A stretch of 64,000 nucleotides of DNA from Gordonia sp. PDNC005 (lineage in GTDB: Bacteria > Actinomycetota > Actinomycetes > Mycobacteriales > Mycobacteriaceae): NCBI RefSeq assembly GCF_016919385.1, contig NZ_CP070351.1:124001-188000 (forward strand), read 5' to 3'. The notes under the pieces were generated by a model. The model was given only the letters and a program-made list of their open reading frames with translations. It did no database searches and had not been told where the DNA came from. The position numbers and the translations under genes were made by a program. Shown in pieces: positions 1-64,000 of the stretch; within the stretch, counting starts at the first letter, position 1, and every line of letters begins with the position of its first letter.

Positions 1-684
1 GTGCAGGACTACTTCGCCGAGAAGGTCGCGGCAGCAGTCGTCGACCAGACGAGTGTTCCACTCGCCGGGCCGATCGTGGAGCCGCTCGCGACCAACTATG
101 CGCGGAGCGAAGGCTTCGTGATGGACTTCGAGCAGATAGCGCGGCAGCAGCACGACTGGCTGTTCAACGCGCCCGGTCCGGACACCGACACTCACGTGAT
201 GGACGTCAACATCACGCCGATGGTCAACCGGGTGCTGGCGACGGCGCCGCTGCCGACACCGATCGTCGTCGACAAGGCGATCTACGTCGGCATCGATCAG
301 CACCGACTGACGGCGGGCTCGCTCGAGTCGTCCGGCGAGCTGATCGACAAGACATCGTGGCTGACGCTGATCGCGGCGGCGATCGCGTCCGTCGTCGCGT
401 TGCTCACCGCCAACCGTCGAAGCACAGTGCTCGCGTGGCTCGGCGTAGGAGTCGTCCTCGCGGCGCTCGGCGCATACGGGGTGGCGCAGTACATCAACAC
501 TCTTGCGGGCGACAAGGCCGCCGACACCGACGAAGCCGCTCGCCGCACCGTTGAAGTCGTCGCGGACGGGGTCTCGTCCGATCTCGTGCAGGTGTCGCTG
601 ATCGTCGGAGCCGTCGGAGCCGTCGTGATCGCCGTCGGACTAGTGTCTCGTGTCGTCGCAGGACGACGCGCCTACAGATACTGA
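1..684 (+). CDS. Membrane protein, 5' end probably outside the window
   Basis: An open frame that is already open at base 1, so the GTG there may be internal and the true start may lie upstream. The visible 227 residues start with a soluble, probably extracytoplasmic stretch (about residues 1-115) and then show hydrophobic segments near residues 120-138, 142-162 and 198-220, ending in a basic RRAYRY tail. I do not recognise a catalytic motif. It lies 9 nt upstream of the rhomboid-like gene in the same orientation, so the two are probably co-transcribed. The function is unknown; the layout fits an integral membrane protein with an outside loop. Confidence 0.6.
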   Translation: MQDYFAEKVAAAVVDQTSVPLAGPIVEPLATNYARSEGFVMDFEQIARQQHDWLFNAPGPDTDTHVMDVNITPMVNRVLATAPLPTPIVVDKAIYVGIDQHRLTAGSLESSGELIDKTSWLTLIAAAIASVVALLTANRRSTVLAWLGVGVVLAALGAYGVAQYINTLAGDKAADTDEAARRTVEVVADGVSSDLVQVSLIVGAVGAVVIAVGLVSRVVAGRRAYRY

Positions 685-693
685 CCACGTCCG

Positions 694-1365
694 ATGGCGA
701 CCACGTCCGGCAGCAGATCTCGGGCGGTGGTTCGCGGGGTCGTCGGCTGGGTTCGCAGTGCACCCGCCACCTACCTCTGGCTGATGGTGCTCCTGGCGAC
801 GACAATAGTCCAGCACGTCGTGTCGCCCGGGTCCCTCGACGACATCCTCGGTCGTCGATCGACGAACCTCGAGAACCTGTCGGAGCACCCCCTGCGGCCG
901 ATGGTCACCAGCCTGTTCTGGCTCGACGGCGCGTACTGGCTGCCTTACGTCGTGGCGTTCACCGTGTTCCTCGCCGTCGCCGAACGGTGGCTCGGCACCG
1001 CACGGTTCGTGGCAGTCGGCCTCGCCGGACACGTCCTGGCCACACTGGCGAGCCAGGGACTCCTCGATCTCGCGATCGGGCACGGTCGGGCCGACCCCAC
1101 TCTGCGCGACGCGATCGACGTCGGCGTCAGCTATTTCGTGGCCGCGGTGATAGCCGTTCTCGCTTACCGGCTCCGGTCCCCGTGGCGGTGGGTCTACGCC
1201 CTGATCGCGCTAGCGACGGTGATCACGCCCTTCGCTGCGGGGACACCGGACTTCACCGACGCCGGGCACCTGATTGCGATGCTCATCGGACTGGCCATGT
1301 ACCCCGTCACACGCGGCAGACCGCGCCTGCAGCTCACCCGAGAGTCGTTCCGCTTCCGTCGATGA
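694..1365 (+). CDS. Rhomboid-like integral membrane protein
   Basis: A 223-residue protein with about six hydrophobic helices. Helix 4-5 carries GVSY and the last helix carries AGHLIAMLIG, where an active rhomboid protease would have GxSG and a catalytic His. A serine and a histidine are therefore present, but the glycine after the serine is tyrosine, so activity is uncertain. The size and topology fit the actinobacterial rhomboid-like family. Its 3' end overlaps the convergent ABC ATPase gene by 32 nt. It follows the preceding membrane protein by 9 nt. The alternative is an inactive pseudoprotease or a plain membrane protein. Confidence 0.65.
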   Translation: MATTSGSRSRAVVRGVVGWVRSAPATYLWLMVLLATTIVQHVVSPGSLDDILGRRSTNLENLSEHPLRPMVTSLFWLDGAYWLPYVVAFTVFLAVAERWLGTARFVAVGLAGHVLATLASQGLLDLAIGHGRADPTLRDAIDVGVSYFVAAVIAVLAYRLRSPWRWVYALIALATVITPFAAGTPDFTDAGHLIAMLIGLAMYPVTRGRPRLQLTRESFRFRR

Positions 1366-2131
1366 CAAAAGTCAGCTGATCGGCATCGAAGCGGAGACGT
1401 CCACGATCGAACGCTGCAGACACCGATCCGTCGGCGGCGAGCGCACTAGGCGTGCCGGTTGTCATGGTTCCGTCACCACGTAGCAGCCAGACCTCGTCGG
1501 ACAGGCGCATGACGAGTTCCAGTTCGTGCGACGACATGAGGACGGCTATGCCCTGTTCGCGGGCCAACGTCGCGAGGAGATCGAGGAACTCGACCCGCGA
1601 CGGCGCATCCAGGTGCGACGTGGGCTCGTCGAGGACCAGCAGCTCCGGCTCCTGTGCGAGAGCGCGCGCGGCGAGCACCCGTTGCCGTTCACCGTCGGAC
1701 AGGTCGTGGAACGGTCGGTCGGCCAGAGCCGTCGCCCGGACGGCGTCCAACGCCCGGTCGGTGATGCGACGGTCGTCGTCGGAGAGTCGCCCGGTCGGAG
1801 ACAGGTAGGGCGTGCGGCCGAGGGAGGCGACCTCCCGGGCCGTGAGCGTGCCGGGATCGACGGTGTCGGTGGTGACCACGGCGACGCGGCGTGCCAACCC
1901 GGCTGGCTTCAGCGTCGCGACGTCGGTGCCGTCGGCGAGGACCGCCGAACCCGCCAAGGGCGGCTGCAGACCGCATACGGTTCGGAGCAGTGTCGACTTG
2001 CCCGCACCGTTCGGTCCGATCAACGAAGTGAGGCGGCCAGTCTCCGCGACGGCCGACAGGTTCGAGGCGACGGTGCGGCCTCTCCGCCCCCGATATCCGA
2101 CGGTCAGCTTCTGCAGTTCGAGCCCGCTCAC
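1334..2131 (-). CDS. ABC transporter ATP-binding protein (cobalamin/siderophore FecE-BtuD type)
   Basis: A 265-residue ATPase that would power import through the neighbouring permease. Walker A is GPNGAGKST near residues 39-47; the signature region reads LSDGERQRV; Walker B is LLVLDEPTSHLD, followed by the H-loop SSHELEL. The ATG overlaps the stop of the permease gene by 4 nt (ATGA), showing translational coupling in the order binding protein, permease, ATPase. The family (FecCDE/BtuCDF) handles ferric siderophores, haem or B12. The leader of this operon looks like a cobalamin riboswitch, so a corrinoid is the best substrate guess. The gene end overlaps the convergent rhomboid-like gene. Confidence 0.88.
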   Translation of the reverse strand: MSGLELQKLTVGYRGRRGRTVASNLSAVAETGRLTSLIGPNGAGKSTLLRTVCGLQPPLAGSAVLADGTDVATLKPAGLARRVAVVTTDTVDPGTLTAREVASLGRTPYLSPTGRLSDDDRRITDRALDAVRATALADRPFHDLSDGERQRVLAARALAQEPELLVLDEPTSHLDAPSRVEFLDLLATLAREQGIAVLMSSHELELVMRLSDEVWLLRGDGTMTTGTPSALAADGSVSAAFDRGRLRFDADQLTFVIDGSGTTLG

Positions 2132-3195
2132 ACCGCACCTCCCTGCGCGCGCCCGCGGATCAGGACGGTGATGACGACCGGTGCCCCGATGAGAGCGGTC
2201 ACCGCGTTCAGCGGCAACGACATGTGATCACCGGGGAGGTCGGCGAGGGCGCCGCACCAGATGGCGAGGGTTGCGCCGAGAAGCGCGCACCCCGGGATCA
2301 ACGAGCGGTGATCGGAGGTCCGGAGCAGCCCTCGGACAAGGTGCGGAATCACCAGGCCGAGAAATCCGACGGGCCCGCAGAACGCCGTCACCACACCGGT
2401 GAGGAGGGCCGCCGACAGCAGAGTGACGGTTCGGGCGACGCGGAGATCAACACCCATCGAGCGGGCGTAACCCTCCCCGAGAAGTAGGGCGTTCAATGGT
2501 CGGACGGTGAAGAACACGATCAGAATCGTCACGGCCACGATCGGCGCCGCCACCTGGATGTCGCTCCACGACGTGGACGAGAACGTTCCGAGCCCCCAGA
2601 TCATGTACTTCTGGACCGAGGTGGGATCGGCGTAGACGATGAGGACCGCGACGAGCGCGCCGGTCACCGAGCCGAGCATCACGCCGATCAGCAGGAGCGT
2701 GACGGCGTTGCGGACCCACACGGCCATCAGCAGAATCACGCCGAGCACTGCCGCCGCCCCCGCTGCGGCGGCCAACACGATGCCCAGACGCCCCCATCCG
2801 GCGAGGACACCGACAAACGCCGGTCCGCCCGCGCCACCTGCGAGAGCGACGATCGCCACGCCGAGACTCGCACCCGAATTGGCGCCGAGGATGTACGGGT
2901 CGGCGAGCGCGTTGCGGAACAGTGTCTGCATCTGCAAGCCTGCGACGCCGAGAGCGGCGCCGGCGATTGCCGACGTCGCGATCCGAGGCAGTCGGACCAG
3001 ACGCAGAATCGCATCGTGGCCCGCATCCGACGCCGTGCCGCCGGTCAACACGTGCACGACGTCGGACAGCGGCATCATCACCGCGCCGATCGCGGCCGTC
3101 ACCAACACTGTCACCACGGCTAAGACGATCAGCCCCGCCCAGGTTCCGGCGGCGCTGCGAGCCTTCACGGTCTCGACGACGACGGGAGTCGTCAC
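2128..3195 (-). CDS. ABC transporter permease (FecCD/BtuC family)
   Basis: About 355 residues with roughly ten hydrophobic helices typical of the FecCD family, which forms the homodimeric channel of B12 and siderophore importers. Family motifs include LPRIATSAIAGAALGVAGLQMQ near the N-terminus, ILGANSGASLG, and PVGFLGLVIPHLVR near the C-terminus. The frame is open further upstream, but the GTG at 3195 overlaps the stop of the binding-protein gene as GTGA and gives a normal family length, so I chose it. The gene sits in the middle of a three-gene operon with 4-nt overlaps on both sides. Confidence 0.88.
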   Translation of the reverse strand: MTTPVVVETVKARSAAGTWAGLIVLAVVTVLVTAAIGAVMMPLSDVVHVLTGGTASDAGHDAILRLVRLPRIATSAIAGAALGVAGLQMQTLFRNALADPYILGANSGASLGVAIVALAGGAGGPAFVGVLAGWGRLGIVLAAAAGAAAVLGVILLMAVWVRNAVTLLLIGVMLGSVTGALVAVLIVYADPTSVQKYMIWGLGTFSSTSWSDIQVAAPIVAVTILIVFFTVRPLNALLLGEGYARSMGVDLRVARTVTLLSAALLTGVVTAFCGPVGFLGLVIPHLVRGLLRTSDHRSLIPGCALLGATLAIWCGALADLPGDHMSLPLNAVTALIGAPVVITVLIRGRAQGGAV

Positions 3196-4385
3196 CGCTG
3201 TGGGAGCTGAAGGTAGAACGTGAATCTGTGGTCGGGGAAGAGATCGGGATGCAGGATCGCCGCGAGGTCGGCGAGTACGAGGTCCGGGCGGAGGACGCCG
3301 CGCTCCCAGTAGTCGTTCCCGCCCGTCGCGCTCATCGCTTTCGTCGCGTTCCACGCACGCTCGGCGGGCTGTGCGAACACCCGGTACCGCTCGTCTTGCT
3401 TGTACAAATCTGGGAGTGACGCGACGGTCATGTCAGAGAGGAGCCATGCATCGGCGTTACGAGACTTGTCGATGACGGACTCGATCGAGAGGCGGAGTGA
3501 GCCCGTCGACTGGTCCGATGCCCACGGGTAGTCGCCGCCGGCGTCACGCACGAGCCGTCCGAAGTAGTTGCCGCCAGCGGCGAGCGTCCACGCGCCGTTC
3601 TCGATGCCGCCGAGCAGGACGTCGGTCCTCGGTGCGTTCGCCGTCTTCTGCTGCACCGTCGTGTACTCCGACTTGATGGTGTCGAAGGCGTCGGCGGCCT
3701 TCGTCTCGGTGCCGGTCAGTGCGGCGAAGAACTTGATCCACTCGGCCCGGCCGAGGGGACTCGCCTCGAGCCAGTCGGCGTTGGCGAGGACCGGGACACC
3801 CGCCTGCCGGAGTTTCGCGTACGACGGGTCCTCGTTGCCGTCGGACACCAAGACGTCGGGCTGCCCAGCAATCACCTTCTCGACGTTCGGCACACCCGCG
3901 TCGGCGTACTGGACCACGTCGCCGTCGTCGATCCGCGCGCGGATCTCGGGGGTGGACACGTAGTCCGTGGAGCTCACGCCGGTCACCGTGTCGGCGGCGC
4001 CCAGCGCCGCCATCGCGGGCAGGTGTGTAGTGGAACCCGAATACATGGTGCGGATCGGCACCTGCACCTGCGGCGCATCCGTGAGAGCGCCGTCGAGCCT
4101 CGGCGCGGGTGCACCGCAGCGAACCAGCACGTACGACACGGGCTGCGCGCCCGGTGACGGTTCCTTGACCGTCACCACCTGGTACGACTTGTGGTACTCG
4201 ATCGCCAGTCCCGACGCATCGGAGATCGTCGACTTGTCGGGGAAGTAGTCGGTGTTCGCGTCGAAATCGGTGATGCAATCGCGGGCGGAACCCGCATCGT
4301 TCGACGACGCCCCGGAACATCCTGCGACAGCCAACCCGGTGACGAGCAGACACGCGATCGTGGCCTTGCGGATATGCGGGTGCAC
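3192..4385 (-). CDS. ABC transporter substrate-binding lipoprotein (probable corrinoid binding, BtuF-like)
   Basis: A 397-residue lipoprotein. The N-terminus has a short basic start, a hydrophobic stretch and the lipobox LAVAGC, so it should be anchored outside the membrane. The body has the two-lobed periplasmic-binding fold pattern of the FecB/BtuF class (LGAADTVTGVSS, VEKVIAGQPDVLVSDG). I prefer the GTG at 4385 because GAGAGG lies about 8 nt upstream and because the more distal GTG at 4409 sits inside a predicted leader hairpin. It is the first gene of the importer operon. The substrate is inferred from the riboswitch-like leader, not from the protein itself. Confidence 0.82.
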   Translation of the reverse strand: MHPHIRKATIACLLVTGLAVAGCSGASSNDAGSARDCITDFDANTDYFPDKSTISDASGLAIEYHKSYQVVTVKEPSPGAQPVSYVLVRCGAPAPRLDGALTDAPQVQVPIRTMYSGSTTHLPAMAALGAADTVTGVSSTDYVSTPEIRARIDDGDVVQYADAGVPNVEKVIAGQPDVLVSDGNEDPSYAKLRQAGVPVLANADWLEASPLGRAEWIKFFAALTGTETKAADAFDTIKSEYTTVQQKTANAPRTDVLLGGIENGAWTLAAGGNYFGRLVRDAGGDYPWASDQSTGSLRLSIESVIDKSRNADAWLLSDMTVASLPDLYKQDERYRVFAQPAERAWNATKAMSATGGNDYWERGVLRPDLVLADLAAILHPDLFPDHRFTFYLQLPQR

Positions 4386-4399
4386 GGCATCCGCCTCTC

Positions 4400-4545
4400 T
4401 CGGGGACACTCCGCCCCGACGACGAGATCAGCTCGAGCGGAGGTCTGGCTGCCGCGTGAAGCGGTCACAGTGGCGGGTACCGCGTCGGATTCACACCGAC
4501 TTCCCGCGTCGAGGCTGGTTGACGCCATGAACGTAACACGCCGCC
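4400..4545 (-). promoter_or_regulatory. Cobalamin riboswitch-like leader of the ABC importer operon
   Basis: Read on the minus strand, this untranslated leader contains in order GGGAAGTCGGTG, AATCCG, CCCGCCACTGTGA and a B12-box-like AGCCAGACCTCC, which are the conserved core pieces of cobalamin riboswitches. Downstream, CGGGG and CCCCG (about 4403-4421) can form a hairpin just before the ribosome site GAGAGG of the binding-protein gene, a plausible expression platform acting on translation. Exact 5' and 3' limits are approximate. A covariance-model search would settle the call. Confidence 0.8.
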
Positions 4546-4575
4546 CGAACCTCATTCTCTTCCCGGCGCAAAGGG

Positions 4576-6618
4576 TCAGCGATCAATTGCGCCGACGGTG
4601 CGCCAGAGGAATTCGTAGGCGAGGGCCGATTTGAACGCCGCCTGCTTGTTGTCGGCCGCGCCGCCGTGACCTCCCTCGATGTTCTCGTAGTACCGGACCG
4701 GTTGGCCTGCGGCTTCGAGCGCAGCGGTGAACTTCCGGGCATGACCGGGGTGAACACGGTCGTCGCGGGTCGACGTCGTGACCAGCATCTGCGGGTAGTC
4801 GACGTCGGACCGAACGCGCTGATACGGCGAGTACTCGGAGATGAACTCCCACTCCGCCGGGTCGTCGGGGTCGCCGTACTCGGCCATCCAGGAGGCGCCG
4901 GCCAACAGGAGGTGATACCGCCGCATGTCGATCAGCGGCACCTGGCAGACCAGCGCGCCGAACAACTCCGGGTACGTGGTCGCCATGACGCCCATCAACA
5001 AGCCGCCGTTCGATCCGCCCTGTGCAGCGAGTGTCTGAGGGGTCGTGAATCCTCGTGTCACAAGATCGCGCGCCACCGAGGAGAAGTCCTCGTACACGAG
5101 GTGACGTCCGGCTTTCACCGCTTGTGTGTGCCACGACGGCCCGTACTCGCCGCCTCCGCGGATGTTCGAGTACACGTAGATCCCGCCGCGCGTGATCCAG
5201 TTCCGTGCGGCCACCGCTGCATAGCTGGGCGTCAGAGAGTTTTCGAAGCCTCCGTACCCGTAGAGCAGGGTCGGGCCCGACTCGACGTCGTTGCGCTTGA
5301 TCACGAAGTAGGGGACCTGGGTGCCGTCGTCCGATGTCGCGAAGAACTGCTGGGTGCTCACATTCGACGCGTCGAACCGCTCCGGCGACGATTTGATCGG
5401 CGTCACCCCGGACACGGCGTCGCCGTACAGCAACGTCGGAGCCTGTGTGAACGAGCTCGACGACAACCAGATCTCGTCGCCGTGATCGGCGTCGGTGTCG
5501 AGCACCCCGACCGTCGCGAAATCCGGGACGCCCGGCAGCTCTGCCGGCGTCCACGTGCCGAACTCCATCGACTGCAGCCGGGTCGCGACGTCGTGCAGCG
5601 TCACCAGGATCAGCCGTGTCGCCGTGATCGCGTACGTCTCCAGGCTGGTGTGCGCGTCCGGCGTGAACAGCACGGTATGCGTGCGGTCGCCGTCGAGGAA
5701 GCGCTCGTAGTCGAACGCCAACAGGCAACCGGCGGGCCGGGCCACACCGTCGACCGTCCACTCGGACTTCGGTGTCACCAGCATCACGTCGTGCCGCACC
5801 GAGAAGTCGGCGTCCGACGGGACGTCCACCTTGCGCAGCTCACCGTCCCGGAGTTCGAACTGCTCGGCGTTGTAGAAGTCCGTCGACCGGTACACGAAGT
5901 GCCGCGGAAAACCGGGCGTCGGATCGAACGAGGCTCCGACCGCGACGTCGTCGACGGAACCGGTGAACACTGTCGTCGCCGCCGCGAGGTCGGTGCCGCG
6001 CGTCCACCGTTTCACCACGCGCGGGTAACCCGACGACGTCCACGATCCGGCGCCGTCGGGCTGCTCACCGAACTCGGTGCCCACGTACACGGCGTCCCGG
6101 TCGATCCAGCCGACGTTCGACTTGTTCTCCGGCAGCACGAAGCCGTCGTCTACCCACGAGCGCGACGGGATGTCGAACTCGCGGACCACTGTCGCATCCG
6201 CGCCGCCGCGGGACAGCGAGATCAACGCGCGGTCGTAGTCGGGGCGAAGCACCGACGCCCCGCTCCACACCCAGTTCTCGTCCTCCGCAGTCCGCAGGGC
6301 GTCGACGTCGATCAAGACGTCCCACTCGGGCTCGGCGGAACGGTACGACTCCAGCGTCGTCCGCCGCCACAGTCCGTACGGGTTGGTCCCGTCTACCCAG
6401 AAGTTGTAGACGAACTCGCCACGCCGCCGCACATACGGGATCCGATCGTCCGACGACAGGATCTCCAGCGTGTCCGACTGCATCTGAGTGAACCGCTCGG
6501 ACGAGGTCAGTTCGGCGACAGTCGGCTCGTTGTGGGCGCGCACCCAGTCGAGCGCCTCGTCCCCGGTCACGTCTTCCAGCCACAGGTACGGGTCGTCGGT
6601 CGTGTTCGTCTCAGCCAC
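4576..6618 (-). CDS. Prolyl oligopeptidase family serine peptidase (S9A)
   Basis: A 680-residue peptidase expected to cut short peptides after proline. The N-terminal DPYLWLED motif opens a beta-propeller domain, followed by an alpha/beta-hydrolase domain. The catalytic triad is visible: Ser536 in GGSNGG, Asp619 or Asp620 in DDRVHP, and His651 in GGHGG. The GTG at 6618 is chosen because the family motif DPYLWLE begins about 8 residues later and TAGCCT lies 7 nt upstream, a leaderless layout; the open frame upstream runs into repeats. No signal peptide is seen, so it is cytoplasmic. It ends about 30 bp before the riboswitch of the importer operon. Confidence 0.9.
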   Translation of the reverse strand: MAETNTTDDPYLWLEDVTGDEALDWVRAHNEPTVAELTSSERFTQMQSDTLEILSSDDRIPYVRRRGEFVYNFWVDGTNPYGLWRRTTLESYRSAEPEWDVLIDVDALRTAEDENWVWSGASVLRPDYDRALISLSRGGADATVVREFDIPSRSWVDDGFVLPENKSNVGWIDRDAVYVGTEFGEQPDGAGSWTSSGYPRVVKRWTRGTDLAAATTVFTGSVDDVAVGASFDPTPGFPRHFVYRSTDFYNAEQFELRDGELRKVDVPSDADFSVRHDVMLVTPKSEWTVDGVARPAGCLLAFDYERFLDGDRTHTVLFTPDAHTSLETYAITATRLILVTLHDVATRLQSMEFGTWTPAELPGVPDFATVGVLDTDADHGDEIWLSSSSFTQAPTLLYGDAVSGVTPIKSSPERFDASNVSTQQFFATSDDGTQVPYFVIKRNDVESGPTLLYGYGGFENSLTPSYAAVAARNWITRGGIYVYSNIRGGGEYGPSWHTQAVKAGRHLVYEDFSSVARDLVTRGFTTPQTLAAQGGSNGGLLMGVMATTYPELFGALVCQVPLIDMRRYHLLLAGASWMAEYGDPDDPAEWEFISEYSPYQRVRSDVDYPQMLVTTSTRDDRVHPGHARKFTAALEAAGQPVRYYENIEGGHGGAADNKQAAFKSALAYEFLWRTVGAIDR

Positions 6619-6625
6619 GTGGTTC

Positions 6626-6631
6626 AGGCTA
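6626..6631 (-). promoter_or_regulatory. -10 element TAGCCT, leaderless start of the prolyl oligopeptidase gene
   Basis: TAGCCT ends 7 nt before the GTG at 6618 on the minus strand, the spacing expected when transcription begins at the start codon. No Shine-Dalgarno sequence is visible. Confidence 0.45.
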
Positions 6632-6774
6632 CCGGCGTCGTGGTGGCCCGCTGTCCGTCTCCACTGTGCGCGGTGCGGCCGGCGGGGCGGGTCGCCTCCT
6701 CGGCAGTCCTCGCGGACTCGCCTGGCGGCTCGCTCGCTGTGACCGGAGTTCCCACGCTCTTTGAGCGAGCGTTG

Positions 6775-6889
6775 CCCACTGCTCCTTGAGCGAGCTTGCG
6801 AGTCGAAAGGTCCCGGTCTCACTGCCTTTCGACTCGCTCCGCTCGCTCAAGGAGCAGTGGGAAAGCTCGCTCAGTGGGAAAGCTCGCTC
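6775..6889. repeat. Inverted plus tandem repeats in the 317-bp spacer 6619-6935
   Basis: Arms at 6775-6810 and 6825-6861 are inverted copies (CCCACTGCTCCTTGAGCGAG / its complement, then CGAGTCGAAAGG), differing only by a few central bases. Immediately after, the 17-mer AGTGGGAAAGCTCGCTC occurs twice in tandem (6856-6872 and 6873-6889). The rest of the spacer holds no convincing gene; short frames here translate the repeat itself. Related GCGAGTCGAAAGG text recurs at about 21687-21699, so this is a dispersed family in the genome. Confidence 0.7.
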
Positions 6890-6935
6890 AAGGAGAAGTA
6901 CAGGCAGTGGACGAGCTTGCGTGAGGAAGCAGGGG

Positions 6936-8309
6936 TCAGCGGGAGGGGAGGGCTGGTTCCTGGGCGTCGTCGACCTCAGCGTCGGGCTCGGCGCTGGGGA
7001 TCTCGGTGCCGCGGAGGGATGCGCCCGCAGTCTCCTTCAGGAAATACAGGGCGACCATGCCGATCACACAGGCGGCCATCATGTACGCGGCGGGGAAGAG
7101 GTGCCAGCCCGTGTCGCCGACCACCCAGTCGTTCACCAGGGGAGCGGTGCCACCGAAGGCAGCCGTCGACACATTGTACGAGATCGCAAAACCCGCGTAG
7201 CGAACGTGAGTCGGGAACATGGCGGGGAACGTCGCAGAGATCGTCGCCAGCTGCGGGATGTAGAGCAGTCCGAGCACCACGAAGCCGACGATCGCCCACG
7301 CGAAGCCCTGGCCCATCAGCCAGTACATCGGCAACGCGAACACGAACAACCCGATCAACGACGCCCACCACATCGGTTTGCGGCCCGTCGAATCCGACCA
7401 GCGGCCGAACACCGGGATCATCAGCATCATGAGGACCTGTCCGATGAGGACCACCCATGAGCCGCCCGACTCCGACAGTCCGATCGTGTTCTTCAGATAA
7501 TCCGGCTGGTACGCGAGCAGCGTGTAATTGGCGACGTTCAACGCCACGACCATGCCGAACATGATGAGAATCGGACGCCAGTAGCCGACGATCGCCGTCT
7601 TCAAGAGTTCGAGGCCCGACGGTTCGCGCTTGCGTTTGCGATCCACTTCGGCGAAGACCGGCGGATCGTCCAACTGGGAACGCAGGTAGAGGCCGACGAG
7701 GCCGAGCGGGAGGGCGACGAGGAACGGAATGCGCCAGCCCCACGATGCCATCTGGTCCTCGTCGAGGATCGAGTTCAACAGCAGGACGAACGCGGTGCCC
7801 GCCGACAGGCCCGCCATCGTGCCGAATTCGAGGAAACTGCCGAAACGGCCTCGCTTGCGGTCCGGCGCGTACTCGGCCATGAACGTCGCGGCCCCGCCGT
7901 ATTCGCCACCCGTCGAGAATCCTTGAATCACCCGTAGCAGGATCAGAAGGGCCGGAGCCCAGACGCCGATCGATGCGTGCGTCGGAAGCAGGCCGATCAA
8001 CGCGGTGGCAAGGGAGATCAGCAGGATCGTCAAGGCGAGAACGTGCTTGCGTCCCACCTTGTCGCCGATCGGCCCCCACACGAAACCGCCGAGCGGCCGG
8101 AGGAGGAACGACACGGCGAAACCGAGCATCGTTCCGGTTGTTCCCCACGCTCCGGGAAAGAACGCCTGGGTGAGATATGTGGTGGTGGCGGCGTAAACGC
8201 CGTAGTCGTACCACTCTGTCGCATTGCCGATCGCGGATGCCGCGATCGCTTTGCGGACCATGGTGGCCGGTGGTGCTTCGAAGTCCTTGGTGGACGGCGA
8301 GTCTGTCAT
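6936..8309 (-). CDS. MFS transporter, metabolite:H+ symporter (MHS) type
   Basis: A 457-residue, 12-helix major facilitator. The opening GNATEWYDYGVY, the loop GDKVGRKHVL and the later EYAPDRKRGRFGS are family signatures of the MHS group (ProP, ShiA and similar carriers), which take up organic acids, betaines or aromatic acids with protons. The central loop (about residue 225) is basic with KRKREP. It stands alone; the gene upstream in the same direction starts over 200 nt away. The substrate cannot be read from the sequence. The 218-nt spacer 8310-8527 contains the small inverted repeat CGGAGTGTGTACTCCG, a possible operator. Confidence 0.85.
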   Translation of the reverse strand: MTDSPSTKDFEAPPATMVRKAIAASAIGNATEWYDYGVYAATTTYLTQAFFPGAWGTTGTMLGFAVSFLLRPLGGFVWGPIGDKVGRKHVLALTILLISLATALIGLLPTHASIGVWAPALLILLRVIQGFSTGGEYGGAATFMAEYAPDRKRGRFGSFLEFGTMAGLSAGTAFVLLLNSILDEDQMASWGWRIPFLVALPLGLVGLYLRSQLDDPPVFAEVDRKRKREPSGLELLKTAIVGYWRPILIMFGMVVALNVANYTLLAYQPDYLKNTIGLSESGGSWVVLIGQVLMMLMIPVFGRWSDSTGRKPMWWASLIGLFVFALPMYWLMGQGFAWAIVGFVVLGLLYIPQLATISATFPAMFPTHVRYAGFAISYNVSTAAFGGTAPLVNDWVVGDTGWHLFPAAYMMAACVIGMVALYFLKETAGASLRGTEIPSAEPDAEVDDAQEPALPSR

Positions 8310-8527
8310 TCTGGTTCGTCGATTCGTGCTCGAGGAGTCGATGTCTCCGGGTCAGGTGGACTGGGTCTCGCGGCCGCGCTGAGCACGGCGGTTACCACTT
8401 CCTGACGGTCCTCGAGGGACGGTTGACAGACGGAGTGTGTACTCCGAACGGACTACGTCCACACCTAGCATGTCTGTTCGACGATGTGAAACCCGCTACC
8501 GGACGTCCGGCCCTGTGAACGGAAGGT

Positions 8528-9769
8528 TCACGCAGGTGAGAAGGTGTCTGGAACCTCTCCTTCGCGGATGGGGCAGCGGGTCTGGGAGTAAATCGTCGGC
8601 ATGCACAGATTGCAGTGCACACACCGCGAAACCGTCGAAGCGTCCTCCTGGATCCGCAGGGGCAGGTCCGGTTCGCGGAGCAGAGCGCGTCCCATTGCGA
8701 CGAATTCGAATCCGGAGTCGAGTGCGGTCTGCATCGAGGCACGATCGGTGATGCCGCCGAGAAGGATCAGCGGGAGCGACACCGACTTGCGGAGCTCGGC
8801 TGCCAGGGGGAGCAAGTAGGCGTCCTGGTAGGGATAGTGCTTCAAGAAGACGGGGCCGACGGCCTTCATCCCGGTTCGGATGGGGCCTTGCATGGCGTCG
8901 GCGAACTCGGCCAACGGCGGTTTCCCGTGGAACAGGTACATCGGGTTGAGCAATGAGCTGCCCGCGGTCGGCTCGATCGCGTCGATGAAACCGTCGGCCT
9001 CCAAGAGCTGAGCGGTCTCGCAGGCCTGGTCGACGTTGAAACCACTCCAGGGGCGGCCGCCTCGACCGCGGCCGGGCTTGCCGACCCCGTCGAACATGTT
9101 CAGCTTGGCCCAGACCGCGGCTTCATCACCGACGGCGCCGCGCACGGCTTCGAGGACTTCGCGGGCCAGACGTGCTCGGTTGACCACCGAGCCGCCGTAT
9201 CCGTCGCGGCGGTGATTCAGCAGCGGCGAGAGGAATGAACTGATCAGGTAGTTGTGGCCGCAGTGCACCTCGAGTGCGTCGAACCCGCAGTCGACGGCCA
9301 GACGTGCGGCGTCGACGAAGTTCTGTGTGACGCGTTTGATGTCGCCGGCGTCGACCTTCGCTGTGGCCGACATTCCCATCGGTGCCGGGATGCGGCCGGG
9401 GCCGAGAGCCTTGGCCCGATTGGAGATGGAGTTCGCGACCGGACCGGCGTGACCGAGCTGTGCGGCGGCGAGCGCGCCCTCGGAGTGGATGGCCCCGGTG
9501 AGACGTCGCAGTCCGTCGGCCGCTTCGGGAATCATCAGGATCTGATGCCTGTCGGTCCGGCCCTCCGGCGCGACGGCGCAGTACGCGACCGTGCTGATGC
9601 CGACTCCGCCGGCCGCGGTCTCGCGGTGGAACTCGATCAGTTCGTCGGTCACCAGGGCGTCGGGTGTGCGTCCTTCGAAGGTCGCGCACTTGATCAAGCG
9701 GTTGCGCGGGGTGATCGGGCCGAGCTGCGCCGGTGCGAACGGGTCGACGGTGGAGAGGTCGCTGGTCAT
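8528..9769 (-). CDS. NADH:flavin oxidoreductase, old yellow enzyme family
   Basis: A 413-residue FMN-dependent oxidoreductase. The N-terminus has NRLIKCATFEGRTPD, the FMN-site pattern of the family; EVHCGHNYLISSFLSP and NHRRDGYGGS are the central substrate-site motifs, and LGGITDRASMQTALDSGFEFVAMGRALLREPDL is the phosphate-binding end. A C-terminal cluster CVHCNLC continues past the barrel, but the protein lacks the extra domain of dienoyl-CoA reductases. The ATG at 9769 overlaps the stop of the TetR gene (ATGA), so the two are co-translated. The likely role is ene reduction of an unsaturated carbonyl, controlled by that TetR. Confidence 0.87.
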   Translation of the reverse strand: MTSDLSTVDPFAPAQLGPITPRNRLIKCATFEGRTPDALVTDELIEFHRETAAGGVGISTVAYCAVAPEGRTDRHQILMIPEAADGLRRLTGAIHSEGALAAAQLGHAGPVANSISNRAKALGPGRIPAPMGMSATAKVDAGDIKRVTQNFVDAARLAVDCGFDALEVHCGHNYLISSFLSPLLNHRRDGYGGSVVNRARLAREVLEAVRGAVGDEAAVWAKLNMFDGVGKPGRGRGGRPWSGFNVDQACETAQLLEADGFIDAIEPTAGSSLLNPMYLFHGKPPLAEFADAMQGPIRTGMKAVGPVFLKHYPYQDAYLLPLAAELRKSVSLPLILLGGITDRASMQTALDSGFEFVAMGRALLREPDLPLRIQEDASTVSRCVHCNLCMPTIYSQTRCPIREGEVPDTFSPA

Positions 9770-10344
9770 CGGGGTCCTTCGGTCTGGGAGGTGGCGGGAC
9801 CGGACAGGCCCGCGGTCATGAAGTCGGCGAGCGCGGCGACCGTCGCGGTGCTCACCGGTGTGGGATTGGACAGTTCGGTGATCAAGACGGTGAAGGCGAA
9901 CCGCCACCGGCGTCGCGCTGTGGCCTCGTCGACGTCGACGACTCGGCGCAGAAGCGTTACCCACACCTCGGTGCGGAACCAGGTGCCGGTCCAGTCGAGA
10001 TCGCCGTGGGTGAGGACGAAGCGCCCGAGCAGACGGAGGTGTTGAGCCAGTGCGGGATCGTCGGCGAGGCGCGTCACCGGCTCGAGGATCTTCTCCACGA
10101 TTTCTCGAACAGAGGTCTCGCGCGTGCTCAGCTCGGTGAGAGGGTCGGCCCAGACCGGCCCGAGGCGGTCCTGCAGGAGCGTGGTGACCAATGCCTCACG
10201 CGACCCGAAGTGGTAATGGACCGCGGCCGGGTTGACTCCGGCCTCCGCGCACACTGCACGGACTTTGAGCTGCTCATACGGGGTCGTCTCGAGGATTCGC
10301 TCGGCCGCATCGAGTAGTCGGATTCGTGTCACGTCGCTGGCCAT
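9766..10344 (-). CDS. TetR/AcrR family transcriptional regulator of the oxidoreductase operon
   Basis: A 192-residue repressor-type protein. The helix-turn-helix is [27 protein letters not shown] at about residues 22-48; the C-terminal domain (RPPVTR-like, divergent) would bind an inducer. I chose the ATG at 10344 rather than the one 8 codons upstream because TGTACT lies 7 nt before it and because the upstream ATG would fall inside the palindromic operator at 10363-10393. It is the first gene of a two-gene operon with the old yellow enzyme gene and is divergent from lpdA. Confidence 0.85.
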
Positions 10345-10362
10345 GAGGTGCAGTACATCACG

Positions 10363-10393
10363 TTTCAATCAACGTTTCAATCATTGATTGAAA
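10363..10393. promoter_or_regulatory. Predicted TetR operator with three half sites
   Basis: The half site TTTCAATCA occurs at 10363-10371 and 10375-10383, and its inverted copy TGATTGAAA at 10385-10393. The last two form a perfect 9-1-9 palindrome. It lies between the divergent TetR (10344) and lpdA (10447) genes, so one regulator could affect both. Confidence 0.65.
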
Positions 10394-10433
10394 GTTCCTC
10401 GATGGAGCTACGACACGACCGGTCGAAGAGCGT

Positions 10434-10439
10434 TAGGCT
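10434..10439 (+). promoter_or_regulatory. -10 element TAGGCT, leaderless lpdA start
   Basis: TAGGCT is followed by 7 nt and then the GTG at 10447. No ribosome site is seen upstream. Confidence 0.5.
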
Positions 10440-10446
10440 GGACGCC

Positions 10447-11832
10447 GTGGCTGAACATTTTCAAACAGTTGTCCTGGGAGCCGGCCCCGGTGGGTACGTG
10501 GCCGCGATCCGGTCCGCCCAGCTGGGCATGAAGACCGCCGTCATCGAAGAGAAGTGGTGGGGTGGTGTCTGTCTGAACGTCGGATGCATCCCCTCCAAGG
10601 CGCTGCTGCGCAACGCCGAACTCGCCCACGTCTTCAATCACGAGGCCAAGACCTTCGGCATCAGCGGAGAGGTGTCGTTCGACTTCGGCGCCGCCTTCGA
10701 CCGCTCGCGCCAGGTGTCCGACGGCATCGTCAAGGGCGTCCACTTCCTCATGAAGAAGAACGGCATCACCGAGATCGACGGATACGGTGTCTTCTCGGAC
10801 GCCAAGACCATCAAGGTCGGCGACCGTGAGATCACGTTCGACAACGTCATCATCGACACCGGTTCCACCGTCCGCCTCCTGCCGGGCGTGGAGCTCAGCG
10901 AGAACGTCGTCACCTACGAGACCCAGATCCTCACTCGAGACCTCCCGAAGTCGATCGTCATCGTCGGTGCGGGTGCCATCGGCATGGAGTTCGGTTACGT
11001 CCTCGCCAACTACGGCGTCGACGTCACGATTGTCGAGTTCATGCCGCGCATCCTCCCGAACGAGGACGCCGACGTCTCCAAGGAGATGACGAAGGCGTAC
11101 AAGAAGCTCGGCGTCAAGATCATGACCGGCACCGGAGTCCAGACCGTGGACGACCAGAGCAGCCAGGTTGTCGTCACCTACAAGGACGCCAAGGGCAACG
11201 ACGGCAGCCTGACCGTCGACAAGGTCCTCATGTCCGTCGGCTTCGCGCCGCGCGTCGACGGCTTCGGCCTGGAGAAGACCGGCGTCGAGCTGACCGACCG
11301 CGGTGCCATCGCGATCGACGATCACATGCGCACCAACGTCGACGGCATCTACGCCATCGGTGACGTGACTGCCAAGCTGCAGCTCGCGCACGTCGCGGAG
11401 GCGCAGGGTGTCGTCGCGGCGGAGACTATGGCGGGAGCCGAGACGATGACGCTCGGCGACTACCGGATGATGCCGCGCGCCACGTTCTGCCAGCCTCAGG
11501 TCGCATCGTTCGGGCTCACTGAAGAGCAGGCCAAGGCCGAGGGCTACGACGTCAAGGTCACCAAGTTCCCGTTCAGTGCCAACGGCAAAGCTCAGGGGCT
11601 CGCCGCTCCGGCCGGCTTCGTCAAACTGATCACCGACGGCGCCAACGACGAGCTGATCGGCGGACACTTGGTCGGCGACAACGTCTCCGAGATGCTGCCC
11701 GAGCTCACCCTCGCGCAGAAGTGGGACCTGACCGCCAAGGAACTCGCCCGCAACGTCCACACGCATCCGACGATGAGTGAGGCGCTGCAGGAGACCTTCC
11801 ACGGCGCGATCGGTCACATGATCAACCTGTAG
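10447..11832 (+). CDS. lpdA: Dihydrolipoyl dehydrogenase (E3)
   Basis: A 461-residue flavoprotein that reoxidises dihydrolipoamide in pyruvate, 2-oxoglutarate and branched-chain 2-oxoacid dehydrogenase complexes. FAD binding: [17 protein letters not shown] near residue 9. Redox disulfide: Cys42 and Cys47 in [13 protein letters not shown] binding: [11 protein letters not shown] near residue 178. The dimer-interface pair is His440 and Glu445 in HTHPTMSE. The GTG at 10447 gives the usual N-terminus and has a leaderless -10. In M. tuberculosis lpdC lies close to ramB and icl1; here about 20 kb of catabolic genes separates them. It ends in a strong terminator. Confidence 0.95.
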
Positions 11833-11848
11833 GTATCGCCCGCAGACG

Positions 11849-11899
11849 AGAAAAGTGTTGAGTTGAGGTCCGTCACGGAGCTCAACTCAACACTTTTCT
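11849..11899. terminator. Bidirectional terminator between lpdA and the D-amino-acid dehydrogenase gene
   Basis: A perfect 19-bp inverted repeat: AGAAAAGTGTTGAGTTGAG at 11849-11867 and its complement at 11881-11899, with a 13-nt loop. The A-rich and T-rich ends give a U tract on both strands, fitting two convergent genes. Confidence 0.8.
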
Positions 11900-11917
11900 T
11901 CGTTCAGGCACCTCGGG

Positions 11918-13159
11918 TCAGCGGAGGGGATCGAATCCCGCGAGGGCGGATGGGGTGATGCCCGTGCAGATGGTCTCCGCGAGGAGGCGTCCGGTGGCCG
12001 GGCCGAGGGTCATGCCCTCCATTGCGTGACCGCCCGCGACGAACACTCGCGGCGACGTCGTCGCGCCGACGAGCGGGAGTCCGTCCTCGGTGCAGGGGCG
12101 GGAGCCGACCCACTCCTCACGTCGGTCGTCGAGGTCCACCCCGCGCAGCAGTGGGCGCACCGATTCGACGATCGCCCCGATCCGGCGCCGGTCGACGGGA
12201 TCACCGTGACGACCGAACTCCATCATCCCGGCGATCCGCATGCGGTCGCCGAGCGGCGTGCACACCACGGACGAGCCGGGGAAGTACACCGGCCCCGGCG
12301 GCAGATCGGCGACGTCGACCGCGAAGCTGTATCCGCGGCCCGCGCGCACTCGGGTCCGAACGCCGTACTTCTTCGTGAGCGCGGGCAATGCGACGCCGGT
12401 CGCCACCACCGCGGAGTCGAACGCCTCGTTCAACCCGGCCCCGGTGACACGAACCCGCTGTCCGCGGTCGATGACGTCGTCGACGGTGACACCTGTTCGC
12501 AGCGTGCCACCGCGCACCACGAACGATTCGGCGAGAGCGTCGACGTAGGCGGGCGGATCGAGGAAGCGCTGCCCACGCAGGATCAGTCCGCCGCGAATCG
12601 CGTCGGTCAGCATCGGCGCACGGGACCGCACCTCGTCAGCGGAGATCACCTCGACGTCCACCTGCTGACCGAGTGCGGTGATGCGCTCGCCCTCCTCCAC
12701 CATGCTCTGCGGACCGGCCGGGTCGGTGTAGGCGAACAGGAAGTCGTCTGCGGCCTCGATCGGTCCGGCGACTCCGCCGTCGGCCATCGCGTCGAAGGCG
12801 TCGAGCGCCTGCCGATTGATCGCCGCCAGGGCTCGCACGCCCGATCTCCAGCGCGGCGCGGTGCTGTTGCGCGCCATGCGAGCGAGGAAACCGAACAGTC
12901 TCGGATCTGGGCGCGGCGGGATGTACAGCGGCGACGTCGGGCTCAGCAGACTGCGCAGGCCGTAGGTGAGCATCGAGGGATCGGTGAGCGGTGTGCTGAG
13001 CGTGGGGGTGATCCATCCGGCGTTGCCCCACGATGCTCCGGCGGCGGGGCCGACGGCGTCGAACACGGTCACCTCGACGCCGCGGTCTTGTAGGAACCAG
13101 GCGGTGGACAGGCCGACCATCCCGGCGCCGACGACGGCGACCGACGCGGGTGCGGTCAT
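11918..13159 (-). CDS. FAD-dependent D-amino-acid dehydrogenase/oxidase (DadA-like)
   Basis: A 413-residue flavoenzyme of the DAO family. The N-terminus carries GAGMVGLSTAWFLQDRG for FAD binding; the C-terminus has RPCTEDGLPLVG and GGHAMEGMTLGPATG, the second flavin contact. It would oxidise an amino acid or secondary amine to an imino acid that hydrolyses to a 2-oxoacid and ammonia. It is downstream of the amino acid permease with a 4-nt overlap (ATGA), so import and oxidation are coupled. Predicted control is by the TetR at 14815 through the palindrome at 14700. The exact substrate is unknown; proline-type or D-amino acids are both possible. Confidence 0.83.
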   Translation of the reverse strand: MTAPASVAVVGAGMVGLSTAWFLQDRGVEVTVFDAVGPAAGASWGNAGWITPTLSTPLTDPSMLTYGLRSLLSPTSPLYIPPRPDPRLFGFLARMARNSTAPRWRSGVRALAAINRQALDAFDAMADGGVAGPIEAADDFLFAYTDPAGPQSMVEEGERITALGQQVDVEVISADEVRSRAPMLTDAIRGGLILRGQRFLDPPAYVDALAESFVVRGGTLRTGVTVDDVIDRGQRVRVTGAGLNEAFDSAVVATGVALPALTKKYGVRTRVRAGRGYSFAVDVADLPPGPVYFPGSSVVCTPLGDRMRIAGMMEFGRHGDPVDRRRIGAIVESVRPLLRGVDLDDRREEWVGSRPCTEDGLPLVGATTSPRVFVAGGHAMEGMTLGPATGRLLAETICTGITPSALAGFDPLR

Positions 13160-14631
13160 TCCGCGGCCGCCACGGCTGTGTCACGTGCGATGCGCGGCTT
13201 GATGCCCCAGTGGTAGACGGCGTAGCAGACCGGCACGCAGGCGAGACCGAGGACGAGGGACAGTCGCTGTGTCGCGTCGAAGGCCATCGAGACGAACACG
13301 ACTCCGTTCATGAGGATCACGGCGATCGGGGTGAAGGGGAAGAACGGGGCGGCGTACGGGAGGTCCTTCACATCACCGCCGTTCTTGACGTACTGCTTGC
13401 GGAATCGGTACTGCGACAGCGCGATCGTCATCCAGCAGAGAGCGCCGCCGACACCGCTGATCGAGATGAGGAACACGAACACGGTGTCGGCGGCGACGAA
13501 CTCGGTCATCAGGGAGAGCAGGCCGAACAGCAGGGTGAAGAGCAGGCCCCAGATCGGGATGCCGCGCTTGGTGGTGACGCCGAAGACGCGGGGTGCCGCC
13601 TTCTCCTGCGCGAGCGACCACAGGATGCGGGTGCACATGTAGAGACCGGTGTTGCCGACCGACAGGATGGCGACCAGGATGACGAAGTTCATGATGCCCG
13701 CGGCGTAGGGGATGCCGATCGCCTTGAAGACGGTCACGAACGGGCTCTCGTCCAGGCCGAGCTGCTGCCACGGGATGAGGGCGATCAGGATGAGGATGGA
13801 ACCCAGGTAGAGGAAGACGAGGCGGAACACGATCGTGCGGACTGCCTTGGGGATCGCCTTGCGGGGATTCTCCGTCTCGCCTGCGGCGACGCCCATCACC
13901 TCGGAGCCCATGAACGTGTAGACCACGGTCATCATCGCGGCGAACACTGCGCCGAAGCCTACGGGGAAGAATCCGCCGTGCGAGGTGAAGTTCGCGAGGC
14001 CGGGGGCCTCCATTCCGTCCATCTTGACGACGCCGGTGATGGCGAGGATGCCGAGGACGATGAAGAAGCCGACGGCGAGGACCTTGATGGCCGCGAGTGC
14101 GTACTCGGTCTCGGCGAACGATCGGGCGGTGAAGCAGTTGACCAGGAACAGGACGGCGATGAAGAAGGCGGACCACACCCACGTCGGGGTGTCGGGGAAC
14201 CAGAACTTCATGGTGATGCCTGCGGCGGTGAACTCGAGGCCGATGAACGACGCCCAGCTGATCCAATACACCCAGCCGATGGCGAAGCCGGTGCCCGGGC
14301 CGATGTACTTGGTGGCGTGCGCCTGGAAGGAGCCGCTGACGGGCATGACCGCCGACATCTCGCCGAGGCACACCATCGTCAAGTACAGCAGGACGCCACC
14401 GACGATGTAGGCGAGGATCGTCCCGCCGGGGCCTGCGGAGCTGATCACTTCGCCGGTGCCGAGGAAGAGGCCGGTTCCGATGACGCCGGCGAGGGTGATC
14501 ATGAACAGGTGGCGGCTTTTCATGACGCGCTTGAGCGCGGGGCCTTCGGGAGTGTAGAAAGGCTCGTTCACGTCGCCGCTCGGGGAGGTGGTGGCCGGTT
14601 CGTCGGAACCGGCCGTGGGGGCTATGGACAC
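13156..14631 (-). CDS. Amino acid permease (APC superfamily, AAT family)
   Basis: About 491 residues with 12 hydrophobic helices. The first helix has the family signature MITLAGVIGTGLFLGTGE, and LPVSGSF-like text (VMPVSGSFQAHATKYIGPGTGFA) marks helix 3. The family imports amino acids with protons. The frame is open to 14697, but the GTG at 14631 has AGGAG 8 nt upstream and gives a normal N-terminal tail, so it is preferred. It is the first gene of the permease-dehydrogenase operon and lies divergent from the TetR gene. Confidence 0.87.
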   Translation of the reverse strand: MSIAPTAGSDEPATTSPSGDVNEPFYTPEGPALKRVMKSRHLFMITLAGVIGTGLFLGTGEVISSAGPGGTILAYIVGGVLLYLTMVCLGEMSAVMPVSGSFQAHATKYIGPGTGFAIGWVYWISWASFIGLEFTAAGITMKFWFPDTPTWVWSAFFIAVLFLVNCFTARSFAETEYALAAIKVLAVGFFIVLGILAITGVVKMDGMEAPGLANFTSHGGFFPVGFGAVFAAMMTVVYTFMGSEVMGVAAGETENPRKAIPKAVRTIVFRLVFLYLGSILILIALIPWQQLGLDESPFVTVFKAIGIPYAAGIMNFVILVAILSVGNTGLYMCTRILWSLAQEKAAPRVFGVTTKRGIPIWGLLFTLLFGLLSLMTEFVAADTVFVFLISISGVGGALCWMTIALSQYRFRKQYVKNGGDVKDLPYAAPFFPFTPIAVILMNGVVFVSMAFDATQRLSLVLGLACVPVCYAVYHWGIKPRIARDTAVAAAE

Positions 14632-14699
14632 GGGGATGTCTCCTGGATTGTGTGCGGCCGCGGCACGCATTCCCGTGCGTCCCGGCGATCCCGCCATCT

Positions 14700-14721
14700 G
14701 CTGACTATGTACTCAGTCAGC
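14700..14721. promoter_or_regulatory. Module-1 TetR operator, copy 1
   Basis: The core TGACTATGTACTCAGTCA (14702-14719) is a near-perfect palindrome, extended by GC/GC to 22 bp. It lies between the divergent permease (14631) and TetR (14815) genes. A near-identical core recurs at 15458. Confidence 0.7.
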
Positions 14722-14801
14722 ACATAGAGAATGCGATGCCGGTCACATGATTGTCAAGGCTCGCCAGCCGTCACATTTGGTGACGGCGCATATCGGGCCC
14801 G

Positions 14802-14807
14802 TAGCAT
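14802..14807 (+). promoter_or_regulatory. -10 element TAGCAT, leaderless TetR start
   Basis: TAGCAT is followed by 7 nt and the GTG at 14815. This spacing decides the start among GTG/ATG codons at 14806, 14815 and 14824. Confidence 0.5.
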
Positions 14808-14814
14808 GGGCCCT

Positions 14815-15408
14815 GTGGCCCGAATGACGAAGGATTCCGCCGATCGGCGTGAGGGGATTCTCAAGGCGACCCTCGACATCATCAAGGAGGCCGGCATCGA
14901 CCGTGTTCGCGGCGCGGATGTCGCTAAGCGCGTCGGGGTGAGCGTCGGCCTCGTGTTTTACCACTTCGAGAATCTCGAGACGCTGATCGTCGCCGCATTG
15001 CAGTATGCGGCGAGTCGGGACATCGAGCACCGTGACGCCGCGCTCGCGGCGTCGTCAGCGGACGTCACGGAGCGGTTGGACGCGATGCTGCGCGAATACG
15101 GCCCCTCCGGCTCGGAGTTCGGCTGGCGACTGTGGGTGCAGGCATGGTCGGCGAGCTTGCGCGATCCGACTCTGCGTGCCGTCGTTCACGATCTCGATGC
15201 GGGCTGGCGTGATGTCCTCATCGAGATCATCGACGACGGTGTGGCGCAGGGGGTGTTCACCTGTCCGGACCCGGCGGGGGCGACGTGGCGCCTCACCGCG
15301 ATGCTCGACGGTCTGGCCGTCCAGCACGTGGTCTTCGACGACGTGGTCACGGTCGCGCAGATTCGAGAGTGGACGCAGCTGGCGTTGACTCGCGAACTGG
15401 GCATCTGA
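14815..15408 (+). CDS. TetR family transcriptional regulator (module 1)
   Basis: A 197-residue TetR protein. The DNA-binding part reads DRVRGADVAKRVGVSVGLVFYHFENLETL (quoted in part: recognition helix GVSVGLVFYHF) near residues 29-56. The C-terminal ligand domain has the BetI-like TetR_C pattern (WRLWVQAWSASLRDPTLRAVV). It lies between the permease/dehydrogenase operon and the amino acid dehydrogenase/decarboxylase operon, and the same 18-bp palindrome precedes both, so it probably represses both sides and is released by an amino acid breakdown intermediate. Confidence 0.85.
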   Translation: MARMTKDSADRREGILKATLDIIKEAGIDRVRGADVAKRVGVSVGLVFYHFENLETLIVAALQYAASRDIEHRDAALAASSADVTERLDAMLREYGPSGSEFGWRLWVQAWSASLRDPTLRAVVHDLDAGWRDVLIEIIDDGVAQGVFTCPDPAGATWRLTAMLDGLAVQHVVFDDVVTVAQIREWTQLALTRELGI

Positions 15409-15457
15409 CCGGCGGTGACGGCGAAGGGTTGCCTTCGAGTTGTGATCGGTGCCATAC

Positions 15458-15475
15458 TGACTAAGTACTCAGTCA
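15458..15475. promoter_or_regulatory. Module-1 TetR operator, copy 2
   Basis: TGACTAAGTACTCAGTCA, one base different from the core at 14702. It lies 62 bp upstream of the amino acid dehydrogenase ATG. Confidence 0.7.
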
Positions 15476-15536
15476 AGCATTGACATCGCGGCGGCCTTCC
15501 CGAACCGCCCGCCCCCAAACTCTGCAGGAGCGACCA

Positions 15537-16760
15537 ATGTCCCTGACACTTCCCAACGCCATCGACGCATCGTTCGGCGTACGCGACGACAATGCCTTCT
15601 TCGAGATCGTCTGGCACGACACCGAGAGCGACGCCACCGGCTACGTCGTCATCGACCAGTTGGTTCGTGGAGTCTCGTCCGGAGGACTGCGCATGCGTGC
15701 GGGCTGCACCCTCGACGAAGTCCGCGGCCTCGCCCGCGGGATGACCCTCAAAGAGGGCGTCCACTACGAGCCGGGCGCACGCTACGTTCCGCTCGGCGGC
15801 GCCAAGGGCGGAATCGACTTCGATCCGTACAGCCCCGAGGCCGACGGTGTCCTGCGCCGTTTCCTGCAGGCCACCGCTCCGATCATCGACACCCGCTGGA
15901 CGATGGGCGAGGATTTCGGAGTCCAGCAGACCACCATCGATCGACTCCTCCCCGAGGTGGGACTCCGCAGTTCCATCCAGGCCGCAGAGCGGGTCGTCGA
16001 CGATCCCGAAGCCGCCCGCGCCCGGATGGCCACGGCGTTCAACAGCGTCGTCGACGGTGTGAGCCTCGACGAGTTGGTCGGCGGCTACGGCGTGGCCAAG
16101 GCCGCCCTCGCGGCGATGGCCCGCCGCGACATGGCACCGGCCGACACCACCGCGGTGATTCAAGGCTTCGGCTCGATGGGCGGCGCGACGGCGCGCTACC
16201 TCGCCGAAGTAGGAGTGCGCGTCGTCGGCATCGTCGATGTCGAGGGCGTGGTCTACAACGCAGCCGGTCTGGACGTCGAAGAGCTGCTTCTCACGCGCAG
16301 CGCCAAGGGCAACGTCGACCGCACCAAACTCCGCGACGGCGACAGCTGCCTGGACTCGTCGGAGTGGCTCTCGATCGAGACCGACGTCCTCGTGCCGGCC
16401 GCCATCTCGTACTGCATCAACGAAGGCAACCAGGACCAGGTCCGCGCTCGTCTCGTGGTGGAAGCGGCCAACATGCCGGTCACGCCGGAAGCCGAAGCGC
16501 TGCTCAGCGCACGCGGCATCGAGGTCTCGCCCGACTTCGTCGCCAACTCGGCGACGAACGCCTGGTGGTGGTGGGTCTTCTTCGGCGACGTCGACGGCAG
16601 CCCCGAGCAGTCGTTCGCCAAGATCAATGACCGCATCACCGCGCTGAGCGACGAGATGTTCGACATCGCCGCCGCCGAGGGCGTCTCCCTCCGCGCCGCC
16701 GCATTCGAGATGGCCTCGCGCAAGTTGGCCGCGATCTCCGACGAGTTCCCGATCTACTGA
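15537..16760 (+). CDS. Glu/Leu/Phe/Val dehydrogenase family protein
   Basis: A 407-residue NAD(P)-dependent amino acid dehydrogenase. Substrate-site lysines are visible as Lys72 (TLKEGVHYEPG) and Lys90 (GGAKGGIDFDP); the Rossmann domain shows IQGFGSMGGATARYLAEVG near residue 205. It should deaminate an amino acid to a 2-oxoacid. The ATG has GCAGGAG 8 nt upstream. One oddity: where typical members have a NAGGV-type loop after DFVAN, this protein has NSATNAWWWWVFFGD, with four consecutive tryptophans near residue 345, so it belongs to a divergent subgroup. It lies 43 nt before the thiamine-diphosphate enzyme gene, which would act on its product. Confidence 0.85.
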   Translation: MSLTLPNAIDASFGVRDDNAFFEIVWHDTESDATGYVVIDQLVRGVSSGGLRMRAGCTLDEVRGLARGMTLKEGVHYEPGARYVPLGGAKGGIDFDPYSPEADGVLRRFLQATAPIIDTRWTMGEDFGVQQTTIDRLLPEVGLRSSIQAAERVVDDPEAARARMATAFNSVVDGVSLDELVGGYGVAKAALAAMARRDMAPADTTAVIQGFGSMGGATARYLAEVGVRVVGIVDVEGVVYNAAGLDVEELLLTRSAKGNVDRTKLRDGDSCLDSSEWLSIETDVLVPAAISYCINEGNQDQVRARLVVEAANMPVTPEAEALLSARGIEVSPDFVANSATNAWWWWVFFGDVDGSPEQSFAKINDRITALSDEMFDIAAAEGVSLRAAAFEMASRKLAAISDEFPIY

Positions 16761-16803
16761 GCCGGCTTCCCCGTCTCGACTTCAACAGAGAGTTCAGATA
16801 TCC

Positions 16804-18402
16804 ATGTCAGCTAGTGTTCTCCGCTCGGGAGGCGGCGCCGTCGTCGACGCGCTGGTCGCTCACGGTGTCGACACCGTCTTCGGCATCCCCGGCACGCACA
16901 ACCTCGCGATCTATGCCGCGCTCGAGGCGTCGTCGATCAAGCACGTCACTCCCCGCCACGAGCAGGGAGCGGGCTACGCGGCCGACGGCTATGCACGACT
17001 GTCCGGCCGACCGGGCGTAGTCGTGACGACCACCGGGCCGGCGATCCTCAACGCATCGGCTGCTGCGGCACAGGCGTACTCGGACTCGGTTCCAGTCCTG
17101 TTCATCGCACCCGGCATGCCGTCGGATCATCCGAGCGGCTACAACGGCCTGCTGCACGAGGTGCGCAGCCAGATCGACGCGATGTCGGCCGTCGTCGCCC
17201 ACGCGCAGCGCGTGACCAGCGTCGCGGAGATCCCGCACGCCGTCGCGCAGTGCTTCGCCGCGATGACCACCGGGCGTCCGCGTCCGGCGTACCTGGAGAT
17301 CCCGCTCGACCTGCTCGAAGCGCAGGCAGAGGTCGTGGCGGAGGCGCCGGTCACCGTGCCGTCGATCGTCCCGGCGGAATCGGTCGTGGCCGCAGCCGCC
17401 GAGGTGGTCGCGTCCGCGCAGCGCCCGTTGATCGTGGCAGGAGGCGGCGCGAGCCGCGCCGCCTCGGAGGTGTTGGCGTTCGCCGAGAAGTTCGACGCTC
17501 CGGTCGTCACGACGGCCAACGGCAAGGCCGTTGTACGCGAGGATCATCCGTTGGCCCTGGGCGCTGGAGTGCCGCTCGAGGTGACTCTAGACCTGGTCCG
17601 CGACTGCGACGTCGTGCTCGCGGTCGGCACCGAACTCGCGCCGGCCGACTGGTGGTGGGGCCCGATGCCCGCGACCCGCCTGGTTCGCATCGACATCGAT
17701 CCGCTTGCGGTCGCGACCAACGCGATCCCCGAGGTCGCCGTGGTCGGCGACGCCGCGGCCGTCCTCGCCGACCTCACCGAGCGGCTCGCCCCGGTGACCG
17801 GCAGGGCTGACCGCGGTGCCGACCGCGCGGCCGCGTGGCGCCCCAGGCTCACCGAGGACGCACGCACCATCGGTGCGGCGTACGTCGGACTCGCCGAGTC
17901 CCTCGCGGAGGTTCTGGACGACGACGCTGTGATCGTCGCCGACCAGACGATGTCGTGCTACTACGGCTTGATGGGCAACCTCCCGCGCTACGCACCGCGG
18001 TCGTTCATGTACCCGTCCGGTCTCGGCACCCTCGGGTACTCGCTGCCCGCGGGCATCGGTGCGATGGTGTCGACGCCCGGTCGACAGGTTGTCGCGGTGA
18101 TCGGCGATGGCGGCGTGATGTTCTCGCTGCCCGAGCTCGCGACTGCGGCCCAGGCCGGCATCGCCCTGCCCGTGGTGGTCGTCGACAACGGCGGCTACGG
18201 CGAGATCCGTAACGAGATGGTGGACCGGGACGAGACGCCGATCGCGGTGGACCTCCCGACGCCGGACTTCGCCGGTGTCGCACGGGCCCTGGGCTGCCAC
18301 GGCGTCGACGCCGCGTCGTACGCGGAGGTGGGTCCCGCCGTTCGTGAGGCTTTCGCCGCCGATCGTCCGACTCTGATCTACGTGCGCGAGCCCGCTGTCT
18401 GA
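16804..18402 (+). CDS. Thiamine-diphosphate enzyme, 2-oxoacid decarboxylase/acetolactate-synthase-like
   Basis: A 532-residue three-domain thiamine diphosphate enzyme. The catalytic glutamate is Glu53 in PRHEQGAGYAADGYAR; the cofactor motif is GDGGVMFSLPELATAAQAG followed by VVVDNGGYGEIRNE. GIPGTHNLAIY at about residue 27 is the active-site loop. The family includes AruI-type 5-guanidino-2-oxopentanoate decarboxylase, oxoacid decarboxylases and acetolactate synthase. No regulatory subunit gene follows, which argues against biosynthetic acetolactate synthase. Placed after an amino acid dehydrogenase, it most likely decarboxylates a 2-oxoacid to an aldehyde. It ends in a strong terminator. Confidence 0.82.
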   Translation: MSASVLRSGGGAVVDALVAHGVDTVFGIPGTHNLAIYAALEASSIKHVTPRHEQGAGYAADGYARLSGRPGVVVTTTGPAILNASAAAAQAYSDSVPVLFIAPGMPSDHPSGYNGLLHEVRSQIDAMSAVVAHAQRVTSVAEIPHAVAQCFAAMTTGRPRPAYLEIPLDLLEAQAEVVAEAPVTVPSIVPAESVVAAAAEVVASAQRPLIVAGGGASRAASEVLAFAEKFDAPVVTTANGKAVVREDHPLALGAGVPLEVTLDLVRDCDVVLAVGTELAPADWWWGPMPATRLVRIDIDPLAVATNAIPEVAVVGDAAAVLADLTERLAPVTGRADRGADRAAAWRPRLTEDARTIGAAYVGLAESLAEVLDDDAVIVADQTMSCYYGLMGNLPRYAPRSFMYPSGLGTLGYSLPAGIGAMVSTPGRQVVAVIGDGGVMFSLPELATAAQAGIALPVVVVDNGGYGEIRNEMVDRDETPIAVDLPTPDFAGVARALGCHGVDAASYAEVGPAVREAFAADRPTLIYVREPAV

Positions 18403-18415
18403 TCAGCTCGAACGT

Positions 18416-18451
18416 GAAGGCCCGGAACCTCGTCGGAGGTTCCGGGCCTTC
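18416..18451 (+). terminator. Terminator after the thiamine-diphosphate enzyme gene
   Basis: A 15-bp perfect stem, GAAGGCCCGGAACCT at 18416-18430 and its complement at 18437-18451, loop CGTCGG. It also separates this operon from the convergent NCS1 transporter gene. Confidence 0.8.
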
Positions 18452-18472
18452 GCGTGGGGATGTGTGCTCAGG

Positions 18473-19951
18473 TCACGCGTCGGCTGCGACGGTCCGGGCC
18501 GTGGGCGAGTACAGCCCGAGTCCGGCTGGGATCACAACTGCGCGTGTCAGAACGTAGTGCGCGAGTCCCGCGACGATGAACGACGGTACAGAGGCCGTCG
18601 TGTATTTGAAGATGCTCGCCGGCTCGTACGTGATCGGGTTGAGGAGCAGGCAGTAGACCAGAACACCGAGGCCGACCGATGCGAAGGCGCATACATTCAC
18701 GCCACGCCAGTAGCCGTATCCCGAGTCCGCGGTGTCGGCATACAGTTGCCTGACGTCCAACCGGCCCCGCCGCAGGAGGAAGTAGTCGACGATCTGGACG
18801 CCGCACAACGGCGCGAGGAAGAGGGCGCCCCACGACAAGAACTGGCTGTAATTGTCGTAGACGGCCTGGGGGAAGAACACGAGAATCACCGCCGGGCCGA
18901 GGATCACGGTGATGAGCGCGGGCCACGAGACGCCGCGGAGCAGGCGTCCGCCGCCGCCGCGCAGTGCGACCATCGAGGCGTATCCCTGTGACAGGATCGC
19001 GGTGATGTTGGCCAAGGCCACCACCAGGAGTGCGAGCACGCCGAATGTGCTGCCGATCAGCGGGATCATCCACTCGGTGGGGTCCTCCAGCTTGAGCGTG
19101 AGGGCCGCGAAGACGCCGACGACGGCCGCCACCACGGATGCGCCGAAGATGCCGAGGAAGTTGGGCCAGAACGCGGATCGGGACGTTCGTGTGAGGCGGG
19201 CGAGATTGCCCATGTTGGGCCACCAGGCGAACCCGCCCGCGATGTTGATCTCGATGGCGAGCATGAAGCTGACGTGCGAGTCCTCCGCTGGGTCGAGCGG
19301 CGCGAGCGAAGCGATGTGATCCCAGGTGTCGCGGCGCAGAACCATGATGAGGATTGCGATGATGATCAAGATCAGCAGCGGGGCGATCACCTGGCAGACC
19401 CGTTCGACCGAGACCGGGCCGCGCGACAGGATGAGCCACGAGACGACGACTGCGCCCACCGCGATGATCGACAGCGTCGTGGTCGAGTCGGACAAGTGCC
19501 AGCCGAACATGTGACTGAGTGCGTTGACCATGCCGTGCCCGAGCATGATGGCGAGCACGGCAGACCAAGCGGCTGCGAGCAGAGTGGACATGAAGACCAT
19601 GACCACCCGGGCGCCGACACTTCCGAACACGCTGCGCAGACCGATGAACTGCTCGACTCCATACTTGGCCGCGGGCAGGCACGGCGCCAACGCGACGAAG
19701 AAGACGGCGATTCCGTAGCCGATGGCGATCGTCGCGATGGCCTGCTTGGCGCCGACGTAGTACGCGACGGCGGCGCCTTGAAGGAACGCCCAGGTGGCGA
19801 CGGCGAGCCCGATGTTGACCACGGAGTAGTCCCAGAAGCCCCAGATTCGTTCGCGGCGTGTGAGGGGGAGCTCGTTGAGTGTCGCGTCGTCGACAGCGGC
19901 GGTGGGTTCGTGCAGGACGGTCTCGTCGGTGACGGCTTTGCGGGTTCTCAT
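18473..19951 (-). CDS. NCS1 family nucleobase:cation-symporter-like transporter
   Basis: A 492-residue, 12-helix permease. LTRRERIWGFWDYSVVNIGLAVATW near residues 30-55 is the usual NCS1 entry with the helix-1 WDY pattern. Known members carry cytosine, purines, allantoin, thiamine or hydantoins with protons or sodium. Here it is coupled to a 54-residue membrane protein gene (stop and start share one base) and the pair faces an amine oxidase gene across two TetR-type palindromes. That context suggests an amine or amine-containing heterocycle as substrate; this is inference. The ATG at 19951 is fixed by the coupling. Confidence 0.85.
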   Translation of the reverse strand: MRTRKAVTDETVLHEPTAAVDDATLNELPLTRRERIWGFWDYSVVNIGLAVATWAFLQGAAVAYYVGAKQAIATIAIGYGIAVFFVALAPCLPAAKYGVEQFIGLRSVFGSVGARVVMVFMSTLLAAAWSAVLAIMLGHGMVNALSHMFGWHLSDSTTTLSIIAVGAVVVSWLILSRGPVSVERVCQVIAPLLILIIIAILIMVLRRDTWDHIASLAPLDPAEDSHVSFMLAIEINIAGGFAWWPNMGNLARLTRTSRSAFWPNFLGIFGASVVAAVVGVFAALTLKLEDPTEWMIPLIGSTFGVLALLVVALANITAILSQGYASMVALRGGGGRLLRGVSWPALITVILGPAVILVFFPQAVYDNYSQFLSWGALFLAPLCGVQIVDYFLLRRGRLDVRQLYADTADSGYGYWRGVNVCAFASVGLGVLVYCLLLNPITYEPASIFKYTTASVPSFIVAGLAHYVLTRAVVIPAGLGLYSPTARTVAADA

Positions 19952-20115
19952 CACAGGCACCACCAGAGCAACAGCAGAGTGCCGACGATCAAACCGACGG
20001 CGCACAGGACGATGTCGCGGAGTGGGAGATCGGGCAGGATCATCCCGTTGTCGTCGGGGGATTCGAGGAGCTGAAGGCGGCGCTCCAGCTCGGTGTCGAA
20101 TGCATCGGTTGTCAT
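19951..20115 (-). CDS. 54-residue single-span membrane protein coupled to the NCS1 transporter
   Basis: A short gene easily missed. It encodes MTTDAFDTELERRLQLLE, a DDNG turn, PDLPLRD, and then one hydrophobic helix (about residues 34-54) ending LLLLWWCL. The stop TGA shares its last base with the ATG of the NCS1 gene (TGATG), the tightest form of translational coupling, so the two products are probably made in equal amounts. The amphipathic first half followed by a single helix resembles small accessory subunits of transporters. I do not recognise a family. It is preceded by a palindrome at 20128. Confidence 0.72.
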   Translation of the reverse strand: MTTDAFDTELERRLQLLESPDDNGMILPDLPLRDIVLCAVGLIVGTLLLLWWCL

Positions 20116-20127
20116 GGGGAGCCTTTC

Positions 20128-20145
20128 TGACTGACGAACCAGTTA
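20128..20145. promoter_or_regulatory. Module-2 operator, copy A
   Basis: TGACTGACGAACCAGTTA, an imperfect palindrome 13 bp upstream of the small membrane protein ATG. It fits the pattern TGACTG-N6-CAGTYA shared with 20207, 22348 (complement strand) and 27159. Confidence 0.6.
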
Positions 20146-20206
20146 TGTAACTGTGTGGGACGCCTCACAGTCTTGTCAAGACTCAGTCCAGATCACGCCG
20201 AGTCAT

Positions 20207-20224
20207 TGACTGATCCGTCAGTTA
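20207..20224. promoter_or_regulatory. Module-2 operator, copy B, overlapping the amine oxidase promoter
   Basis: TGACTGATCCGTCAGTTA, extended by AT/AT on both sides (20205-20226). TTGACT at 20206-20211 is a possible -35, with CACGAT at 20229-20234 17 nt later and 7 nt before the ATG at 20242. A bound repressor would block this promoter. Confidence 0.68.
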
Positions 20225-20241
20225 ATGCCACGATGGGGCCC

Positions 20242-21630
20242 ATGTCACACTCAGAGACGAATTCGGCACGCGACGTCGACCATGTGGGCGTCGCGATCAT
20301 CGGGGCAGGCTACGCGGGACTCTCGGCGGCGCTGGCACTTGTCGACGAGGGCGTGGACGCGGTGGTCCTCGAAGGCGCCGACCGCGTCGGTGGCCGGACG
20401 CTGTCGGAGGTTCGTCCCACCGGAGTTGTCGTCGATCACGGCGGGCAGTGGGTCGGGCCGACGCAGACCCGACTGCTCGCGCTCGCGGAACGCTTCGGTG
20501 TCTCCATCTTCCCGACGTTCTGGGCCGGCGATCACCTGGAGATCTGGGCCGACGGCGGCGTCAACCGGTATCGGGGCGCGGGGCCGGACGAAGGCGAAGG
20601 TCTCCACGAGTACGAAGAGCACATCAAGGTGCTCGACGCGCTGGCGGCGACCATCGACCTGCAGAATCCGCCCGCGTCGCCGAATGCCGCGGCGCTCGAT
20701 GAGGAGACGGTCGCGTCGTATCTGCTGCGCGAGGTGCCCTGCGAGGGCGCGCGCCGCCGGTTCGCGCTGGCTGTCGAAGGCGTGTGGGCGTGCGAGACCG
20801 CACACGTCTCGATGCTGCACTTCCTCTTCTACATCGCCGCGGCCGGAACCTTCGACGAGCTCATGGAGACCGACGGCTGTGCGCAGGACTCACGGTTCGT
20901 CGGCGGCGCGCAGGCGCCGGCGAAGGCTGTCGCCACGCACCTGGGCGACCGCGTTCGGCTCGGGTGGTGCGCCGACCGTGTCACGGTGGTCGACGACGGG
21001 ATCCTCGTCGAGACGTCCGCGGGCACCGTCCACGCGTCGCATGTGATCGTCACCCTTCCGCCACAGGCGGCGGGTGCAGTCCGGTTCGATCCGCCGTTGC
21101 CACCTGCCAAGGCGAGATTCGTCGACCGGAGCGTGATGGGCGATGTTGCGAAAGTGCACGTCACCTACCCGAAACCGTTCTGGCGCGCCGAGGGACTCAG
21201 CGGTCAGGCGACCGTGTACGACGAGCGGGAGACAGGCGTCGTGTTCGACAACTCGCCCGACGACGCGAGCTCGGGAGTCCTGGTCGCATTCGTGTACGGC
21301 CGGAGGGTCGATCCGTGGGCGCAGCTGGACGCCGATGCGCGCCGCGCCGCGATCCTGACGACGCTGACCGATCTGTTCGGAGACCGTGCAGGCGAACCGG
21401 TCGACTACGTCGAGAAGATCTGGTCGGTCGACCCGTGGATCCGTGGCGCCTACGCCGCCAATCCAACACCCGGCGCGTGGTCGTCCTACGGCGAGCAAGG
21501 GTGGCGTCGCCCGACAGGGCGCATCCACTGGGCGGGGTCGGAGACGTCGAGCGTGTGGAACGGCTACATCGACGGAGCGATCGCGTCAGGACAGCGAGCT
21601 GCGCAGGAAATCCTGGACTGTCTCGGGTAG
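20242..21630 (+). CDS. Flavin monoamine oxidase family protein
   Basis: A 462-residue FAD amine oxidase. The N-terminal GAGYAGLSAALALVDEG and EGADRVGGRT bind FAD; HGGQWVGPTQTR follows, and the C-terminus has WAGSETSSVWNGYIDGAIASG. In eukaryotic MAO a cysteine in a CYT motif binds FAD covalently; the matching position here reads GAYA, so FAD is probably non-covalent, as in bacterial putrescine oxidase. It would convert a primary amine to an aldehyde, hydrogen peroxide and ammonia. Divergent from the NCS1 pair, with predicted operators between them. The ATG at 20242 gives the shortest sensible tail; an in-frame ATG exists 9 nt upstream. Confidence 0.88.
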   Translation: MSHSETNSARDVDHVGVAIIGAGYAGLSAALALVDEGVDAVVLEGADRVGGRTLSEVRPTGVVVDHGGQWVGPTQTRLLALAERFGVSIFPTFWAGDHLEIWADGGVNRYRGAGPDEGEGLHEYEEHIKVLDALAATIDLQNPPASPNAAALDEETVASYLLREVPCEGARRRFALAVEGVWACETAHVSMLHFLFYIAAAGTFDELMETDGCAQDSRFVGGAQAPAKAVATHLGDRVRLGWCADRVTVVDDGILVETSAGTVHASHVIVTLPPQAAGAVRFDPPLPPAKARFVDRSVMGDVAKVHVTYPKPFWRAEGLSGQATVYDERETGVVFDNSPDDASSGVLVAFVYGRRVDPWAQLDADARRAAILTTLTDLFGDRAGEPVDYVEKIWSVDPWIRGAYAANPTPGAWSSYGEQGWRRPTGRIHWAGSETSSVWNGYIDGAIASGQRAAQEILDCLG

Positions 21631-21634
21631 CGCG

Positions 21635-21705
21635 GACACGATTCGGCTCACTTCGTTCGCTCAACGAGCGGGGTGCGGAGCAGGCGAGTCGAAAGGTCGT
21701 TCGCC
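21635..21705. repeat. Fragment of the dispersed CGAGTCGAAAGG repeat
   Basis: The spacer between two convergent genes contains TTCGTTCGCTCAACGAGCG and GCGAGTCGAAAGG, the same text as in the 6775-6889 repeat. No terminator other than this is visible here. Confidence 0.5.
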
Positions 21706-21709
21706 GAGA

Positions 21710-22303
21710 TCAGGCGGTGATCGCGTCGAGGTAGGAGTCGATGCGCGCGATCATCCGGTCGAGAGGCATCTCGGGAGCGTGCATCAGGTTCTGAATGCTC
21801 ATCCCGTCGATCATCGATACCAGCACATCGGCGAACACGTCGGCGTCGCCCTCGACGATCTGACCGCGATCCTGACCATGGGCGACGAGGTCCCGGACCA
21901 GTTCCCGCCACTGGCCGTAGAGGCGCGCGTTGATGTCTTGCAACGTCTCGTCACGCATGCCCTCAGCCCACAGCTCGGCCCAGACCCGCCACGCCCGGAT
22001 CGACGCCTCGGTCACGGGCAGATTGCTGTGCGCGAGGGCGCGGAGAGTTGCGAGCGAGTCCGTCTGGTCGCCGTCGAGCATCGCGCGTCGTCCCTCGATG
22101 GAACGCTCGTAATTCAACTCGAACGCGGCGTTGACCACGTCCCGCTTCGTGTCGAAGTAGTAGTGGACGGTGCCCGACGAGACTCCGGCGCGCTTGGCGA
22201 CGTCCGACAGGCGCAGTGACTGCATGCCGCGGTCGGCGATCACCTCGCACGCCGCCGACAGGATCTGCTCGCGGCGTTCCGCTTCGACACTCGGTCGTGG
22301 CAC
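21710..22303 (-). CDS. TetR family transcriptional regulator (module 2)
   Basis: A 197-residue TetR protein. The helix-turn-helix is LRLSDVAKRAGVSSGTVHYYF at about residues 31-51; the C-terminal domain is of the BetI/TetR_C type (AWRVWAELWAEGMRDETLQDI quoted in part). The GTG at 22303 is chosen because AGGAG lies 6 nt upstream; the frame continues upstream without a better start. It follows the acyl-CoA dehydrogenase operon in the same direction but behind a terminator and its own palindrome (22348), so it is probably autoregulated. It is the best candidate regulator for the four module-2 palindromes. Confidence 0.85.
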   Translation of the reverse strand: MPRPSVEAERREQILSAACEVIADRGMQSLRLSDVAKRAGVSSGTVHYYFDTKRDVVNAAFELNYERSIEGRRAMLDGDQTDSLATLRALAHSNLPVTEASIRAWRVWAELWAEGMRDETLQDINARLYGQWRELVRDLVAHGQDRGQIVEGDADVFADVLVSMIDGMSIQNLMHAPEMPLDRMIARIDSYLDAITA

Positions 22304-22347
22304 TGCTGACTCCTTTGTAGTACTGACGCCCCTCGACACTACGCAGA

Positions 22348-22365
22348 TGACCGGCCCGTCAGTCA
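22348..22365. promoter_or_regulatory. Module-2 operator, copy C, upstream of the TetR gene
   Basis: TGACCGGCCCGTCAGTCA; its complement TGACTGACGGGCCGGTCA starts with the same nine bases as copy A (TGACTGACG). It lies 45 bp before the TetR GTG. Confidence 0.6.
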
Positions 22366-22370
22366 AGAAA

Positions 22371-22404
22371 GAACCGCGGTGTCGCCGAGGCGACACCGCG
22401 GTTC
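22371..22404 (-). terminator. Terminator of the acyl-CoA dehydrogenase operon
   Basis: A 16-bp perfect inverted repeat, GAACCGCGGTGTCGCC at 22371-22386 and its complement at 22389-22404, 13 bp after the acyl-CoA dehydrogenase stop. Confidence 0.72.
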
Positions 22405-22417
22405 GCGGTCGATCATG

Positions 22418-23578
22418 TCAGTCCAGGTTGCGCGAGATCACGAGCTTCATGATGTCCGAGGTGCCCTCTTCGATCTCCTCGAGCTTCACGTCGCGCATCC
22501 ACTGCTCGACGGGGAACTCGCGGGAGTAGCCCCAGCCGCCGAGCGTCTGGACGGCCGCGTGGGTGACGAACATGGCGGTCTCGGAAGCCTGCAGCTTGCA
22601 CATGGCGGCGAGGCCGGTGGCGCGCTGGCCGCTGTCGATGACGCGGGCGGCGTGGTGGACCAGCAGTCGGGCCGACTCGATGCGGGTGGCCATCTCGGCG
22701 AGACGGAACGCGACGGCCTGGTGCTCGATGATCGGGACGCCGAACTGCTTGCGCTCGCGGGCGTAGTTCAGGGCGTACTCGTACGCTGCGCGTGCGGCGC
22801 CGACAGCGGCGGCGCCGAGCACCACGCGCGAGATGTCGAACGTGCCCATGAGGCCGTAGAAGCCCTGGCCCTCGTCGCCGAGGCGATCCTCGTCCGGCAC
22901 GAACATGTCGTCGAAGAACACCTCGCGGCAGACGATGGCGCGCTGGCCCATCTTCTTCATCGGCTCACCGAACGAGACGCCGGGGGTGTCCTTCTTGAAC
23001 ATGAAGGCGGTGACGCCGGCCGACCGCTTGGTCTTGTCGGTCTTGGCGAAGACGACGTACTGCTCGGCGGCGCCCGCATTGGAGATCCACGCCTTCTGGC
23101 CGTTGATCTTGTATCCGCCGTCGACCTTGGTCGCAGTGGTGATGATCGACGCCGCATCCGAACCCGAACCGGGCTCGGTGGTGGCAAGCGAGGTCATGAT
23201 CGCGTCGGGGCCGGTGGTCGGCGGCAGCCACTTGCGCTTCTGCTCCTCGGTGCCGAGGACCATGAGCGGGTCGGAGAAGAAGCCGTTCGAGCAGACGAGG
23301 TTGCCGATGCCGGGATCGCCCCAGCACAGTTCCTCCTGCACGAGGCACTGGGTGAAGACGTCGGTCATGCCGCCGCCGCCGTACTCGGTGGGGATCATGA
23401 AGTCGGCGATGCCGACCTGTGCGGCCTTGCGGAAGATGTCGACCGGAGTGACGGTGTCGGCCTCGTCGACCTCACGGCCGCGCGGGCGGATCTCCTTCTC
23501 GGCGAAATCGTGGCAGAGCTCGATGATCTGCTTCTGCTCGTCGGTCAACGGGAATGCGGGGATGTTCACGGTGCTCAT
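22418..23578 (-). CDS. Acyl-CoA dehydrogenase
   Basis: A 386-residue FAD enzyme that makes the alpha,beta double bond in an acyl-CoA. It has the three-domain family pattern: LTDEQKQIIELCHDFAEKEI at the N-terminus, ATTEPGSGSDAASI and YKINGQKAWISNAG in the middle, and LGGWGYSREFPVEQWMRD then EEGTSDIMKLVISRNL at the end. The expected catalytic base is Glu371 in EGTSD. It is the last gene of the operon with aldehyde dehydrogenase and acyl-CoA synthetase, so its substrate is probably the acyl-CoA they make. Chain length cannot be read from the sequence. The ATG at 23578 is preceded by AAAGG. Confidence 0.9.
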   Translation of the reverse strand: MSTVNIPAFPLTDEQKQIIELCHDFAEKEIRPRGREVDEADTVTPVDIFRKAAQVGIADFMIPTEYGGGGMTDVFTQCLVQEELCWGDPGIGNLVCSNGFFSDPLMVLGTEEQKRKWLPPTTGPDAIMTSLATTEPGSGSDAASIITTATKVDGGYKINGQKAWISNAGAAEQYVVFAKTDKTKRSAGVTAFMFKKDTPGVSFGEPMKKMGQRAIVCREVFFDDMFVPDEDRLGDEGQGFYGLMGTFDISRVVLGAAAVGAARAAYEYALNYARERKQFGVPIIEHQAVAFRLAEMATRIESARLLVHHAARVIDSGQRATGLAAMCKLQASETAMFVTHAAVQTLGGWGYSREFPVEQWMRDVKLEEIEEGTSDIMKLVISRNLD

Positions 23579-23612
23579 GGGATGCCTTTCTGGAGGTGCT
23601 CGAGGGAGGGGG

Positions 23613-25049
23613 CTACAACTGGATGCTGGTGATCTCGGTGAACTCTTCGAGTCCGACGGGACCGAGTTCTCGGCCGAGTCCGGAGGCCTTCCAGCCGCCG
23701 AACGGTGCACGCGGATTGAACGGCGCGCCGTTCACGTCCACCTGACCGGTGTCGATACGCGACGCCACAGCGATCGCGCGGTCGGTGTCACCGGACCAGA
23801 CGGCTCCGGCTAGGCCGTACTCGCTGTCGTTGGCGAGAAGCACGGCGTGGTCGTCGCCGTCGTGCGGAAGCACAACGATGACTGGACCGAAGATCTCGTC
23901 GCGTACCGCCGGGTCGTCGGCCTGGAGGTCGGCGAGGACGGTGGGTGCGACGAAGTGTCCTCCCGGGAACTCCGGCAGGGGATCGGGTCCGCCGCACACG
24001 AGGCGGGCGCCTCGGGCGAGAGCGCCGTCGATCGCCGAGACGATCGATGTGCGCTGGGCGGCGGAGATGACGGGCCCGAGGTCGGTGGACTCGTCGCCGG
24101 GGTCGCCGACGCGCATGGCGGCGACGGCGTCGGCGGCGATCGTGAGGGCGTCCTCGTAGCGGCCGCGGGGGACCAACAGTCGGGACCAGGCGCTGCATGT
24201 CTGACCGGAGTTCAGCAGGCCCGCGGCGACACTCGTGCGGACCGCCTCGTCCAGGTCGGCGTCGTCGAGGACCACGCTGGCCGACTTGCCGCCGAGTTCG
24301 AGGCACGCGCGCTTGATGTTCTGGGCGGCCGCCACGGCGATGGTCTTGCCGACGCCGGTGGAGCCGGTGAACGACACGACGTCGACGCCGGGGTGCTCGG
24401 CGAGTGCCGAACCCACCACACGTCCAGCACCGGGAACCAGGGAGAACACGCCTGCGGGAACACCGGCTGCCACGGCCGCATCGGCGAAGAGGTACGTCGA
24501 CAGGGGAGTCAACTCCGCGGGCTTCACCACGATCGGGCAGCCCGCGGCGAGGGCTGCGCCTGCCTTCGCGACCAGCTGATAGAACGGGTAGTTCCACGGC
24601 GTGATGGCTGCGACCACACCGGCGGCTCGGCGCAGGACACGCGAGTTGCCGATCGTCGTCTGCCACTCGAAGGTACGGGCCAGGCCTGCGAAGTCGGCCA
24701 TGATCTCGATGCCGAGGTCGATGTGGGCCTCACGTGCCACGGTGAGCGGCGCGCCGACCTCGGCGACTGTCGCGGCGACGAGATCGTCGCGGCGGTTGCG
24801 CAGCTCGGAGACCAGGGCGTCGAGGACGTTGGCGCGTGCCTCCGGCGATGCGGTGCTCCACGCCGGGAGGGCGGCGCGGGCGGCGGACACGGCGTCGTCG
24901 ACGTCGATCGCTGTGCACGACGCCGAGGTGCCTACGGTGGCGCCGGTCGCCGGGGCGTGGACGTCGACGGTCTCGGCCACGGTGCGCCATGTGCCCTTGA
25001 TGAGCGCAGCGTCGCGCTGCCACAGGGCGACTGTCGTGGTGGCTGTCAT
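23613..25049 (-). CDS. Aldehyde dehydrogenase family protein
   Basis: A 478-residue NAD(P)-dependent aldehyde dehydrogenase. Catalytic Cys285 is in SGQTCSAW and the general base Glu251 in LELGGKSA; AITPWNYPF, FTGSTGVGK and EIFGPV are the usual family motifs. It would oxidise the aldehyde produced by the amine oxidase and by the 2-oxoacid decarboxylase-like enzyme. GGAAGG lies 9 nt before the ATG. Spacing to the acyl-CoA dehydrogenase gene is 34 nt and to the synthetase gene 28 nt, so it is the middle gene of one operon. Confidence 0.92.
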   Translation of the reverse strand: MTATTTVALWQRDAALIKGTWRTVAETVDVHAPATGATVGTSASCTAIDVDDAVSAARAALPAWSTASPEARANVLDALVSELRNRRDDLVAATVAEVGAPLTVAREAHIDLGIEIMADFAGLARTFEWQTTIGNSRVLRRAAGVVAAITPWNYPFYQLVAKAGAALAAGCPIVVKPAELTPLSTYLFADAAVAAGVPAGVFSLVPGAGRVVGSALAEHPGVDVVSFTGSTGVGKTIAVAAAQNIKRACLELGGKSASVVLDDADLDEAVRTSVAAGLLNSGQTCSAWSRLLVPRGRYEDALTIAADAVAAMRVGDPGDESTDLGPVISAAQRTSIVSAIDGALARGARLVCGGPDPLPEFPGGHFVAPTVLADLQADDPAVRDEIFGPVIVVLPHDGDDHAVLLANDSEYGLAGAVWSGDTDRAIAVASRIDTGQVDVNGAPFNPRAPFGGWKASGLGRELGPVGLEEFTEITSIQL

Positions 25050-25077
25050 GTGCTTGTCCTTCCTGGTGGAGTAGTGG

Positions 25078-27120
25078 TCAGTTGTCGGTGACGATGAGTG
25101 CGTCGAGAGCGAGGACGCCGTCGGGGGCCACGCGAACCGGGTTCAGTTCGATCTCGGTGATCCGTGAATCACTTGCGGCCAGCCGGGACACTGCGGCGAC
25201 GACGTCGGCGAGGGCCGCGACGTCGGTGGCCGGCTTGCCGCGCCAGCCTGCGAGCAGCTTGTGGGCCTTGAGCCGCGAGATCATGTCGGCAGCGGTCGCG
25301 GCGTCGACGGGGGCCGATTCCATGACGACGTCGGCGTACACCTCGGTCGCCACGCCGCCTGTCCCGACTGTCACGGTGACGCCGAGGTCGGGGTGACGCT
25401 GGCAACCGATCAGGACCTCGACTCCGTCCGGGCGGGTGTCCATCTGCTCCAGGACGTAGTCGCCGTCGCCGAGTCGGGCGTGCATTTCGGTGAACACCGC
25501 CGCCACGTCGTCGCTGTTCAGGCCGACTTTCACTCCGCCGACCTCACTCTTGTGCTCTAGCCATGCGGCTTTGAGGACGAGCGGAGCGGTGAGGTCGGCC
25601 GCTGCGGCGACCGCTTCGTCCACGCTGGTGACGACGGTGCCCGCCGGGAAGGACACCCCTTCGTCGAGCAGCAGTGCGCGGGCGTTCCAGTACCCCGCCG
25701 TGGGAGCGACGCCGTCGGTCGTCACGACGGCGACGTCGCGGGCGGACTCGCGGTACACCGCGGTGCCCGACAGTGCGCGCAGCAAAGGTTCGACGGTCCC
25801 GAAGGTGGGGACGCCCGCGGCCCACAGCGCATCGGCGACGGGCCCGGCGGCTTCCATGGAGTGCACGTACAGAGGCTTGCCCGCGGTGCGCGCAGCGTCT
25901 GCGAGTCGCTGCGCGAGAGCGAGCTCGTCGTCCATCAGGCCGGGGTTGTCGGCGCCGTAACAACCGAAGTAGCCGGTGAGGACCGCGGAGTCGACGTCGG
26001 AATCGGCCAGTGCCAGAGCGACGGCGCTCACGTAGTTGGCGAGATCGGCTTCACCGGCTCCTGCCAGGTCGACAGGGTTCGACGTGGCCGCGCCGGCTGG
26101 AAGCAGGTCGGTGAGCGCCGCGTCGGCCGCTTCACCGAGTGGAGGGACGGACAGTCCGTGGGCGGCTGCCTGGTCGGCCGCGATGCCGCACTGGCCGCCG
26201 CTGTCGCCGACGATCACCGTGCGGCGGCCGGCGGGTGCGGCGCCCGCGATCACGCTGCGCGCCACGTCGATCACCTCGCCGGGCGACTGTGCTCGCAGGA
26301 CCCCCGCCGCGCGGCACGCGGCGTCGACGATGTCGACGGGCGCGGTGAGCGAGCCGGTGTGCGAACGTGCGAGTCGGCTGCCTGCGGCACTGGCGCCGAC
26401 CGTCAACAGGATCACCGGCTTGCCTGCCGCGCGGAGCGCGGCGATCGCGTCGAAGAGCTCGACGCCGCCGGTGAACGATTCGAGGTAGACGACCACGACG
26501 CGGGTGGCCTCGTGGTCGACGAGGTCGGCGAGGAGTTCGGCCGCCGTCACATCGGTCTGGTTGCCGATGGACACGAAACGTGAAACGCCGATGCCGTTGT
26601 GCTGGCCGAGGCGGGCGAGTTCACTGCCGAGCTGACCCGACTGGGAGACGATCGCCATCGGGCCGGAGGTGAAGTTGCCCCAGCTGAGGTCGAGTTCGCC
26701 TGCGGCGTCGTAGATTCCGAGGCTGTTGGCGCCGACGAGGCGGGCGCCCGCGGCGCGGATGCGCTCGGCGATCTGGACTTCGTCCTCGATGCCGGCGGTG
26801 ATGCCGAGGAATCCCCGGGTGCCCATCGCGAGAGCCTCGTCGACAACGGCGCCGACCATCGGTCCGGGGACGCACAGTGCGACGAGTTCGGGCGCCTCGT
26901 CGAGGGCGCTGAGAGAAGTGACGCAGGCGTGACCGAGGACGTCGCCGCCGCGCGCGTTCACGAGGTGGACGTCGCGCCGATGTGCTCCGGCGATTGCTCC
27001 GGCCGCCAGCCAGTAGCCCCACTTGGTGCGGTTCGACGACGCGCCGACCACGGCGACCGAGCGAGGAGTGCTGAACACGGACAGCCCGTTGTGGAGGGAG
27101 TTCAGGACCGGGCTGTTCAT
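25078..27120 (-). CDS. Acyl-CoA synthetase, NDP-forming (acetate-CoA ligase-like)
   Basis: A 680-residue fused enzyme: CoA-binding Rossmann domain (SVAVVGASSNRTKWGYW, about residues 16-32), succinyl-CoA-synthetase-like domains with the phosphohistidine motif RSHTGSLTAPVD, and a C-terminal ATP-grasp part (VLKAAWLEHKSEVGGV). The family makes acyl-CoA from acid, CoA and ATP with ADP and phosphate as products. It is the first gene of the operon; a palindromic operator lies at 27159. It would activate the acid released by the aldehyde dehydrogenase. GAGGTG precedes the ATG. Confidence 0.88.
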   Translation of the reverse strand: MNSPVLNSLHNGLSVFSTPRSVAVVGASSNRTKWGYWLAAGAIAGAHRRDVHLVNARGGDVLGHACVTSLSALDEAPELVALCVPGPMVGAVVDEALAMGTRGFLGITAGIEDEVQIAERIRAAGARLVGANSLGIYDAAGELDLSWGNFTSGPMAIVSQSGQLGSELARLGQHNGIGVSRFVSIGNQTDVTAAELLADLVDHEATRVVVVYLESFTGGVELFDAIAALRAAGKPVILLTVGASAAGSRLARSHTGSLTAPVDIVDAACRAAGVLRAQSPGEVIDVARSVIAGAAPAGRRTVIVGDSGGQCGIAADQAAAHGLSVPPLGEAADAALTDLLPAGAATSNPVDLAGAGEADLANYVSAVALALADSDVDSAVLTGYFGCYGADNPGLMDDELALAQRLADAARTAGKPLYVHSMEAAGPVADALWAAGVPTFGTVEPLLRALSGTAVYRESARDVAVVTTDGVAPTAGYWNARALLLDEGVSFPAGTVVTSVDEAVAAAADLTAPLVLKAAWLEHKSEVGGVKVGLNSDDVAAVFTEMHARLGDGDYVLEQMDTRPDGVEVLIGCQRHPDLGVTVTVGTGGVATEVYADVVMESAPVDAATAADMISRLKAHKLLAGWRGKPATDVAALADVVAAVSRLAASDSRITEIELNPVRVAPDGVLALDALIVTDN

Positions 27121-27158
27121 GGGTGGTGCACCTCACTGATTCGGGGAGTGTCAATAAC

Positions 27159-27176
27159 TGACTGGCGGCTCAGTCA
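27159..27176. promoter_or_regulatory. Module-2 operator, copy D, upstream of the acyl-CoA synthetase operon
   Basis: TGACTGGCGGCTCAGTCA, a near-perfect palindrome with the same TGACTG and CAGTCA arms as the other copies, 39 bp before the synthetase ATG. Confidence 0.7.
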
Positions 27177-27321
27177 ATAATTGTGAATGCTGCCAGATCG
27201 TGTGTCAAGTCACATTTGAAAGCGGATGTACCGAGATCATGCAGCGAGCGAGATGTCCCAGGTCGGAGGCCTCGCCGAAGCGGTGGCGGCAGCCGCGGCG
27301 CCCGGTCACTATGGACGGACG

Positions 27322-28197
27322 ATGATTGGCGAACGTATATGGACGGTGAACGAGCCGTACGACCTCGATGCGATTCTCGGCGTCCATCAACGCGGAGCGC
27401 ACGATCCCGCGTACCGGCGGGCGCCCGACGGGTCGATCTGGCGTGCGGTGCACACACCGGACGGCCCGGGCACTCTCACAGTGATCGCTCGCGGGGGTTC
27501 GATGACCGCTCGGGCGTGGGGGTCCGGCGCGGAATGGCTCCTGGAGGCGGCGCCCGACATGGTCGGAGTGAACGATCAACCGGACGATCTCAGACCGTCT
27601 GACCCGGTTGTTCGCAGACTCGTCTCTGGTGCGCCAGGGCTGCGCATCGGACGCAGTGGTCGAGTGTGGGAAGCGCTGGTCGCCAATGTCATGGAGCAGA
27701 AGGTGGTCGGCAGCGAAGCATACCGCGGATGGCGCTACCTGCTAAGACGCTACGGGGAGCCCGCGCCCGGTCCAGTGCCGCCGGACATGCGGGTGCCGCC
27801 GCCGCGGGCGGTCTGGCGCGACATCTCTGAAGTCGACTGGCATCGCAGTGGACTCGAGCCGGTGCGGATGCGGACCATTCGAGCAGCCGCGACGGTCGAC
27901 GTCGAGCGCCACGCGGACGCACTGACGGCCCTTCGGGGAATCGGACCCTGGACCGCGGCCCACACCCGAATCCGAGCCCTCGGAGATCCTGACGCCGTCC
28001 CGGTCGGCGATTATCACACCCCGTCGGTCGTGGGGACGACGCTGATCGGGGAGCGGATCGACGACGCGCGAATGCTCGAACTCCTCGAGCCGTATCGAGG
28101 GCAGCGGTACCGCGTGGTTCGACTGTGCGAAGTCGCGGGGACTCCACCGGAGCGCCGAGGCTCTCGGATGTCGGTCCGTGACTACCGCGACTTCTGA
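27322..28197 (+). CDS. DNA-3-methyladenine glycosylase-type (HhH-GPD) protein
   Basis: A 291-residue protein of the AlkA superfamily, expected to remove alkylated bases. The middle has VMEQKVVGSEAYRGWRYLL (first repair-fold helix), the helix-hairpin-helix is LRGIGPWTAAHTR near residue 203, and the catalytic aspartate is in VPVGDYH about 24 residues later. The N-terminal part (YDLDAILGVHQRGAHDP) is typical of the actinobacterial branch. Start: ATG at 27322 with TATGGA 6 nt upstream, a leaderless layout. It stands alone, divergent from the catabolic operon. Confidence 0.8.
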   Translation: MIGERIWTVNEPYDLDAILGVHQRGAHDPAYRRAPDGSIWRAVHTPDGPGTLTVIARGGSMTARAWGSGAEWLLEAAPDMVGVNDQPDDLRPSDPVVRRLVSGAPGLRIGRSGRVWEALVANVMEQKVVGSEAYRGWRYLLRRYGEPAPGPVPPDMRVPPPRAVWRDISEVDWHRSGLEPVRMRTIRAAATVDVERHADALTALRGIGPWTAAHTRIRALGDPDAVPVGDYHTPSVVGTTLIGERIDDARMLELLEPYRGQRYRVVRLCEVAGTPPERRGSRMSVRDYRDF

Positions 28198-28231
28198 CGT
28201 CCACCCGATCCGTCGGGCCGTGGGGGGTCGT

Positions 28232-28861
28232 TCAGCCGGACAGCACGACGATCAGTGTGCAGTCGCTGTCGGGATCGGGCTCCACGGATGCGGTGACGTC
28301 ACTGATCAGGAGGTCGGTGGCGCCTTGGAGTGCCTCGTCCACTGCTCCGCGGAGAGCGCCGCGGGCCACCTCGGGGAGTCCGGGCGCGAGGTCGTTGAGC
28401 TCGCACGCGCACACGGTCAGCAGGTGACGGCCGAGTTCCGAGGTCACTGATCTCACGTCCACCCCCAGCCTCGTCAGGGTCGACTCGACGGCGATCACGG
28501 GGTCGGGAAGCGAGGTCTGAGGCGCAGGACCGAGCTGGCGCGCCCATTCGCGCCCGACGTCGGACGCAGCGTTCTCACGTGCGGCGGGCGTGTCGCCGAG
28601 CCTCATCAACAGCAGCTGTGTGAGACGTGCAGCGGCGGCCGGGGGAGCGATCCGATATGCGACGCGGGGGCGTCCCACACCTTCCGGGGGCAGTTGGACG
28701 GTGACGGCGTCGCCGTCGGTGACCAAGTTGATCAGATGGAACCGAGCTGTCGTCGAGTGGATGTCCAGCGCGCGCGCCACCTCGTGGGCGTCCAGACCCG
28801 ACTCGGACTCGGCGAGCAGGTCGCGAACTCGGTCGCGCGGCTTGCCGGTCACGTCAGTCAT
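28232..28861 (-). CDS. Helix-turn-helix transcriptional regulator (ArsR/SufR-like)
   Basis: A 209-residue regulator. The winged-helix part spans residues 10-70 (GLDAHEVARALDIHSTTARFHL, then GVGRPRVAYRI). The C-terminal part contains TVCACELNDLAPGLPEVARG, a cysteine pair like those in Fe-S-sensing regulators of this class, but a full cluster-ligand set is not evident. The target is unknown. The nearest downstream gene is convergent. The frame stays open far upstream; the ATG at 28861 is the first that gives a normal N-terminus. Confidence 0.65.
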   Translation of the reverse strand: MTDVTGKPRDRVRDLLAESESGLDAHEVARALDIHSTTARFHLINLVTDGDAVTVQLPPEGVGRPRVAYRIAPPAAAARLTQLLLMRLGDTPAARENAASDVGREWARQLGPAPQTSLPDPVIAVESTLTRLGVDVRSVTSELGRHLLTVCACELNDLAPGLPEVARGALRGAVDEALQGATDLLISDVTASVEPDPDSDCTLIVVLSG

Positions 28862-29004
28862 CGTCGGGCCTGCCTCAGTTGGGGTGTCGGTGGAACTGAC
28901 AAGTCTGCCAGCAGCCGCTTCCGCACCTTCAGTGCGTCGGTGCAACGCCGTGGCGAAGGTGATGTCCCCGGTCTGTCCGATGACGAGGATCGGGTGTGCA
29001 CCGG

Positions 29005-29646
29005 CTAGCCGCGTTTGCGGGCGTGGACGAACTGGCCGACGCCGGTGATGGTCTGCTCTACGTGATCCATCCCGAGAGACGTGAACCGTCGGGTGATCTC
29101 GTGGACCCCGAAGATCTTCAGGCCGGACAGGCCGGTGAGGGCATCGGCGCCAGGAAGGGCCGCGATCGACGTCCGTGATGTCGTGAAGACGATCGCCTCT
29201 CCGCCGGGGCGGCACACGCGGGCCATCTCATCGAGGACCGGCATGGGGTCGGGGATCAAGTAGAGCGCTGCGAGGCACAGCACGGTGTCGAATGTGTCGT
29301 CCGCGAATGGCAGATGGTGGGCGTCGCCGCGCAGAAACGTGACACGGTCGTCGCGATGGTCCCGGACGGCCTGCTCGACCATCGACTGGGAGAAGTCGAT
29401 GCCGATGTACCGGCCGTCTCCGGTGAGGCCGCTGGAGGCATCGCCGCTGTAATTGCCCGGGCCGCAGGCGATGTCGAGGACCGTTCGCTCGCCGGTCCGC
29501 CCGAGATACGAGCGGAGCGCGTTGTCGTAGTCGGTGGTGTCGGATGCGCCGAGACTGAACCCGCGTGTGAACAACGGCCGCCACGCACGCTCGTACACCT
29601 GGGAGAACACCGGTGCGGCCATCAGTCGCTGGGCGATGGACACCAT
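29005..29646 (-). CDS. Class I SAM-dependent methyltransferase
   Basis: A 213-residue methyltransferase. SAM-binding motif I is VLDIACGPGNYSG near residue 56, followed by GIDFSQSMVEQA, then GDAHHLPFADDTFDTVLC and LDEMARVCRPGGEAIV. This is the UbiE/Methyltransf_11 pattern acting on small molecules or lipids. The ATG shares one base with the stop of the AhpD-like gene (TGATG), so the two are translationally coupled. The substrate is unknown. Confidence 0.82.
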   Translation of the reverse strand: MVSIAQRLMAAPVFSQVYERAWRPLFTRGFSLGASDTTDYDNALRSYLGRTGERTVLDIACGPGNYSGDASSGLTGDGRYIGIDFSQSMVEQAVRDHRDDRVTFLRGDAHHLPFADDTFDTVLCLAALYLIPDPMPVLDEMARVCRPGGEAIVFTTSRTSIAALPGADALTGLSGLKIFGVHEITRRFTSLGMDHVEQTITGVGQFVHARKRG

Positions 29647-30179
29647 CAGAAACTGTCTCGTTGCACGCGGAGCACCCCGATGGTGGTGGCGAGGGAGTCG
29701 TACTGCCCGACCAGGAGAGTGAACGCGATCGTCTGTCGCTCGGTGAGGTGGCGTCGCAGTGCCTCCCACGTCTGATCGGAGACGTCCCGATCGGCGACGA
29801 TCTCGCCGACGGCGAGGAGCAGGGTGCGTTCACGGTCACCCCACTCGGCGTCCGGACCCTCGATGATGCGGTCGAACGCATCGGCGGTGATTCCGGCTTT
29901 GGCGCCGAGGCGACGATGGTGGTCGAGTTCGTACTGGCATCCACGCAGATGAGCCACGCGGATGATGATCATCTCCGTCTCCCGGCGAGACAGTTCACCG
30001 AACGGCATCATGCGCGACGAGAAGTGCAGCCACCCTCGGAACAGGCCCTTGCTGCGTCCCAATGTCGCGAAGATGTGCGCGTTGTCCGTGCCCGTCGCGA
30101 TGGACATCGCGCGCACCACCATCCAGTTGATCGGTCCGAGATCGCCGAAGCCGCCCGGGCTCACACGAGGTGTGGTCAT
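29646..30179 (-). CDS. Carboxymuconolactone decarboxylase/AhpD-like protein
   Basis: A 177-residue all-helical protein. The core ELSRRETEMIIIRVAHLRGCQYELDHH matches the AhpD-like fold (quoted pieces: RGCQYELDHH), but only one cysteine of the usual CxxC is present, so a thiol peroxidase role is doubtful. Later motifs are GPDAEWGDRERTLL and FTLLVGQYDSLATT. The start ATG has TACGGT 6 nt upstream (leaderless), and no ribosome site is seen. It is the first gene of a pair with the methyltransferase. Confidence 0.75.
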   Translation of the reverse strand: MTTPRVSPGGFGDLGPINWMVVRAMSIATGTDNAHIFATLGRSKGLFRGWLHFSSRMMPFGELSRRETEMIIIRVAHLRGCQYELDHHRRLGAKAGITADAFDRIIEGPDAEWGDRERTLLLAVGEIVADRDVSDQTWEALRRHLTERQTIAFTLLVGQYDSLATTIGVLRVQRDSF

Positions 30180-30185
30180 GCCCAC

Positions 30186-30191
30186 ACCGTA
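30186..30191 (-). promoter_or_regulatory. -10 element TACGGT, leaderless AhpD-like gene
   Basis: On the minus strand TACGGT is followed by 6 nt and the ATG at 30179. Confidence 0.45.
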
Positions 30192-30229
30192 GTCCGTGTG
30201 CTCCGGTTGATCTGTCTCGTGGGGCCGCG

Positions 30230-31165
30230 TCAGCGATGAAGGGCGGGTGCGAGGGTGCGCCAGCTGTCTTTCAGTTCGCGGTAGAACAGGCCCCAGGTGT
30301 GCGCGCCGGTGGAGAACACCCGGTAGCTGTGGCGGACGCCCGCGCCGATGAGCGAGGCGCGCATCTGCGATGTGCAATCGCGGACGATCGTCTCGACCTG
30401 TGTCGGACCGACGATGAGTCCCGGGTATCCGAGAACTGGGCCGTCGAACCGGCCGGGGACACCGCTGCCGACACCCAGGTACACCGCCTTGCCCGTTAGA
30501 CGGCGGGGATTGCGGGCGGGATCGTGAACGACCCAACCGGGACCGCCGGGGGCGCCGAACACGGCGAAGGCGTTCTGTCCGCCGCTGGCCATCGTGGCGA
30601 CGGCGGCAGTGGTCCCGAGCGGGGATGTGATCGCCGGACATCCGCTGTACGACGCCGCTGCGACGAACCGCCGATCGCGGCCCGCGATGTCCAGTGCGGC
30701 CGACGCGCTGTGCGACAGGCCGGCGATGCCCGCCGTGCCCGTCGTCGGGAAGCGGGCGTCGATCGCGGTCGGGAGCTCGTGTGTGAGGTAGCGCTGCCAG
30801 CCGGGGGTCGAGTACCAGGTGTAACCGCCACCGAGCGGTGACACGACGGTCACTCGCTTGCCCGCGAAGAACTTGCGGTACCGAGTTTTGCGCAGCCAAC
30901 TGTCGCCGTCGACGCCGCCCGACTTCCCGTTCAGCAGGTAGAACACCGGAGTCGCACCGGTGCCTCCGGGCAGCAGCACCTGGTTGGTGATCGTCGCTCG
31001 GAGCGCGGGGGAGTAGACACGAACGAGCGCGAGCTGTCCGTCGACTCGATGAACATTCACGACCCGTGCCGTGGCGTCGGCCGGGCCGGGCTGGGCGACG
31101 AGTGTGGCCGCGATGGCCGCGACGAGGGCCAGAAGTGAGAGTTTCGTCCGTACTGCTGTGGTCAC
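30230..31165 (-). CDS. Secreted alpha/beta-hydrolase, mycolyltransferase (Ag85)-like esterase
   Basis: A 311-residue exported protein. Residues 1-32 are a signal peptide (basic start, LSLLALVAAIAATLVA, then PADA). The mature part follows the Ag85/corynomycolyltransferase layout: TPVFYLLNGKSGG, LPTAIDARFPTTG, nucleophile in GLSHSAS near residue 150, and a C-terminal His in STGAHTWGLFYREL. In Ag85 the nucleophile elbow is GLSMAG; here it is GLSHSA. It probably transfers or cleaves mycolate-type esters in the cell envelope. It starts with GTG. Confidence 0.8.
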   Translation of the reverse strand: MTTAVRTKLSLLALVAAIAATLVAQPGPADATARVVNVHRVDGQLALVRVYSPALRATITNQVLLPGGTGATPVFYLLNGKSGGVDGDSWLRKTRYRKFFAGKRVTVVSPLGGGYTWYSTPGWQRYLTHELPTAIDARFPTTGTAGIAGLSHSASAALDIAGRDRRFVAAASYSGCPAITSPLGTTAAVATMASGGQNAFAVFGAPGGPGWVVHDPARNPRRLTGKAVYLGVGSGVPGRFDGPVLGYPGLIVGPTQVETIVRDCTSQMRASLIGAGVRHSYRVFSTGAHTWGLFYRELKDSWRTLAPALHR

Positions 31166-31216
31166 AGTGACTGATGGTGCCCGACGGACATCACAACACG
31201 GTATCGGGACTGGGAG

Positions 31217-32641
31217 CTACGTGGTGGTGTACGGCGAGACCGTGCTGCGGTGCTCTTCGATGTCGAGCGTGGAACCGAGCGGCGGGAACGCTCGCTGCGG
31301 ACAGTTCTTTCGATCGCAGACACGGCAGCCCGCACCGATCGGCGTCGCCCGCGCATCGGCGCCGATCCCGACCCCGTCGGAGTAGACGACACGATTCGCA
31401 TGCCGGAGTTCGCAGCCCATGCCGATCGCGAACGTCTTTCCGGGTTGCCCGTACCGGGCGGCGCGCCGTTCGACGGTCCTCGACACCCAGAAGTACTCGC
31501 GGCCGTCGGGCATCTCGGTGATCTGGGTGAGGATCTTCCCCGGTGAGGTGAACGACTCGTACACGTTCCAGAGCGGGCACGTGCCGCCGCTGGAGGAGAA
31601 GTTGAATCCGGTCGCCGACTGCCGTTTGGACATGTTGCCCGCGCGGTCGACGCGGACGAACGTCCACGGCACCCCACGCAGATTCGGCCGCTGCAAGGTC
31701 GACAGCCGATGGCAGACGGTCTCGTAGGAGACGGCGTAGAACGCCGACAGTCGTTCGATGTCGTATCGGTAGTCCTCGGCCGCACCGTGGAACTGGGCGT
31801 ACGGCAGCACCGCCGCTGCGGCGAAGTAGCTCGCGAGCCCCTGCCTCGCGAGGGCCGTCGCGTCGTCGGTGGAGAATCCGCCCTCGGCGACCAGTGACGT
31901 GATGAGGTCGCCGAACTCCAAGTATGCGAGTTCTGCGGCGACCTTGAACGCACGCTGGCCGGGGGACAGGGCTGCGGAGAACTCGATCAGACGTTGGTCC
32001 CTGTCGAAGCGGTGCAACACGTTGTCGCCGAGATCGACGCGCCGTGCGATGCGGACACCGTGAACGTCCTCGATGCGTGAGGTCAGGCCGGCGCGGACGT
32101 CGGCCGAATGCATGCGCATGCGTGAGGTGAGGCTCTCGGCGGCCTCGTCCAACTCGTGGATGTAGTTGCGACGCTGGTAGAAGAAGTTCCGCACTTCCTC
32201 GTGCGGAGCACTGATCGCGCCGCGCCCACCGGGTTCGCCGCGCCCCGCGGTGGCGGCGGCGAGTTGTTCGGACACCACGCGGTACCGGCTGTACATGCCC
32301 ACCAGGGCCTCGGCGATCGCCCGATGCGAGCCGACCATCGCCGACACCTCGTTGGCGTCGCTCGCCGCCGGGTCGAAGTCGAGGTCCTCGTCGAGCAGCG
32401 CCTCGCGGAGTTCGGCGACGAGCCGGACGTCGTCCTGGGGATCGAAGAAGCCGATGTCGATGCCGAAGATCTCGGTGATCTTCGCGAGCACCGGTGCGGT
32501 AAGCGGTCGAGTGTCGTGCTCGATCTGATTCAAGTACGACGCCGAGATCCCCAGAGTCGATGCCATCGTCAGCTGCGACAGGCCACGCTCACCACGGAGT
32601 CGGCGCAGGCGTGCGCCGACGTACATCTTCTTGCCGCTCAT
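31217..32641 (-). CDS. ramB: Acetate-metabolism regulator RamB
   Basis: A 474-residue regulator. The N-terminal XRE helix-turn-helix is RLRRLRGERGLSQLTMASTL with SASYLNQIEHDTRPLT; the middle is an IrrE/ImmA-like domain (ALARQGLASYFAAAAVLPY) and the C-terminus has CRVCDRKNCPQRA, the cysteine motif of this family. In Corynebacterium and Mycobacterium RamB controls aceA, aceB and acetate activation genes. Here aceA lies 1.2 kb away, after a lipoprotein gene. The ATG at 32641 gives the expected length. Two candidate RamB boxes lie upstream of aceA. Confidence 0.92.
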   Translation of the reverse strand: MSGKKMYVGARLRRLRGERGLSQLTMASTLGISASYLNQIEHDTRPLTAPVLAKITEIFGIDIGFFDPQDDVRLVAELREALLDEDLDFDPAASDANEVSAMVGSHRAIAEALVGMYSRYRVVSEQLAAATAGRGEPGGRGAISAPHEEVRNFFYQRRNYIHELDEAAESLTSRMRMHSADVRAGLTSRIEDVHGVRIARRVDLGDNVLHRFDRDQRLIEFSAALSPGQRAFKVAAELAYLEFGDLITSLVAEGGFSTDDATALARQGLASYFAAAAVLPYAQFHGAAEDYRYDIERLSAFYAVSYETVCHRLSTLQRPNLRGVPWTFVRVDRAGNMSKRQSATGFNFSSSGGTCPLWNVYESFTSPGKILTQITEMPDGREYFWVSRTVERRAARYGQPGKTFAIGMGCELRHANRVVYSDGVGIGADARATPIGAGCRVCDRKNCPQRAFPPLGSTLDIEEHRSTVSPYTTT

Positions 32642-32708
32642 CGAGTGCGGGATCCTCCCTGCCACGCAGCGCGCGGATCGAATCGGGTGCTGACATCGAC
32701 CGTCGGGG

Positions 32709-32714
32709 TACCGT
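32709..32714 (+). promoter_or_regulatory. -10 element TACCGT, leaderless lipoprotein gene
   Basis: TACCGT is followed by 6 nt and the GTG at 32721. Confidence 0.45.
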
Positions 32715-32720
32715 GACCGC

Positions 32721-33491
32721 GTGCGATCACGACTTTCGGGTACGTCCATCATCACTGTTTCGACTGCTGTTGTCGCGGCGATGCTCCTGACCTCGTGTGG
32801 ATCGTCCGAACCAGCCGACCCCGGCTCGGACCTCCCGTCACGACTCCTTCCGGGTGACGCGGTACCGCAGGGCTTCACGGTGATCCCGCAGTCGGTGGGC
32901 GACTTGATCGCGGCCAATCGCAGCACCCTGGAGTCGGCGTCGACCGTCGGGTTCGTTCCGGTCGGGTGCAAGCCGACGGCCGATGCGAAGTTCAATCCGC
33001 AGCTCACCGAGGACAACACCGTCCTGCTCGTGGCGCAGTCGGAGACCGGCACGTTCAGTGAACTGCTGACCACAGTGCGACGTGACGTCGACGCCGACCG
33101 CCGCGACACCAGCGGACCGTGCGGTTCGGTGACCGCGACCCCGTCGACCGGTTCCCTCGCGGGAGTGCCGATCGTCAACACGTCTGTGGAGCTGCCCGCG
33201 CTGCACGGTGACGACATCGCCGCGTCGTACCTCGTCCGGACCGATTCGGTGAAACGCCCCGCGGGCGCCAACCCGCGATCGCGTACCGCGCTGCTCGCCA
33301 ACGTGCTCGTGAAGCGGCCCGGAGGTCAGGTCGTGACCATTCAGATGGGCGTCTCGGGCGCCGAGGTCGAGGTGACGCCGGAGATGGCCGCGGTCGTCGT
33401 GCCGGGAGCTCCGCTGACCCAGCCGCCGCTCGACGAGATCGCGTTCGCCGACCTCGTGAAGACCGCCGTGGAGCGCGCGGCCGCAGAGTAA
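32721..33491 (+). CDS. Putative secreted lipoprotein of unknown function
   Basis: A 256-residue protein with a lipoprotein signal: basic MRSRLSG, hydrophobic ITVSTAVVAAMLL and the lipobox LLTSCGSS near residue 26. The mature part (VPQGFTVIPQSVGDLIAAN, then VGCKPTADAKFN) resembles actinobacterial lipoproteins without a known activity. It is divergent from ramB by 79 bp and starts leaderless at GTG. Downstream is the long regulatory spacer of aceA. I do not recognise a family with a defined job. Confidence 0.72.
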   Translation: MRSRLSGTSIITVSTAVVAAMLLTSCGSSEPADPGSDLPSRLLPGDAVPQGFTVIPQSVGDLIAANRSTLESASTVGFVPVGCKPTADAKFNPQLTEDNTVLLVAQSETGTFSELLTTVRRDVDADRRDTSGPCGSVTATPSTGSLAGVPIVNTSVELPALHGDDIAASYLVRTDSVKRPAGANPRSRTALLANVLVKRPGGQVVTIQMGVSGAEVEVTPEMAAVVVPGAPLTQPPLDEIAFADLVKTAVERAAAE

Positions 33492-33618
33492 GCGACACCG
33501 CTCGTCACGCACAGCGCGGTGATGTCACTCACACGCACGAATTCTTGTGTGAGCCACCGCGCATGTGTAGACGCTGAGCGTCAGGTGAGGGTGGACGTGA
33601 CTCGTCCGACGTTTTCCC

Positions 33619-33637
33619 AGTACGCGCGTACTTTTTT
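33619..33637 (+). terminator. Possible terminator or operator palindrome
   Basis: AGTACGCGCGTACT (33619-33632) followed by a run of T. The stem is short (5 bp with a GCGC loop), so an operator is an equal alternative. Confidence 0.35.
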
Positions 33638-33675
33638 GTTGAGGCCGCCTCGATGGACGCGTCTGAATATTCGCA

Positions 33676-33688
33676 ACATTTGCAAAAA
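33676..33688. promoter_or_regulatory. Candidate RamB box 1 upstream of aceA
   Basis: ACATTTGCAAAAA resembles the TTTGCAAA core described for corynebacterial RamB sites. It lies about 170 bp before the aceA ATG. Confidence 0.5.
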
Positions 33689-33705
33689 TGGAATCCTCGC
33701 TGTTC

Positions 33706-33717
33706 GAAGTTTGCAGC
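33706..33717. promoter_or_regulatory. Candidate RamB box 2 upstream of aceA
   Basis: GAAGTTTGCAGC shares the AGTTTGCA core with RamB sites. It is 18 bp downstream of box 1. Confidence 0.45.
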
Positions 33718-33857
33718 AACAAGGGCTAGACCAGGACGTTTGATCTGTGGCAACCTTGCGTCAGGCATCGCCTCCAGGTGCACTCCGGTTCGCAATCGGG
33801 GAGTACCGAGATCCAAGAAGACACTGCGAATCAGCAGTTCTAACGAAAGCGAAGGCT

Positions 33858-35150
33858 ATGAGCAACGTCGGAAAGCCGCGTACCGCCGCCGAGATCCAGC
33901 AGGATTGGGACACCAACCCGCGCTGGAACGGCATCACCCGTGACTACACCGCAGAGCAGGTCGTGCAGCTGCAGGGTTCGGTCGTCGAGGAGAACACCCT
34001 CGCCCGCCGCGGCGCCGAGATCCTGTGGGACGGCGTCACCAAGGGTGACGGCAGCTACATCAACGCCCTGGGCGCGCTGACCGGCAACATGGCCGTGCAG
34101 CAGGTCCGCGCTGGCCTCAAGGCCATCTACCTGTCCGGCTGGCAGGTTGCAGGCGACGCGAACCTCTCGGGCCACACCTACCCCGACCAGTCGCTGTACC
34201 CGGCCAACTCGGTCCCCGCCGTCGTTCGTCGCATCAACAACGCGATGCTGCGCGCCGACGAGATCGCCGCAGTCGAGGGTGACGACTCGGTCGACAACTG
34301 GGTCGTCCCGATCGTCGCCGACGGCGAAGCAGGCTTCGGTGGCGCACTCAACGTGTACGAGCTCCAGAAGGCCATGATCTCGGCCGGTGCCGCAGGCACC
34401 CACTGGGAGGACCAGCTCGCCTCGGAGAAGAAGTGCGGCCACCTCGGCGGCAAGGTGCTCATCCCCACCCAGCAGCACATCCGTACGCTCACCTCGGCTC
34501 GCCTCGCGGCCGACGTCGCGAACACCCCCACCGTCGTCATCGCCCGCACCGACGCTGAGGCCGCAACCCTGCTGACCTCGGACGTCGACGAGCGCGACCG
34601 CCCGTTCCTGGACGGCACCCGCACCGCCGAAGGCTTCTACGGCATCAAGAACGGCATCGAGCCCTGCATCGCCCGCGCCAAGGCATACGCCCCCTACGCG
34701 GACATGATCTGGATGGAGACCGGCAAGCCCGACCTCGAGCTCGCCAAGCAGTTCGCCGAGGCTGTCAAGGCGGACTTCCCGGACCAGCTCCTCTCGTACA
34801 ACTGCTCGCCTTCCTTCAACTGGAAGCAGCACCTGGACGACGACACGATCGCCAAGTTCCAGAACGAGCTCGGCGCGATGGGCTTCACCTTCCAGTTCAT
34901 CACCCTCGCAGGCTTCCACGCCCTCAACTACTCGATGTTCGACCTGGCTCACGGCTACGCCCGCAACCAGATGTCGGCATACGTCGACCTGCAGGAGCGC
35001 GAGTTCGCTGCTGAGGAGCGCGGCTACACCGCCACCAAGCACCAGCGCGAGGTCGGCGCAGGCTACTTCGACAAGATCGCCACCACGGTCGATCCCAACA
35101 CCTCGACTGCAGCCCTCAAGGGCTCGACCGAAGAGGGCCAGTTCCACTAA
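33858..35150 (+). CDS. aceA: Isocitrate lyase
   Basis: A 430-residue enzyme of the glyoxylate shunt that splits isocitrate to glyoxylate and succinate, needed for growth on acetate and fatty acids. The family signature KKCGH is present with catalytic Cys193, and [16 protein letters not shown] is the metal-site region. Length matches the short actinobacterial Icl1 type. It is preceded by a long regulatory spacer with RamB-type boxes and followed by fadB2 after a stem-loop, as in mycobacteria. Codon use is strongly biased to C-ending codons, a sign of high expression. Confidence 0.97.
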
Positions 35151-35199
35151 GCCCTTCGACTGCGCTCAGGAGACCGAGCGCACGGTTGACGCCTTGACG

Positions 35200-35242
35200 A
35201 TCCCGGGTCAGGCGGGGCCTCCGGCCCCGCTCGGCCCGGGAT
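35200..35242 (+). terminator. Two-tier stem-loop between aceA and fadB2
   Basis: Outer arms ATCCCGGG (35200-35207) and CCCGGGAT (35235-35242) enclose an inner stem GCGGGGCC-TCC-GGCCCCGC. TTGTTG follows. It may terminate most aceA transcripts or protect the 3' end while allowing some read-through into fadB2. Confidence 0.65.
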
Positions 35243-35277
35243 TGTTGCTACCTACCCCTGGAGAGCGCGGAACTACC

Positions 35278-36165
35278 ATGGCAAGTGAGAAGATCTCCCG
35301 CGTCGGCGTTGTCGGCGCAGGTCAGATGGGCTCCGGTATCGCCGAAGTATGTGCCCGCGCAGGAGTCGACGTCCTGGTCTACGAGTCGAGCAGAGAACTG
35401 GCGATCGCCGGACGGGCCCGTGTCCTCGGTTCCCTCGACCACGGTGTGTCCACCGGAACGCTCACCGAACGTGAGCGTGAGCAGGCGTCGTGGCGGCTGC
35501 GCTTCACGTCTGACCTCGCCGATTTCGCGGACCGCCAACTGGTGGTCGAAGCCGTGGTCGAGGACGAAGACGTCAAGACTGCGATCTTCCGCGAGCTCGA
35601 CGCCGTCGTCGCCGACCCCGACGCCGTCCTGGCCTCCAACACGTCGTCGATCCAGATCCGCACACTGGGTTCGGCTACGCAGAACACCGCGCGTGTGGTC
35701 GGCCTTCATTTCTTCAATCCGGTTCCCATGCTCCCGTTGGTCGAGCTGGTCACCACCGACGCCACCGCGCCCGACGTCGTCGCCCGCGCCGAGACCTTCG
35801 CCCGCGACGTCCTGGGCAAACAGGTGATCCGCTCAGACGACCGTTCCGGCTTCGTCGTCAACGCGCTCCTCGTCCCTTACCTCCTGTCCGCGATGCGGAT
35901 GGTCGAGAGCGGCTTCGCAACTGTGGACGACGTCGACAACGCGATGGTCCTTGGGTGTGCACACCCGATGGGGCCGCTCAAACTCGCCGACCTCGTCGGC
36001 CTCGACACCGTGAAGGCGATCGCGGAGAAGATGTTCGACGAGTTCAACGAGCCGTTGTACGCACCTCCGACGGTGCTCGTGGAGAAGGTGGCCGCGGGCA
36101 GTCTGGGAAAGAAGTCGGGTTGTGGATTCTACGAGTACTCCGACCGGGTCGCTGTCGCCTCGTAG
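35278..36165 (+). CDS. fadB2: 3-hydroxybutyryl-CoA dehydrogenase
   Basis: A 295-residue NAD-dependent enzyme that oxidises 3-hydroxyacyl-CoA to 3-oxoacyl-CoA. The N-terminal Rossmann motif is GVVGAGQMGSGIAEVCARAG; GLHFFNPVPMLPLVELV carries the catalytic His; RSGFVVNALLVPYL and the terminal LGKKSGCGFYEYS complete the family pattern. The ATG at 35278 has GGAGAG upstream. Gene order aceA-fadB2 is the same as Rv0467-Rv0468 in M. tuberculosis, supporting joint control by carbon source. Confidence 0.93.
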   Translation: MASEKISRVGVVGAGQMGSGIAEVCARAGVDVLVYESSRELAIAGRARVLGSLDHGVSTGTLTEREREQASWRLRFTSDLADFADRQLVVEAVVEDEDVKTAIFRELDAVVADPDAVLASNTSSIQIRTLGSATQNTARVVGLHFFNPVPMLPLVELVTTDATAPDVVARAETFARDVLGKQVIRSDDRSGFVVNALLVPYLLSAMRMVESGFATVDDVDNAMVLGCAHPMGPLKLADLVGLDTVKAIAEKMFDEFNEPLYAPPTVLVEKVAAGSLGKKSGCGFYEYSDRVAVAS

Positions 36166-36327
36166 TGACGATCCCCGTTCCGTCGGCATTTTGCTAGCAG
36201 TGAACTGAAGTCTCAGATCTGCTTGACGGCAAGGCTTTCGATTCGTAACTCCGCAGGTCAACGTTGTTAATACTCCCGGTTTCAGATGTTTTCGAATCCG
36301 GTGATCCTGGCCACGTTCGCTAGCACG

Positions 36328-36347
36328 GTGCTTGCTCTAGTTAGCAG
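36328..36347 (+). promoter_or_regulatory. Shared 20-nt element upstream of hbhA
   Basis: GTGCTTGCTCTAGTTAGCAG differs at only 2 of the first 19 bases from the element at 40431 upstream of the XRE regulator gene. Additional TAGCA motifs lie at about 36193 and 36321 in the same 231-bp spacer. TTGCTC could serve as -35 with GATACT (36354-36359) as -10. Confidence 0.55.
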
Positions 36348-36396
36348 ATTGCGTGATACTCGAAGAGTCAAGCAACAACGTGAACTAGGAGTTCCC

Positions 36397-37149
36397 ATGA
36401 GCACCGCCGAACGCACCATCCCCACCCCGGTCTTCGCCGTCGTCGGCGCCGGCGACGCTGCCGTCCAGGAAGTCAAGGACGCCCTCGCCGACCTGCGGAC
36501 CCGCGCAGAAGCCCGCCGCGAAGCGACCCAGACTCGCATCGAGAGCGCCCGTACCCGCCTCGAGACCACCCGTACGCGCATCGAGGAGCTCCCCACCGAG
36601 TTCCCGAGCATCGACGAGCTCCGCGAGAAGCTGACCGCCGAAGAGCTTCGCAAGGTCGCCGACCCCTACGTCGAGCGCGCCACCAGCCTCTACAACACGC
36701 TCGCTGAGCGCGGCGAGAGCGCCGTCGCCCGCATCCGTGAGAACGCCGTCGTGTCGGAGAACCTGACCCGCGTCGAGAAGGCCTACAACGACGCTGTCGA
36801 CCTCACCGAGGACGCACTCGGCGCCGTGTCGTCGCAGACCCGCGCTGTCGGCGAGCGTGCCGCCGGACTCGTCGGCCTCGCAGCCGACAAGGTCGAAGAC
36901 GCAGCTGTCGACCTCTCGGAGGCATCGGCCAAGGTCGAAGGCGCAGCAGTGAAGGTCGAGCAGGCCGCCGCCAAGGTCAAGTCCGACACCAACGCCGCAG
37001 CCAACAAGGTCGCAGGCGCCGCAGGCACCGTCGAGGCCAAGGCTCGCACCGCCGCGGCATCGCCCGCCAAGAAGGTCGCCGCTGCCAAGAAGACCGCAGC
37101 GCCGGCTAAGAAGGCCGCCCCGGCCAAGAAGGCTCCGGCCGCCAAGTAA
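36397..37149 (+). CDS. hbhA: Heparin-binding haemagglutinin-like protein
   Basis: A 250-residue helical protein. Residues 20-180 are heptad-rich and charged (REATQTRIESARTRLETTRTR in part), predicting coiled coil; the C-terminus is a lysine/alanine/proline tail with repeated PAKKAAPAKKAP. In mycobacteria HbhA is a surface adhesin whose lysine-rich tail binds sulfated glycans and is also linked to storage lipid bodies. There is no signal peptide, as in HbhA. AGGAG lies 8 nt before the ATG. Lysine codons are nearly all AAG and the gene ends in a strong terminator, suggesting high expression. Confidence 0.88.
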   Translation: MSTAERTIPTPVFAVVGAGDAAVQEVKDALADLRTRAEARREATQTRIESARTRLETTRTRIEELPTEFPSIDELREKLTAEELRKVADPYVERATSLYNTLAERGESAVARIRENAVVSENLTRVEKAYNDAVDLTEDALGAVSSQTRAVGERAAGLVGLAADKVEDAAVDLSEASAKVEGAAVKVEQAAAKVKSDTNAAANKVAGAAGTVEAKARTAAASPAKKVAAAKKTAAPAKKAAPAKKAPAAK

Positions 37150-37159
37150 GGTTTACTCG

Positions 37160-37199
37160 AAAGACCCCGTCACCTCTCTCTGCAGGTGGCGGGGTCTTT
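37160..37199 (+). terminator. hbhA terminator
   Basis: AAAGACCCCG-T-CACCT pairs with AGGTG-G-CGGGGTCTTT, loop CTCTCTGC, 11 bp after the stop. Confidence 0.85.
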
Positions 37200-37315
37200 C
37201 GCATTCCCCTGCTCATTCAGCCGCTTCCGTGTTCCTCGGCCGAGGTGCCTTCCCGCTCATTGAGCCGCCTCCGAGGCGCTAGCCGAGGTGGCGTGTCGAA
37301 ATGTGGTGCCGTTGC

Positions 37316-37411
37316 GCCGTGAGGCGAGAACAGTGGCCGCGCAGTCCTCGCCGGCTCGGCTGGCGCCTCGCGGGCTGCGGAGTAGCGCGGCCACTGTTCT
37401 CACCTCACGGC
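37316..37411. repeat. Long inverted repeat in the hbhA-ppk2 spacer
   Basis: Arms of 27 bp at 37316-37342 and 37385-37411 match at 26 positions (start GCCGTGAGG, end GTGGCCGCGC), enclosing 42 bp rich in CTCGGC/GCCTCG text. The spacer 37200-37441 has no convincing gene; 37205-37300 also contains two CTCGGCCGAGG-like palindromic units with CATTGAGCCGC. The whole looks like a small palindromic element inserted between two convergent genes. Confidence 0.7.
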
Positions 37412-37441
37412 TCCGCTGCGCTTGTCCGCGGGATGCTGTTT

Positions 37442-38284
37442 CTAGTCCAGCGCTGCGACGCGGGCCTTCTCGGCGTCGACGTCGAACGCGGCGGGAGGCC
37501 AGGCGAGGTCTAGCGACTCCAGCGCGTCGAGGAGCAGTTGGGCGACGGATAGACGGGCGAACCATTTGCGGTCGGCCGGAATCACGTGCCACGGTGCCGC
37601 GTCGGTGTCGGTGAGATCCAGAACGTCCTGGTAGGCGACGAGATAGTCGTCCCAGAGAGCACGTTCGTCGATGTCGTTCGGGTCGTACTTCCAGTACTTG
37701 TCGGGTCGGTCCAGTCTCTCGGCGAGGCGACTGGCCTGCTCTTCCTTCGACACGGTCAGCAGGCATTTCACGATCGTCACACCCGAGTCCGAGAGTTCCT
37801 TCTCGAACGCGTTTATCTGCTGGAACCTCGGACGCCACACACTCTCGGGAACCGTGTTGTGGACACGGACGGGAAGCACGTCCTCGTAGTGCGAGCGATC
37901 GAACATTCCGATCCTGCCGGGTTTGGGCAGGGCGTTGCGGATCCGCCAGAGGAAGTCGTGCGCGAGCTCGGCGTCCGTCGGCTTCCCGAAACCGGTCACG
38001 GCGAGCCCTTGAGGGTCGAACAACCCGCCGACGTGCCGGACGATGCCGCCTTTACCCGCGGTGTCCATGCCCTGCAGGACCAGCAGGACCGAGCGTGTTC
38101 CACCGGAACGTCCTTCGGCGTAGAGCATCTCCTGCAACGATGCGAGCCGTTCGCCGATGACTGCCAACTCGGCTGTTCCCGACGTCTTGTCGCCGTCGTA
38201 CCCGGGGGTAGACGACGCGTCGAACGTCGCGATCGAGTCGACGGAACGAGCGCGGAGCGCCGACGTCTGAACTCCGCTCGTCAC
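37442..38284 (-). CDS. ppk2: Polyphosphate kinase 2 family protein
   Basis: A 280-residue kinase that moves phosphate between polyphosphate and nucleotides. Walker A is GMDTAGKGG near residue 72, Walker B is MFDRSHYEDVL, and the lid region is YWKYDPNDIDERALWDDYL. The GTG start overlaps the stop of the TetR gene as GTGA, so translation is coupled. Which nucleotide it prefers (AMP, ADP or GDP) cannot be read here; a single-domain protein of this size is usual. The end lies before an inverted-repeat spacer. Confidence 0.9.
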   Translation of the reverse strand: MTSGVQTSALRARSVDSIATFDASSTPGYDGDKTSGTAELAVIGERLASLQEMLYAEGRSGGTRSVLLVLQGMDTAGKGGIVRHVGGLFDPQGLAVTGFGKPTDAELAHDFLWRIRNALPKPGRIGMFDRSHYEDVLPVRVHNTVPESVWRPRFQQINAFEKELSDSGVTIVKCLLTVSKEEQASRLAERLDRPDKYWKYDPNDIDERALWDDYLVAYQDVLDLTDTDAAPWHVIPADRKWFARLSVAQLLLDALESLDLAWPPAAFDVDAEKARVAALD

Positions 38285-39060
38285 GACCGGCCCTCAGCCT
38301 GGATCGGCGGCATGGGCAGGGGATCCGCGGCGAAAGCGGCCGGGTCTCCGTTGCGCGTCACGATGCCGACGATGCCGCCCCACACCAGCATCGTCAATTC
38401 GTCCACCAACTGAGCAGACGAGCCGTCGCCGTGTGCGAGGACATCGTCGACCGCGCGGATGATGGCGCCGACGATCGCGGCTGCCCATGTCCGAGAACCC
38501 GACGTCAATGCGCCCCGGGCCGACAGGCGGGCCTCCAACGTCGACGCGACCGCGCCGGTGAAGATCCGTTCGGTGTGCGCGATCGACAGGCTCCCGGCCG
38601 TCCGCCCGGTGGTGAACAGGTACAGATTGGGATCCTCGGCGACCGTCTCCACGTAGGCGCCGATAACCGCGCGGACCAAGTCGTAGTCGACCAGGTCGTC
38701 AGTCAGTGCGACCGTCACCTTCGGCAGCAGCGTCGACTCCATGTAGGTGACGGTGACGGCCGCTGCGAGGTCGTTCTTGTCCGCGAAGTACCGGTACAGC
38801 ACCGTCTTCGACACCCCGATGTGCGATGCGATCTCGTCCATCCCGGCTTCGGCGCCGAGATCGCGGAGCGCCTCGATCGTCCCCCATGTGAGCTCGGCGC
38901 GACGCTCCTGCTTGTGTTTCTCCCACCGTTGTTTGCGACCGTCCGATGTGACGGCCTCGACCGCAGGCACCAGGATGCGCTGCTCCAGCTCACGTGTGAG
39001 GGTGCGGGCGGCGTTCACGGCCACCGAAGCGGACGACAGCGGATTGAGGTTCGGCATCAC
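38281..39060 (-). CDS. TetR family transcriptional regulator upstream of ppk2
   Basis: A 259-residue TetR protein with a long N-terminal tail (about 55 residues) before the helix-turn-helix AGMDEIASHIGVSKTVLYRYFADKNDL. It corresponds in context to Rv0472c of M. tuberculosis, divergent from a DUF445 gene as there. The GTG/ATG pair at 39060/39057 leaves the exact start open. CACTAGTG at 39068-39075 in the 37-bp divergent spacer is a candidate operator core. Coupled to ppk2 by a 4-nt overlap. Confidence 0.82.
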   Translation of the reverse strand: MMPNLNPLSSASVAVNAARTLTRELEQRILVPAVEAVTSDGRKQRWEKHKQERRAELTWGTIEALRDLGAEAGMDEIASHIGVSKTVLYRYFADKNDLAAAVTVTYMESTLLPKVTVALTDDLVDYDLVRAVIGAYVETVAEDPNLYLFTTGRTAGSLSIAHTERIFTGAVASTLEARLSARGALTSGSRTWAAAIVGAIIRAVDDVLAHGDGSSAQLVDELTMLVWGGIVGIVTRNGDPAAFAADPLPMPPIQAEGRS

Positions 39061-39097
39061 CTGGCAACACTAGTGCGTGTTCGGGAAGACTGGTGGC

Positions 39098-40411
39098 GTG
39101 TCGACAACCTTGGGGCAGCAACCACAGCTGCCGAGATCGACGCCCGCAGGTCTCGACGTCGCGGGCGACGAACAACGCGCACGTGACCTCCGCAAGATGA
39201 AGATCGTCGCGACCGGCATGCTGCTCGGGGCAGCTGCCGTGTACTTCGTGATGCGCTGGATCGAGCACCGCGACGGCGCCGACACGGCTGCGTGGGTCGG
39301 CTTCGTGCGAGCGGCGTCGGAGGCCGGCATGGTCGGCGCCCTCGCCGACTGGTTCGCCGTCACCGCGTTGTTCCGGCAGCCGCTCGGCATCCCGATCCCG
39401 CACACGGCGTTGATCCCCCGCAAGAAGGACCAGATCGGGGATCAGCTCGGCGAGTTCGTCGAGCAGAACTTCATGACACCCGAAGTGATCGTCGAACGTG
39501 CTGTCTCACTCGATCTCCCACGTCGCGTGTCCGGGTGGGTGGCGGACCCCGCGAATGCGGGCCGCGTCAACGACGAGGTGTCGCGAGCGATCAGACTCGG
39601 ATCCGAGATGCTGCGCGACGAAGATGTCGAGAAGTTCATCCAGGCCGTGCTCAAGTGGGCCGCCGAGCCGCTGTGGGCGCCGCCTCTCGGTCGCATCCTG
39701 GAACAACTCGTCGACGAGGACCGTGTTGAACCCATCGTGCAGATGCTCTGCGACCGGGCCCACGACTGGGCGCTCGGCAGCAACGAACTCATCGATCGTG
39801 TCGTCGACCGCGACGGTCCCGCGTGGGTGCCGAACTTCGTGAACAACCTCGTCGGCGACAAGATCTACAAGGAACTGACCGAGTTCACGTACAAGGTGCG
39901 AACAGACCCGTCCCACGACGTCCGCCGTGCGATGCACGACTTCGTCAAAGACTTCGCGTACGAGCTGCAGCACGATGAGGAGACGATCGCCAAGTTCGAG
40001 GGCATCAAGGCCGAGCTACTCGGCCGAGATGAGGTGAACGGCGCCGCGTCGACGGCCTGGCAGGCGGGCAAGGACGTCATCGAGCAAATGCTCGACGACC
40101 CGTCGTCCACTCTGCGGACGTCGATCGCCGACGCCGTCGTCAGGCTCGGCCTCCGGATCCACGACGATCAGCCGCTGCAGGACAAGATGAACACGTGGAT
40201 CGCCCGGATCGCCCGCCACGTCGCCGAGAATTACTCCACCGAGATCATCTCGGTCATCACCGACACCGTCCGCGGCTGGGATGCAGAGGAGACGAGCCGG
40301 AAGATCGAACTCCAGGTTGGTCGCGACCTCCAGTTCATCCGCATCAACGGCACAGTTGTCGGCTCCCTCGCAGGTCTAGCGATCTACACGGTCTCGGTGC
40401 TGATCTTCTGA
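39098..40411 (+). CDS. DUF445 family membrane protein
   Basis: A 437-residue protein with one N-terminal hydrophobic segment (MKIVATGMLLGAAAVYFVMRW, shortened) and one at the C-terminus (TVVGSLAGLAIYTVSVLIF), with a long helical middle. EAGMVGALADWFAVTALFRQPLGIPIPHTALIP is the conserved family core (quoted as AGMVGALADWFAVTALF). The function of DUF445 is not known. I chose the GTG at 39098 because AAGACT lies 6 nt upstream, a leaderless layout; an in-frame GTG exists at 39077. Matches the position of Rv0473. Confidence 0.82.
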   Translation: MSTTLGQQPQLPRSTPAGLDVAGDEQRARDLRKMKIVATGMLLGAAAVYFVMRWIEHRDGADTAAWVGFVRAASEAGMVGALADWFAVTALFRQPLGIPIPHTALIPRKKDQIGDQLGEFVEQNFMTPEVIVERAVSLDLPRRVSGWVADPANAGRVNDEVSRAIRLGSEMLRDEDVEKFIQAVLKWAAEPLWAPPLGRILEQLVDEDRVEPIVQMLCDRAHDWALGSNELIDRVVDRDGPAWVPNFVNNLVGDKIYKELTEFTYKVRTDPSHDVRRAMHDFVKDFAYELQHDEETIAKFEGIKAELLGRDEVNGAASTAWQAGKDVIEQMLDDPSSTLRTSIADAVVRLGLRIHDDQPLQDKMNTWIARIARHVAENYSTEIISVITDTVRGWDAEETSRKIELQVGRDLQFIRINGTVVGSLAGLAIYTVSVLIF

Positions 40412-40430
40412 CACCCTGCTCCCGAGGCCG

Positions 40431-40450
40431 GTGCTTGCACTTGTTAGCAC
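40431..40450 (+). promoter_or_regulatory. Shared 20-nt element upstream of the XRE regulator gene
   Basis: GTGCTTGCACTTGTTAGCAC, almost identical to the element at 36328 before hbhA. TTGCAC within it can be a -35, with CACACT at 40459-40464 as -10. It is about 47 bp before the regulator GTG. Confidence 0.55.
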
Positions 40451-40496
40451 TCGTTCGGCACACTGGACTTCTAGAGAGAAGCAGGTTGATCGAAAC

Positions 40497-40949
40497 GTGA
40501 GCAGTCACAGCAAGAATCCCGACACCGAGCACTGCGACGACGCGAGCACCGCGGACGCGGTCGCGGCGGCAGCCCAGGACATCGGCGCATTCATCCGGAC
40601 ACAACGACTCTCGGCGCAGGTGTCCCTCCGCCAGCTCGCCGAACGCGCAGGAGTGAGCAACCCGTACCTGTCGCAGATCGAACGGGGGCTCCGGAAGCCC
40701 TCCGCCGACGTCCTCGCGCAGATCGCCAAGGGTCTGCGCGTGTCGGCCGAGGTCCTCTACGTCCGTGCCGGAATTCTCGAGGAGCGCCCGGCCAGTCCGG
40801 TCCGCGACGCACTGCTCGTCGACGATTCGATCAGCGAACGCCAGAAGCAGATGCTCCTCGAGATCTACGACTCGTTTCGACGCGAGAACACGCAGGCAGA
40901 GGACGGCGCGGACGACGCGACGTCCAACGTTGACAACGCTCGTGGGTAA
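40497..40949 (+). CDS. XRE family helix-turn-helix regulator
   Basis: A 150-residue regulator with a single XRE domain at about residues 28-85: VSLRQLAERAGVSNPYLSQI, then GLRKPSADVLAQIAKGLRVS. The C-terminal tail is acidic. It matches Rv0474 of M. tuberculosis in size and neighbours. It is followed 9 nt later by the DUF2516 gene. The 20-nt element before it is repeated before hbhA, so it may regulate both itself and hbhA; this is inference. Confidence 0.85.
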   Translation: MSSHSKNPDTEHCDDASTADAVAAAAQDIGAFIRTQRLSAQVSLRQLAERAGVSNPYLSQIERGLRKPSADVLAQIAKGLRVSAEVLYVRAGILEERPASPVRDALLVDDSISERQKQMLLEIYDSFRRENTQAEDGADDATSNVDNARG

Positions 40950-40952
40950 GGT
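40947..40952 (+). promoter_or_regulatory. -10 element TAAGGT, leaderless DUF2516 gene
   Basis: TAAGGT overlaps the end of the XRE gene stop codon and is followed by 6 nt and the GTG at 40959. Confidence 0.45.
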
Positions 40953-40958
40953 GGCCTG

Positions 40959-41285
40959 GTGACTGTTCAAGACGTGGTCCTCAACGCCCGGATGTACCTG
41001 GTGCTTGCGCTCGGTGTCATCGCCGGAGTCTCGGCACTGGCCGCGCTCGTGCACGCGGTGAGCACCCGGGCCGACGCGTTCACCGCGGTCGACGCGCAGT
41101 CGAAGACGTTCTGGGTTGCGCTCCTCGCCGGCTCCAACGTGCTGATCTGGCTGTTCGTGGTCGGTGGACTCGGGATGATGGTGCTGTTCCTGGTGGGTGT
41201 GGTCGCGTCGATGGTGTACATCGTCGACGTACGTGTTCGCGTCGACGAGATACTGAACCGCAACTGGTTCCGGAAGCTCGGATGA
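40959..41285 (+). CDS. DUF2516 family membrane protein
   Basis: A 108-residue protein with three hydrophobic segments (about residues 8-28, 45-70 and 72-92) separated by VDAQSKTFWVALLAG, the conserved family region. Matches the place and size of Rv0476. The function is unknown. It lies directly after the XRE regulator, but has its own leaderless promoter. Confidence 0.8.
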   Translation: MTVQDVVLNARMYLVLALGVIAGVSALAALVHAVSTRADAFTAVDAQSKTFWVALLAGSNVLIWLFVVGGLGMMVLFLVGVVASMVYIVDVRVRVDEILNRNWFRKLG

Positions 41286-41304
41286 CGCTCGTCAGGGCCG
41301 CCGC

Positions 41305-42051
41305 ATGACCGAGTACCGCATCAACGACCTCGCACAGGTGTCGGGCGTCAGCGTCCGCAACATCCGCGTCTATCAGGACCGCGGGCTCCTTCCCGCGCCG
41401 ATCATCCGCGGCCGCACCGGCTGGTACTCCGATGAGCACCTGGTGCGACTCAATCTGATCTCGCGAATGCTCGAACGCGGCTACACGTTCGCGACGATCA
41501 GTGAACTGCTGCATGCTGCGCATTACGGCATGAAGGTGGAGCACGTGCTGCGCGCGTCGCCGAAGACCAACCGGTTGATGAGCATCAAGCGAGCCGCGAC
41601 GATCACGATCACCGAACTGCGCAAGTCGCTCGGCGCCTCGGACCGGGCGATCGGCATCAGTCAGAAGCTCGGGCTGCTCACCAAGGACGGCGCGCACTAC
41701 GCGGTACGCAACCCGGAGGTGCTCGGCAGTGCTGAAGCCCTGGTCAAAGCGGGCATCGACATCGACGTGCTGCTCGACATGTGGGTGCGTGTGGAGCAGG
41801 ATCTGGCGGATGTCGCACACAGCTTCGTCTCGTTGATAACCGACAAGTACTTCGACGAGAACCTGCCCGACCTGGGAGACCAGACGTTCACGCGGATCGC
41901 CGAACTCATCCAGACTGTGCGCCCGATGGCGCACGAGATCGTCGAGTCGGCGTTCTCGAAAGCACTCGACGACGAGATCTCCCGCGCGGTCGGCGAGGCG
42001 AGCTCGATCTTCGACAAGTCGAAAGACCCCGCGGCGTCGTCGGGTGACTGA
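41305..42051 (+). CDS. MerR family transcriptional regulator
   Basis: A 248-residue protein. The N-terminal MerR helix-turn-helix is YRINDLAQVSGVSVRNIRVYQDRGLLP followed by the wing GRTGWYSDEHLVRL. The C-terminal 150 residues are helical (SKAL, ADVAHSFVSLI) without cysteine clusters, so metal sensing is unlikely. It starts 19 nt after the DUF2516 gene and ends 24 nt before the alpha/beta hydrolase gene, which it may control. Confidence 0.82.
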   Translation: MTEYRINDLAQVSGVSVRNIRVYQDRGLLPAPIIRGRTGWYSDEHLVRLNLISRMLERGYTFATISELLHAAHYGMKVEHVLRASPKTNRLMSIKRAATITITELRKSLGASDRAIGISQKLGLLTKDGAHYAVRNPEVLGSAEALVKAGIDIDVLLDMWVRVEQDLADVAHSFVSLITDKYFDENLPDLGDQTFTRIAELIQTVRPMAHEIVESAFSKALDDEISRAVGEASSIFDKSKDPAASSGD

Positions 42052-42075
42052 CGTCGTGCACTGAGAGGAACACTC

Positions 42076-43150
42076 ATGGTTGACGTGAACTGGCGTCGTC
42101 TAGGCAAGGGCGCGCTGATCGGCGCGGGAGTCGTCGGAGGCGTCGTCGCCGCCGAACTCGGCACGGTCGGAGCACTGATCCTGCGCGAAGCGTTCAAGTA
42201 CCCGACCCCCGTCCAAGACGGTCCGGACCCGCGGGTCGCGCCCCCCCGCGAAAGCGCCCCGGTCGTCCGTCGTGGGGACGCCAGACGGTGCACTGCTCCA
42301 CGTCGCGACGCTCGGCGACATCGACGCCGCCGACGAGGTGGTCGTCCTCATTCACGGGTGGACGTGCAACACGGGATTCTGGAATCCACAGTTCCATCAC
42401 TTCGCGGGCAACCGCGCAGTCATCGCGTACGACCATCGAGGGCACGGGCTGTCCGAGATGGGCTCGGTCCGACCCTCCGTCGAACTCCTCGGGCAGGACC
42501 TGCAGACCGTCCTCGAGGAGATGGTCCCGGAGGGCAAGCGAGCCGTGCTGGTGGGCCATTCGATGGGCGGCATGACGATCATGTCGTGGGCGGCGCAGTT
42601 CAGTTCGGGGATGGAGGAGAAGATCTCGGCCATCGTCTTGACCTCGACCGCTGCGAAGGACGTCGTCCAGCGTCAGCAGCTCGTCCCGGATCTCCCGAGG
42701 TTCCTCCGCCCGGCCGAACCGCTGGTGGAGCGTGCGTTCGTCTCCTTGCCGCTTCCGCTCGCCAGCAACGATCTGAGCGCCAGGATCGCACACTATGTTG
42801 CACTCGGCCCGGTCGCGCGACAGGCGCATGTGGACTTCACGGACAAGCAGCTCGCTGCGTGTTCGCCGTCGGCGCGCGGTGCATGGGGAACGGCCATGTA
42901 CACCCTCGACGTGACCGCGGGCCTCGAGCGGATCTCTGTGCCGACCGCAGTGGTGGTCGGCACGAAGGATCGACTGACGAAGGTGGAGCATTCGCGGGAG
43001 ATGGCGGACGTGCTCCGATCCAACGGGGTGCTGCACTCGTACACGGAGTTCCCGGGTGCGGGTCACATGGTGCCGTTCGAGCGCGCCGATGCGTTCAACG
43101 CAGTGCTCGACACCGTCCTCGGTGATGTCAGCGAGGCAGTGAACAGCTGA
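42076..43150 (+). pseudogene. Alpha/beta hydrolase with an N-terminal membrane anchor, split by a +1 frameshift at a C7 tract
   Basis: Two frames together make one protein. The first (from ATG 42076) encodes VNWRRLGKGALIGAGVVGG and a hydrophobic segment up to about 42238. The second carries VVGTPDGALLHVATLGD, then the hydrolase core with HGWTCNTGFW, nucleophile GHSMGG and the terminal His in GAGHMVPF, ending at 43150. They meet at seven C bases (42241-42247); removing one C joins PRVAPP to AKAPRSS smoothly, giving about 357 residues. This may be a sequencing slip, a real mutation or a phase-variable tract. A GTG at 42272 could still start a soluble form (292 residues). The 3' end overlaps convergent murB by 23 nt. 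Confidence 0.75.
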
Positions 43151-44192
43151 CGAACACGGGCTCGGGGTGCAGGTCGACGCCGAACGCGTCGCGCACCCCG
43201 TCCCGCACGTCGGAGGCCAGCGTCACGAGGTCGGCGGCGGTAGCGGCACCACGGTTCGTCAATGCGAGCGTGTGCTTGGTGGACAGTCGAGCGGGAGCTT
43301 CCTCGTCGGGATAGCCGCGCGTGAAACCTGCCCGTTCGATGAGCCAGCCCGCAGACAGCTTCGATCCGCCTTCGGCGGGGAAGCGCGGGACCTTCACGTC
43401 GTCGCCGACCTTCGCGACGATCGCCGCCATCACCTGGTCGATCCGGTCGTCACCGACCACCGGGTTGGTGAAGAACGATCCCGCGCTCCACGTGTCGTGG
43501 TCGTCGGCGTCGAGCACCATGCCTTTGCCTGCGCGGAGGCCGAGCACCACATCGCGCACCTGAGCGGCAGGGGCCGTCGAGCCCTCGTCCACGCCCAGCC
43601 GCTGGGCCAACTCTCGGTAGGCGATCGGCTGCGAGACCCCGCCCGGATTGAGTCGGAAGCTCACCGTGAGGACCACATGAGTGTCGGTGCCCTTGAGCTT
43701 CGACGTCCGGTAGGCCAACCCGAGGGCCGCCGGCGAGACCCATTCGGCTTTGCCGGTGGCTCGGTCGAGCAGTTCGACGCTGCGCAGCAGGTCGCCGACT
43801 TCGACCCCGTAGGCGCCGACGTTCTGCACCGGGGTGGTGCCCGCGGCGCCCGGGATGCCGGAGAGGCATTCGAGGCCGCCGAAGCCCGCGTCGACCGTCG
43901 CGGCGACAAGCGTGTCCCAGTCGGTTCCGGCGGCGGCGGTCACGAATGGGCCCTCGTCGTCCGAGTCGAAGGTGATTCCGGTGCTGCGGACGATCACCGC
44001 CGTGCCTGCGAAGCCGTCGTCGCCGATCACCAGATTCGACCCTCCTCCGATGAGGAGGACGGGCTCGGCCTCCCGGTCCAGGCGGGTCACGGTCTCCACG
44101 AGTGACGCAGTGTCCGTGCACTCGACGACGGCTCGGGCGGGTCCGCCGAGACGCAGTGTGGTGTACGCGGACAGGAGCTGTGCGTGGGTCAT
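43128..44192 (-). CDS. murB: UDP-N-acetylenolpyruvoylglucosamine reductase
   Basis: A 354-residue FAD enzyme of peptidoglycan precursor synthesis. FAD motifs: TTLRLGGPARAVVECTD, LIGGGSNLVIGDDGF and GLECLSGIPGAAGTTPVQNVGAYGVEV (quoted as SGIPGAAGTTPVQNVGAYG). The catalytic serine is in WSAGSFFTNPVV and the terminal part has AGWLIERAGF. The frame is open upstream, but the ATG at 44192 has TACCGT 7 nt before it and fits family length. Matches the place of Rv0482. Its promoter overlaps that of the divergent DUF2505 gene. Confidence 0.94.
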   Translation of the reverse strand: MTHAQLLSAYTTLRLGGPARAVVECTDTASLVETVTRLDREAEPVLLIGGGSNLVIGDDGFAGTAVIVRSTGITFDSDDEGPFVTAAAGTDWDTLVAATVDAGFGGLECLSGIPGAAGTTPVQNVGAYGVEVGDLLRSVELLDRATGKAEWVSPAALGLAYRTSKLKGTDTHVVLTVSFRLNPGGVSQPIAYRELAQRLGVDEGSTAPAAQVRDVVLGLRAGKGMVLDADDHDTWSAGSFFTNPVVGDDRIDQVMAAIVAKVGDDVKVPRFPAEGGSKLSAGWLIERAGFTRGYPDEEAPARLSTKHTLALTNRGAATAADLVTLASDVRDGVRDAFGVDLHPEPVFVSCSLPR

Positions 44193-44199
44193 GCGGGTA

Positions 44200-44209
44200 A
44201 CGGTAACCT
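44200..44209. promoter_or_regulatory. Overlapping divergent -10 elements of murB and the DUF2505 gene
   Basis: On the minus strand TACCGT (44205-44200) lies 7 nt before the murB ATG; on the plus strand TAACCT (44204-44209) lies 7 nt before the ATG at 44217. The two hexamers share bases 44204-44205, and only 24 bp separate the start codons. Confidence 0.6.
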
Positions 44210-44216
44210 CTCCTTC

Positions 44217-44705
44217 ATGGCGAGCAACTTCGAGCATTCGGTGTCGTACCCGTTCTCTGTGGCGGAGCTGTGGGCTCTGCTCAGCAGTGAGCAGTACTGG
44301 CGTGATCTGCTGAAGGCGACCAACGCCGATCACGGCGTCCTCGAATCGTTCACCGTCGACGGAGACTCGGTGACCGTCGTGACCAAGCAGGGCATCGCCG
44401 CCGCGAACCTGCCGAAGGCGGTCACCGCGGTGCGCCCCGGTGACCTGGAGATCCCCCGCACCTGCGTCTTCACTCGCAACGGCGACACGATCACGGGTCG
44501 GATGGACGCATCGGTGACGGGTGCACCGGCAAAGATCTTCGGCGACATCACGATCGCCGGACAGCAGGCGGTGGCGAAGTACGCCGGAGGCGTCGACGTC
44601 CCGATCCCGTTCGTCGGCGGAAAGATCGAACGCGCCGTCGCCGATCAGGTCGTCATCCTCCTCGACGCGGAGCGCGACGCAACGCTCGATTTCCAGCAGA
44701 GTTAA
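44217..44705 (+). CDS. DUF2505 family protein, copy 1
   Basis: A 162-residue protein of the SRPBCC/START-like fold. FEHSVSYPFSVAELWALLSS at the start and FVGGKIERAVADQVV near the end are the conserved DUF2505 regions; the middle is beta-rich. Such folds often bind lipids or hydrophobic ligands, but the function is not established. A second, diverged copy follows 22 nt later, so this is a tandem duplication. The context corresponds to the Rv0481c-murB neighbourhood. Confidence 0.82.
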   Translation: MASNFEHSVSYPFSVAELWALLSSEQYWRDLLKATNADHGVLESFTVDGDSVTVVTKQGIAAANLPKAVTAVRPGDLEIPRTCVFTRNGDTITGRMDASVTGAPAKIFGDITIAGQQAVAKYAGGVDVPIPFVGGKIERAVADQVVILLDAERDATLDFQQS

Positions 44706-44707
44706 TT

Positions 44708-44724
44708 CCCCAGTTACCCTGGGG
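44708..44724 (+). promoter_or_regulatory. Hairpin over the -10 of DUF2505 copy 2
   Basis: CCCCAG and CTGGGG pair around TTACC. The hairpin contains TACCCT (44715-44720), which lies 7 nt before the ATG at 44728. It may be a weak terminator of copy 1, a promoter, or both. Confidence 0.45.
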
Positions 44725-44727
44725 TGC

Positions 44728-45240
44728 ATGGCACGACGGCTCAGTTACTCCGCCCGCTACGAGCACCCGGCGGAGAAGATCTACCAGGCGCAGATGCAGC
44801 GGGAGTACTGGGACGCATTGATGGTGCAGTTCCGGGAACTGACACCCATCTCGAACGTCGAAGAGTTCGAGTCAGGTGACGATGGCATGCGGGTGGTCCT
44901 CAAGCAGACGATCACACGTGACATGCTTCCGCCTGTCGCGCAGACCGTGATGAAGAAGGACATGGTCATCACGCGCGTCGAGACGCTCGGCGCGTTCGTC
45001 GCCGACAAGACTCCCGGCACGTATACCGCGTCGATTCCGGCGGGCCCTGGCTCGTTGAACGGCGAGCAGGTGCTGTTTCCGACTGAGACCGGCTGCACAG
45101 TCCGCAAGACGACCGAGGTGAAAGTCTTCCTCCCGTTCATCAACGGCAAACTCGAGCAGTTGATGCTGATCAACCTGGTGGACCTGTTCCGCGGCGAGGC
45201 AGAGTTCATAGCCGAATGGGTGAGCAAGAACCTCGCATGA
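44728..45240 (+). CDS. DUF2505 family protein, copy 2
   Basis: A 170-residue paralogue of the preceding protein. It begins RRLSYSARYEHPAEKIYQAQ and ends FINGKLEQLMLINLVDLFRGEAEFIAEW, the same fold with a longer C-terminal helix. The stop overlaps the ATG of the next gene (ATGA), coupling it to the methyltransferase-like protein. The function is unknown. Confidence 0.82.
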   Translation: MARRLSYSARYEHPAEKIYQAQMQREYWDALMVQFRELTPISNVEEFESGDDGMRVVLKQTITRDMLPPVAQTVMKKDMVITRVETLGAFVADKTPGTYTASIPAGPGSLNGEQVLFPTETGCTVRKTTEVKVFLPFINGKLEQLMLINLVDLFRGEAEFIAEWVSKNLA

Positions 45241-46022
45241 ATCGATCCGGACGGGCGGGCCGCCCGCTCGGACGGATCACCCGTGGCACCACGAACATCA
45301 ACCGCCTGCGCCGCGTCGACCGCGCGATGGCAGGCGACCGTCGGGTGCGTGCAGCGCTGGACGTGCCGCAGCCGCTCGCCGTCGACCTCGGGTACGGCGG
45401 ACGACCGGACACCGCCGTCGAAATGGCTCACCGACTCCGCGCCGTCGTTCCTGACGTGAGTCTGGTCGGCCTGGAGATCGATCCGGACCGGATCGTCGAA
45501 CCGCGTGACGGCGTCCGTTTTGCACTCGGGGGCTTCGAACTCGCCGGGCTGCGTCCCAATCTGGTCCGCGCGTTCAACGTTCTCCGCCAGTACAACGAGG
45601 CCGAAGTCGACGCCGCGTGGTCGCAGATGCGATCCGCGCTCGCCCCGGGCGGCCTGATTGTGGAGGGCACGTGCGATGAGATCGGCCGTAGACACTGCTG
45701 GGTGCTGCTCGACGCCGAGGGGCCGGTCGAATTGACCCTGTGCTGGTCGCCGACTCACTCCGACCGGCCGTCCGATCTTGCACCGCGCCTGCCGAAAGCG
45801 CTGATCCATCGCAACGTGCCCGGGGAACTCGTCCACGATCTGCTCGTCGCCGCAGACCGGGCCTGGGACCGGGCCGCCGGACAGGCCGCGTTCGGGCCAC
45901 GTGACCGGTGGCGGGTGGCATTGCAGATGCTCGCCGACGACGGTGTGCCGGTCGTCGTACCGCGCGGACGGCGGATCGACAATGTACTGACCGTGCCGTG
46001 GTCGTCGGTCAACCCGTCTTGA
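45237..46022 (+). CDS. Class I SAM-dependent methyltransferase-like protein
   Basis: A 261-residue protein. A SAM-type motif I is visible as LAVDLGYGGRPDTAVEMA near residue 48, then LVGLEIDPDRI and FALGGFEL; RSALAPGGLIVEGTCDE resembles motifs IV-V. The C-terminus is not typical of well-known groups (WRVALQMLADDGVPVVVPRG). The ATG at 45237 overlaps the DUF2505 stop by 4 nt, so the two act as one unit. The substrate is unknown. Confidence 0.75.
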   Translation: MNRSGRAGRPLGRITRGTTNINRLRRVDRAMAGDRRVRAALDVPQPLAVDLGYGGRPDTAVEMAHRLRAVVPDVSLVGLEIDPDRIVEPRDGVRFALGGFELAGLRPNLVRAFNVLRQYNEAEVDAAWSQMRSALAPGGLIVEGTCDEIGRRHCWVLLDAEGPVELTLCWSPTHSDRPSDLAPRLPKALIHRNVPGELVHDLLVAADRAWDRAAGQAAFGPRDRWRVALQMLADDGVPVVVPRGRRIDNVLTVPWSSVNPS

Positions 46023-46073
46023 CCCCAGGTGATCCGAACAGATGACGTACTCGGTGCGGGCCCTCGACGCGAC

Positions 46074-46079
46074 TAGCAT
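46074..46079 (+). promoter_or_regulatory. -10 element TAGCAT, leaderless membrane protein gene
   Basis: TAGCAT is followed by 6 nt and the ATG at 46086. Confidence 0.45.
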
Positions 46080-46085
46080 GAGCGC

Positions 46086-46937
46086 ATGTCGACGCCAGGT
46101 ACGTCAGGATCGCCCGATGGACAGCAGTCGGGGGTGAATCACTTCGCCGAGACGATGCAGCGTGACATCGCGTCGAACCGAGTCTCGCTAGACAAGGCGT
46201 CAACCGAGCAGTACACCACTCCTGAGGCCGCCTACGGGTACCCGACAGGCCAGGACTCCGCCGCCCGGTATGCCGCCGCCCAGCATCCCGCGAGCCAGTA
46301 CCCATCCGGCCAGCATCCGCCGACCGGGTACCCGATGGCCGGATATCCGCCGCAGTACGGTCAGCAGGGGCCCTCCGTCGCGCGCGGAGTGATCCTCGGG
46401 CTCGCGATGGCCTGCATCATCGCGCTGGTGATCGGGTGTGTTGTGGTCTGGAAGAAGGTGTCCGACACGTCCGACACGACCACGGAGACGACCACCGCGC
46501 AGGTCGGACAACCCCAACCCGGCCCGGCGACCATCACGACGTACGTCGATCCGGAGGCGCAGGCGGCGAACGATCTTGCCGCGGCTACGGCGTCGGACAC
46601 CGCGTACATGCGGTCGAACGACAACCGCTGGACCGCTCAGGTGAGCGCAAAATGGCCGGGCCTGAGCGCCGAAGGCCGCACGTGGGACAACGCCGCGATC
46701 TACAACGAGTACGTGTCGATGAAACAGCGGTATCCGAACGTGCGGCTGCTGCGTTCGGCGGACTGGCCGGTGTTCACCCAGGATCACTGGTGGGTGATCG
46801 TCTCGGCGCAGCAGTTCTCGACACCGTCCTCGGCGTTGTCGTGGTGCGTGAGTCAGTCGCTCGACAAGGACCACTGTTTCGCCAAGTTCATCAGTTCGAC
46901 GAGCGGCCCGGACGGCTCCACGCTGTACCAACGCTGA
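46086..46937 (+). CDS. Single-span membrane protein with a low-complexity cytoplasmic tail
   Basis: A 283-residue protein. Residues 38-97 are rich in Tyr, Pro, Gln and Gly (YGYPTGQDS, QYPSGQHPPTGYPMAGYPP) and probably disordered in the cytoplasm. A hydrophobic helix follows at about 103-126, then a Thr/Glu linker and a folded outside domain of about 125 residues with two cysteines (LSWCVSQSLDKDHCFAKF). No family with a known role is recognised. It is leaderless and stands between the methyltransferase-like and nitrilase-like genes. Confidence 0.7.
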   Translation: MSTPGTSGSPDGQQSGVNHFAETMQRDIASNRVSLDKASTEQYTTPEAAYGYPTGQDSAARYAAAQHPASQYPSGQHPPTGYPMAGYPPQYGQQGPSVARGVILGLAMACIIALVIGCVVVWKKVSDTSDTTTETTTAQVGQPQPGPATITTYVDPEAQAANDLAAATASDTAYMRSNDNRWTAQVSAKWPGLSAEGRTWDNAAIYNEYVSMKQRYPNVRLLRSADWPVFTQDHWWVIVSAQQFSTPSSALSWCVSQSLDKDHCFAKFISSTSGPDGSTLYQR

Positions 46938-47071
46938 CCCGCGTCGAATTGCGAATGCCGCCAATGGAACTCGACGGTGTCTCTCGAACCCCGGGAGTCA
47001 CGTACCTTGCCGACGAGGGCTGACAACGGCACTAAGGTGGAGGTGCGCGACCACAACGACGAGGAGCCCCC

Positions 47072-47890
47072 ATGCGGCTGGCGATGGCCCAGATCTCCAC
47101 CGGAACAGACCCCGAAACCAATCTGACGCGCATCATCGACGAGACGCGCCGTGCCGCGTCCGACGGTGCGGACCTGATCGTCTTTCCCGAAGCCGCCATG
47201 TGCCGGTTCGGAGTGTCGCTGACCGACGTGGCTCAGCCGCTCGACGGACCGTGGGCGTCACGAATCGTCGATGTCGCTACCCAGCTCGGGATCACGGTCG
47301 TCGCGGGCATGTTCACGCCGTCGGGCGACGGTCGGATCCACAACACTCTGCTGGTCGCGCGGCCAGGCCTGCCGCCTGTCGGCTACAACAAGATTCATCT
47401 GTTCGATGCGTTCGGCTTCAGTGAATCGGCGACGATAGCGCCGGGGGAGCGGACCGTGATCGCCGAGATCGCAGGTCGTCGAGTCGGTTTCGCGACCTGT
47501 TACGACATCCGCTTTCCGGAGCTGTTCACTGAACTCGCACGCCGGGGCGCCGAGCTGATCGTGGTGCCCGCATCGTGGGGTGCCGGGCCGGGCAAACGGG
47601 AGCAGTGGGAACTCCTCGCGTCGGCGCGCGCCCTCGATTCCGCGACCCATGTCGTCGCCGTGGGCCAGGCGTTGCCCACCGACCCCGCAGCTCGGAACTC
47701 GTCAGCTCCCACTGGGATAGGACATAGCCGAATCTCAGATCCGTTCGGTAGCGTGATCGCCGACTATGACTCCGGTGAACAGGTCGATCTCCACGACATC
47801 GACCTGGCCCGGACCGACAAGGCGCGAGCGGCGCTGGCGACCGGCGCCAATCGCCGTGACATCCGCAGCCTGGATGGGACCGAAGCATGA
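47072..47890 (+). CDS. Carbon-nitrogen hydrolase (nitrilase superfamily)
   Basis: A 272-residue hydrolase with the complete triad: Glu40 (VFPEAAM), Lys107 (YNKIHLFDAF) and Cys143 (GFATCYDIRFPELF). The size and motifs fit the Nit2/omega-amidase-like group that cleaves small amides such as deaminated glutathione or 2-oxoglutaramate; M. tuberculosis Rv0480c is the positional match. AGGAG lies 6 nt before the ATG. The stop overlaps the ATG of the DUF2993 gene by 4 nt (ATGA). Confidence 0.87.
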   Translation: MRLAMAQISTGTDPETNLTRIIDETRRAASDGADLIVFPEAAMCRFGVSLTDVAQPLDGPWASRIVDVATQLGITVVAGMFTPSGDGRIHNTLLVARPGLPPVGYNKIHLFDAFGFSESATIAPGERTVIAEIAGRRVGFATCYDIRFPELFTELARRGAELIVVPASWGAGPGKREQWELLASARALDSATHVVAVGQALPTDPAARNSSAPTGIGHSRISDPFGSVIADYDSGEQVDLHDIDLARTDKARAALATGANRRDIRSLDGTEA

Positions 47891-49017
47891 CCGACAACAA
47901 CACTCCCGGCGGCGAGACGCCTGACCGCGACTCTCTCGACAGCGGTACTCCGGACGAGCCGACCGTCGGCGACGCCGTGACGCCGCCGGCGGATGCGGCA
48001 CAGCCTGAACCGACCACCCCGGCAGACTCGAAGAGCGTGCCGGTGTCTGCGGATGACACCCCGACAGGTGAAGTGATCACCGGACCGATCGACCCGACTC
48101 GTCGTCCGGCCGATCCGGCGACCCACGCATACTCGCAGGCATCGCGCCCGGCGACGCGCCAGATGGAAGCGATCGGCACCGGCGCGTTCGATGCATCGAG
48201 CAACCCGGGCATCCCCGCCGCGAGCTCCCCGGAGATCCCCGTGACGAAGTCCGCACCCGCGGCGAACAAGCACGGTCGCAGGCGCACCATCGGTTTGATC
48301 GCCGCCGCTCTGGTGCTGTTGCTGGTCATCGCAGGCGTGGGGTCCGAACTGTATATGCGCAGCAAGGTCACCGACTGCATCTCGAACGCTTTCGGGAGTC
48401 TGACAGGTGCGTCCACCGACGTGTCGGTGTCGCGCAAGCCGATGCTGCTCTCCGTGTTCGGCAGCGAGGTGCCGTGGGTCCAGGTGGACACCAACGACGG
48501 CGACGCCGCCGACATGCGGCTCCACGCGCGTGCCGAAGGCATCAGCACCGACGGCGGCACCGTCCGATCGCTGAAGGGCTCGGGTTACCTGCCCTACAAG
48601 CGGATCACGGAACTGAGCAACGAGAGCCAACAGGGCGGCAGCGCAACCATCAAGTCGATCTCGGCTGACGCGAACGCCGGCACCATCAAGCTCGAGACCG
48701 AGGTTCCGATCGCGATCCTCAGCATCCCTGCGACCGTCACGCTGAAGCCGACCGTGTCGAACGGGACGGTGAGGTTCGAGGTGAAGGACGCGACCGCCCT
48801 GATGTTCGGTCTGCCCTCCGATTTCGCGCAGCCGATCGTCGATCAGGTGACGACGTCGATGTTCGGCCCACTGTTCAAGCAGATCAAAGTCAGCGATCTC
48901 AAGGTGACCGGGTCGGGGATCGACTTCGCGTTCGCAGGCTCCGACGTCAACCTGAAGGCCGCTTCTGAAGGGCAGCAGCCCGCCTCGGGTGAGTCGTCCG
49001 GCAGCTGCTCAATCTGA
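47887..49017 (+). CDS. DUF2993 domain membrane-anchored protein (LmeA-type fold)
   Basis: A 376-residue protein. Residues 1-135 are acidic, Pro/Thr-rich and probably disordered; a transmembrane helix follows (RTIGLIAAALVLLLVIAGVG) and then the DUF2993 domain outside the membrane (VTDCISNAFGSLTGA, VSRKPMLLSVFGSEVPWV). LmeA of mycobacteria, from the same family, is an envelope lipid-binding protein needed for lipomannan maturation, so an envelope role is likely but not proven. Positional match to Rv0479c. It ends just before an inverted repeat. Confidence 0.82.
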   Translation: MTDNNTPGGETPDRDSLDSGTPDEPTVGDAVTPPADAAQPEPTTPADSKSVPVSADDTPTGEVITGPIDPTRRPADPATHAYSQASRPATRQMEAIGTGAFDASSNPGIPAASSPEIPVTKSAPAANKHGRRRTIGLIAAALVLLLVIAGVGSELYMRSKVTDCISNAFGSLTGASTDVSVSRKPMLLSVFGSEVPWVQVDTNDGDAADMRLHARAEGISTDGGTVRSLKGSGYLPYKRITELSNESQQGGSATIKSISADANAGTIKLETEVPIAILSIPATVTLKPTVSNGTVRFEVKDATALMFGLPSDFAQPIVDQVTTSMFGPLFKQIKVSDLKVTGSGIDFAFAGSDVNLKAASEGQQPASGESSGSCSI

Positions 49018-49027
49018 ACCACCGTGC

Positions 49028-49099
49028 GTGAAATGTGCACGTGAGCGGACGTACTACCCCTCATAGCTCAGTGTGGAAGCGCTCACGTGCACATTTCAC
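49028..49099. repeat. 20-bp perfect inverted repeat overlapping the DUF559 gene end
   Basis: GTGAAATGTGCACGTGAGCG at 49028-49047 and its exact complement at 49080-49099, with a 32-bp loop. The right arm codes for the last residues of the DUF559-like protein on the other strand. It may be a bidirectional terminator of the two convergent genes; the arms and loop are longer than usual. Confidence 0.7.
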
Positions 49100-49912
49100 A
49101 CGACGTGACGGCCGCTGATGGACTCCGGCTGCGATCGCCTCCATGATCGAGGTCGTCACATACTCCCAGTCGTACAGAACTTGATCCCGGCTGAATCGCA
49201 GCGTTGTGTAGCCGAGCGCAGACGCGGCCACGTCGCGGGCACGATCTTCATCGAATCGTTCGAGGTGGAACTCCCGGCCATCGGTCTCGATGATCAAGTG
49301 TTTGCCCACCAAGAGGTCGACCTGACCGACAGTGTCGATCTGCACTTGGATGCGGACCTTGACATGCTTGCCCTCTAGAAAGAAGCGGATCATCGACTCG
49401 GGGCCGGACATCGCCCTGCCGTCGCATCGGTCGAGCAGGGCGAGAATTCGCTTAGGTGCGTTGCGGAACTGGTAGTCGATCTGCTCGCCGGTCATGAACC
49501 CGAGATTCATCACGGAGTCGCATACTGCGACGTATTCCCCGCGATCCAGGCAACGCGCCGCATACTGCAGTGCCGTCGAGACATCGTCTATCGCGGTACA
49601 GGCCGGGTCGTCCCGACCGAACCGATGGCAGAACCTGCTATCCGGGACGCGGGCCGCACGGCCGCTGGTTCGGACGTGGACATCGGGCTGCTCGGGTACC
49701 CATACCCCGTGCTTGTCCAGCGCCGATACACAACTCAGAACTCCGCCCCGGTGGGCAGCGATCACCAGATCCTGGGGCGGGTCCCCGATCGCATACCAAC
49801 CGTGGCGAATCTTCCGTGCGATGCCGTTCTTGATGCATTCGGCGAAGCCCGCACGGCCCAGCCGCCTGATCAGTTCCTGCGCGGAGTACACCCCGGTGCG
49901 TATCGGATTCAT
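49061..49912 (-). CDS. DUF559/Vsr-like nuclease-fold protein with an AbiEi-like N-terminus
   Basis: A 283-residue protein. The N-terminal third (AQELIRRLGRAGFAECIKNGIARKIRHGWYAI, quoted in part: ARKIRHGWYA) resembles the winged-helix of AbiEi-type antitoxins. The C-terminal third has VDLLVGKHLIIETDGREFH and DRARDVAASALGYTTLRFSRDQV, matching the E/D-x-K-less Vsr-like DUF559 pattern (acidic residues in VDLL and ETDG). Such proteins are common and variable in actinobacteria; nuclease activity is not shown. No partner toxin gene is adjacent. The 120-bp spacer upstream (49913-50032) has inverted ATCTGTGGA/TCCACAGAT. Confidence 0.72.
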   Translation of the reverse strand: MNPIRTGVYSAQELIRRLGRAGFAECIKNGIARKIRHGWYAIGDPPQDLVIAAHRGGVLSCVSALDKHGVWVPEQPDVHVRTSGRAARVPDSRFCHRFGRDDPACTAIDDVSTALQYAARCLDRGEYVAVCDSVMNLGFMTGEQIDYQFRNAPKRILALLDRCDGRAMSGPESMIRFFLEGKHVKVRIQVQIDTVGQVDLLVGKHLIIETDGREFHLERFDEDRARDVAASALGYTTLRFSRDQVLYDWEYVTTSIMEAIAAGVHQRPSRRVKCARERFHTEL

Positions 49913-50032
49913 CCCGCAAGGATCACCGACATCTTCTGGGTCGCTTCAGGTTCATCACGGGAAGTCGACATCTGTGGACAACAGGAGCGTCATCCACAGA
50001 TCGACCTGTGGTGATGCGCCTCCGTGAAGGTC

Positions 50033-50923
50033 CTATGTGAAGACGACGGTCTTGCGTCCGTAGACGAGGACGCGGTCCTCCAGATGCCAACGGACCCCGC
50101 GAGACAGGACGAGGGTCTCGATGTCGCGGCCCTGACGCACCATGTCGGCGGTCGTGTAGTCGTGGCTGATACGGCTGACGTCCTGTTCGATGATCGGTCC
50201 GGCATCCAGATCTGCGGTCACGTAATGGCAGGTGGCGCCGATGAGCTTCACGCCCCGGTCGAACGCCTGGTGGTAAGGCCGGGCGCCGACGAAGCTCGGA
50301 AGGAAGCTGTGATGGATGTTGATCGCACGTCCGGCCCACGCCTCGCAGAGGTCTGCGGGCAGGATCTGCATGAAGCGTGCCAACACGATGGCGTCAGGTC
50401 GGTAGCCGTCGACTATGCGACGCACCTCGGCGAACGCCTCGGTCTTCCCGTCCGTGGGGAACGGGACGTGGTGGAACGGGACGCCGAAACGTGACGTGAG
50501 CTCCTCGAGGTCGCGGTGATTGCCGATGACGGCCGCGATCGTCGCCGGGAACTCGCCGCGCTCAGCGCGGGCGAGCAGGTCGGTGAGACAGTGGCTGTCC
50601 TTGCTGACCAGGAGAACCGCGGTCTTCTCGACTGATGTATCGGTGAGCGTCCACTCGGTCTCCGGGCCCATGTCGGCGGCGATCTGCGCGAAACGTGCAC
50701 GCACCTCGTGGACGGGAAGCTCCGCGGAGTCGATGCGGATCGCTTGGCGGGTGAAGAACCATCCCGTCGACTCGTCGGAGTGGTACGACGCCTCCGTGAT
50801 CCAACCTCCGATGTCGGAGATGAAGCCGGAGATGGCGGCGACGATGCCCGTGGTGTCGGGGCATCCGAGGGTGAGGACAAGACGTCGTGCGTCGTCGCTT
50901 GCGGGGCGCTGTGGGGTGGTCAC
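50033..50923 (-). CDS. purU: Formyltetrahydrofolate deformylase
   Basis: A 296-residue enzyme that hydrolyses 10-formyltetrahydrofolate to formate and tetrahydrofolate, balancing one-carbon pools. An ACT-like domain covers residues 15-90 ([18 protein letters not shown]) and the formyltransferase-type domain follows with [22 protein letters not shown] (in part), [14 protein letters not shown] and a downstream aspartate in [14 protein letters not shown]. The GTG at 50923 fits the family N-terminus, with CACACT 7 nt upstream. Divergent from deoC by 27 bp. Confidence 0.92.
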
Positions 50924-50950
50924 GGGTCTAAGTGTGCCAAGCTCGAACCT

Positions 50951-51628
50951 GTGACGAACAGCAACCTGAACCGAGCGGCCGTCGCGGCTCTCGTCGACCA
51001 CACCCTCCTCAAGCCGGAAGCGACTCGGGCCGATGCCGAAGCGACGGTCGCCGAAGCCGTCGACCTGGGCGTTCACTCTGTCTGCTTGTCGCCGTCGATG
51101 CTGCCGATCAACACCGGAACGGTGCGCAACTGCGTCGTCGCCGGATTTCCCTCGGGTAAACACCACTCGCTCGTAAAAGCTGCCGAGGCACGTTTCGCGG
51201 TGGAGTCGGGTGCCGGCGAGATCGACATGGTGATCGACATCGGCGCGGCCGTCGACGGCCGCTATGACGAAGTGTTCGCCGATGTCATGACCGTCCGACA
51301 GGGCATCGGACCGGATGTCTTGCTCAAGGTGATCGTCGAGTCGGCCGTCCTGCTGGAGACGATCGGCGAGGACGGGCTGACGCAGGTCTGCCAGAAGGCA
51401 GTGCAGGCGGGTGCGGACTTCGTGAAGACGTCGACGGGCTTCCATCCGGCGGGCGGTGCGAGTGTCCGTGCGGTCGAGGTGATGCGTGCGGCTGTCGGCC
51501 CGCATGTCGGAGTCAAGGCGAGTGGCGGAATCCGTACCGCGGAGTTCGCCGCCGAGCTGATCGCTGCCGGCGCGAGCCGTCTGGGTTTGTCGGGCTCGCG
51601 CGCGGTCCTCGACGGCTTCCCTGAGTAA
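50951..51628 (+). CDS. deoC: Deoxyribose-phosphate aldolase
   Basis: A 225-residue class I aldolase that splits 2-deoxyribose-5-phosphate to glyceraldehyde-3-phosphate and acetaldehyde. [10 protein letters not shown] near the start, [20 protein letters not shown] and the Schiff-base Lys159 in FVKTSTGF are all present, as is KASGGIRT near residue 190. The start is a GTG with CAAGCT 7 nt upstream. Positional match to Rv0478. It ends 8 nt from the convergent ROK gene. Confidence 0.94.
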
Positions 51629-51636
51629 AAGCCTGG

Positions 51637-52764
51637 TCAGACCACTGCGAGCGGGTCGACGTACACCGCAGACAGCGCGACGGCGATCGCGGCGGCTTCC
51701 GGGACGCCGATCCCGAAGCACGTCGGGTTGATCTCCAAAGGTCGGTCGATTCGGGTCGCGGCGTCGAACGCCGCCTGAACCGGCGCGAGACCCTGCGGAT
51801 GGGTCGCGAACGCGTCACCCGCGACGATGATCTCGTCGGGATTGATCACATCGCGCATGGCGGCCACGGCCTCGCCGAGTACCCGAGCCTGGTGATCTGC
51901 GATCACGCTGGCATCCGGCTGCACGCCGAGACGTGCGGCGACGGCCGCGGTCGCCTCGGTTCCGATCACCGACTGCAGCGGGACGATCGGTTCGGTCGAC
52001 AGGAGTCCGGGTGCGACGGGCAGTCCGGCGATGGTTCCGGCGCCGTGCATCGGTTGGTGGACTTCGCCCGCGAACGTCATCGCCATACCGACGGTTTCGC
52101 GGGCGTAGAAGAACAGGCCCGACTGCCCGTGGTCCATAGATCCCGACAGGATCAAGTCGGCGGCGGCCATCGACTGCACGTGTTCGGACACCGATACCGG
52201 GACCCCGAGCGCCGCAGTCAATTCCGGGCCGAGCGGCTGGCGGTGCCAGTTCAGGATCGGATGGTCGACGATGCCGGTGTCGGCGTCGACCGCGCCACCG
52301 ATCGCTGCGCCGCCCCACAGGACACGACGGCCGGAGAACCTGTCGGCGAGTTCACGAAGCAGTCCGCAGAGGCGACGCACGGCGTCGGACGCATCGATGC
52401 CTGCGAACTCCTGGGTGCGGATGGCGTGCGAGTACAGCGTGCGACCGCGGAGGTCGGCCACAACGAGGGCCGTGCGCAGTGCGCCGACGTGCATGCCGGC
52501 GACGCAGTAGTGGTCCCGGTCGAGAGTCAACGGAACCTTCGGCCTGCCGATGGCGCCGGTGTCGACGAGGTCGGGCCGCTCGGTGATCAACTTGGCTTCG
52601 AGCAGGGCGTTGACCTGACGATTCACCGTCGCGGCAGACAAATCGACAGCGGCGACGATTTGATCGCGCGTGACCGGACCCCCGACCCGGATGGCGTGAA
52701 GAACCGCCGCTGCCGGTCCGGTTCCGACTCGTAGTCGTGCGGGGACGACGCCGCCTGAGCTCAT
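51637..52764 (-). CDS. ROK family transcriptional regulator
   Basis: A 375-residue protein: a winged-helix start (GPVTRDQIVAAVDLSAATVNRQVNALLEAKL, in part) and a ROK sugar-kinase-like body (AGMHVGALRTALVVADLRG; GGAAIGGAVDADTG). The zinc motif CxCGxxGCxE of active ROK proteins is missing; the matching area reads GLFFYARETVGMAM. It is therefore a regulator, possibly one that does not need zinc. It corresponds to Rv0485 and is divergent from an SDR gene as there. TAGTTT lies 7 nt before the ATG (leaderless). Confidence 0.85.
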   Translation of the reverse strand: MSSGGVVPARLRVGTGPAAAVLHAIRVGGPVTRDQIVAAVDLSAATVNRQVNALLEAKLITERPDLVDTGAIGRPKVPLTLDRDHYCVAGMHVGALRTALVVADLRGRTLYSHAIRTQEFAGIDASDAVRRLCGLLRELADRFSGRRVLWGGAAIGGAVDADTGIVDHPILNWHRQPLGPELTAALGVPVSVSEHVQSMAAADLILSGSMDHGQSGLFFYARETVGMAMTFAGEVHQPMHGAGTIAGLPVAPGLLSTEPIVPLQSVIGTEATAAVAARLGVQPDASVIADHQARVLGEAVAAMRDVINPDEIIVAGDAFATHPQGLAPVQAAFDAATRIDRPLEINPTCFGIGVPEAAAIAVALSAVYVDPLAVV

Positions 52765-52771
52765 GGCCTCA

Positions 52772-52799
52772 AAACTAGCAGTCGACCCGGCTCTATTAT
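52772..52799. promoter_or_regulatory. Divergent leaderless promoters of the ROK and SDR genes
   Basis: On the minus strand TAGTTT (52777-52772) lies 7 nt before the ROK ATG. On the plus strand TATTAT (52794-52799) lies 6 nt before the SDR ATG. The whole spacer is 41 bp. Confidence 0.55.
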
Positions 52800-52805
52800 G
52801 GCTGC

Positions 52806-53561
52806 ATGAGCACCGCCGCGTCTGATGAGTCCAGCAGAGTCGCCGTTGTCACCGGAGCGAGTTCGGGTATCGGCGCCGCAACCGCGCGGGCCCTCGCCGG
52901 CGACGGTTACGACGTGATCCTTGGAGCCCGGCGGGTCGATCGTCTCGAAGCACTGGCCGCGGAGATCGGCGGACGCGCGCGGCAGCTGGACGTGACGGAC
53001 CCGGAGTCGGTCGAGCGGTTCGTCGCCGGTCTCGACCGCGTGGACGTCCTCGTCAACAACGCGGGCGGTGCCAAGGGTCTCGCGACGGTCGCTGACGCCG
53101 ACCTGGACGACTGGCGGTGGATGTGGGAGACGAACGTCGTCGGCACATTGCGTGTAACGAAGGCTCTTCTGCCCGCACTGGAGGCGTCCGGCGACGGGCT
53201 CATCGTGACGATCACCTCACTCGCTGCGATCGAGCCGTACGACAACGGCGCCGGCTACACCTCCGCCAAACACGGGCAGGCGATGATCCATCGCACGCTT
53301 CGCCTCGAACTCCTGGGCAAGCCGATCCGCCTCACCGAGATCGCTCCCGGAATGGTGGAGACCGAGTTCTCCCTGGTCCGGTTCGACGGCGACGCAGACA
53401 AGGCCGACGCCGTCTACTCCGGACTCGAGCCGTTGGTGGCCGAGGACGTGGCCGAGGTGATCTCGTTCGTAGCGTCACGCCCGCCGCACGTGAACCTGGA
53501 CCAGATCATCCTGAAGCCGCGCGATCAGGCGAGCGCTCGACGCAATATCAAGACCGGCTAG
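52806..53561 (+). CDS. Short-chain dehydrogenase/reductase
   Basis: A 251-residue NAD(P)-dependent oxidoreductase. Cofactor motif TGASSGIG at residues 17-24, then NNAGG, catalytic Ser in TITSLAA and YTSAKHG holding the Tyr-Lys pair. The end IILKPRDQ matches the YdfG/serine-3-dehydrogenase-like group, which reduces or oxidises small hydroxy acids. It is the neighbour of a ROK regulator as in Rv0484c-Rv0485. The last 14 nt overlap the convergent otsB gene. Confidence 0.87.
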   Translation: MSTAASDESSRVAVVTGASSGIGAATARALAGDGYDVILGARRVDRLEALAAEIGGRARQLDVTDPESVERFVAGLDRVDVLVNNAGGAKGLATVADADLDDWRWMWETNVVGTLRVTKALLPALEASGDGLIVTITSLAAIEPYDNGAGYTSAKHGQAMIHRTLRLELLGKPIRLTEIAPGMVETEFSLVRFDGDADKADAVYSGLEPLVAEDVAEVISFVASRPPHVNLDQIILKPRDQASARRNIKTG

Positions 53562-54306
53562 CGACAACCGCTTCGAGGACGTCTGCGACGTCGTCGGGGC
53601 CGTCGACGCGGTACCGCGCCGAGGTCGCGCCGTCGCCGACTTTCACGCTCACGTCGCCGGGCAGGTTGAGGCGAGCGAACGCCTTCTCATCGGTGATGTC
53701 GTCGCCGATGTAGAGCACCCCCTGCGCGTGCCCGATGTCGCGTAGACGATCAAGCGCGTGGCCTTTGCTGGTCTCGATCACGGCCAGTTCGATGACGGCC
53801 TTGCCGTAGGTGACGTGCACGCCCTCCCACGATGCAGGACCTTCGGCGGCGAGTGCGAGCGCCGCGTGGGCGTCGTCCGATGACGCATTTCGGACGTGCA
53901 GCGTGGTGCTGGCCGGTTTGATCTCGACGGAGGTCCCGGGGAAGCGGGCGGCGAGGGCCTCGAACTCGGCGATCACCCGATCGAGCAGCGCGCGCCTCTC
54001 GGCGGTGACGGGGTCGGCGAAGCCGGTGTCGAACTCGGCGCCGTGGCTGCCGACGAGGACCACCGGGTCGCTGAGACCTGATAGGACGGCCAGGTCGGAT
54101 CGCGCTCGTCCGGACACCAGCGCCACATCCACGCCGGGCAGTTCGGCGGCTGCAGCGAGCGCGGCTACCGACCGTGGATTGGGCTTCGCGTCTTCCGGAC
54201 GGGAGACGATCGGTGCGACACACCCGTCGTAGTCGGAGGCGAGCAACACCCGATCGAGGTGAGCGAACTCGGCGATCGCATGGCCGAGAGAACCGTCGAT
54301 CCTCAC
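53548..54306 (-). CDS. otsB: Trehalose-phosphatase
   Basis: A 252-residue HAD phosphatase that removes phosphate from trehalose-6-phosphate. The catalytic DYDG is at residues 25-28; SGRARSDL and LVGSHGAEF follow, then [14 protein letters not shown] and [12 protein letters not shown] with the metal-binding aspartates. The ATG overlaps the otsA stop by 4 nt (ATGA), coupling synthase and phosphatase. Trehalose is both an osmoprotectant and the precursor of trehalose mycolates in this group. Confidence 0.92.
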
Positions 54307-55775
54307 TTGATCTCCTCATTCGCCGCACTCGCACCCGCGAGAGACTGCAAGAAGCTGTTGGCCCACAGATCGACGTCGAAGTCGCGGACCTGCTGGTGCA
54401 GAGCGGCCATCCGTGAGCGCTTAGCTGCCGGATCATCGGTCACAGCCGCTTCGATCACGTCCATCACGTTCTGGTCGTCGTACGGGTTGAGCAGGTAGGC
54501 GGCCTCGCCCAGCTCTGCGGCCGCTCCGGTGAACTCGCTCAACACCAACGCGCCGCCATGGTCGGCGCGGCACGCTGCGTACTCCTTGGCCACGAGATTC
54601 ATCCCGTCCCGCAGCGGCGTCACGAGAACGACGTCGGCCGCCATGAAGTACGCGAGAAGCTCGTCGCGGGGGACCGGCTGCAGCAGGTAGCGAACCGGCG
54701 GCGACGTGGTGGTTCCGTACGTGCCGTTGATGTGGGAGACGCTCCGCTCGATGCGATTGCGGACGGCGATGTAGCTGTCGACCTGTTCCCGGCTAGGGCT
54801 CGCGAGCTGCACGAACACGGTCTCCGCCGGGTCGAGGCGGCTCGCGGCGAAAAGTCCTTCGAGGCCTTTCAGCCGAACGTCGATGCCCTTGGTGTAGTCG
54901 AGTCGGTCGACGCCGAGCAGAATCGTTTTCGGGTCGCCGAGTTCGGCACGGATCCCGGCGGCACGATCGAGAGTCTTCGACGCCTGGTCGGCGACCTCGG
55001 CGGCGTTGATGGAGATCGGGAACGAGCCCACCCGCACGGTACGCGTGCCGGTGGTGATGGTTCCGAGCCCGTCACGGACGCCGACCGGGTCGCGGGAGGT
55101 CTCCAGGCCGAGGACTCGGCGGACCAGGGTCAGGAAGTTCTCCGCGCCGCCCGGAAGGTGGAAACCGACGAGGTCGGCCCCAAGCAGTCCTTCGAGCAGT
55201 TCACGGCGCCACGGAAGCCGCGTGAACAGTTCATACGATGGGAACGGGATGTGAAGGAAGAACCCGATCCGCAGGTCCGGGCGCAGGTCCCGCAGCATCG
55301 CTGGCACGAGCTGGAGCTGGTAGTCGTGCACCCAGACGGTGGCGCCGTGTGCGGCGGAGGCGGCTGTCGCCTCGGCGAATCGCCGGTTCACCGTCAGGTA
55401 GGTGTCCCACCAGTCGTGCCGGAACACCGGTTCCACCAGCAGATCGTGGTACAGCGGCCACAGGGTCGAGTTTGCGAAGCCCTCGTAATAGTCGGCGATC
55501 TCACCGCTGCTCAACGGCACCGCGTGGATGTCGATCCCGTCGACCCGCGGTTGCTCGTCGAGGGCACCTGTTGTCTGCTCGTCGAGCGAAGTCGAGGTGG
55601 CTGCCGCGCCGCTCCACCCGACCCACGCGCCCTCGCGGGTCGCGAGAGTCGGGGTGAGAGCGGTGACGAGACCTCCCGGTGCACGCTTCCACGTGACGGT
55701 CCCGTCAGGTTGCACACGTTTGTCGACGGGGAGCCGGTTGGCTACGACGACGAATTCAGCACCCGTGTCGGTCAT
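54303..55775 (-). CDS. otsA: Alpha,alpha-trehalose-phosphate synthase
   Basis: A 490-residue GT20 glycosyltransferase making trehalose-6-phosphate from glucose-6-phosphate and a nucleotide-glucose. Key motifs: [10 protein letters not shown] near residue 32, [35 protein letters not shown] and the terminal [13 protein letters not shown]. It is between a 53-residue protein gene (6 nt upstream) and otsB (4-nt overlap), so all three are one operon. Confidence 0.95.
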
Positions 55776-55781
55776 CGACGA

Positions 55782-55943
55782 TCAGGCGGACTCGTCGGTG
55801 GCGAGTCCCAGCATGGACAGGAGCATCCGGCATTCGTCGGCGTCTGTGGCGTACGTGGCGACCACGCGGCGGGCCGAGATCGCCGTCTCGTCGGCGACCG
55901 GAGTCAGATCGTCTTCTGCGATGTCTTCTGTCTTGGCAGGCAT
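55782..55943 (-). CDS. Small conserved protein ahead of otsA
   Basis: A 53-residue protein: acidic start (MPAKTEDIAEDDLTPVADET) then AISARRVVATYATDADECRM and LLSMLGLA. The frame runs further upstream, but the ATG at 55943 gives a compact protein and lies just after the MerR gene stop. A hypothetical protein of similar size sits before otsA (Rv3489) in M. tuberculosis as I recall it, which suggests a conserved role linked to trehalose synthesis. The function is unknown. Confidence 0.65.
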   Translation of the reverse strand: MPAKTEDIAEDDLTPVADETAISARRVVATYATDADECRMLLSMLGLATDESA

Positions 55944-55953
55944 GCTGGTGATT

Positions 55954-56730
55954 CTACGCGTGACCCCGGTTGGCGTCCGAGTTGGCGACGATCGCATCCC
56001 GGACGTACTGCGCGAGACCGGGTTCGAGCGTGTTGTACGTTGCCGCGAACCGTTCGTCTGCGACGTACATCTCGCCGAGGCAGCGATGGAATTCGTGATC
56101 GCACTCGTAGAAGCGGTCGTTGATCTGCAACCGAGCACGTTCGGCCGCCGCCCGAGCCCGCGCTCCGTCAGCCGGCTCGCCGGACCTCATGGCGTTGACG
56201 AACTCGGCGTTCACCGCGTCCTGCTCGGCTTTGACCTCCGCCCAGTCGGCCTTCGTATAGGTCGACGTGCGGGCCGCGGACTGGGCCCACGCGTCGGTCT
56301 GGCCCCAGCGTTCCTCCGCTTCGGCCTGGTATTCGTCGGAGAACCCGTCTCCGAACAGTTCTCTCAGTTCCGCGTCTGTGGCGGGTCGGTTCGTCATCTC
56401 ACGCTCCAATGCGTCGTCGATTGCGCCCACGAGCTCATTGAGTTCGTCGAGCCTGGCCGTGACGACTTCACGTTGTCGGCGGAGATGGTCGACCGCGCCG
56501 TCCGCCCCGTCGAGCAGGTCGGCGATGTCGTCGAGGGACATCTCGAGCCGTCGATACACCACGATCTGCTGCAGCCGGACCAGGTCCGCCTGCGTATACA
56601 GGCGATAGCCTGCCGATGATCGTTCGGTCGGGGACAACAGGCCGATCTCGTCGTAGTGGTGCAGTGTGCGCACCGTCACCCCGAAATGCTCTGCCAGTCG
56701 ACCCACGGTCCACGTGTCGCCTCGTGTCAT
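55954..56730 (-). CDS. MerR family regulator, TipA-like
   Basis: A 258-residue protein. N-terminal MerR domain WTVGRLAEHFGVTVRTLHHYDEIGLLSPT with SAGYRLYTQADLVRL; a coiled-coil follows (DHLRRQREVVTARLDELNEL), then a TipAS-like antibiotic-recognition domain (FGDGFSDEYQAEAEERWG; FYECDHEFHRCLGEMYV). TipA-type regulators sense thiopeptides and other drugs. AGGAG lies 5 nt before the ATG at 56730. It stops 10 nt before the small otsA-linked gene, so read-through is possible. Confidence 0.87.
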   Translation of the reverse strand: MTRGDTWTVGRLAEHFGVTVRTLHHYDEIGLLSPTERSSAGYRLYTQADLVRLQQIVVYRRLEMSLDDIADLLDGADGAVDHLRRQREVVTARLDELNELVGAIDDALEREMTNRPATDAELRELFGDGFSDEYQAEAEERWGQTDAWAQSAARTSTYTKADWAEVKAEQDAVNAEFVNAMRSGEPADGARARAAAERARLQINDRFYECDHEFHRCLGEMYVADERFAATYNTLEPGLAQYVRDAIVANSDANRGHA

Positions 56731-56771
56731 CGTCACTCCTGAAGATCGTGGTGCCTCACGCCGCGTGAGGG

Positions 56772-58214
56772 TCAAGGACTTTCGCGTCGCGGCTTTCGGC
56801 GGGGAAAGTTCTCCGGGCGGACGGGGATTCGGACGAGAACTGCCGGGATGCTCGGTCGACGCAGAGATCGCGCCAGGAACTCGCCGAGTGTGACGCCCGC
56901 GGCGAGCGCACAGCCTGTTGTCAGTGCCGCTGCGACCTGGCCGAAGCCCTCGAGCGACTGCCCGCTCATGATTCCGTACAGCCCGCGGTAGATCGAGAGA
57001 CCCGGAAGCAGAGGCGTGATACCCGCGACGGCGATGACCAGGGGCGGCGTCAACGCACGACGGGCGGCGAGACCACCGACGAGGCCGACGACGACGGCGG
57101 CGGAGGCCGCGGCGACGATCGACCCGGCCTGAGTGAGCGCCAGGCCCAACGAGACGCCCGATGCGACGATTCCGGCGCCGAACGCCACCGGGATCGCGCG
57201 ACGCTCGGCGTAGCTCCCGACCGCGAACGCCCCAGCCGCGATCGCGGCACCGGTGATGCGGGCCAGCGTGTCGGCGGTGCCGAACGGGAGCTGGGTTCCG
57301 AGACCGGGCAGCGTCACCCCGAACCATTCGGTGACCCGCAGAGCGAGAGCGACTCCGGCGAGGATGCCGCCGGTCTGCAGGACCACCTCGGAGAACCGGG
57401 CGGTGCCGGTGATCGGAGCGCCGGTGATCGCATCCTGCACCGAGCCGACGAGGGACAGCCCGGACAGCAAGACCACGATGCCTGCCGCGATGATCTGGGA
57501 CGGCATGAAGTCGATGCCGATCTGCTCGCGCCAATGAAACAGAGTCGCTGCGGGCATGACCGCGATGAAGCCGCCTGCGAATTGTTGGAAGAACACCGGG
57601 GTCCCGATCCGCGCGAGTCTCCGGTTCAGGGAGACGATCACCAGGGTGGTGATGAACGCGGTGAGCCCGACGAAGAACGTGCCGCCGAGGAGTATCGAGA
57701 TACCGGCCGCCATCGCTCCCCAGCCGAGTGAGGCCACCCAATACGGGTACGGGTGGTTGGCCGCGATGATCTCGTCGACGATCCGATGCGCCGTCGTCGG
57801 GGTGATCGCCAACTGGCGGATGCGCCGCACCAACCGGTCGACGTGTGCAAGGCGGGTGAAGTCCAGTGATCGATAGTGAACCGTCCGCATCGAGATCACC
57901 GGGGGCAGGGAGTAGCCCCGGCGCGCGCACACCATGATCGTGTTGAACGTGACGTCGACGTCCACGTCCTCCAGGCCGTAGATGCCCGCCACGAACTCGA
58001 TCTGTTTGCGAGTGTCGATGGCGCCTGTGCCGGAGTCGAGGAGGACCGCACCGATCTTGGCAGCGAGGTCCAGGACCTCGGTGATCGCGGCCTCGTCGTC
58101 GAGCGCGATAGGTTTTCGCGGTGCAACGACGATGCTGCCCGGCTCGATCGTGTCGATCGTCGCCTGAGCGTTTCCAAGGACTTTCTCGAGTCCGCGGCGG
58201 AAGAACGCGCGCAC
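56772..58214 (-). CDS. Threonine/serine exporter family protein (ThrE-like)
   Basis: A 480-residue protein. The N-terminal half is a soluble DUF1212 domain (LDLAAKIGAVLLDSGTGAIDTRKQIEFVA in part; ITPTTAHRIVDEI), followed by about ten hydrophobic helices (residues 165-455). This is the layout of corynebacterial ThrE, which exports threonine and serine. AGGAGG precedes the GTG at 58214 by about 10 nt. It is upstream of the MerR gene in the same direction, 41 nt apart. Confidence 0.87.
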   Translation of the reverse strand: MRAFFRRGLEKVLGNAQATIDTIEPGSIVVAPRKPIALDDEAAITEVLDLAAKIGAVLLDSGTGAIDTRKQIEFVAGIYGLEDVDVDVTFNTIMVCARRGYSLPPVISMRTVHYRSLDFTRLAHVDRLVRRIRQLAITPTTAHRIVDEIIAANHPYPYWVASLGWGAMAAGISILLGGTFFVGLTAFITTLVIVSLNRRLARIGTPVFFQQFAGGFIAVMPAATLFHWREQIGIDFMPSQIIAAGIVVLLSGLSLVGSVQDAITGAPITGTARFSEVVLQTGGILAGVALALRVTEWFGVTLPGLGTQLPFGTADTLARITGAAIAAGAFAVGSYAERRAIPVAFGAGIVASGVSLGLALTQAGSIVAAASAAVVVGLVGGLAARRALTPPLVIAVAGITPLLPGLSIYRGLYGIMSGQSLEGFGQVAAALTTGCALAAGVTLGEFLARSLRRPSIPAVLVRIPVRPENFPRRKPRRESP

Positions 58215-58294
58215 GTTGTGGTGCCTCCTCGTCGTGCGATCGTGGTGCTGGTGGTGGGCGAGCTATCTGCGGCGGATATACTTCTTCACCGCAC

Positions 58295-58369
58295 GCCTCC
58301 TTAGCTCAGTGGTAGAGCACCGCTCTTGTAAAGCGAAGGTCGTCGGTTCAATCCCGACAGGGGGCTCCA
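58295..58369 (+). tRNA. tRNA-Thr (anticodon UGU)
   Basis: A complete cloverleaf with encoded CCA. Acceptor arms GCCTCCT and AGGGGGC pair with one G-U; the D arm is AGCTCAGTGGTAGAGC; the anticodon loop CTTGTAA has TGT at 58327-58329; the T arm is GTCGG-TTCAATC-CCGAC. A strong terminator follows. Confidence 0.95.
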
Positions 58370-58371
58370 CC

Positions 58372-58410
58372 AGAGGGTCGGGCGAGAAGACGTTTCTCGC
58401 CCGACCCTCT
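58372..58410 (+). terminator. Terminator of the tRNA gene
   Basis: A 17-bp perfect stem, AGAGGGTCGGGCGAGAA at 58372-58388 and its complement at 58394-58410, loop GACGT. Confidence 0.85.
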
Positions 58411-58532
58411 TCGTGTATCGCCGCGGCTGCCCCATGCGTGACAATTCTGCCACCGGAATCGGTGGACGTTCGGTTCGATCCTGTGGGGTTTCGGTCAAGT
58501 GGCGGCATCGCTCGGCACGGAGGATCTATGTC

Positions 58533-59783
58533 ATGACACAACGCACCGCTTCGTCGTCGACGGCCACCCAGTGGGCCTCGATAGTCGTGATGATGGCGAC
58601 CAGCTTCGTCCTCGTCGTCGCCGAGTTCCTTCCGCCGAGCCTGTTGCCCGCCATGGCCGAGTCGTTGGGGGTGTCGGAGGGCAACGCCGGGCAAGCGGTC
58701 ACCGTCACCGCATTCGTCGGCTTTCTGACTGCGCCGACGATCGGCATCATCTTCCCGAAGCTGGACCGCAGGTTGTTGCTAGTGGGCCTGACGAGCGTGG
58801 CCGCGGTGTCGAATGTGCTGGTCGCCGTGTCCGGAAGCATGTGGATGCTGTTGGTTGCCCGGCTGCTTCTCGGTGCGTCGATCGGCGGCTTCTGGGCGAT
58901 GTCCATCGCTGTCGCCTCGCGTCTCGCGCAGCCTGCACACCTCGGTCGCGCCATGATGCTCGTCAACACCGGCACCACCGTCGCGACGGTCGCCGGGGTC
59001 CCGCTCGGCACCTACTTGGGGGAGGTGTTCGACTGGCGCGCGGTCTTCGCCGGCGCGGCCGTTCTGTCGGCCGTGGTGGCCGTCACGCTCTGGCGAGTGC
59101 TCCCGTTCGTAGAGCCGTCCGCCGCCGCACGGGTCAGCTCCCTCACCGAAACCCTTCGTGTGCCGGGACTCTCGCTCGGCCTCACCGGACACGTCCTCAC
59201 CGTGTTCGGCCACTTCGCGGCGTTCACCTACATCCGGGTGGCGCTCGAACGGAACCCGGATCTGGACGCGACGACCATCGCCGCGATCCTCGTCGTGTTC
59301 GGTGTCGGCGGGTTGGCGGGCAACTTCGCGGTCGGCATGGTCGTCGACCGACATCTCGACATCGCCAGGTATGGGGTGCCCGCGCTGATCGCGTCGAGCA
59401 TCGCGGTGGTCGCTGCGGCGCCGGACAACGTCCCGCTGGTGATCGCAGCAGTCGCAGTGTGGGGCTTCGGTTTCGGATCGTGGCTGATGGTGGTCTCGAC
59501 GTGGATCGGGCGTCAGGCCCCGGACCGTATGGAGGCGGGCGGCGGCCTGCTGGTGGCGGGCTTCCAGATCGCGATCACCATCGGCGCCGCCGTCGGAGGC
59601 GCATTGTCGGACACGGTCGGGATCACCGCGGCACTGTGGATCGCGGTCGCCTCCGCGGTCGTGGGTGGTGTGCTGTTCGGCTCGGCTCGCGGCGACGTCA
59701 ACTCGCCGACGGCTGCGGGGCCTGCCGACCCCGTCGCCATCGAGCCGGAGGATGTCCAGTGTGTCGGCGGAACGCGCGGCTGA
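58533..59783 (+). CDS. MFS transporter (drug:H+ antiporter-like)
   Basis: A 416-residue, 12-helix major facilitator. Helix 1 is VVMMATSFVLVVAEFLPPSLLP, resembling the SotB/AraJ sugar-efflux and Bcr-like branch; ARLLLGASIGGFWAMSIAVA marks helix 4 and GTTVATVAGVPLGTYLG helix 5, the antiporter motif. It probably exports a small compound. GGAGG lies 8 nt upstream of the ATG. The 3' end overlaps the convergent AraC gene by 86 nt. Confidence 0.85.
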   Translation: MTQRTASSSTATQWASIVVMMATSFVLVVAEFLPPSLLPAMAESLGVSEGNAGQAVTVTAFVGFLTAPTIGIIFPKLDRRLLLVGLTSVAAVSNVLVAVSGSMWMLLVARLLLGASIGGFWAMSIAVASRLAQPAHLGRAMMLVNTGTTVATVAGVPLGTYLGEVFDWRAVFAGAAVLSAVVAVTLWRVLPFVEPSAAARVSSLTETLRVPGLSLGLTGHVLTVFGHFAAFTYIRVALERNPDLDATTIAAILVVFGVGGLAGNFAVGMVVDRHLDIARYGVPALIASSIAVVAAAPDNVPLVIAAVAVWGFGFGSWLMVVSTWIGRQAPDRMEAGGGLLVAGFQIAITIGAAVGGALSDTVGITAALWIAVASAVVGGVLFGSARGDVNSPTAAGPADPVAIEPEDVQCVGGTRG

Positions 59784-60567
59784 AGCCGGCTTCGGACTCG
59801 TAGCCGAGCCGGTGTGCGGTCGCCGCCACCGGCTCGCCGTCGCTGAGCAGGCGCATGGCCTCCGCCATACGCACCCCGGCCAGATATGACGCCGGTGACC
59901 GTCCGGTCAGGTCGCGGAAGCGTTCGGCGAAGGCCGATCGAGACATCGTCGCAGTTCTCGCCAGTTCGTCCACCGTCCACGCTCGGCCCGGTTCGGCGTG
60001 CAGAGCATCGATGACCCGCGACAGGTCGGGTTCGGCCAAACGCTCGGCCCACAGGTCGGGAGCGCAGCCGCGCTCGAGCCACGTCCGCATGACAACCGAC
60101 ACGATGGTCGAGGTGATTCTGTTGCAGACCACCACGTCGCCGGGCCTCGTCGCCCCGGGGCCGGGCCCGGTGCCAATGGTGTCGATGAGACCTGCAACAG
60201 CGGGCTCGGCGGCTCGGAAGCCGCCGATCACCACCGCAGTCGGCAGAGTGTGCAGCCACCTGCTCGGCGCGGGCGTCTGCGCGAACACGACGCTCACCAA
60301 GTCGACATCGGTGAGCGCGCGGAGGCGTCCGCACGATCCGTGCGGCCACAAGATGACGTCGCCCGCAGAGATCAGACGCGTCGTCCCGCAGTCGTCGATC
60401 TCGAGGGAGCCCTCCACCAGATACCGGAAGCCGGCGGTCGGACCGCCGTACAGGCGATCCTCACCCGCTGACAACCGCTCGCGGCGAGACTCCTGAAGGG
60501 TCCATTCAAGGGCGGCGAGGGCCCGGTCGACGTTCTCGGCGTTGTTGGCCTGCGTGGGTGCACTCAC
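59698..60567 (-). CDS. AraC family transcriptional regulator with an N-terminal cupin domain
   Basis: A 289-residue regulator. The N-terminal half is a cupin-like sensing domain (YLVEGSLEIDD, AGDVILWPHGSCG); the C-terminal double helix-turn-helix has WTVDELARTATMSRSAFAERF and VAATAHRLGYESEAGFSRAF. The GTG at 60567 is the best start because the DprE1-like gene begins at 60653 on the other strand; the frame stays open beyond that. It overlaps the MFS gene at its 3' end, so these two genes are likely a regulator-exporter pair. Confidence 0.83.
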   Translation of the reverse strand: MSAPTQANNAENVDRALAALEWTLQESRRERLSAGEDRLYGGPTAGFRYLVEGSLEIDDCGTTRLISAGDVILWPHGSCGRLRALTDVDLVSVVFAQTPAPSRWLHTLPTAVVIGGFRAAEPAVAGLIDTIGTGPGPGATRPGDVVVCNRITSTIVSVVMRTWLERGCAPDLWAERLAEPDLSRVIDALHAEPGRAWTVDELARTATMSRSAFAERFRDLTGRSPASYLAGVRMAEAMRLLSDGEPVAATAHRLGYESEAGFSRAFRRHTGHPPARWRRGRQAPQPSAS

Positions 60568-60639
60568 TCCCTCTGCAAGCGCACGGGCGGCGCCTGTTAT
60601 TCCTTGGGGAACTCGCAGGAGCTTCTCAGGCCGCGCCGG

Positions 60640-60645
60640 TACGTT
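60640..60645 (+). promoter_or_regulatory. -10 element TACGTT, leaderless DprE1-like gene
   Basis: TACGTT is followed by 7 nt and the GTG at 60653. Confidence 0.45.
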
Positions 60646-60652
60646 CGCCGAC

Positions 60653-62071
60653 GTGACTACGACTGCATACGACGTGGTGTCGACCAGGACCCTCAACGGT
60701 TGGTCGCGAACCAACGAGACCAGAGCCGCCGTCCTGGCGACGCCGGACGTCGACACGATCGCTCGCGCGGTCGCGAAGGTGGCCGACGCGAAGGCCGATT
60801 CGCCGGGTTACCTGCGCAACGGTGTCATCGCACGAGGGCTCGGGCGCTCGTACAACGAATCGGCGCAGAACCGGGCGGGGCTGACGGTAGACATGACCGC
60901 CGTCAACCGGATCCACCGGATCGACGGCGACGCCCTGATCGCCGACGTCGACGCGGGTGTCAGCCTCGACACCCTCCTGCGGACGCTCGTCCCGCTCGGC
61001 CTGTGGCTGCCCGTCCTACCGGGGACGCGGCAGGTCACGGTCGGTGGTGCGATCGCCCACGACATCCACGGCAAGAGCCATCACAGCAGCGGCAGCTTCG
61101 GAGACCAGGTCGCGGACCTCGATCTGCTGGTCGCCGACGGTCGGGTCCTCACCCTCGCACCCGACGGAACGTCCGACGATCCGGACGCGTCCCTGTATTG
61201 GGCGACTGTCGCCGGACTCGGTCTCACCGGCATCGTGCTGCGCGCCCGCCTCCGACTCCAACGGACCGAAACCGCCTACTTCCTCGCCGACGGAGTCGTC
61301 ACGCACGACGTCCACGAGACTGTCGACCTGCACCGCACAGGGTGGAGCGACTCCGCCGAGTACAGCGCCGGCTGGTTCGACGCGGTGACGAAGGAACCGG
61401 CGCTCGGCCGCGGCTACTTCACTCGAGGGCGTCTGGCCGCCGTCGACGAGCTGCCGACGAAACTCCGCCGCGACCCTCTGCGTTTCGATGCGCCGCAGTA
61501 CTTCACCGTCCCCGACATGTTCCCGAGCGGGCTCGGCAACCGGCTGACGTTCGGACTCATGAGTCGCGCCTACTTCCAGGCGGGCGGGACGTACACCGGG
61601 AAGGTCCACAACATCACCGGGTTTCTGCATCCCCTCGACATCATGGGCGAGTGGAACCGCTTCTACGGCGGCACCGGCTTCCTGCAGTACCAGTTCGTGA
61701 TCCCGCCGGAGAACCTCGACGCGTTCGTCCCGCTCCTGTCCGAGGTGCGGGCCTCCGGTCACGCCAGCTTCGTCAACGTGCTCAAGATGTTCGGCGACGG
61801 CAACCGCGCGCCGCTGTCGTTCCCGACGCCGGGCATGACTGTCACGTTCGACTTCGCGATCAAACGCGGCCTGGACAGGCTGGTCTCCGAACTGGACCAT
61901 CGGGTGATCGATTTCGGTGGGCGCCTCTACTCCGCGAAAGACTCGGTCACCAGGCCCGACACCTTTCACGCCATGTACCCGCGGATCGACGAGTGGATCG
62001 CGGTGCGACGACGCATCGACCCGACCGGAGTTTTCGTCTCCGACATGGCCAAGCGACTCGAACTCGTCTGA
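60653..62071 (+). CDS. DprE1-like FAD-dependent oxidase (decaprenylphosphoryl-ribose oxidase family)
   Basis: A 472-residue VAO-family flavoprotein. FAD contacts: RGLGRSYNESAQN and PGTRQVTVGGAIAHDIHGKSHH; substrate domain: HPLDIMGEWNRFYGGTGFLQYQF; end: FHAMYPRIDEWIAVRRRIDP. The alignment with M. tuberculosis DprE1 from memory is clear in the last 75 residues. The drug-target cysteine (Cys387 there) is Thr398 here; the active-site lysine is kept as Lys429 in SAKDS. It would oxidise decaprenylphosphoryl-ribose in arabinan synthesis, or a related substrate. No dprE2 gene is adjacent, so it could be a paralogue. Confidence 0.83.
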   Translation: MTTTAYDVVSTRTLNGWSRTNETRAAVLATPDVDTIARAVAKVADAKADSPGYLRNGVIARGLGRSYNESAQNRAGLTVDMTAVNRIHRIDGDALIADVDAGVSLDTLLRTLVPLGLWLPVLPGTRQVTVGGAIAHDIHGKSHHSSGSFGDQVADLDLLVADGRVLTLAPDGTSDDPDASLYWATVAGLGLTGIVLRARLRLQRTETAYFLADGVVTHDVHETVDLHRTGWSDSAEYSAGWFDAVTKEPALGRGYFTRGRLAAVDELPTKLRRDPLRFDAPQYFTVPDMFPSGLGNRLTFGLMSRAYFQAGGTYTGKVHNITGFLHPLDIMGEWNRFYGGTGFLQYQFVIPPENLDAFVPLLSEVRASGHASFVNVLKMFGDGNRAPLSFPTPGMTVTFDFAIKRGLDRLVSELDHRVIDFGGRLYSAKDSVTRPDTFHAMYPRIDEWIAVRRRIDPTGVFVSDMAKRLELV

Positions 62072-62092
62072 ACAGCGGGGCGAGGCGGTGCG

Positions 62093-62563
62093 TCAGTACA
62101 GGATGATCAGATCGGTGCGGAGGTCTTCGGGTTCGGTCACCGACGGGTCGTTGACGTAGATCTCGATGACGCCCCGCGAATCTCCTCCACCGTTCACCTC
62201 GTGAACTTCGAAGAGCGACTCCCACGCCGAACTGATGCCCTCGTACGCGCCGACATGGCTCATGATGAGGGCCCGCCCGGACGGGAAGACACCGTTGTCG
62301 ACGCCTTCGACGTCGGTCGGGGCCGCAACGGGGAAACCGAGAGTGATGTCGAAGACATCGTGGGGATCGCCCTCGTACAAGCCGTAGCCGGGACCGATAG
62401 GCCCGCAGCCTGCGAGAGTCTGGAACGACTCGTCGAAGATGTCGCGGATGTCTTCCATCCGGACGTCGTAGAACTTCTGAGTGACAACGCGGATGTCGTC
62501 GGGAAGCGTCACCTCCATCGGCTGCAGGAACGACTCTTCGCGGAAGAACAGCGGGATGCTCAT
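62093..62563 (-). CDS. GyrI-like effector-binding-fold protein of unknown function
   Basis: A 156-residue protein with the pattern of the bacterial transcription activator effector-binding fold: VRMEDIRDIFDESFQTLAG, GLYEGDPHDVFDITLGFPVA, VFPSGRALIMSHVGAYEG and a final beta strand TDLIILY. Stand-alone members often bind small cyclic ligands or act as drug-binding proteins. The ATG at 62563 has TACCCT 7 nt upstream (leaderless). It is convergent with the DprE1-like gene, 21 nt apart. Confidence 0.75.
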   Translation of the reverse strand: MSIPLFFREESFLQPMEVTLPDDIRVVTQKFYDVRMEDIRDIFDESFQTLAGCGPIGPGYGLYEGDPHDVFDITLGFPVAAPTDVEGVDNGVFPSGRALIMSHVGAYEGISSAWESLFEVHEVNGGGDSRGVIEIYVNDPSVTEPEDLRTDLIILY

Positions 62564-62570
62564 GCCCGCA

Positions 62571-62576
62571 AGGGTA
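62571..62576 (-). promoter_or_regulatory. -10 element TACCCT, leaderless GyrI-like gene
   Basis: On the minus strand TACCCT is followed by 7 nt and the ATG at 62563. Confidence 0.45.
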
Positions 62577-62622
62577 CGGCTCACACTGCGGCATCGGCAC
62601 TCCTCCCGGCAGAATGGAACCC

Positions 62623-64000
62623 GTGATTCAAGATGATCTTGTCGTCGACACTCACTACGGTCCGTTGCGCGGTGTGGCGACTGAAACGCTCGACGTGTGG
62701 CGCGGCATCGCCTACGCCCAGCCGCCGGTAGGCGACTTGCGGTGGCGGCACGCCGTCGATCCGAGACCCCACACCGATGTGGTCCCCGCCGACTCTTTCG
62801 GCCCGGTGTGCCCGCAGCCGGTGATGCCGGTGATCGAGCTGGGCGACGGCACGCGGCAGGAGGAGGACTGCCTGTACCTCAACGTGTCCACCCCGCGCGG
62901 AGCGTCGCGCAGCGACGCTCGGCTTCCGGTGCTGGTGTGGATTCACGGTGGCGCCTACCTCTGCGGTTCGGGTTCACAGCCGCTGTACGACGCGGCGTCG
63001 CTGATCGGCACGGGTGTCGAGGCGGGCACCCCGGTGATCGTCGTGACGATCAACTATCGGCTCGGTGCGTTCGGATTCGTCGACTTCTCGTCGTGGTCGG
63101 ACGCCGACCGGACGTTCGACGCGAACTGCGGCATGTCCGATGTGCTGGCTGCACTGCGTTGGGTGAACCTGAACATCGGGGCTTTCGGCGGCGACCCCGG
63201 GAACGTGACTGTCTTCGGGGAGTCGGCAGGCGGCGGAGTGGTCACGACACTCCTCACCATGCCGGGCGCGAAAGGGCTCGTCCATCGAGCGATCGCGCAG
63301 AGTTCTCCGGCCACGTCGGTGTACGGTCCCGACCGCGCCGCGCGCTACGCGCAGGCGATGCTCGACCTGATGCCCGCCGAACGGGTCACCCCGGACCTGC
63401 TCCGCGACATCCCCGTCGACGCGCTTGTGGCGGCGTCACAGCAGATGTTCCTGTCGGTGCCGCGGGAGCATCCCGGCACCATCGCTCACACACCAGTCGT
63501 CGACGGCGACCTGATCCCCGACGATCCGCTCCGCGTGTACGAGTCCGGGCACGCTCTGCCGGTGCCGCTGATGATCGGCACCAATCGACACGAGACGTCG
63601 CTGTTCAAGTGGATGTCGTCGCCTCTCATGCCGGTGAAGTCCGAGCACGTCGACGCGATGTTCACCCTCATCGGCACCGAGCAGCCGCACCTCCCGCTGC
63701 CTGAGCCTGAGCACCTCGACGAGTCGTACCAGCACGTGAAGGCTCGGGTGCGGAGCATGGCGATCTCCCGCGACATCGGTTTCCGCATGCCGGCGCTGTG
63801 GATCGCCGAGGCGCACAACTCGCGTGCTTCGGTGCACCTGTACCGCTTCGACTGGGCTACGCCGCTGCTGAGGTTCATCGGCTTCGGCGCCGCGCACGCC
63901 ACCGAACTGCCGTACGTGTGGGGCAATCCGGCGTCCACCAAACGCGATCCGATGTACCGACTCGGCGGTCGACCGACCGGCGACGAGGTGACCGCCCGCG
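62623..64000 (+). CDS. Carboxylesterase type B, 3' end outside the window
   Basis: An open frame from GTG 62623 to the window edge, 459 residues so far, without a stop. Type B carboxylesterase motifs are all present: YGPLRGVATETLDVWRGIAYAQPP at the start (quoted as WRGIAYAQPP), EDCLYLNVSTP, oxyanion hole HGGAYLCGSG and nucleophile Ser201 in FGESAGGG. IGTNRHETSLF and GAAHATELPYVWG carry the expected acid and histidine areas. No signal peptide is visible. CAGAAT lies 7 nt before the GTG, a leaderless layout. Length and motifs suggest only the last 30-60 residues are missing. Confidence 0.88.
   Translation, partial: MIQDDLVVDTHYGPLRGVATETLDVWRGIAYAQPPVGDLRWRHAVDPRPHTDVVPADSFGPVCPQPVMPVIELGDGTRQEEDCLYLNVSTPRGASRSDARLPVLVWIHGGAYLCGSGSQPLYDAASLIGTGVEAGTPVIVVTINYRLGAFGFVDFSSWSDADRTFDANCGMSDVLAALRWVNLNIGAFGGDPGNVTVFGESAGGGVVTTLLTMPGAKGLVHRAIAQSSPATSVYGPDRAARYAQAMLDLMPAERVTPDLLRDIPVDALVAASQQMFLSVPREHPGTIAHTPVVDGDLIPDDPLRVYESGHALPVPLMIGTNRHETSLFKWMSSPLMPVKSEHVDAMFTLIGTEQPHLPLPEPEHLDESYQHVKARVRSMAISRDIGFRMPALWIAEAHNSRASVHLYRFDWATPLLRFIGFGAAHATELPYVWGNPASTKRDPMYRLGGRPTGDEVTAR

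Follow-up and report, generated by a model that had tools for sequence, protein, structure and literature searches.

The question raised by this locus of Gordonia sp. PDNC005 is whether a short inverted repeat ahead of several metabolic genes marks a single regulon and, if so, what that regulon degrades. A pattern scan of the window (the whole 64,000-nucleotide stretch analysed) finds the palindrome TGACTG-N6-CAGTYA at 20128, 20207, 22348 and 27159: the four operators of an earlier note are all in place, including the one-mismatch copy at 22348, and each stands before a transcription unit (gaps to the next start codon in Table 1). Profile matches bear out the gene families named there. We consider it probable that the locus encodes a catabolic amine regulon under a BetI-type repressor, TetR1, with a sister-regulated amino-acid arm that feeds the same aldehyde.

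Table 1. Features of the window, in order of position, with the evidence for each
Feature	Position	Strand	Evidence or remark
D-amino-acid dehydrogenase-like flavoprotein	11918..13159	-	PF01266, 196.9 bits
Amino-acid permease	13156..14697	-	PF00324, 419.4 bits; divergent from TetR2
Sister operator	14702..14719	.	Between amino-acid permease and TetR2; one mismatch; identical in L015, reverse complement in L016
TetR2, second BetI-type regulator	14731..15408	+	PF13977, 83.7 bits; true start may be further in
Sister operator	15458..15475	.	Before amino-acid dehydrogenase; one mismatch
Glu/Leu/Phe/Val-type amino-acid dehydrogenase	15537..16760	+	PF00208, PF02812; nearest solved relatives are glutamate dehydrogenases
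ThDP-dependent enzyme, proposed 2-oxo-acid decarboxylase	16804..18402	+	Best NCBIfam model NF005712
NCS1-family carrier, proposed amine importer	18473..19951	-	PF02133 (Transp_cyt_pur), 109.3 bits, cut-off 23.5
54-aa microprotein	19951..20115	-	One hydrophobic span by eye; stop overlaps NCS1 start (TGATG)
Operator 1	20128..20145	.	TGACTGACGAACCAGTTA; 12 bp before start codon of 54-aa ORF ahead of NCS1 carrier
Operator 2	20207..20224	.	TGACTGATCCGTCAGTTA; 17 bp before amine oxidase ATG 20242
Flavin amine oxidase	20242..21630	+	PF01593, 246.4 bits
TetR1, BetI-type, proposed regulon repressor	21710..22303	-	PF00440 and PF13977
Operator 3	22348..22365	.	TGACCGGCCCGTCAGTCA, one base off; 44 bp before TetR1 GTG 22303
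Acyl-CoA dehydrogenase	22418..23578	-	Three domains and Glu of EGTS motif; short/medium/branched-chain kind
Aldehyde dehydrogenase	23613..25049	-	PF00171, 501.9 bits
NDP-forming acyl-CoA ligase	25078..27120	-	PF13380, PF13607, PF13549 (CoA-binding, Succ_CoA_lig, ATP-grasp_5)
Operator 4	27159..27176	.	TGACTGGCGGCTCAGTCA, perfect palindrome; 38 bp before CoA ligase ATG 27120

Such repeats could be chance occurrences or a general promoter element rather than operators. With at most one mismatch allowed, 12 matches at 6 places fall inside the window (two further one-mismatch copies lie at 14702 and 15458), whereas 100 shuffles gave a mean of 0.26 and a maximum of 2, with none reaching 12; at up to two mismatches the excess is less clear (16 matches against a shuffle mean of 5.16, with 1 of 100 shuffles reaching 16). 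The genome-wide scan proposed in the earlier note yielded a fifth site, an exact copy at genome position 3908857 upstream of an APC permease, but no enrichment: at up to one mismatch the palindrome gave 24 rows and the backwards control 32, a likeness in frequency that suits chance. What is non-random about the palindrome genome-wide is its position, rather than its frequency, with 6 of 13 distinct places falling within 12.5 kb (Poisson P ~1e-13 at the density of the other 7). Of the places beyond the window (3908857, 1672868, 306420, 2799164, 2816241, 2858029 and 741631), only the first was accepted as a regulon member. The copy at 1672868 was rejected: it stands before a fabG1-inhA-like pair and is probably a site of another regulator. 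As to a promoter role, TTGACT resembles a -35 hexamer, and a promoter-like pair at 27208-27180, whose match does not exceed shuffles, lies immediately upstream of operator 4; the sigma-70 scan returned a single promoter-like site, where shuffles gave 0.5, and a single terminator-like hairpin, where they gave 2.4, neither alone beyond chance.

Conservation in relatives argues against both of these explanations. Of 30 loci, 27 have a site matching at least 10/12 positions in the 260 bp ahead of the amine oxidase, compared with 0/30 for the backwards control and a background of 38 in 2158 windows; sites also precede the displaced APC permease and, in Mycobacterium aquaticum (L071), an amino-acid dehydrogenase on another contig. 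Together with window shuffles that never reach 12 matches, this renders a chance or promoter origin very improbable. Operator 1 recurs with identical sequence in L015 and L016, the closest relatives, a counterpart of operator 3 (at least 10/12, gap 45-56 bp) precedes the TetR1 gene in 12 of 21 relatives, and one of operator 4 reaches at least 10/12 before the CoA-ligase operon in six of the seven relatives placed there. Among the observations against the regulon model are an operator 3 counterpart that matches at best 8/12 in L015 and L016, and a genome-wide count of the loose pattern that does not exceed that of the backwards control. The regulon is conserved, distant relatives included, and broader than first claimed: the four sites are confirmed, but the count of proposed operators rises to at least five with the APC permease site (L001), and the Rhodococcus homologue of that permease is within the cluster.

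The earlier assignment of TetR1 as regulator of a single regulon is strengthened by the conserved sites, by co-conservation (TetR1 accompanies the amine oxidase in 20 of 30 loci), by the site before its own gene in relatives and by structural neighbours that are amine-binding TetRs; operator 3 is a proposed autoregulation site. TetR1 carries TetR_N (56.0 bits, cut-off 24) and TetR_C_6 (90.0 bits, cut-off 27), and shares these domains, as well as a setting in amine or quaternary-amine metabolism, with the choline repressor BetI, whose operator is presumably of a similar kind to the TGACTG-N6-CAGTYA sites. It scores under both BetI cut-offs (NF001978, 83.1 vs 118; TIGR03384, 82.3 vs 201.3) and, in a departure from the BetI regulon, no choline-oxidation gene was recognised among the TetR1 regulon genes. 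The predicted TetR1 model (pLDDT 92) is nearest to 4nel, 4ich, 4jnn and 4kwa, structures of a Saccharomonospora viridis TetR solved with trimethylamine, choline and benzamidine, at an identity of only 28-29%.

A second BetI-type regulator, TetR2, stands beside the pair of sister operators, and the sites might belong to it, or all might be cross-regulated by both proteins. The two site classes have outer TGACT/AGTCA arms in common, and two Pimelobacter loci with a TetR2-like gene and no TetR1 homologue keep the oxidase site. However, a GTACT core is present in both TetR2 sites and missing from the TetR1 sites, and in eight Mycobacterium/Mycolicibacterium loci and three of the four from Amycolatopsis TetR1 and the sites are present while the stretch examined shows no TetR2 homologue, leaving shared or TetR2 ownership unlikely. 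With TetR1 retained as the probable regulator of the oxidase-linked sites, the earlier list of regulon contents holds for the units it named but is incomplete, having missed TetR2, its operator pair and the amino-acid arm. A counterpart of the 15458 site (at least 10/12) precedes the amino-acid dehydrogenase homologue in five of six relatives placed, and the dehydrogenase and ThDP decarboxylase genes (15537-18402) are joined to the CoA operon in some relatives; just 5 of the 30 loci (L015, L016, L025, L038 and L042) have both genes alongside the oxidase. The flavoprotein of this arm scores 174.9 against the D-amino acid dehydrogenase model NF001933, under its cut-off of 383.

While sites, site conservation, linkage and families are read directly, we infer binding, inducer and the direction and order of steps as follows. 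TetR1 would occupy the operators before four window units (the microprotein with the NCS1 carrier, the amine oxidase, its own gene, and the CoA ligase, aldehyde dehydrogenase and acyl-CoA dehydrogenase genes) and before the distant APC permease, until a small organic amine, bound by TetR1, releases it. The amine would enter through the NCS1 carrier and/or the APC permease, be oxidised first to an aldehyde and next to an acid, be activated by the CoA ligase with conversion of ATP to ADP, and be dehydrogenated from acyl-CoA to enoyl-CoA, feeding beta-oxidation; the families support the order of uptake and catabolism put forward earlier. The TetR2 arm (amino-acid permease, D-amino-acid dehydrogenase, amino-acid dehydrogenase and ThDP decarboxylase) would convert the matching amino acid to that aldehyde as well, so that amine and amino acid probably converge on one intermediate.

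The NCS1 carrier, of a family that ranges over nucleobases and hydantoins, scores 108.5 against TIGR00800 (cut-off 353.1) and has no solved relative by sequence search at 1e-3; its microprotein partner matched no Pfam family and is conserved in relatives. The aldehyde dehydrogenase falls under the cut-off of the aminobutyraldehyde dehydrogenase subfamily NF010000 (409.3 vs 615). Solved relatives of the CoA ligase by sequence, with domains in common, are 3-hydroxypropionate- and 4-hydroxybutyrate-CoA ligase and the DMSP lyase 7cm9, which we take to be DddX; the window ligase is far under the cut-off of each of the four NDP-forming ligase models listed from NCBIfam. An aldehyde-dehydrogenase homologue is absent from the stretch examined in seven of eight Mycobacterium/Mycolicibacterium loci (L022, L026, L028-L031 and L043; exception L041), as is an acyl-CoA dehydrogenase homologue from the Pimelobacter stretches examined, so the pathway steps are not always linked.

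As to which amine enters this route, the nearest solved relatives of the oxidase are monoamine oxidase 8p84, cyclohexylamine oxidase and putrescine oxidase (2yg3), with 8p84 and 2yg3 in its own family; the window enzyme has Ala where 2yg7 carries a Cys, presumably the flavin-linking position. In putrescine oxidase the acidic residue Glu324 serves the distal amine; its counterpart here is Val333, and 0 of 23 aligned sequences are acidic in that column, which speaks against putrescine-type diamines. Arylethylamines such as the phenethylamine named in the earlier note conflict on chemical grounds with the acyl-CoA dehydrogenase step, because arylacetyl-CoA offers that enzyme no beta C-H. Isoamylamine and other aliphatic amines may be substrates.

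Two kinds of substrate pair come into consideration. Firstly, an aliphatic or sulfur-containing pair is a tentative possibility (e.g. isobutylamine/valine, 2-methylbutylamine/isoleucine or 3-methylthiopropylamine/methionine), consistent with the hydrophobic residue at the Glu324 position, with a monoamine oxidase as nearest solved relative, with the kind of acyl-CoA dehydrogenase encoded and with a Ser, read by eye, in the amino-acid dehydrogenase where glutamate dehydrogenases have what we take to be the side-chain-binding Lys. Such a pair leaves unexplained the cation-bound neighbours of TetR1 and an extra Glu of the acyl-CoA dehydrogenase, and branched-chain amino acid breakdown normally uses the oxo-acid dehydrogenase complex. 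Secondly, and about as tentatively, the pair may be cationic, agmatine/arginine via 4-guanidinobutanal or cadaverine/lysine via 5-aminopentanal, after which the guanidino or amino acid would be activated with CoA. That extra Glu, directly before the catalytic Glu, replaces the Tyr of MCAD in all 22 related sequences examined, while Glu100 of the oxidase is invariant in 23/23 aligned orthologues and Tyr or Val in the solved relatives compared; both would suit a cation, as would the ligands of the TetR1 neighbours.

The best model for the ThDP enzyme, NF005712 (5-guanidino-2-oxopentanoate, or 2-oxoarginine, decarboxylase), points the same way: the window protein scores 497.7, 2.3 bits short of the cut-off of 500, and homologues score 523.7 in Rhodococcus, which passes, and 497.9 in G077, though it is a broad subfamily model that the window protein narrowly misses. 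In L021, moreover, a paralogous NCS1 carrier (47%) with a similar microprotein adjoins an aminobutyraldehyde dehydrogenase (700.9, cut-off 615) and an agmatine-deiminase homologue, the latter under its own cut-off (285.8 vs 381.8). Val333 stands against a cationic pair; moreover, to our knowledge arginine degradation has not been described as including a step that activates 4-guanidinobutyrate with CoA. Judged from residues, the substrate may belong to either class.

At least 11 of 31 records, by crude gene calling, carry an SDR resembling 2,4-dienoyl-CoA reductase, as do L020 and L041; the best matches to this SDR in the Gordonia genome reach just 36-39%, so no own-genome orthologue was assigned. 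The proposed route leaves it unexplained, while a cationic pair could accommodate it, as such a reductase would suit 2,4-pentadienoyl-CoA from a 5-amino acid; 5-aminovalerate fermentation proceeds by pentadienoyl-CoA.

Were the wider reading correct, which we regard as fairly unlikely as a whole, the locus would represent a CoA-dependent arginine/agmatine (or lysine/cadaverine) route in actinobacteria, with two BetI-type repressors and sister operators, two arms meeting at one omega-substituted aldehyde, and import by an amine-transporting NCS1 branch of two parts, permease and obligate 54-aa membrane microprotein. The regulon model itself, if right, would have three consequences: a TetR clade would have an operator readable from sequence across several actinobacterial families, making its targets predictable genome by genome; NCS1 carriers with a microprotein partner would be candidate amine importers; and the predicted degradation route would treat an amine and the amino acid it derives from as one substrate under paired repressors. 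No description of this cluster appears among the titles and abstract openings listed. Plasmid records contain 16 relatives of the oxidase, every one below 60% identity.

Pattern search of the window found the palindrome TGACTG-N6-CAGTYA at all four places where the earlier note had reported it. With one mismatch allowed the window yields 12 matches, that is six places (shuffled mean 0.26; none of 100 shuffles reaches 12), of which the two further ones, each with one mismatch, lie on either side of the gene for TetR2, a second BetI-type TetR. The genome is a single contig of 4.26 Mb, and the genome-wide scan suggested in the same note revealed no enrichment at one mismatch, with 24 rows against 32 for a control pattern read backwards; six of the 13 distinct genome places fall inside 12.5 kb. 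The case for the palindrome therefore rests on its position and its conservation. A hairpin of 15 pairs that carries a T-rich tail, not above shuffles, separates the acyl-CoA dehydrogenase gene from operator 3, so the BetI-type regulator TetR1 may form a transcription unit of its own.

Coordinates of the features discussed (window positions unless marked; L-numbers are fetched loci of this genome or of relatives)
Feature	Location	Remark
Operators 1 to 4	20128; 20207; 22348; 27159	
One-mismatch palindromes	14702; 15458	
TetR1	21710-22303 (-)	
TetR2	14731-15408 (+)	
Hairpin	22371-22404	
54-aa ORF (microprotein)	19951-20115	stop overlaps NCS1 start
Microprotein relatives	L021, upstream of 17935; L095:2799-2978; L096:8977-9147	
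ScfRs-domain regulator	31217-33301	
APC permease operator	genome 3908857	TGACTGACGGCTCAGTTA
APC permease	L001:8389-9846	
fabG1-inhA-like palindromes	genome 1672868 (L002:5869); G. malaquae L091:2617	TGACTG-N6-CAGTCA
TetR-like/SDR-like palindromes	L061, L073, L077, L079, position 1501 each	TGACTGATGCATCAGTTA
Palindromes (at least 10/12) near related CoA ligases	L054:15602; L056:6432; L057:12705; L058:2478	

Conservation was assessed in 30 loci from one amine-oxidase scan of a named genome collection, which are mutually related and so not independent samples; of these loci, those of Gordonia malaquae and G. spumicola are the nearest to the window (85% identity in the amine oxidase). In 27 of the 30, the 260 bp ahead of the oxidase contain a site that keeps 10 or more of the 12 arm bases, against 38 of 2158 background windows and 0/30 for the backwards control, and the three loci without one are the most distant relatives (oxidase 32-43% identity). 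Taken with three flanking bases each side, these 27 sites comprise 20 distinct sequences in which TTGACTG is nearly invariant. At the same stringency, against a background of 63/2894 windows, sites precede TetR1 within 150 bp in 12/21 loci (gap 45-56 bp; absent from nine, including both of the closest relatives), and, counting loci with a placeable start, the CoA operon in 6/7 and the amino-acid dehydrogenase gene in 5/6. Exact matches occupy 27 places in 12 of these loci's genomes (about 85.7 Mb; L032's genome has none): by coordinates, 16 precede regulon genes, one fabG1 and six lie elsewhere, while four separate a further TetR-like gene from an SDR-like one, the gene names being assigned by eye. 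The perfect palindrome ahead of a fabG1-inhA-like pair, also named by eye, is found both in the window's own genome and in G. malaquae and is probably the site of another regulator. The sequence TGACTGATGCATCAGTTA has a different TetR-like gene on one side and an SDR-like gene on the other (by eye) in three Rhodococcus genomes and Mycobacterium aquaticum.

The four-operator regulon of the earlier note is thus conserved, but its size was understated. A fifth site, outside the window and 3.76 Mb further along the contig (about 0.50 Mb if this is circular), ends 11 bp ahead of the start codon of an APC-family permease, and G. malaquae carries a 98% identical copy with the same site at the same distance. 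The homologue in Rhodococcus wratislaviensis (66%) adjoins the CoA ligase with sites between, and two more Rhodococcus genomes have homologues (65-66%) with an exact site 224-234 bp ahead; homologues at E <= 1e-60 occur in 4/12 genomes searched, G. spumicola being among the eight without. In one genus the permease stands away from the cluster, in another within it, and both keep the operator; this speaks strongly for a regulatory role of the palindrome. TetR1, which the earlier note proposed as regulator, is a strongly supported candidate for this role. Among the papers listed from an open-access library, which leaves out most subscription journals, none appeared to describe the regulon.

Profile searches confirmed the gene families previously named, and the route from uptake to enoyl-CoA is plausible, though we infer from families that its steps run from amine through aldehyde, acid and acyl-CoA to enoyl-CoA. 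Alongside the oxidase, NCS1 is found in 22/30 loci, a ThDP enzyme (proposed 2-oxo-acid decarboxylase) in 8/30 and the amino-acid dehydrogenase in 5/30; five Streptomyces loci have an APC-type carrier in place of NCS1, and aldehyde dehydrogenase is unmatched in 7/8 Mycobacterium/Mycolicibacterium loci. Relatives recurrently carry an SDR most similar to 2,4-dienoyl-CoA reductase (293.2 and 305.7 bits, cut-off 318), in 11/31 records by a crude gene caller plus L020 and L041 by eye; it is absent from Gordonia sp. PDNC005 (best matches 36-39%). Genome record G077 has one contiguous group made up of the amino-acid dehydrogenase, ThDP enzyme, CoA ligase, SDR, aldehyde dehydrogenase, acyl-CoA dehydrogenase and a TetR1 homologue; TetR2, the permease and the D-amino-acid dehydrogenase lie next to this group, and the stretches fetched contain nothing that matches the oxidase or NCS1. 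Pimelobacter brings together oxidase, NCS1, a TetR2-like gene, aldehyde dehydrogenase, amino-acid dehydrogenase, ThDP enzyme and ligase, with acyl-CoA dehydrogenase unmatched in its loci, and in M. aquaticum a perfect palindrome lies 18 bp ahead of the start of an amino-acid dehydrogenase of the same profile family (L071), on a different contig from the oxidase. From these arrangements, amine and amino acid would converge on one aldehyde. About 4 kb past the CoA operon lies a regulator with a ScfRs (short-chain acyl-CoA regulator) domain.

The microprotein ahead of the NCS1 carrier matches no Pfam family; a strict motif search recovers it in 15/30 records, window included, other scans in further loci, and it also precedes more distant NCS1 carriers (L021, L095, L096). 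Its relatives make up a family of about 55 aa with one hydrophobic span, encoded directly ahead of NCS1 carriers.

A cationic substrate is suggested, not decisively, by the family of the ThDP enzyme, the ligands of TetR1's structural neighbours and the paralogous NCS1-plus-microprotein pair beside an agmatine-deiminase homologue in L021. Two residues point the same way, again not decisively: Glu100 is invariant in 23/23 aligned oxidases (Tyr or Val in the solved relatives listed), and an extra Glu adjoins the catalytic Glu in 22/22 related acyl-CoA dehydrogenases, L010 and L018 being one genome (Tyr in three solved relatives). Glu324 of putrescine oxidase aligns with Val333 of the window oxidase, which disfavours diamines. 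Arylethylamines are unlikely, since C2-C3 dehydrogenation of arylacetyl-CoA is impossible.

Sampled across whole genomes, the system has a patchy distribution: with the own genome included in each count, TetR1 (E <= 1e-30) occurs in 3/151 genomes of the family, the CoA ligase (E <= 1e-110) in 6/346 of the phylum and carriers matching L021's second NCS1 (1e-90) in 4/296 of the class. In clusters with related CoA ligases, palindromes of at least 10/12 arm bases were seen at the 5' end of an ABC solute-binding protein gene, Rieske oxygenase genes and a TetR gene.
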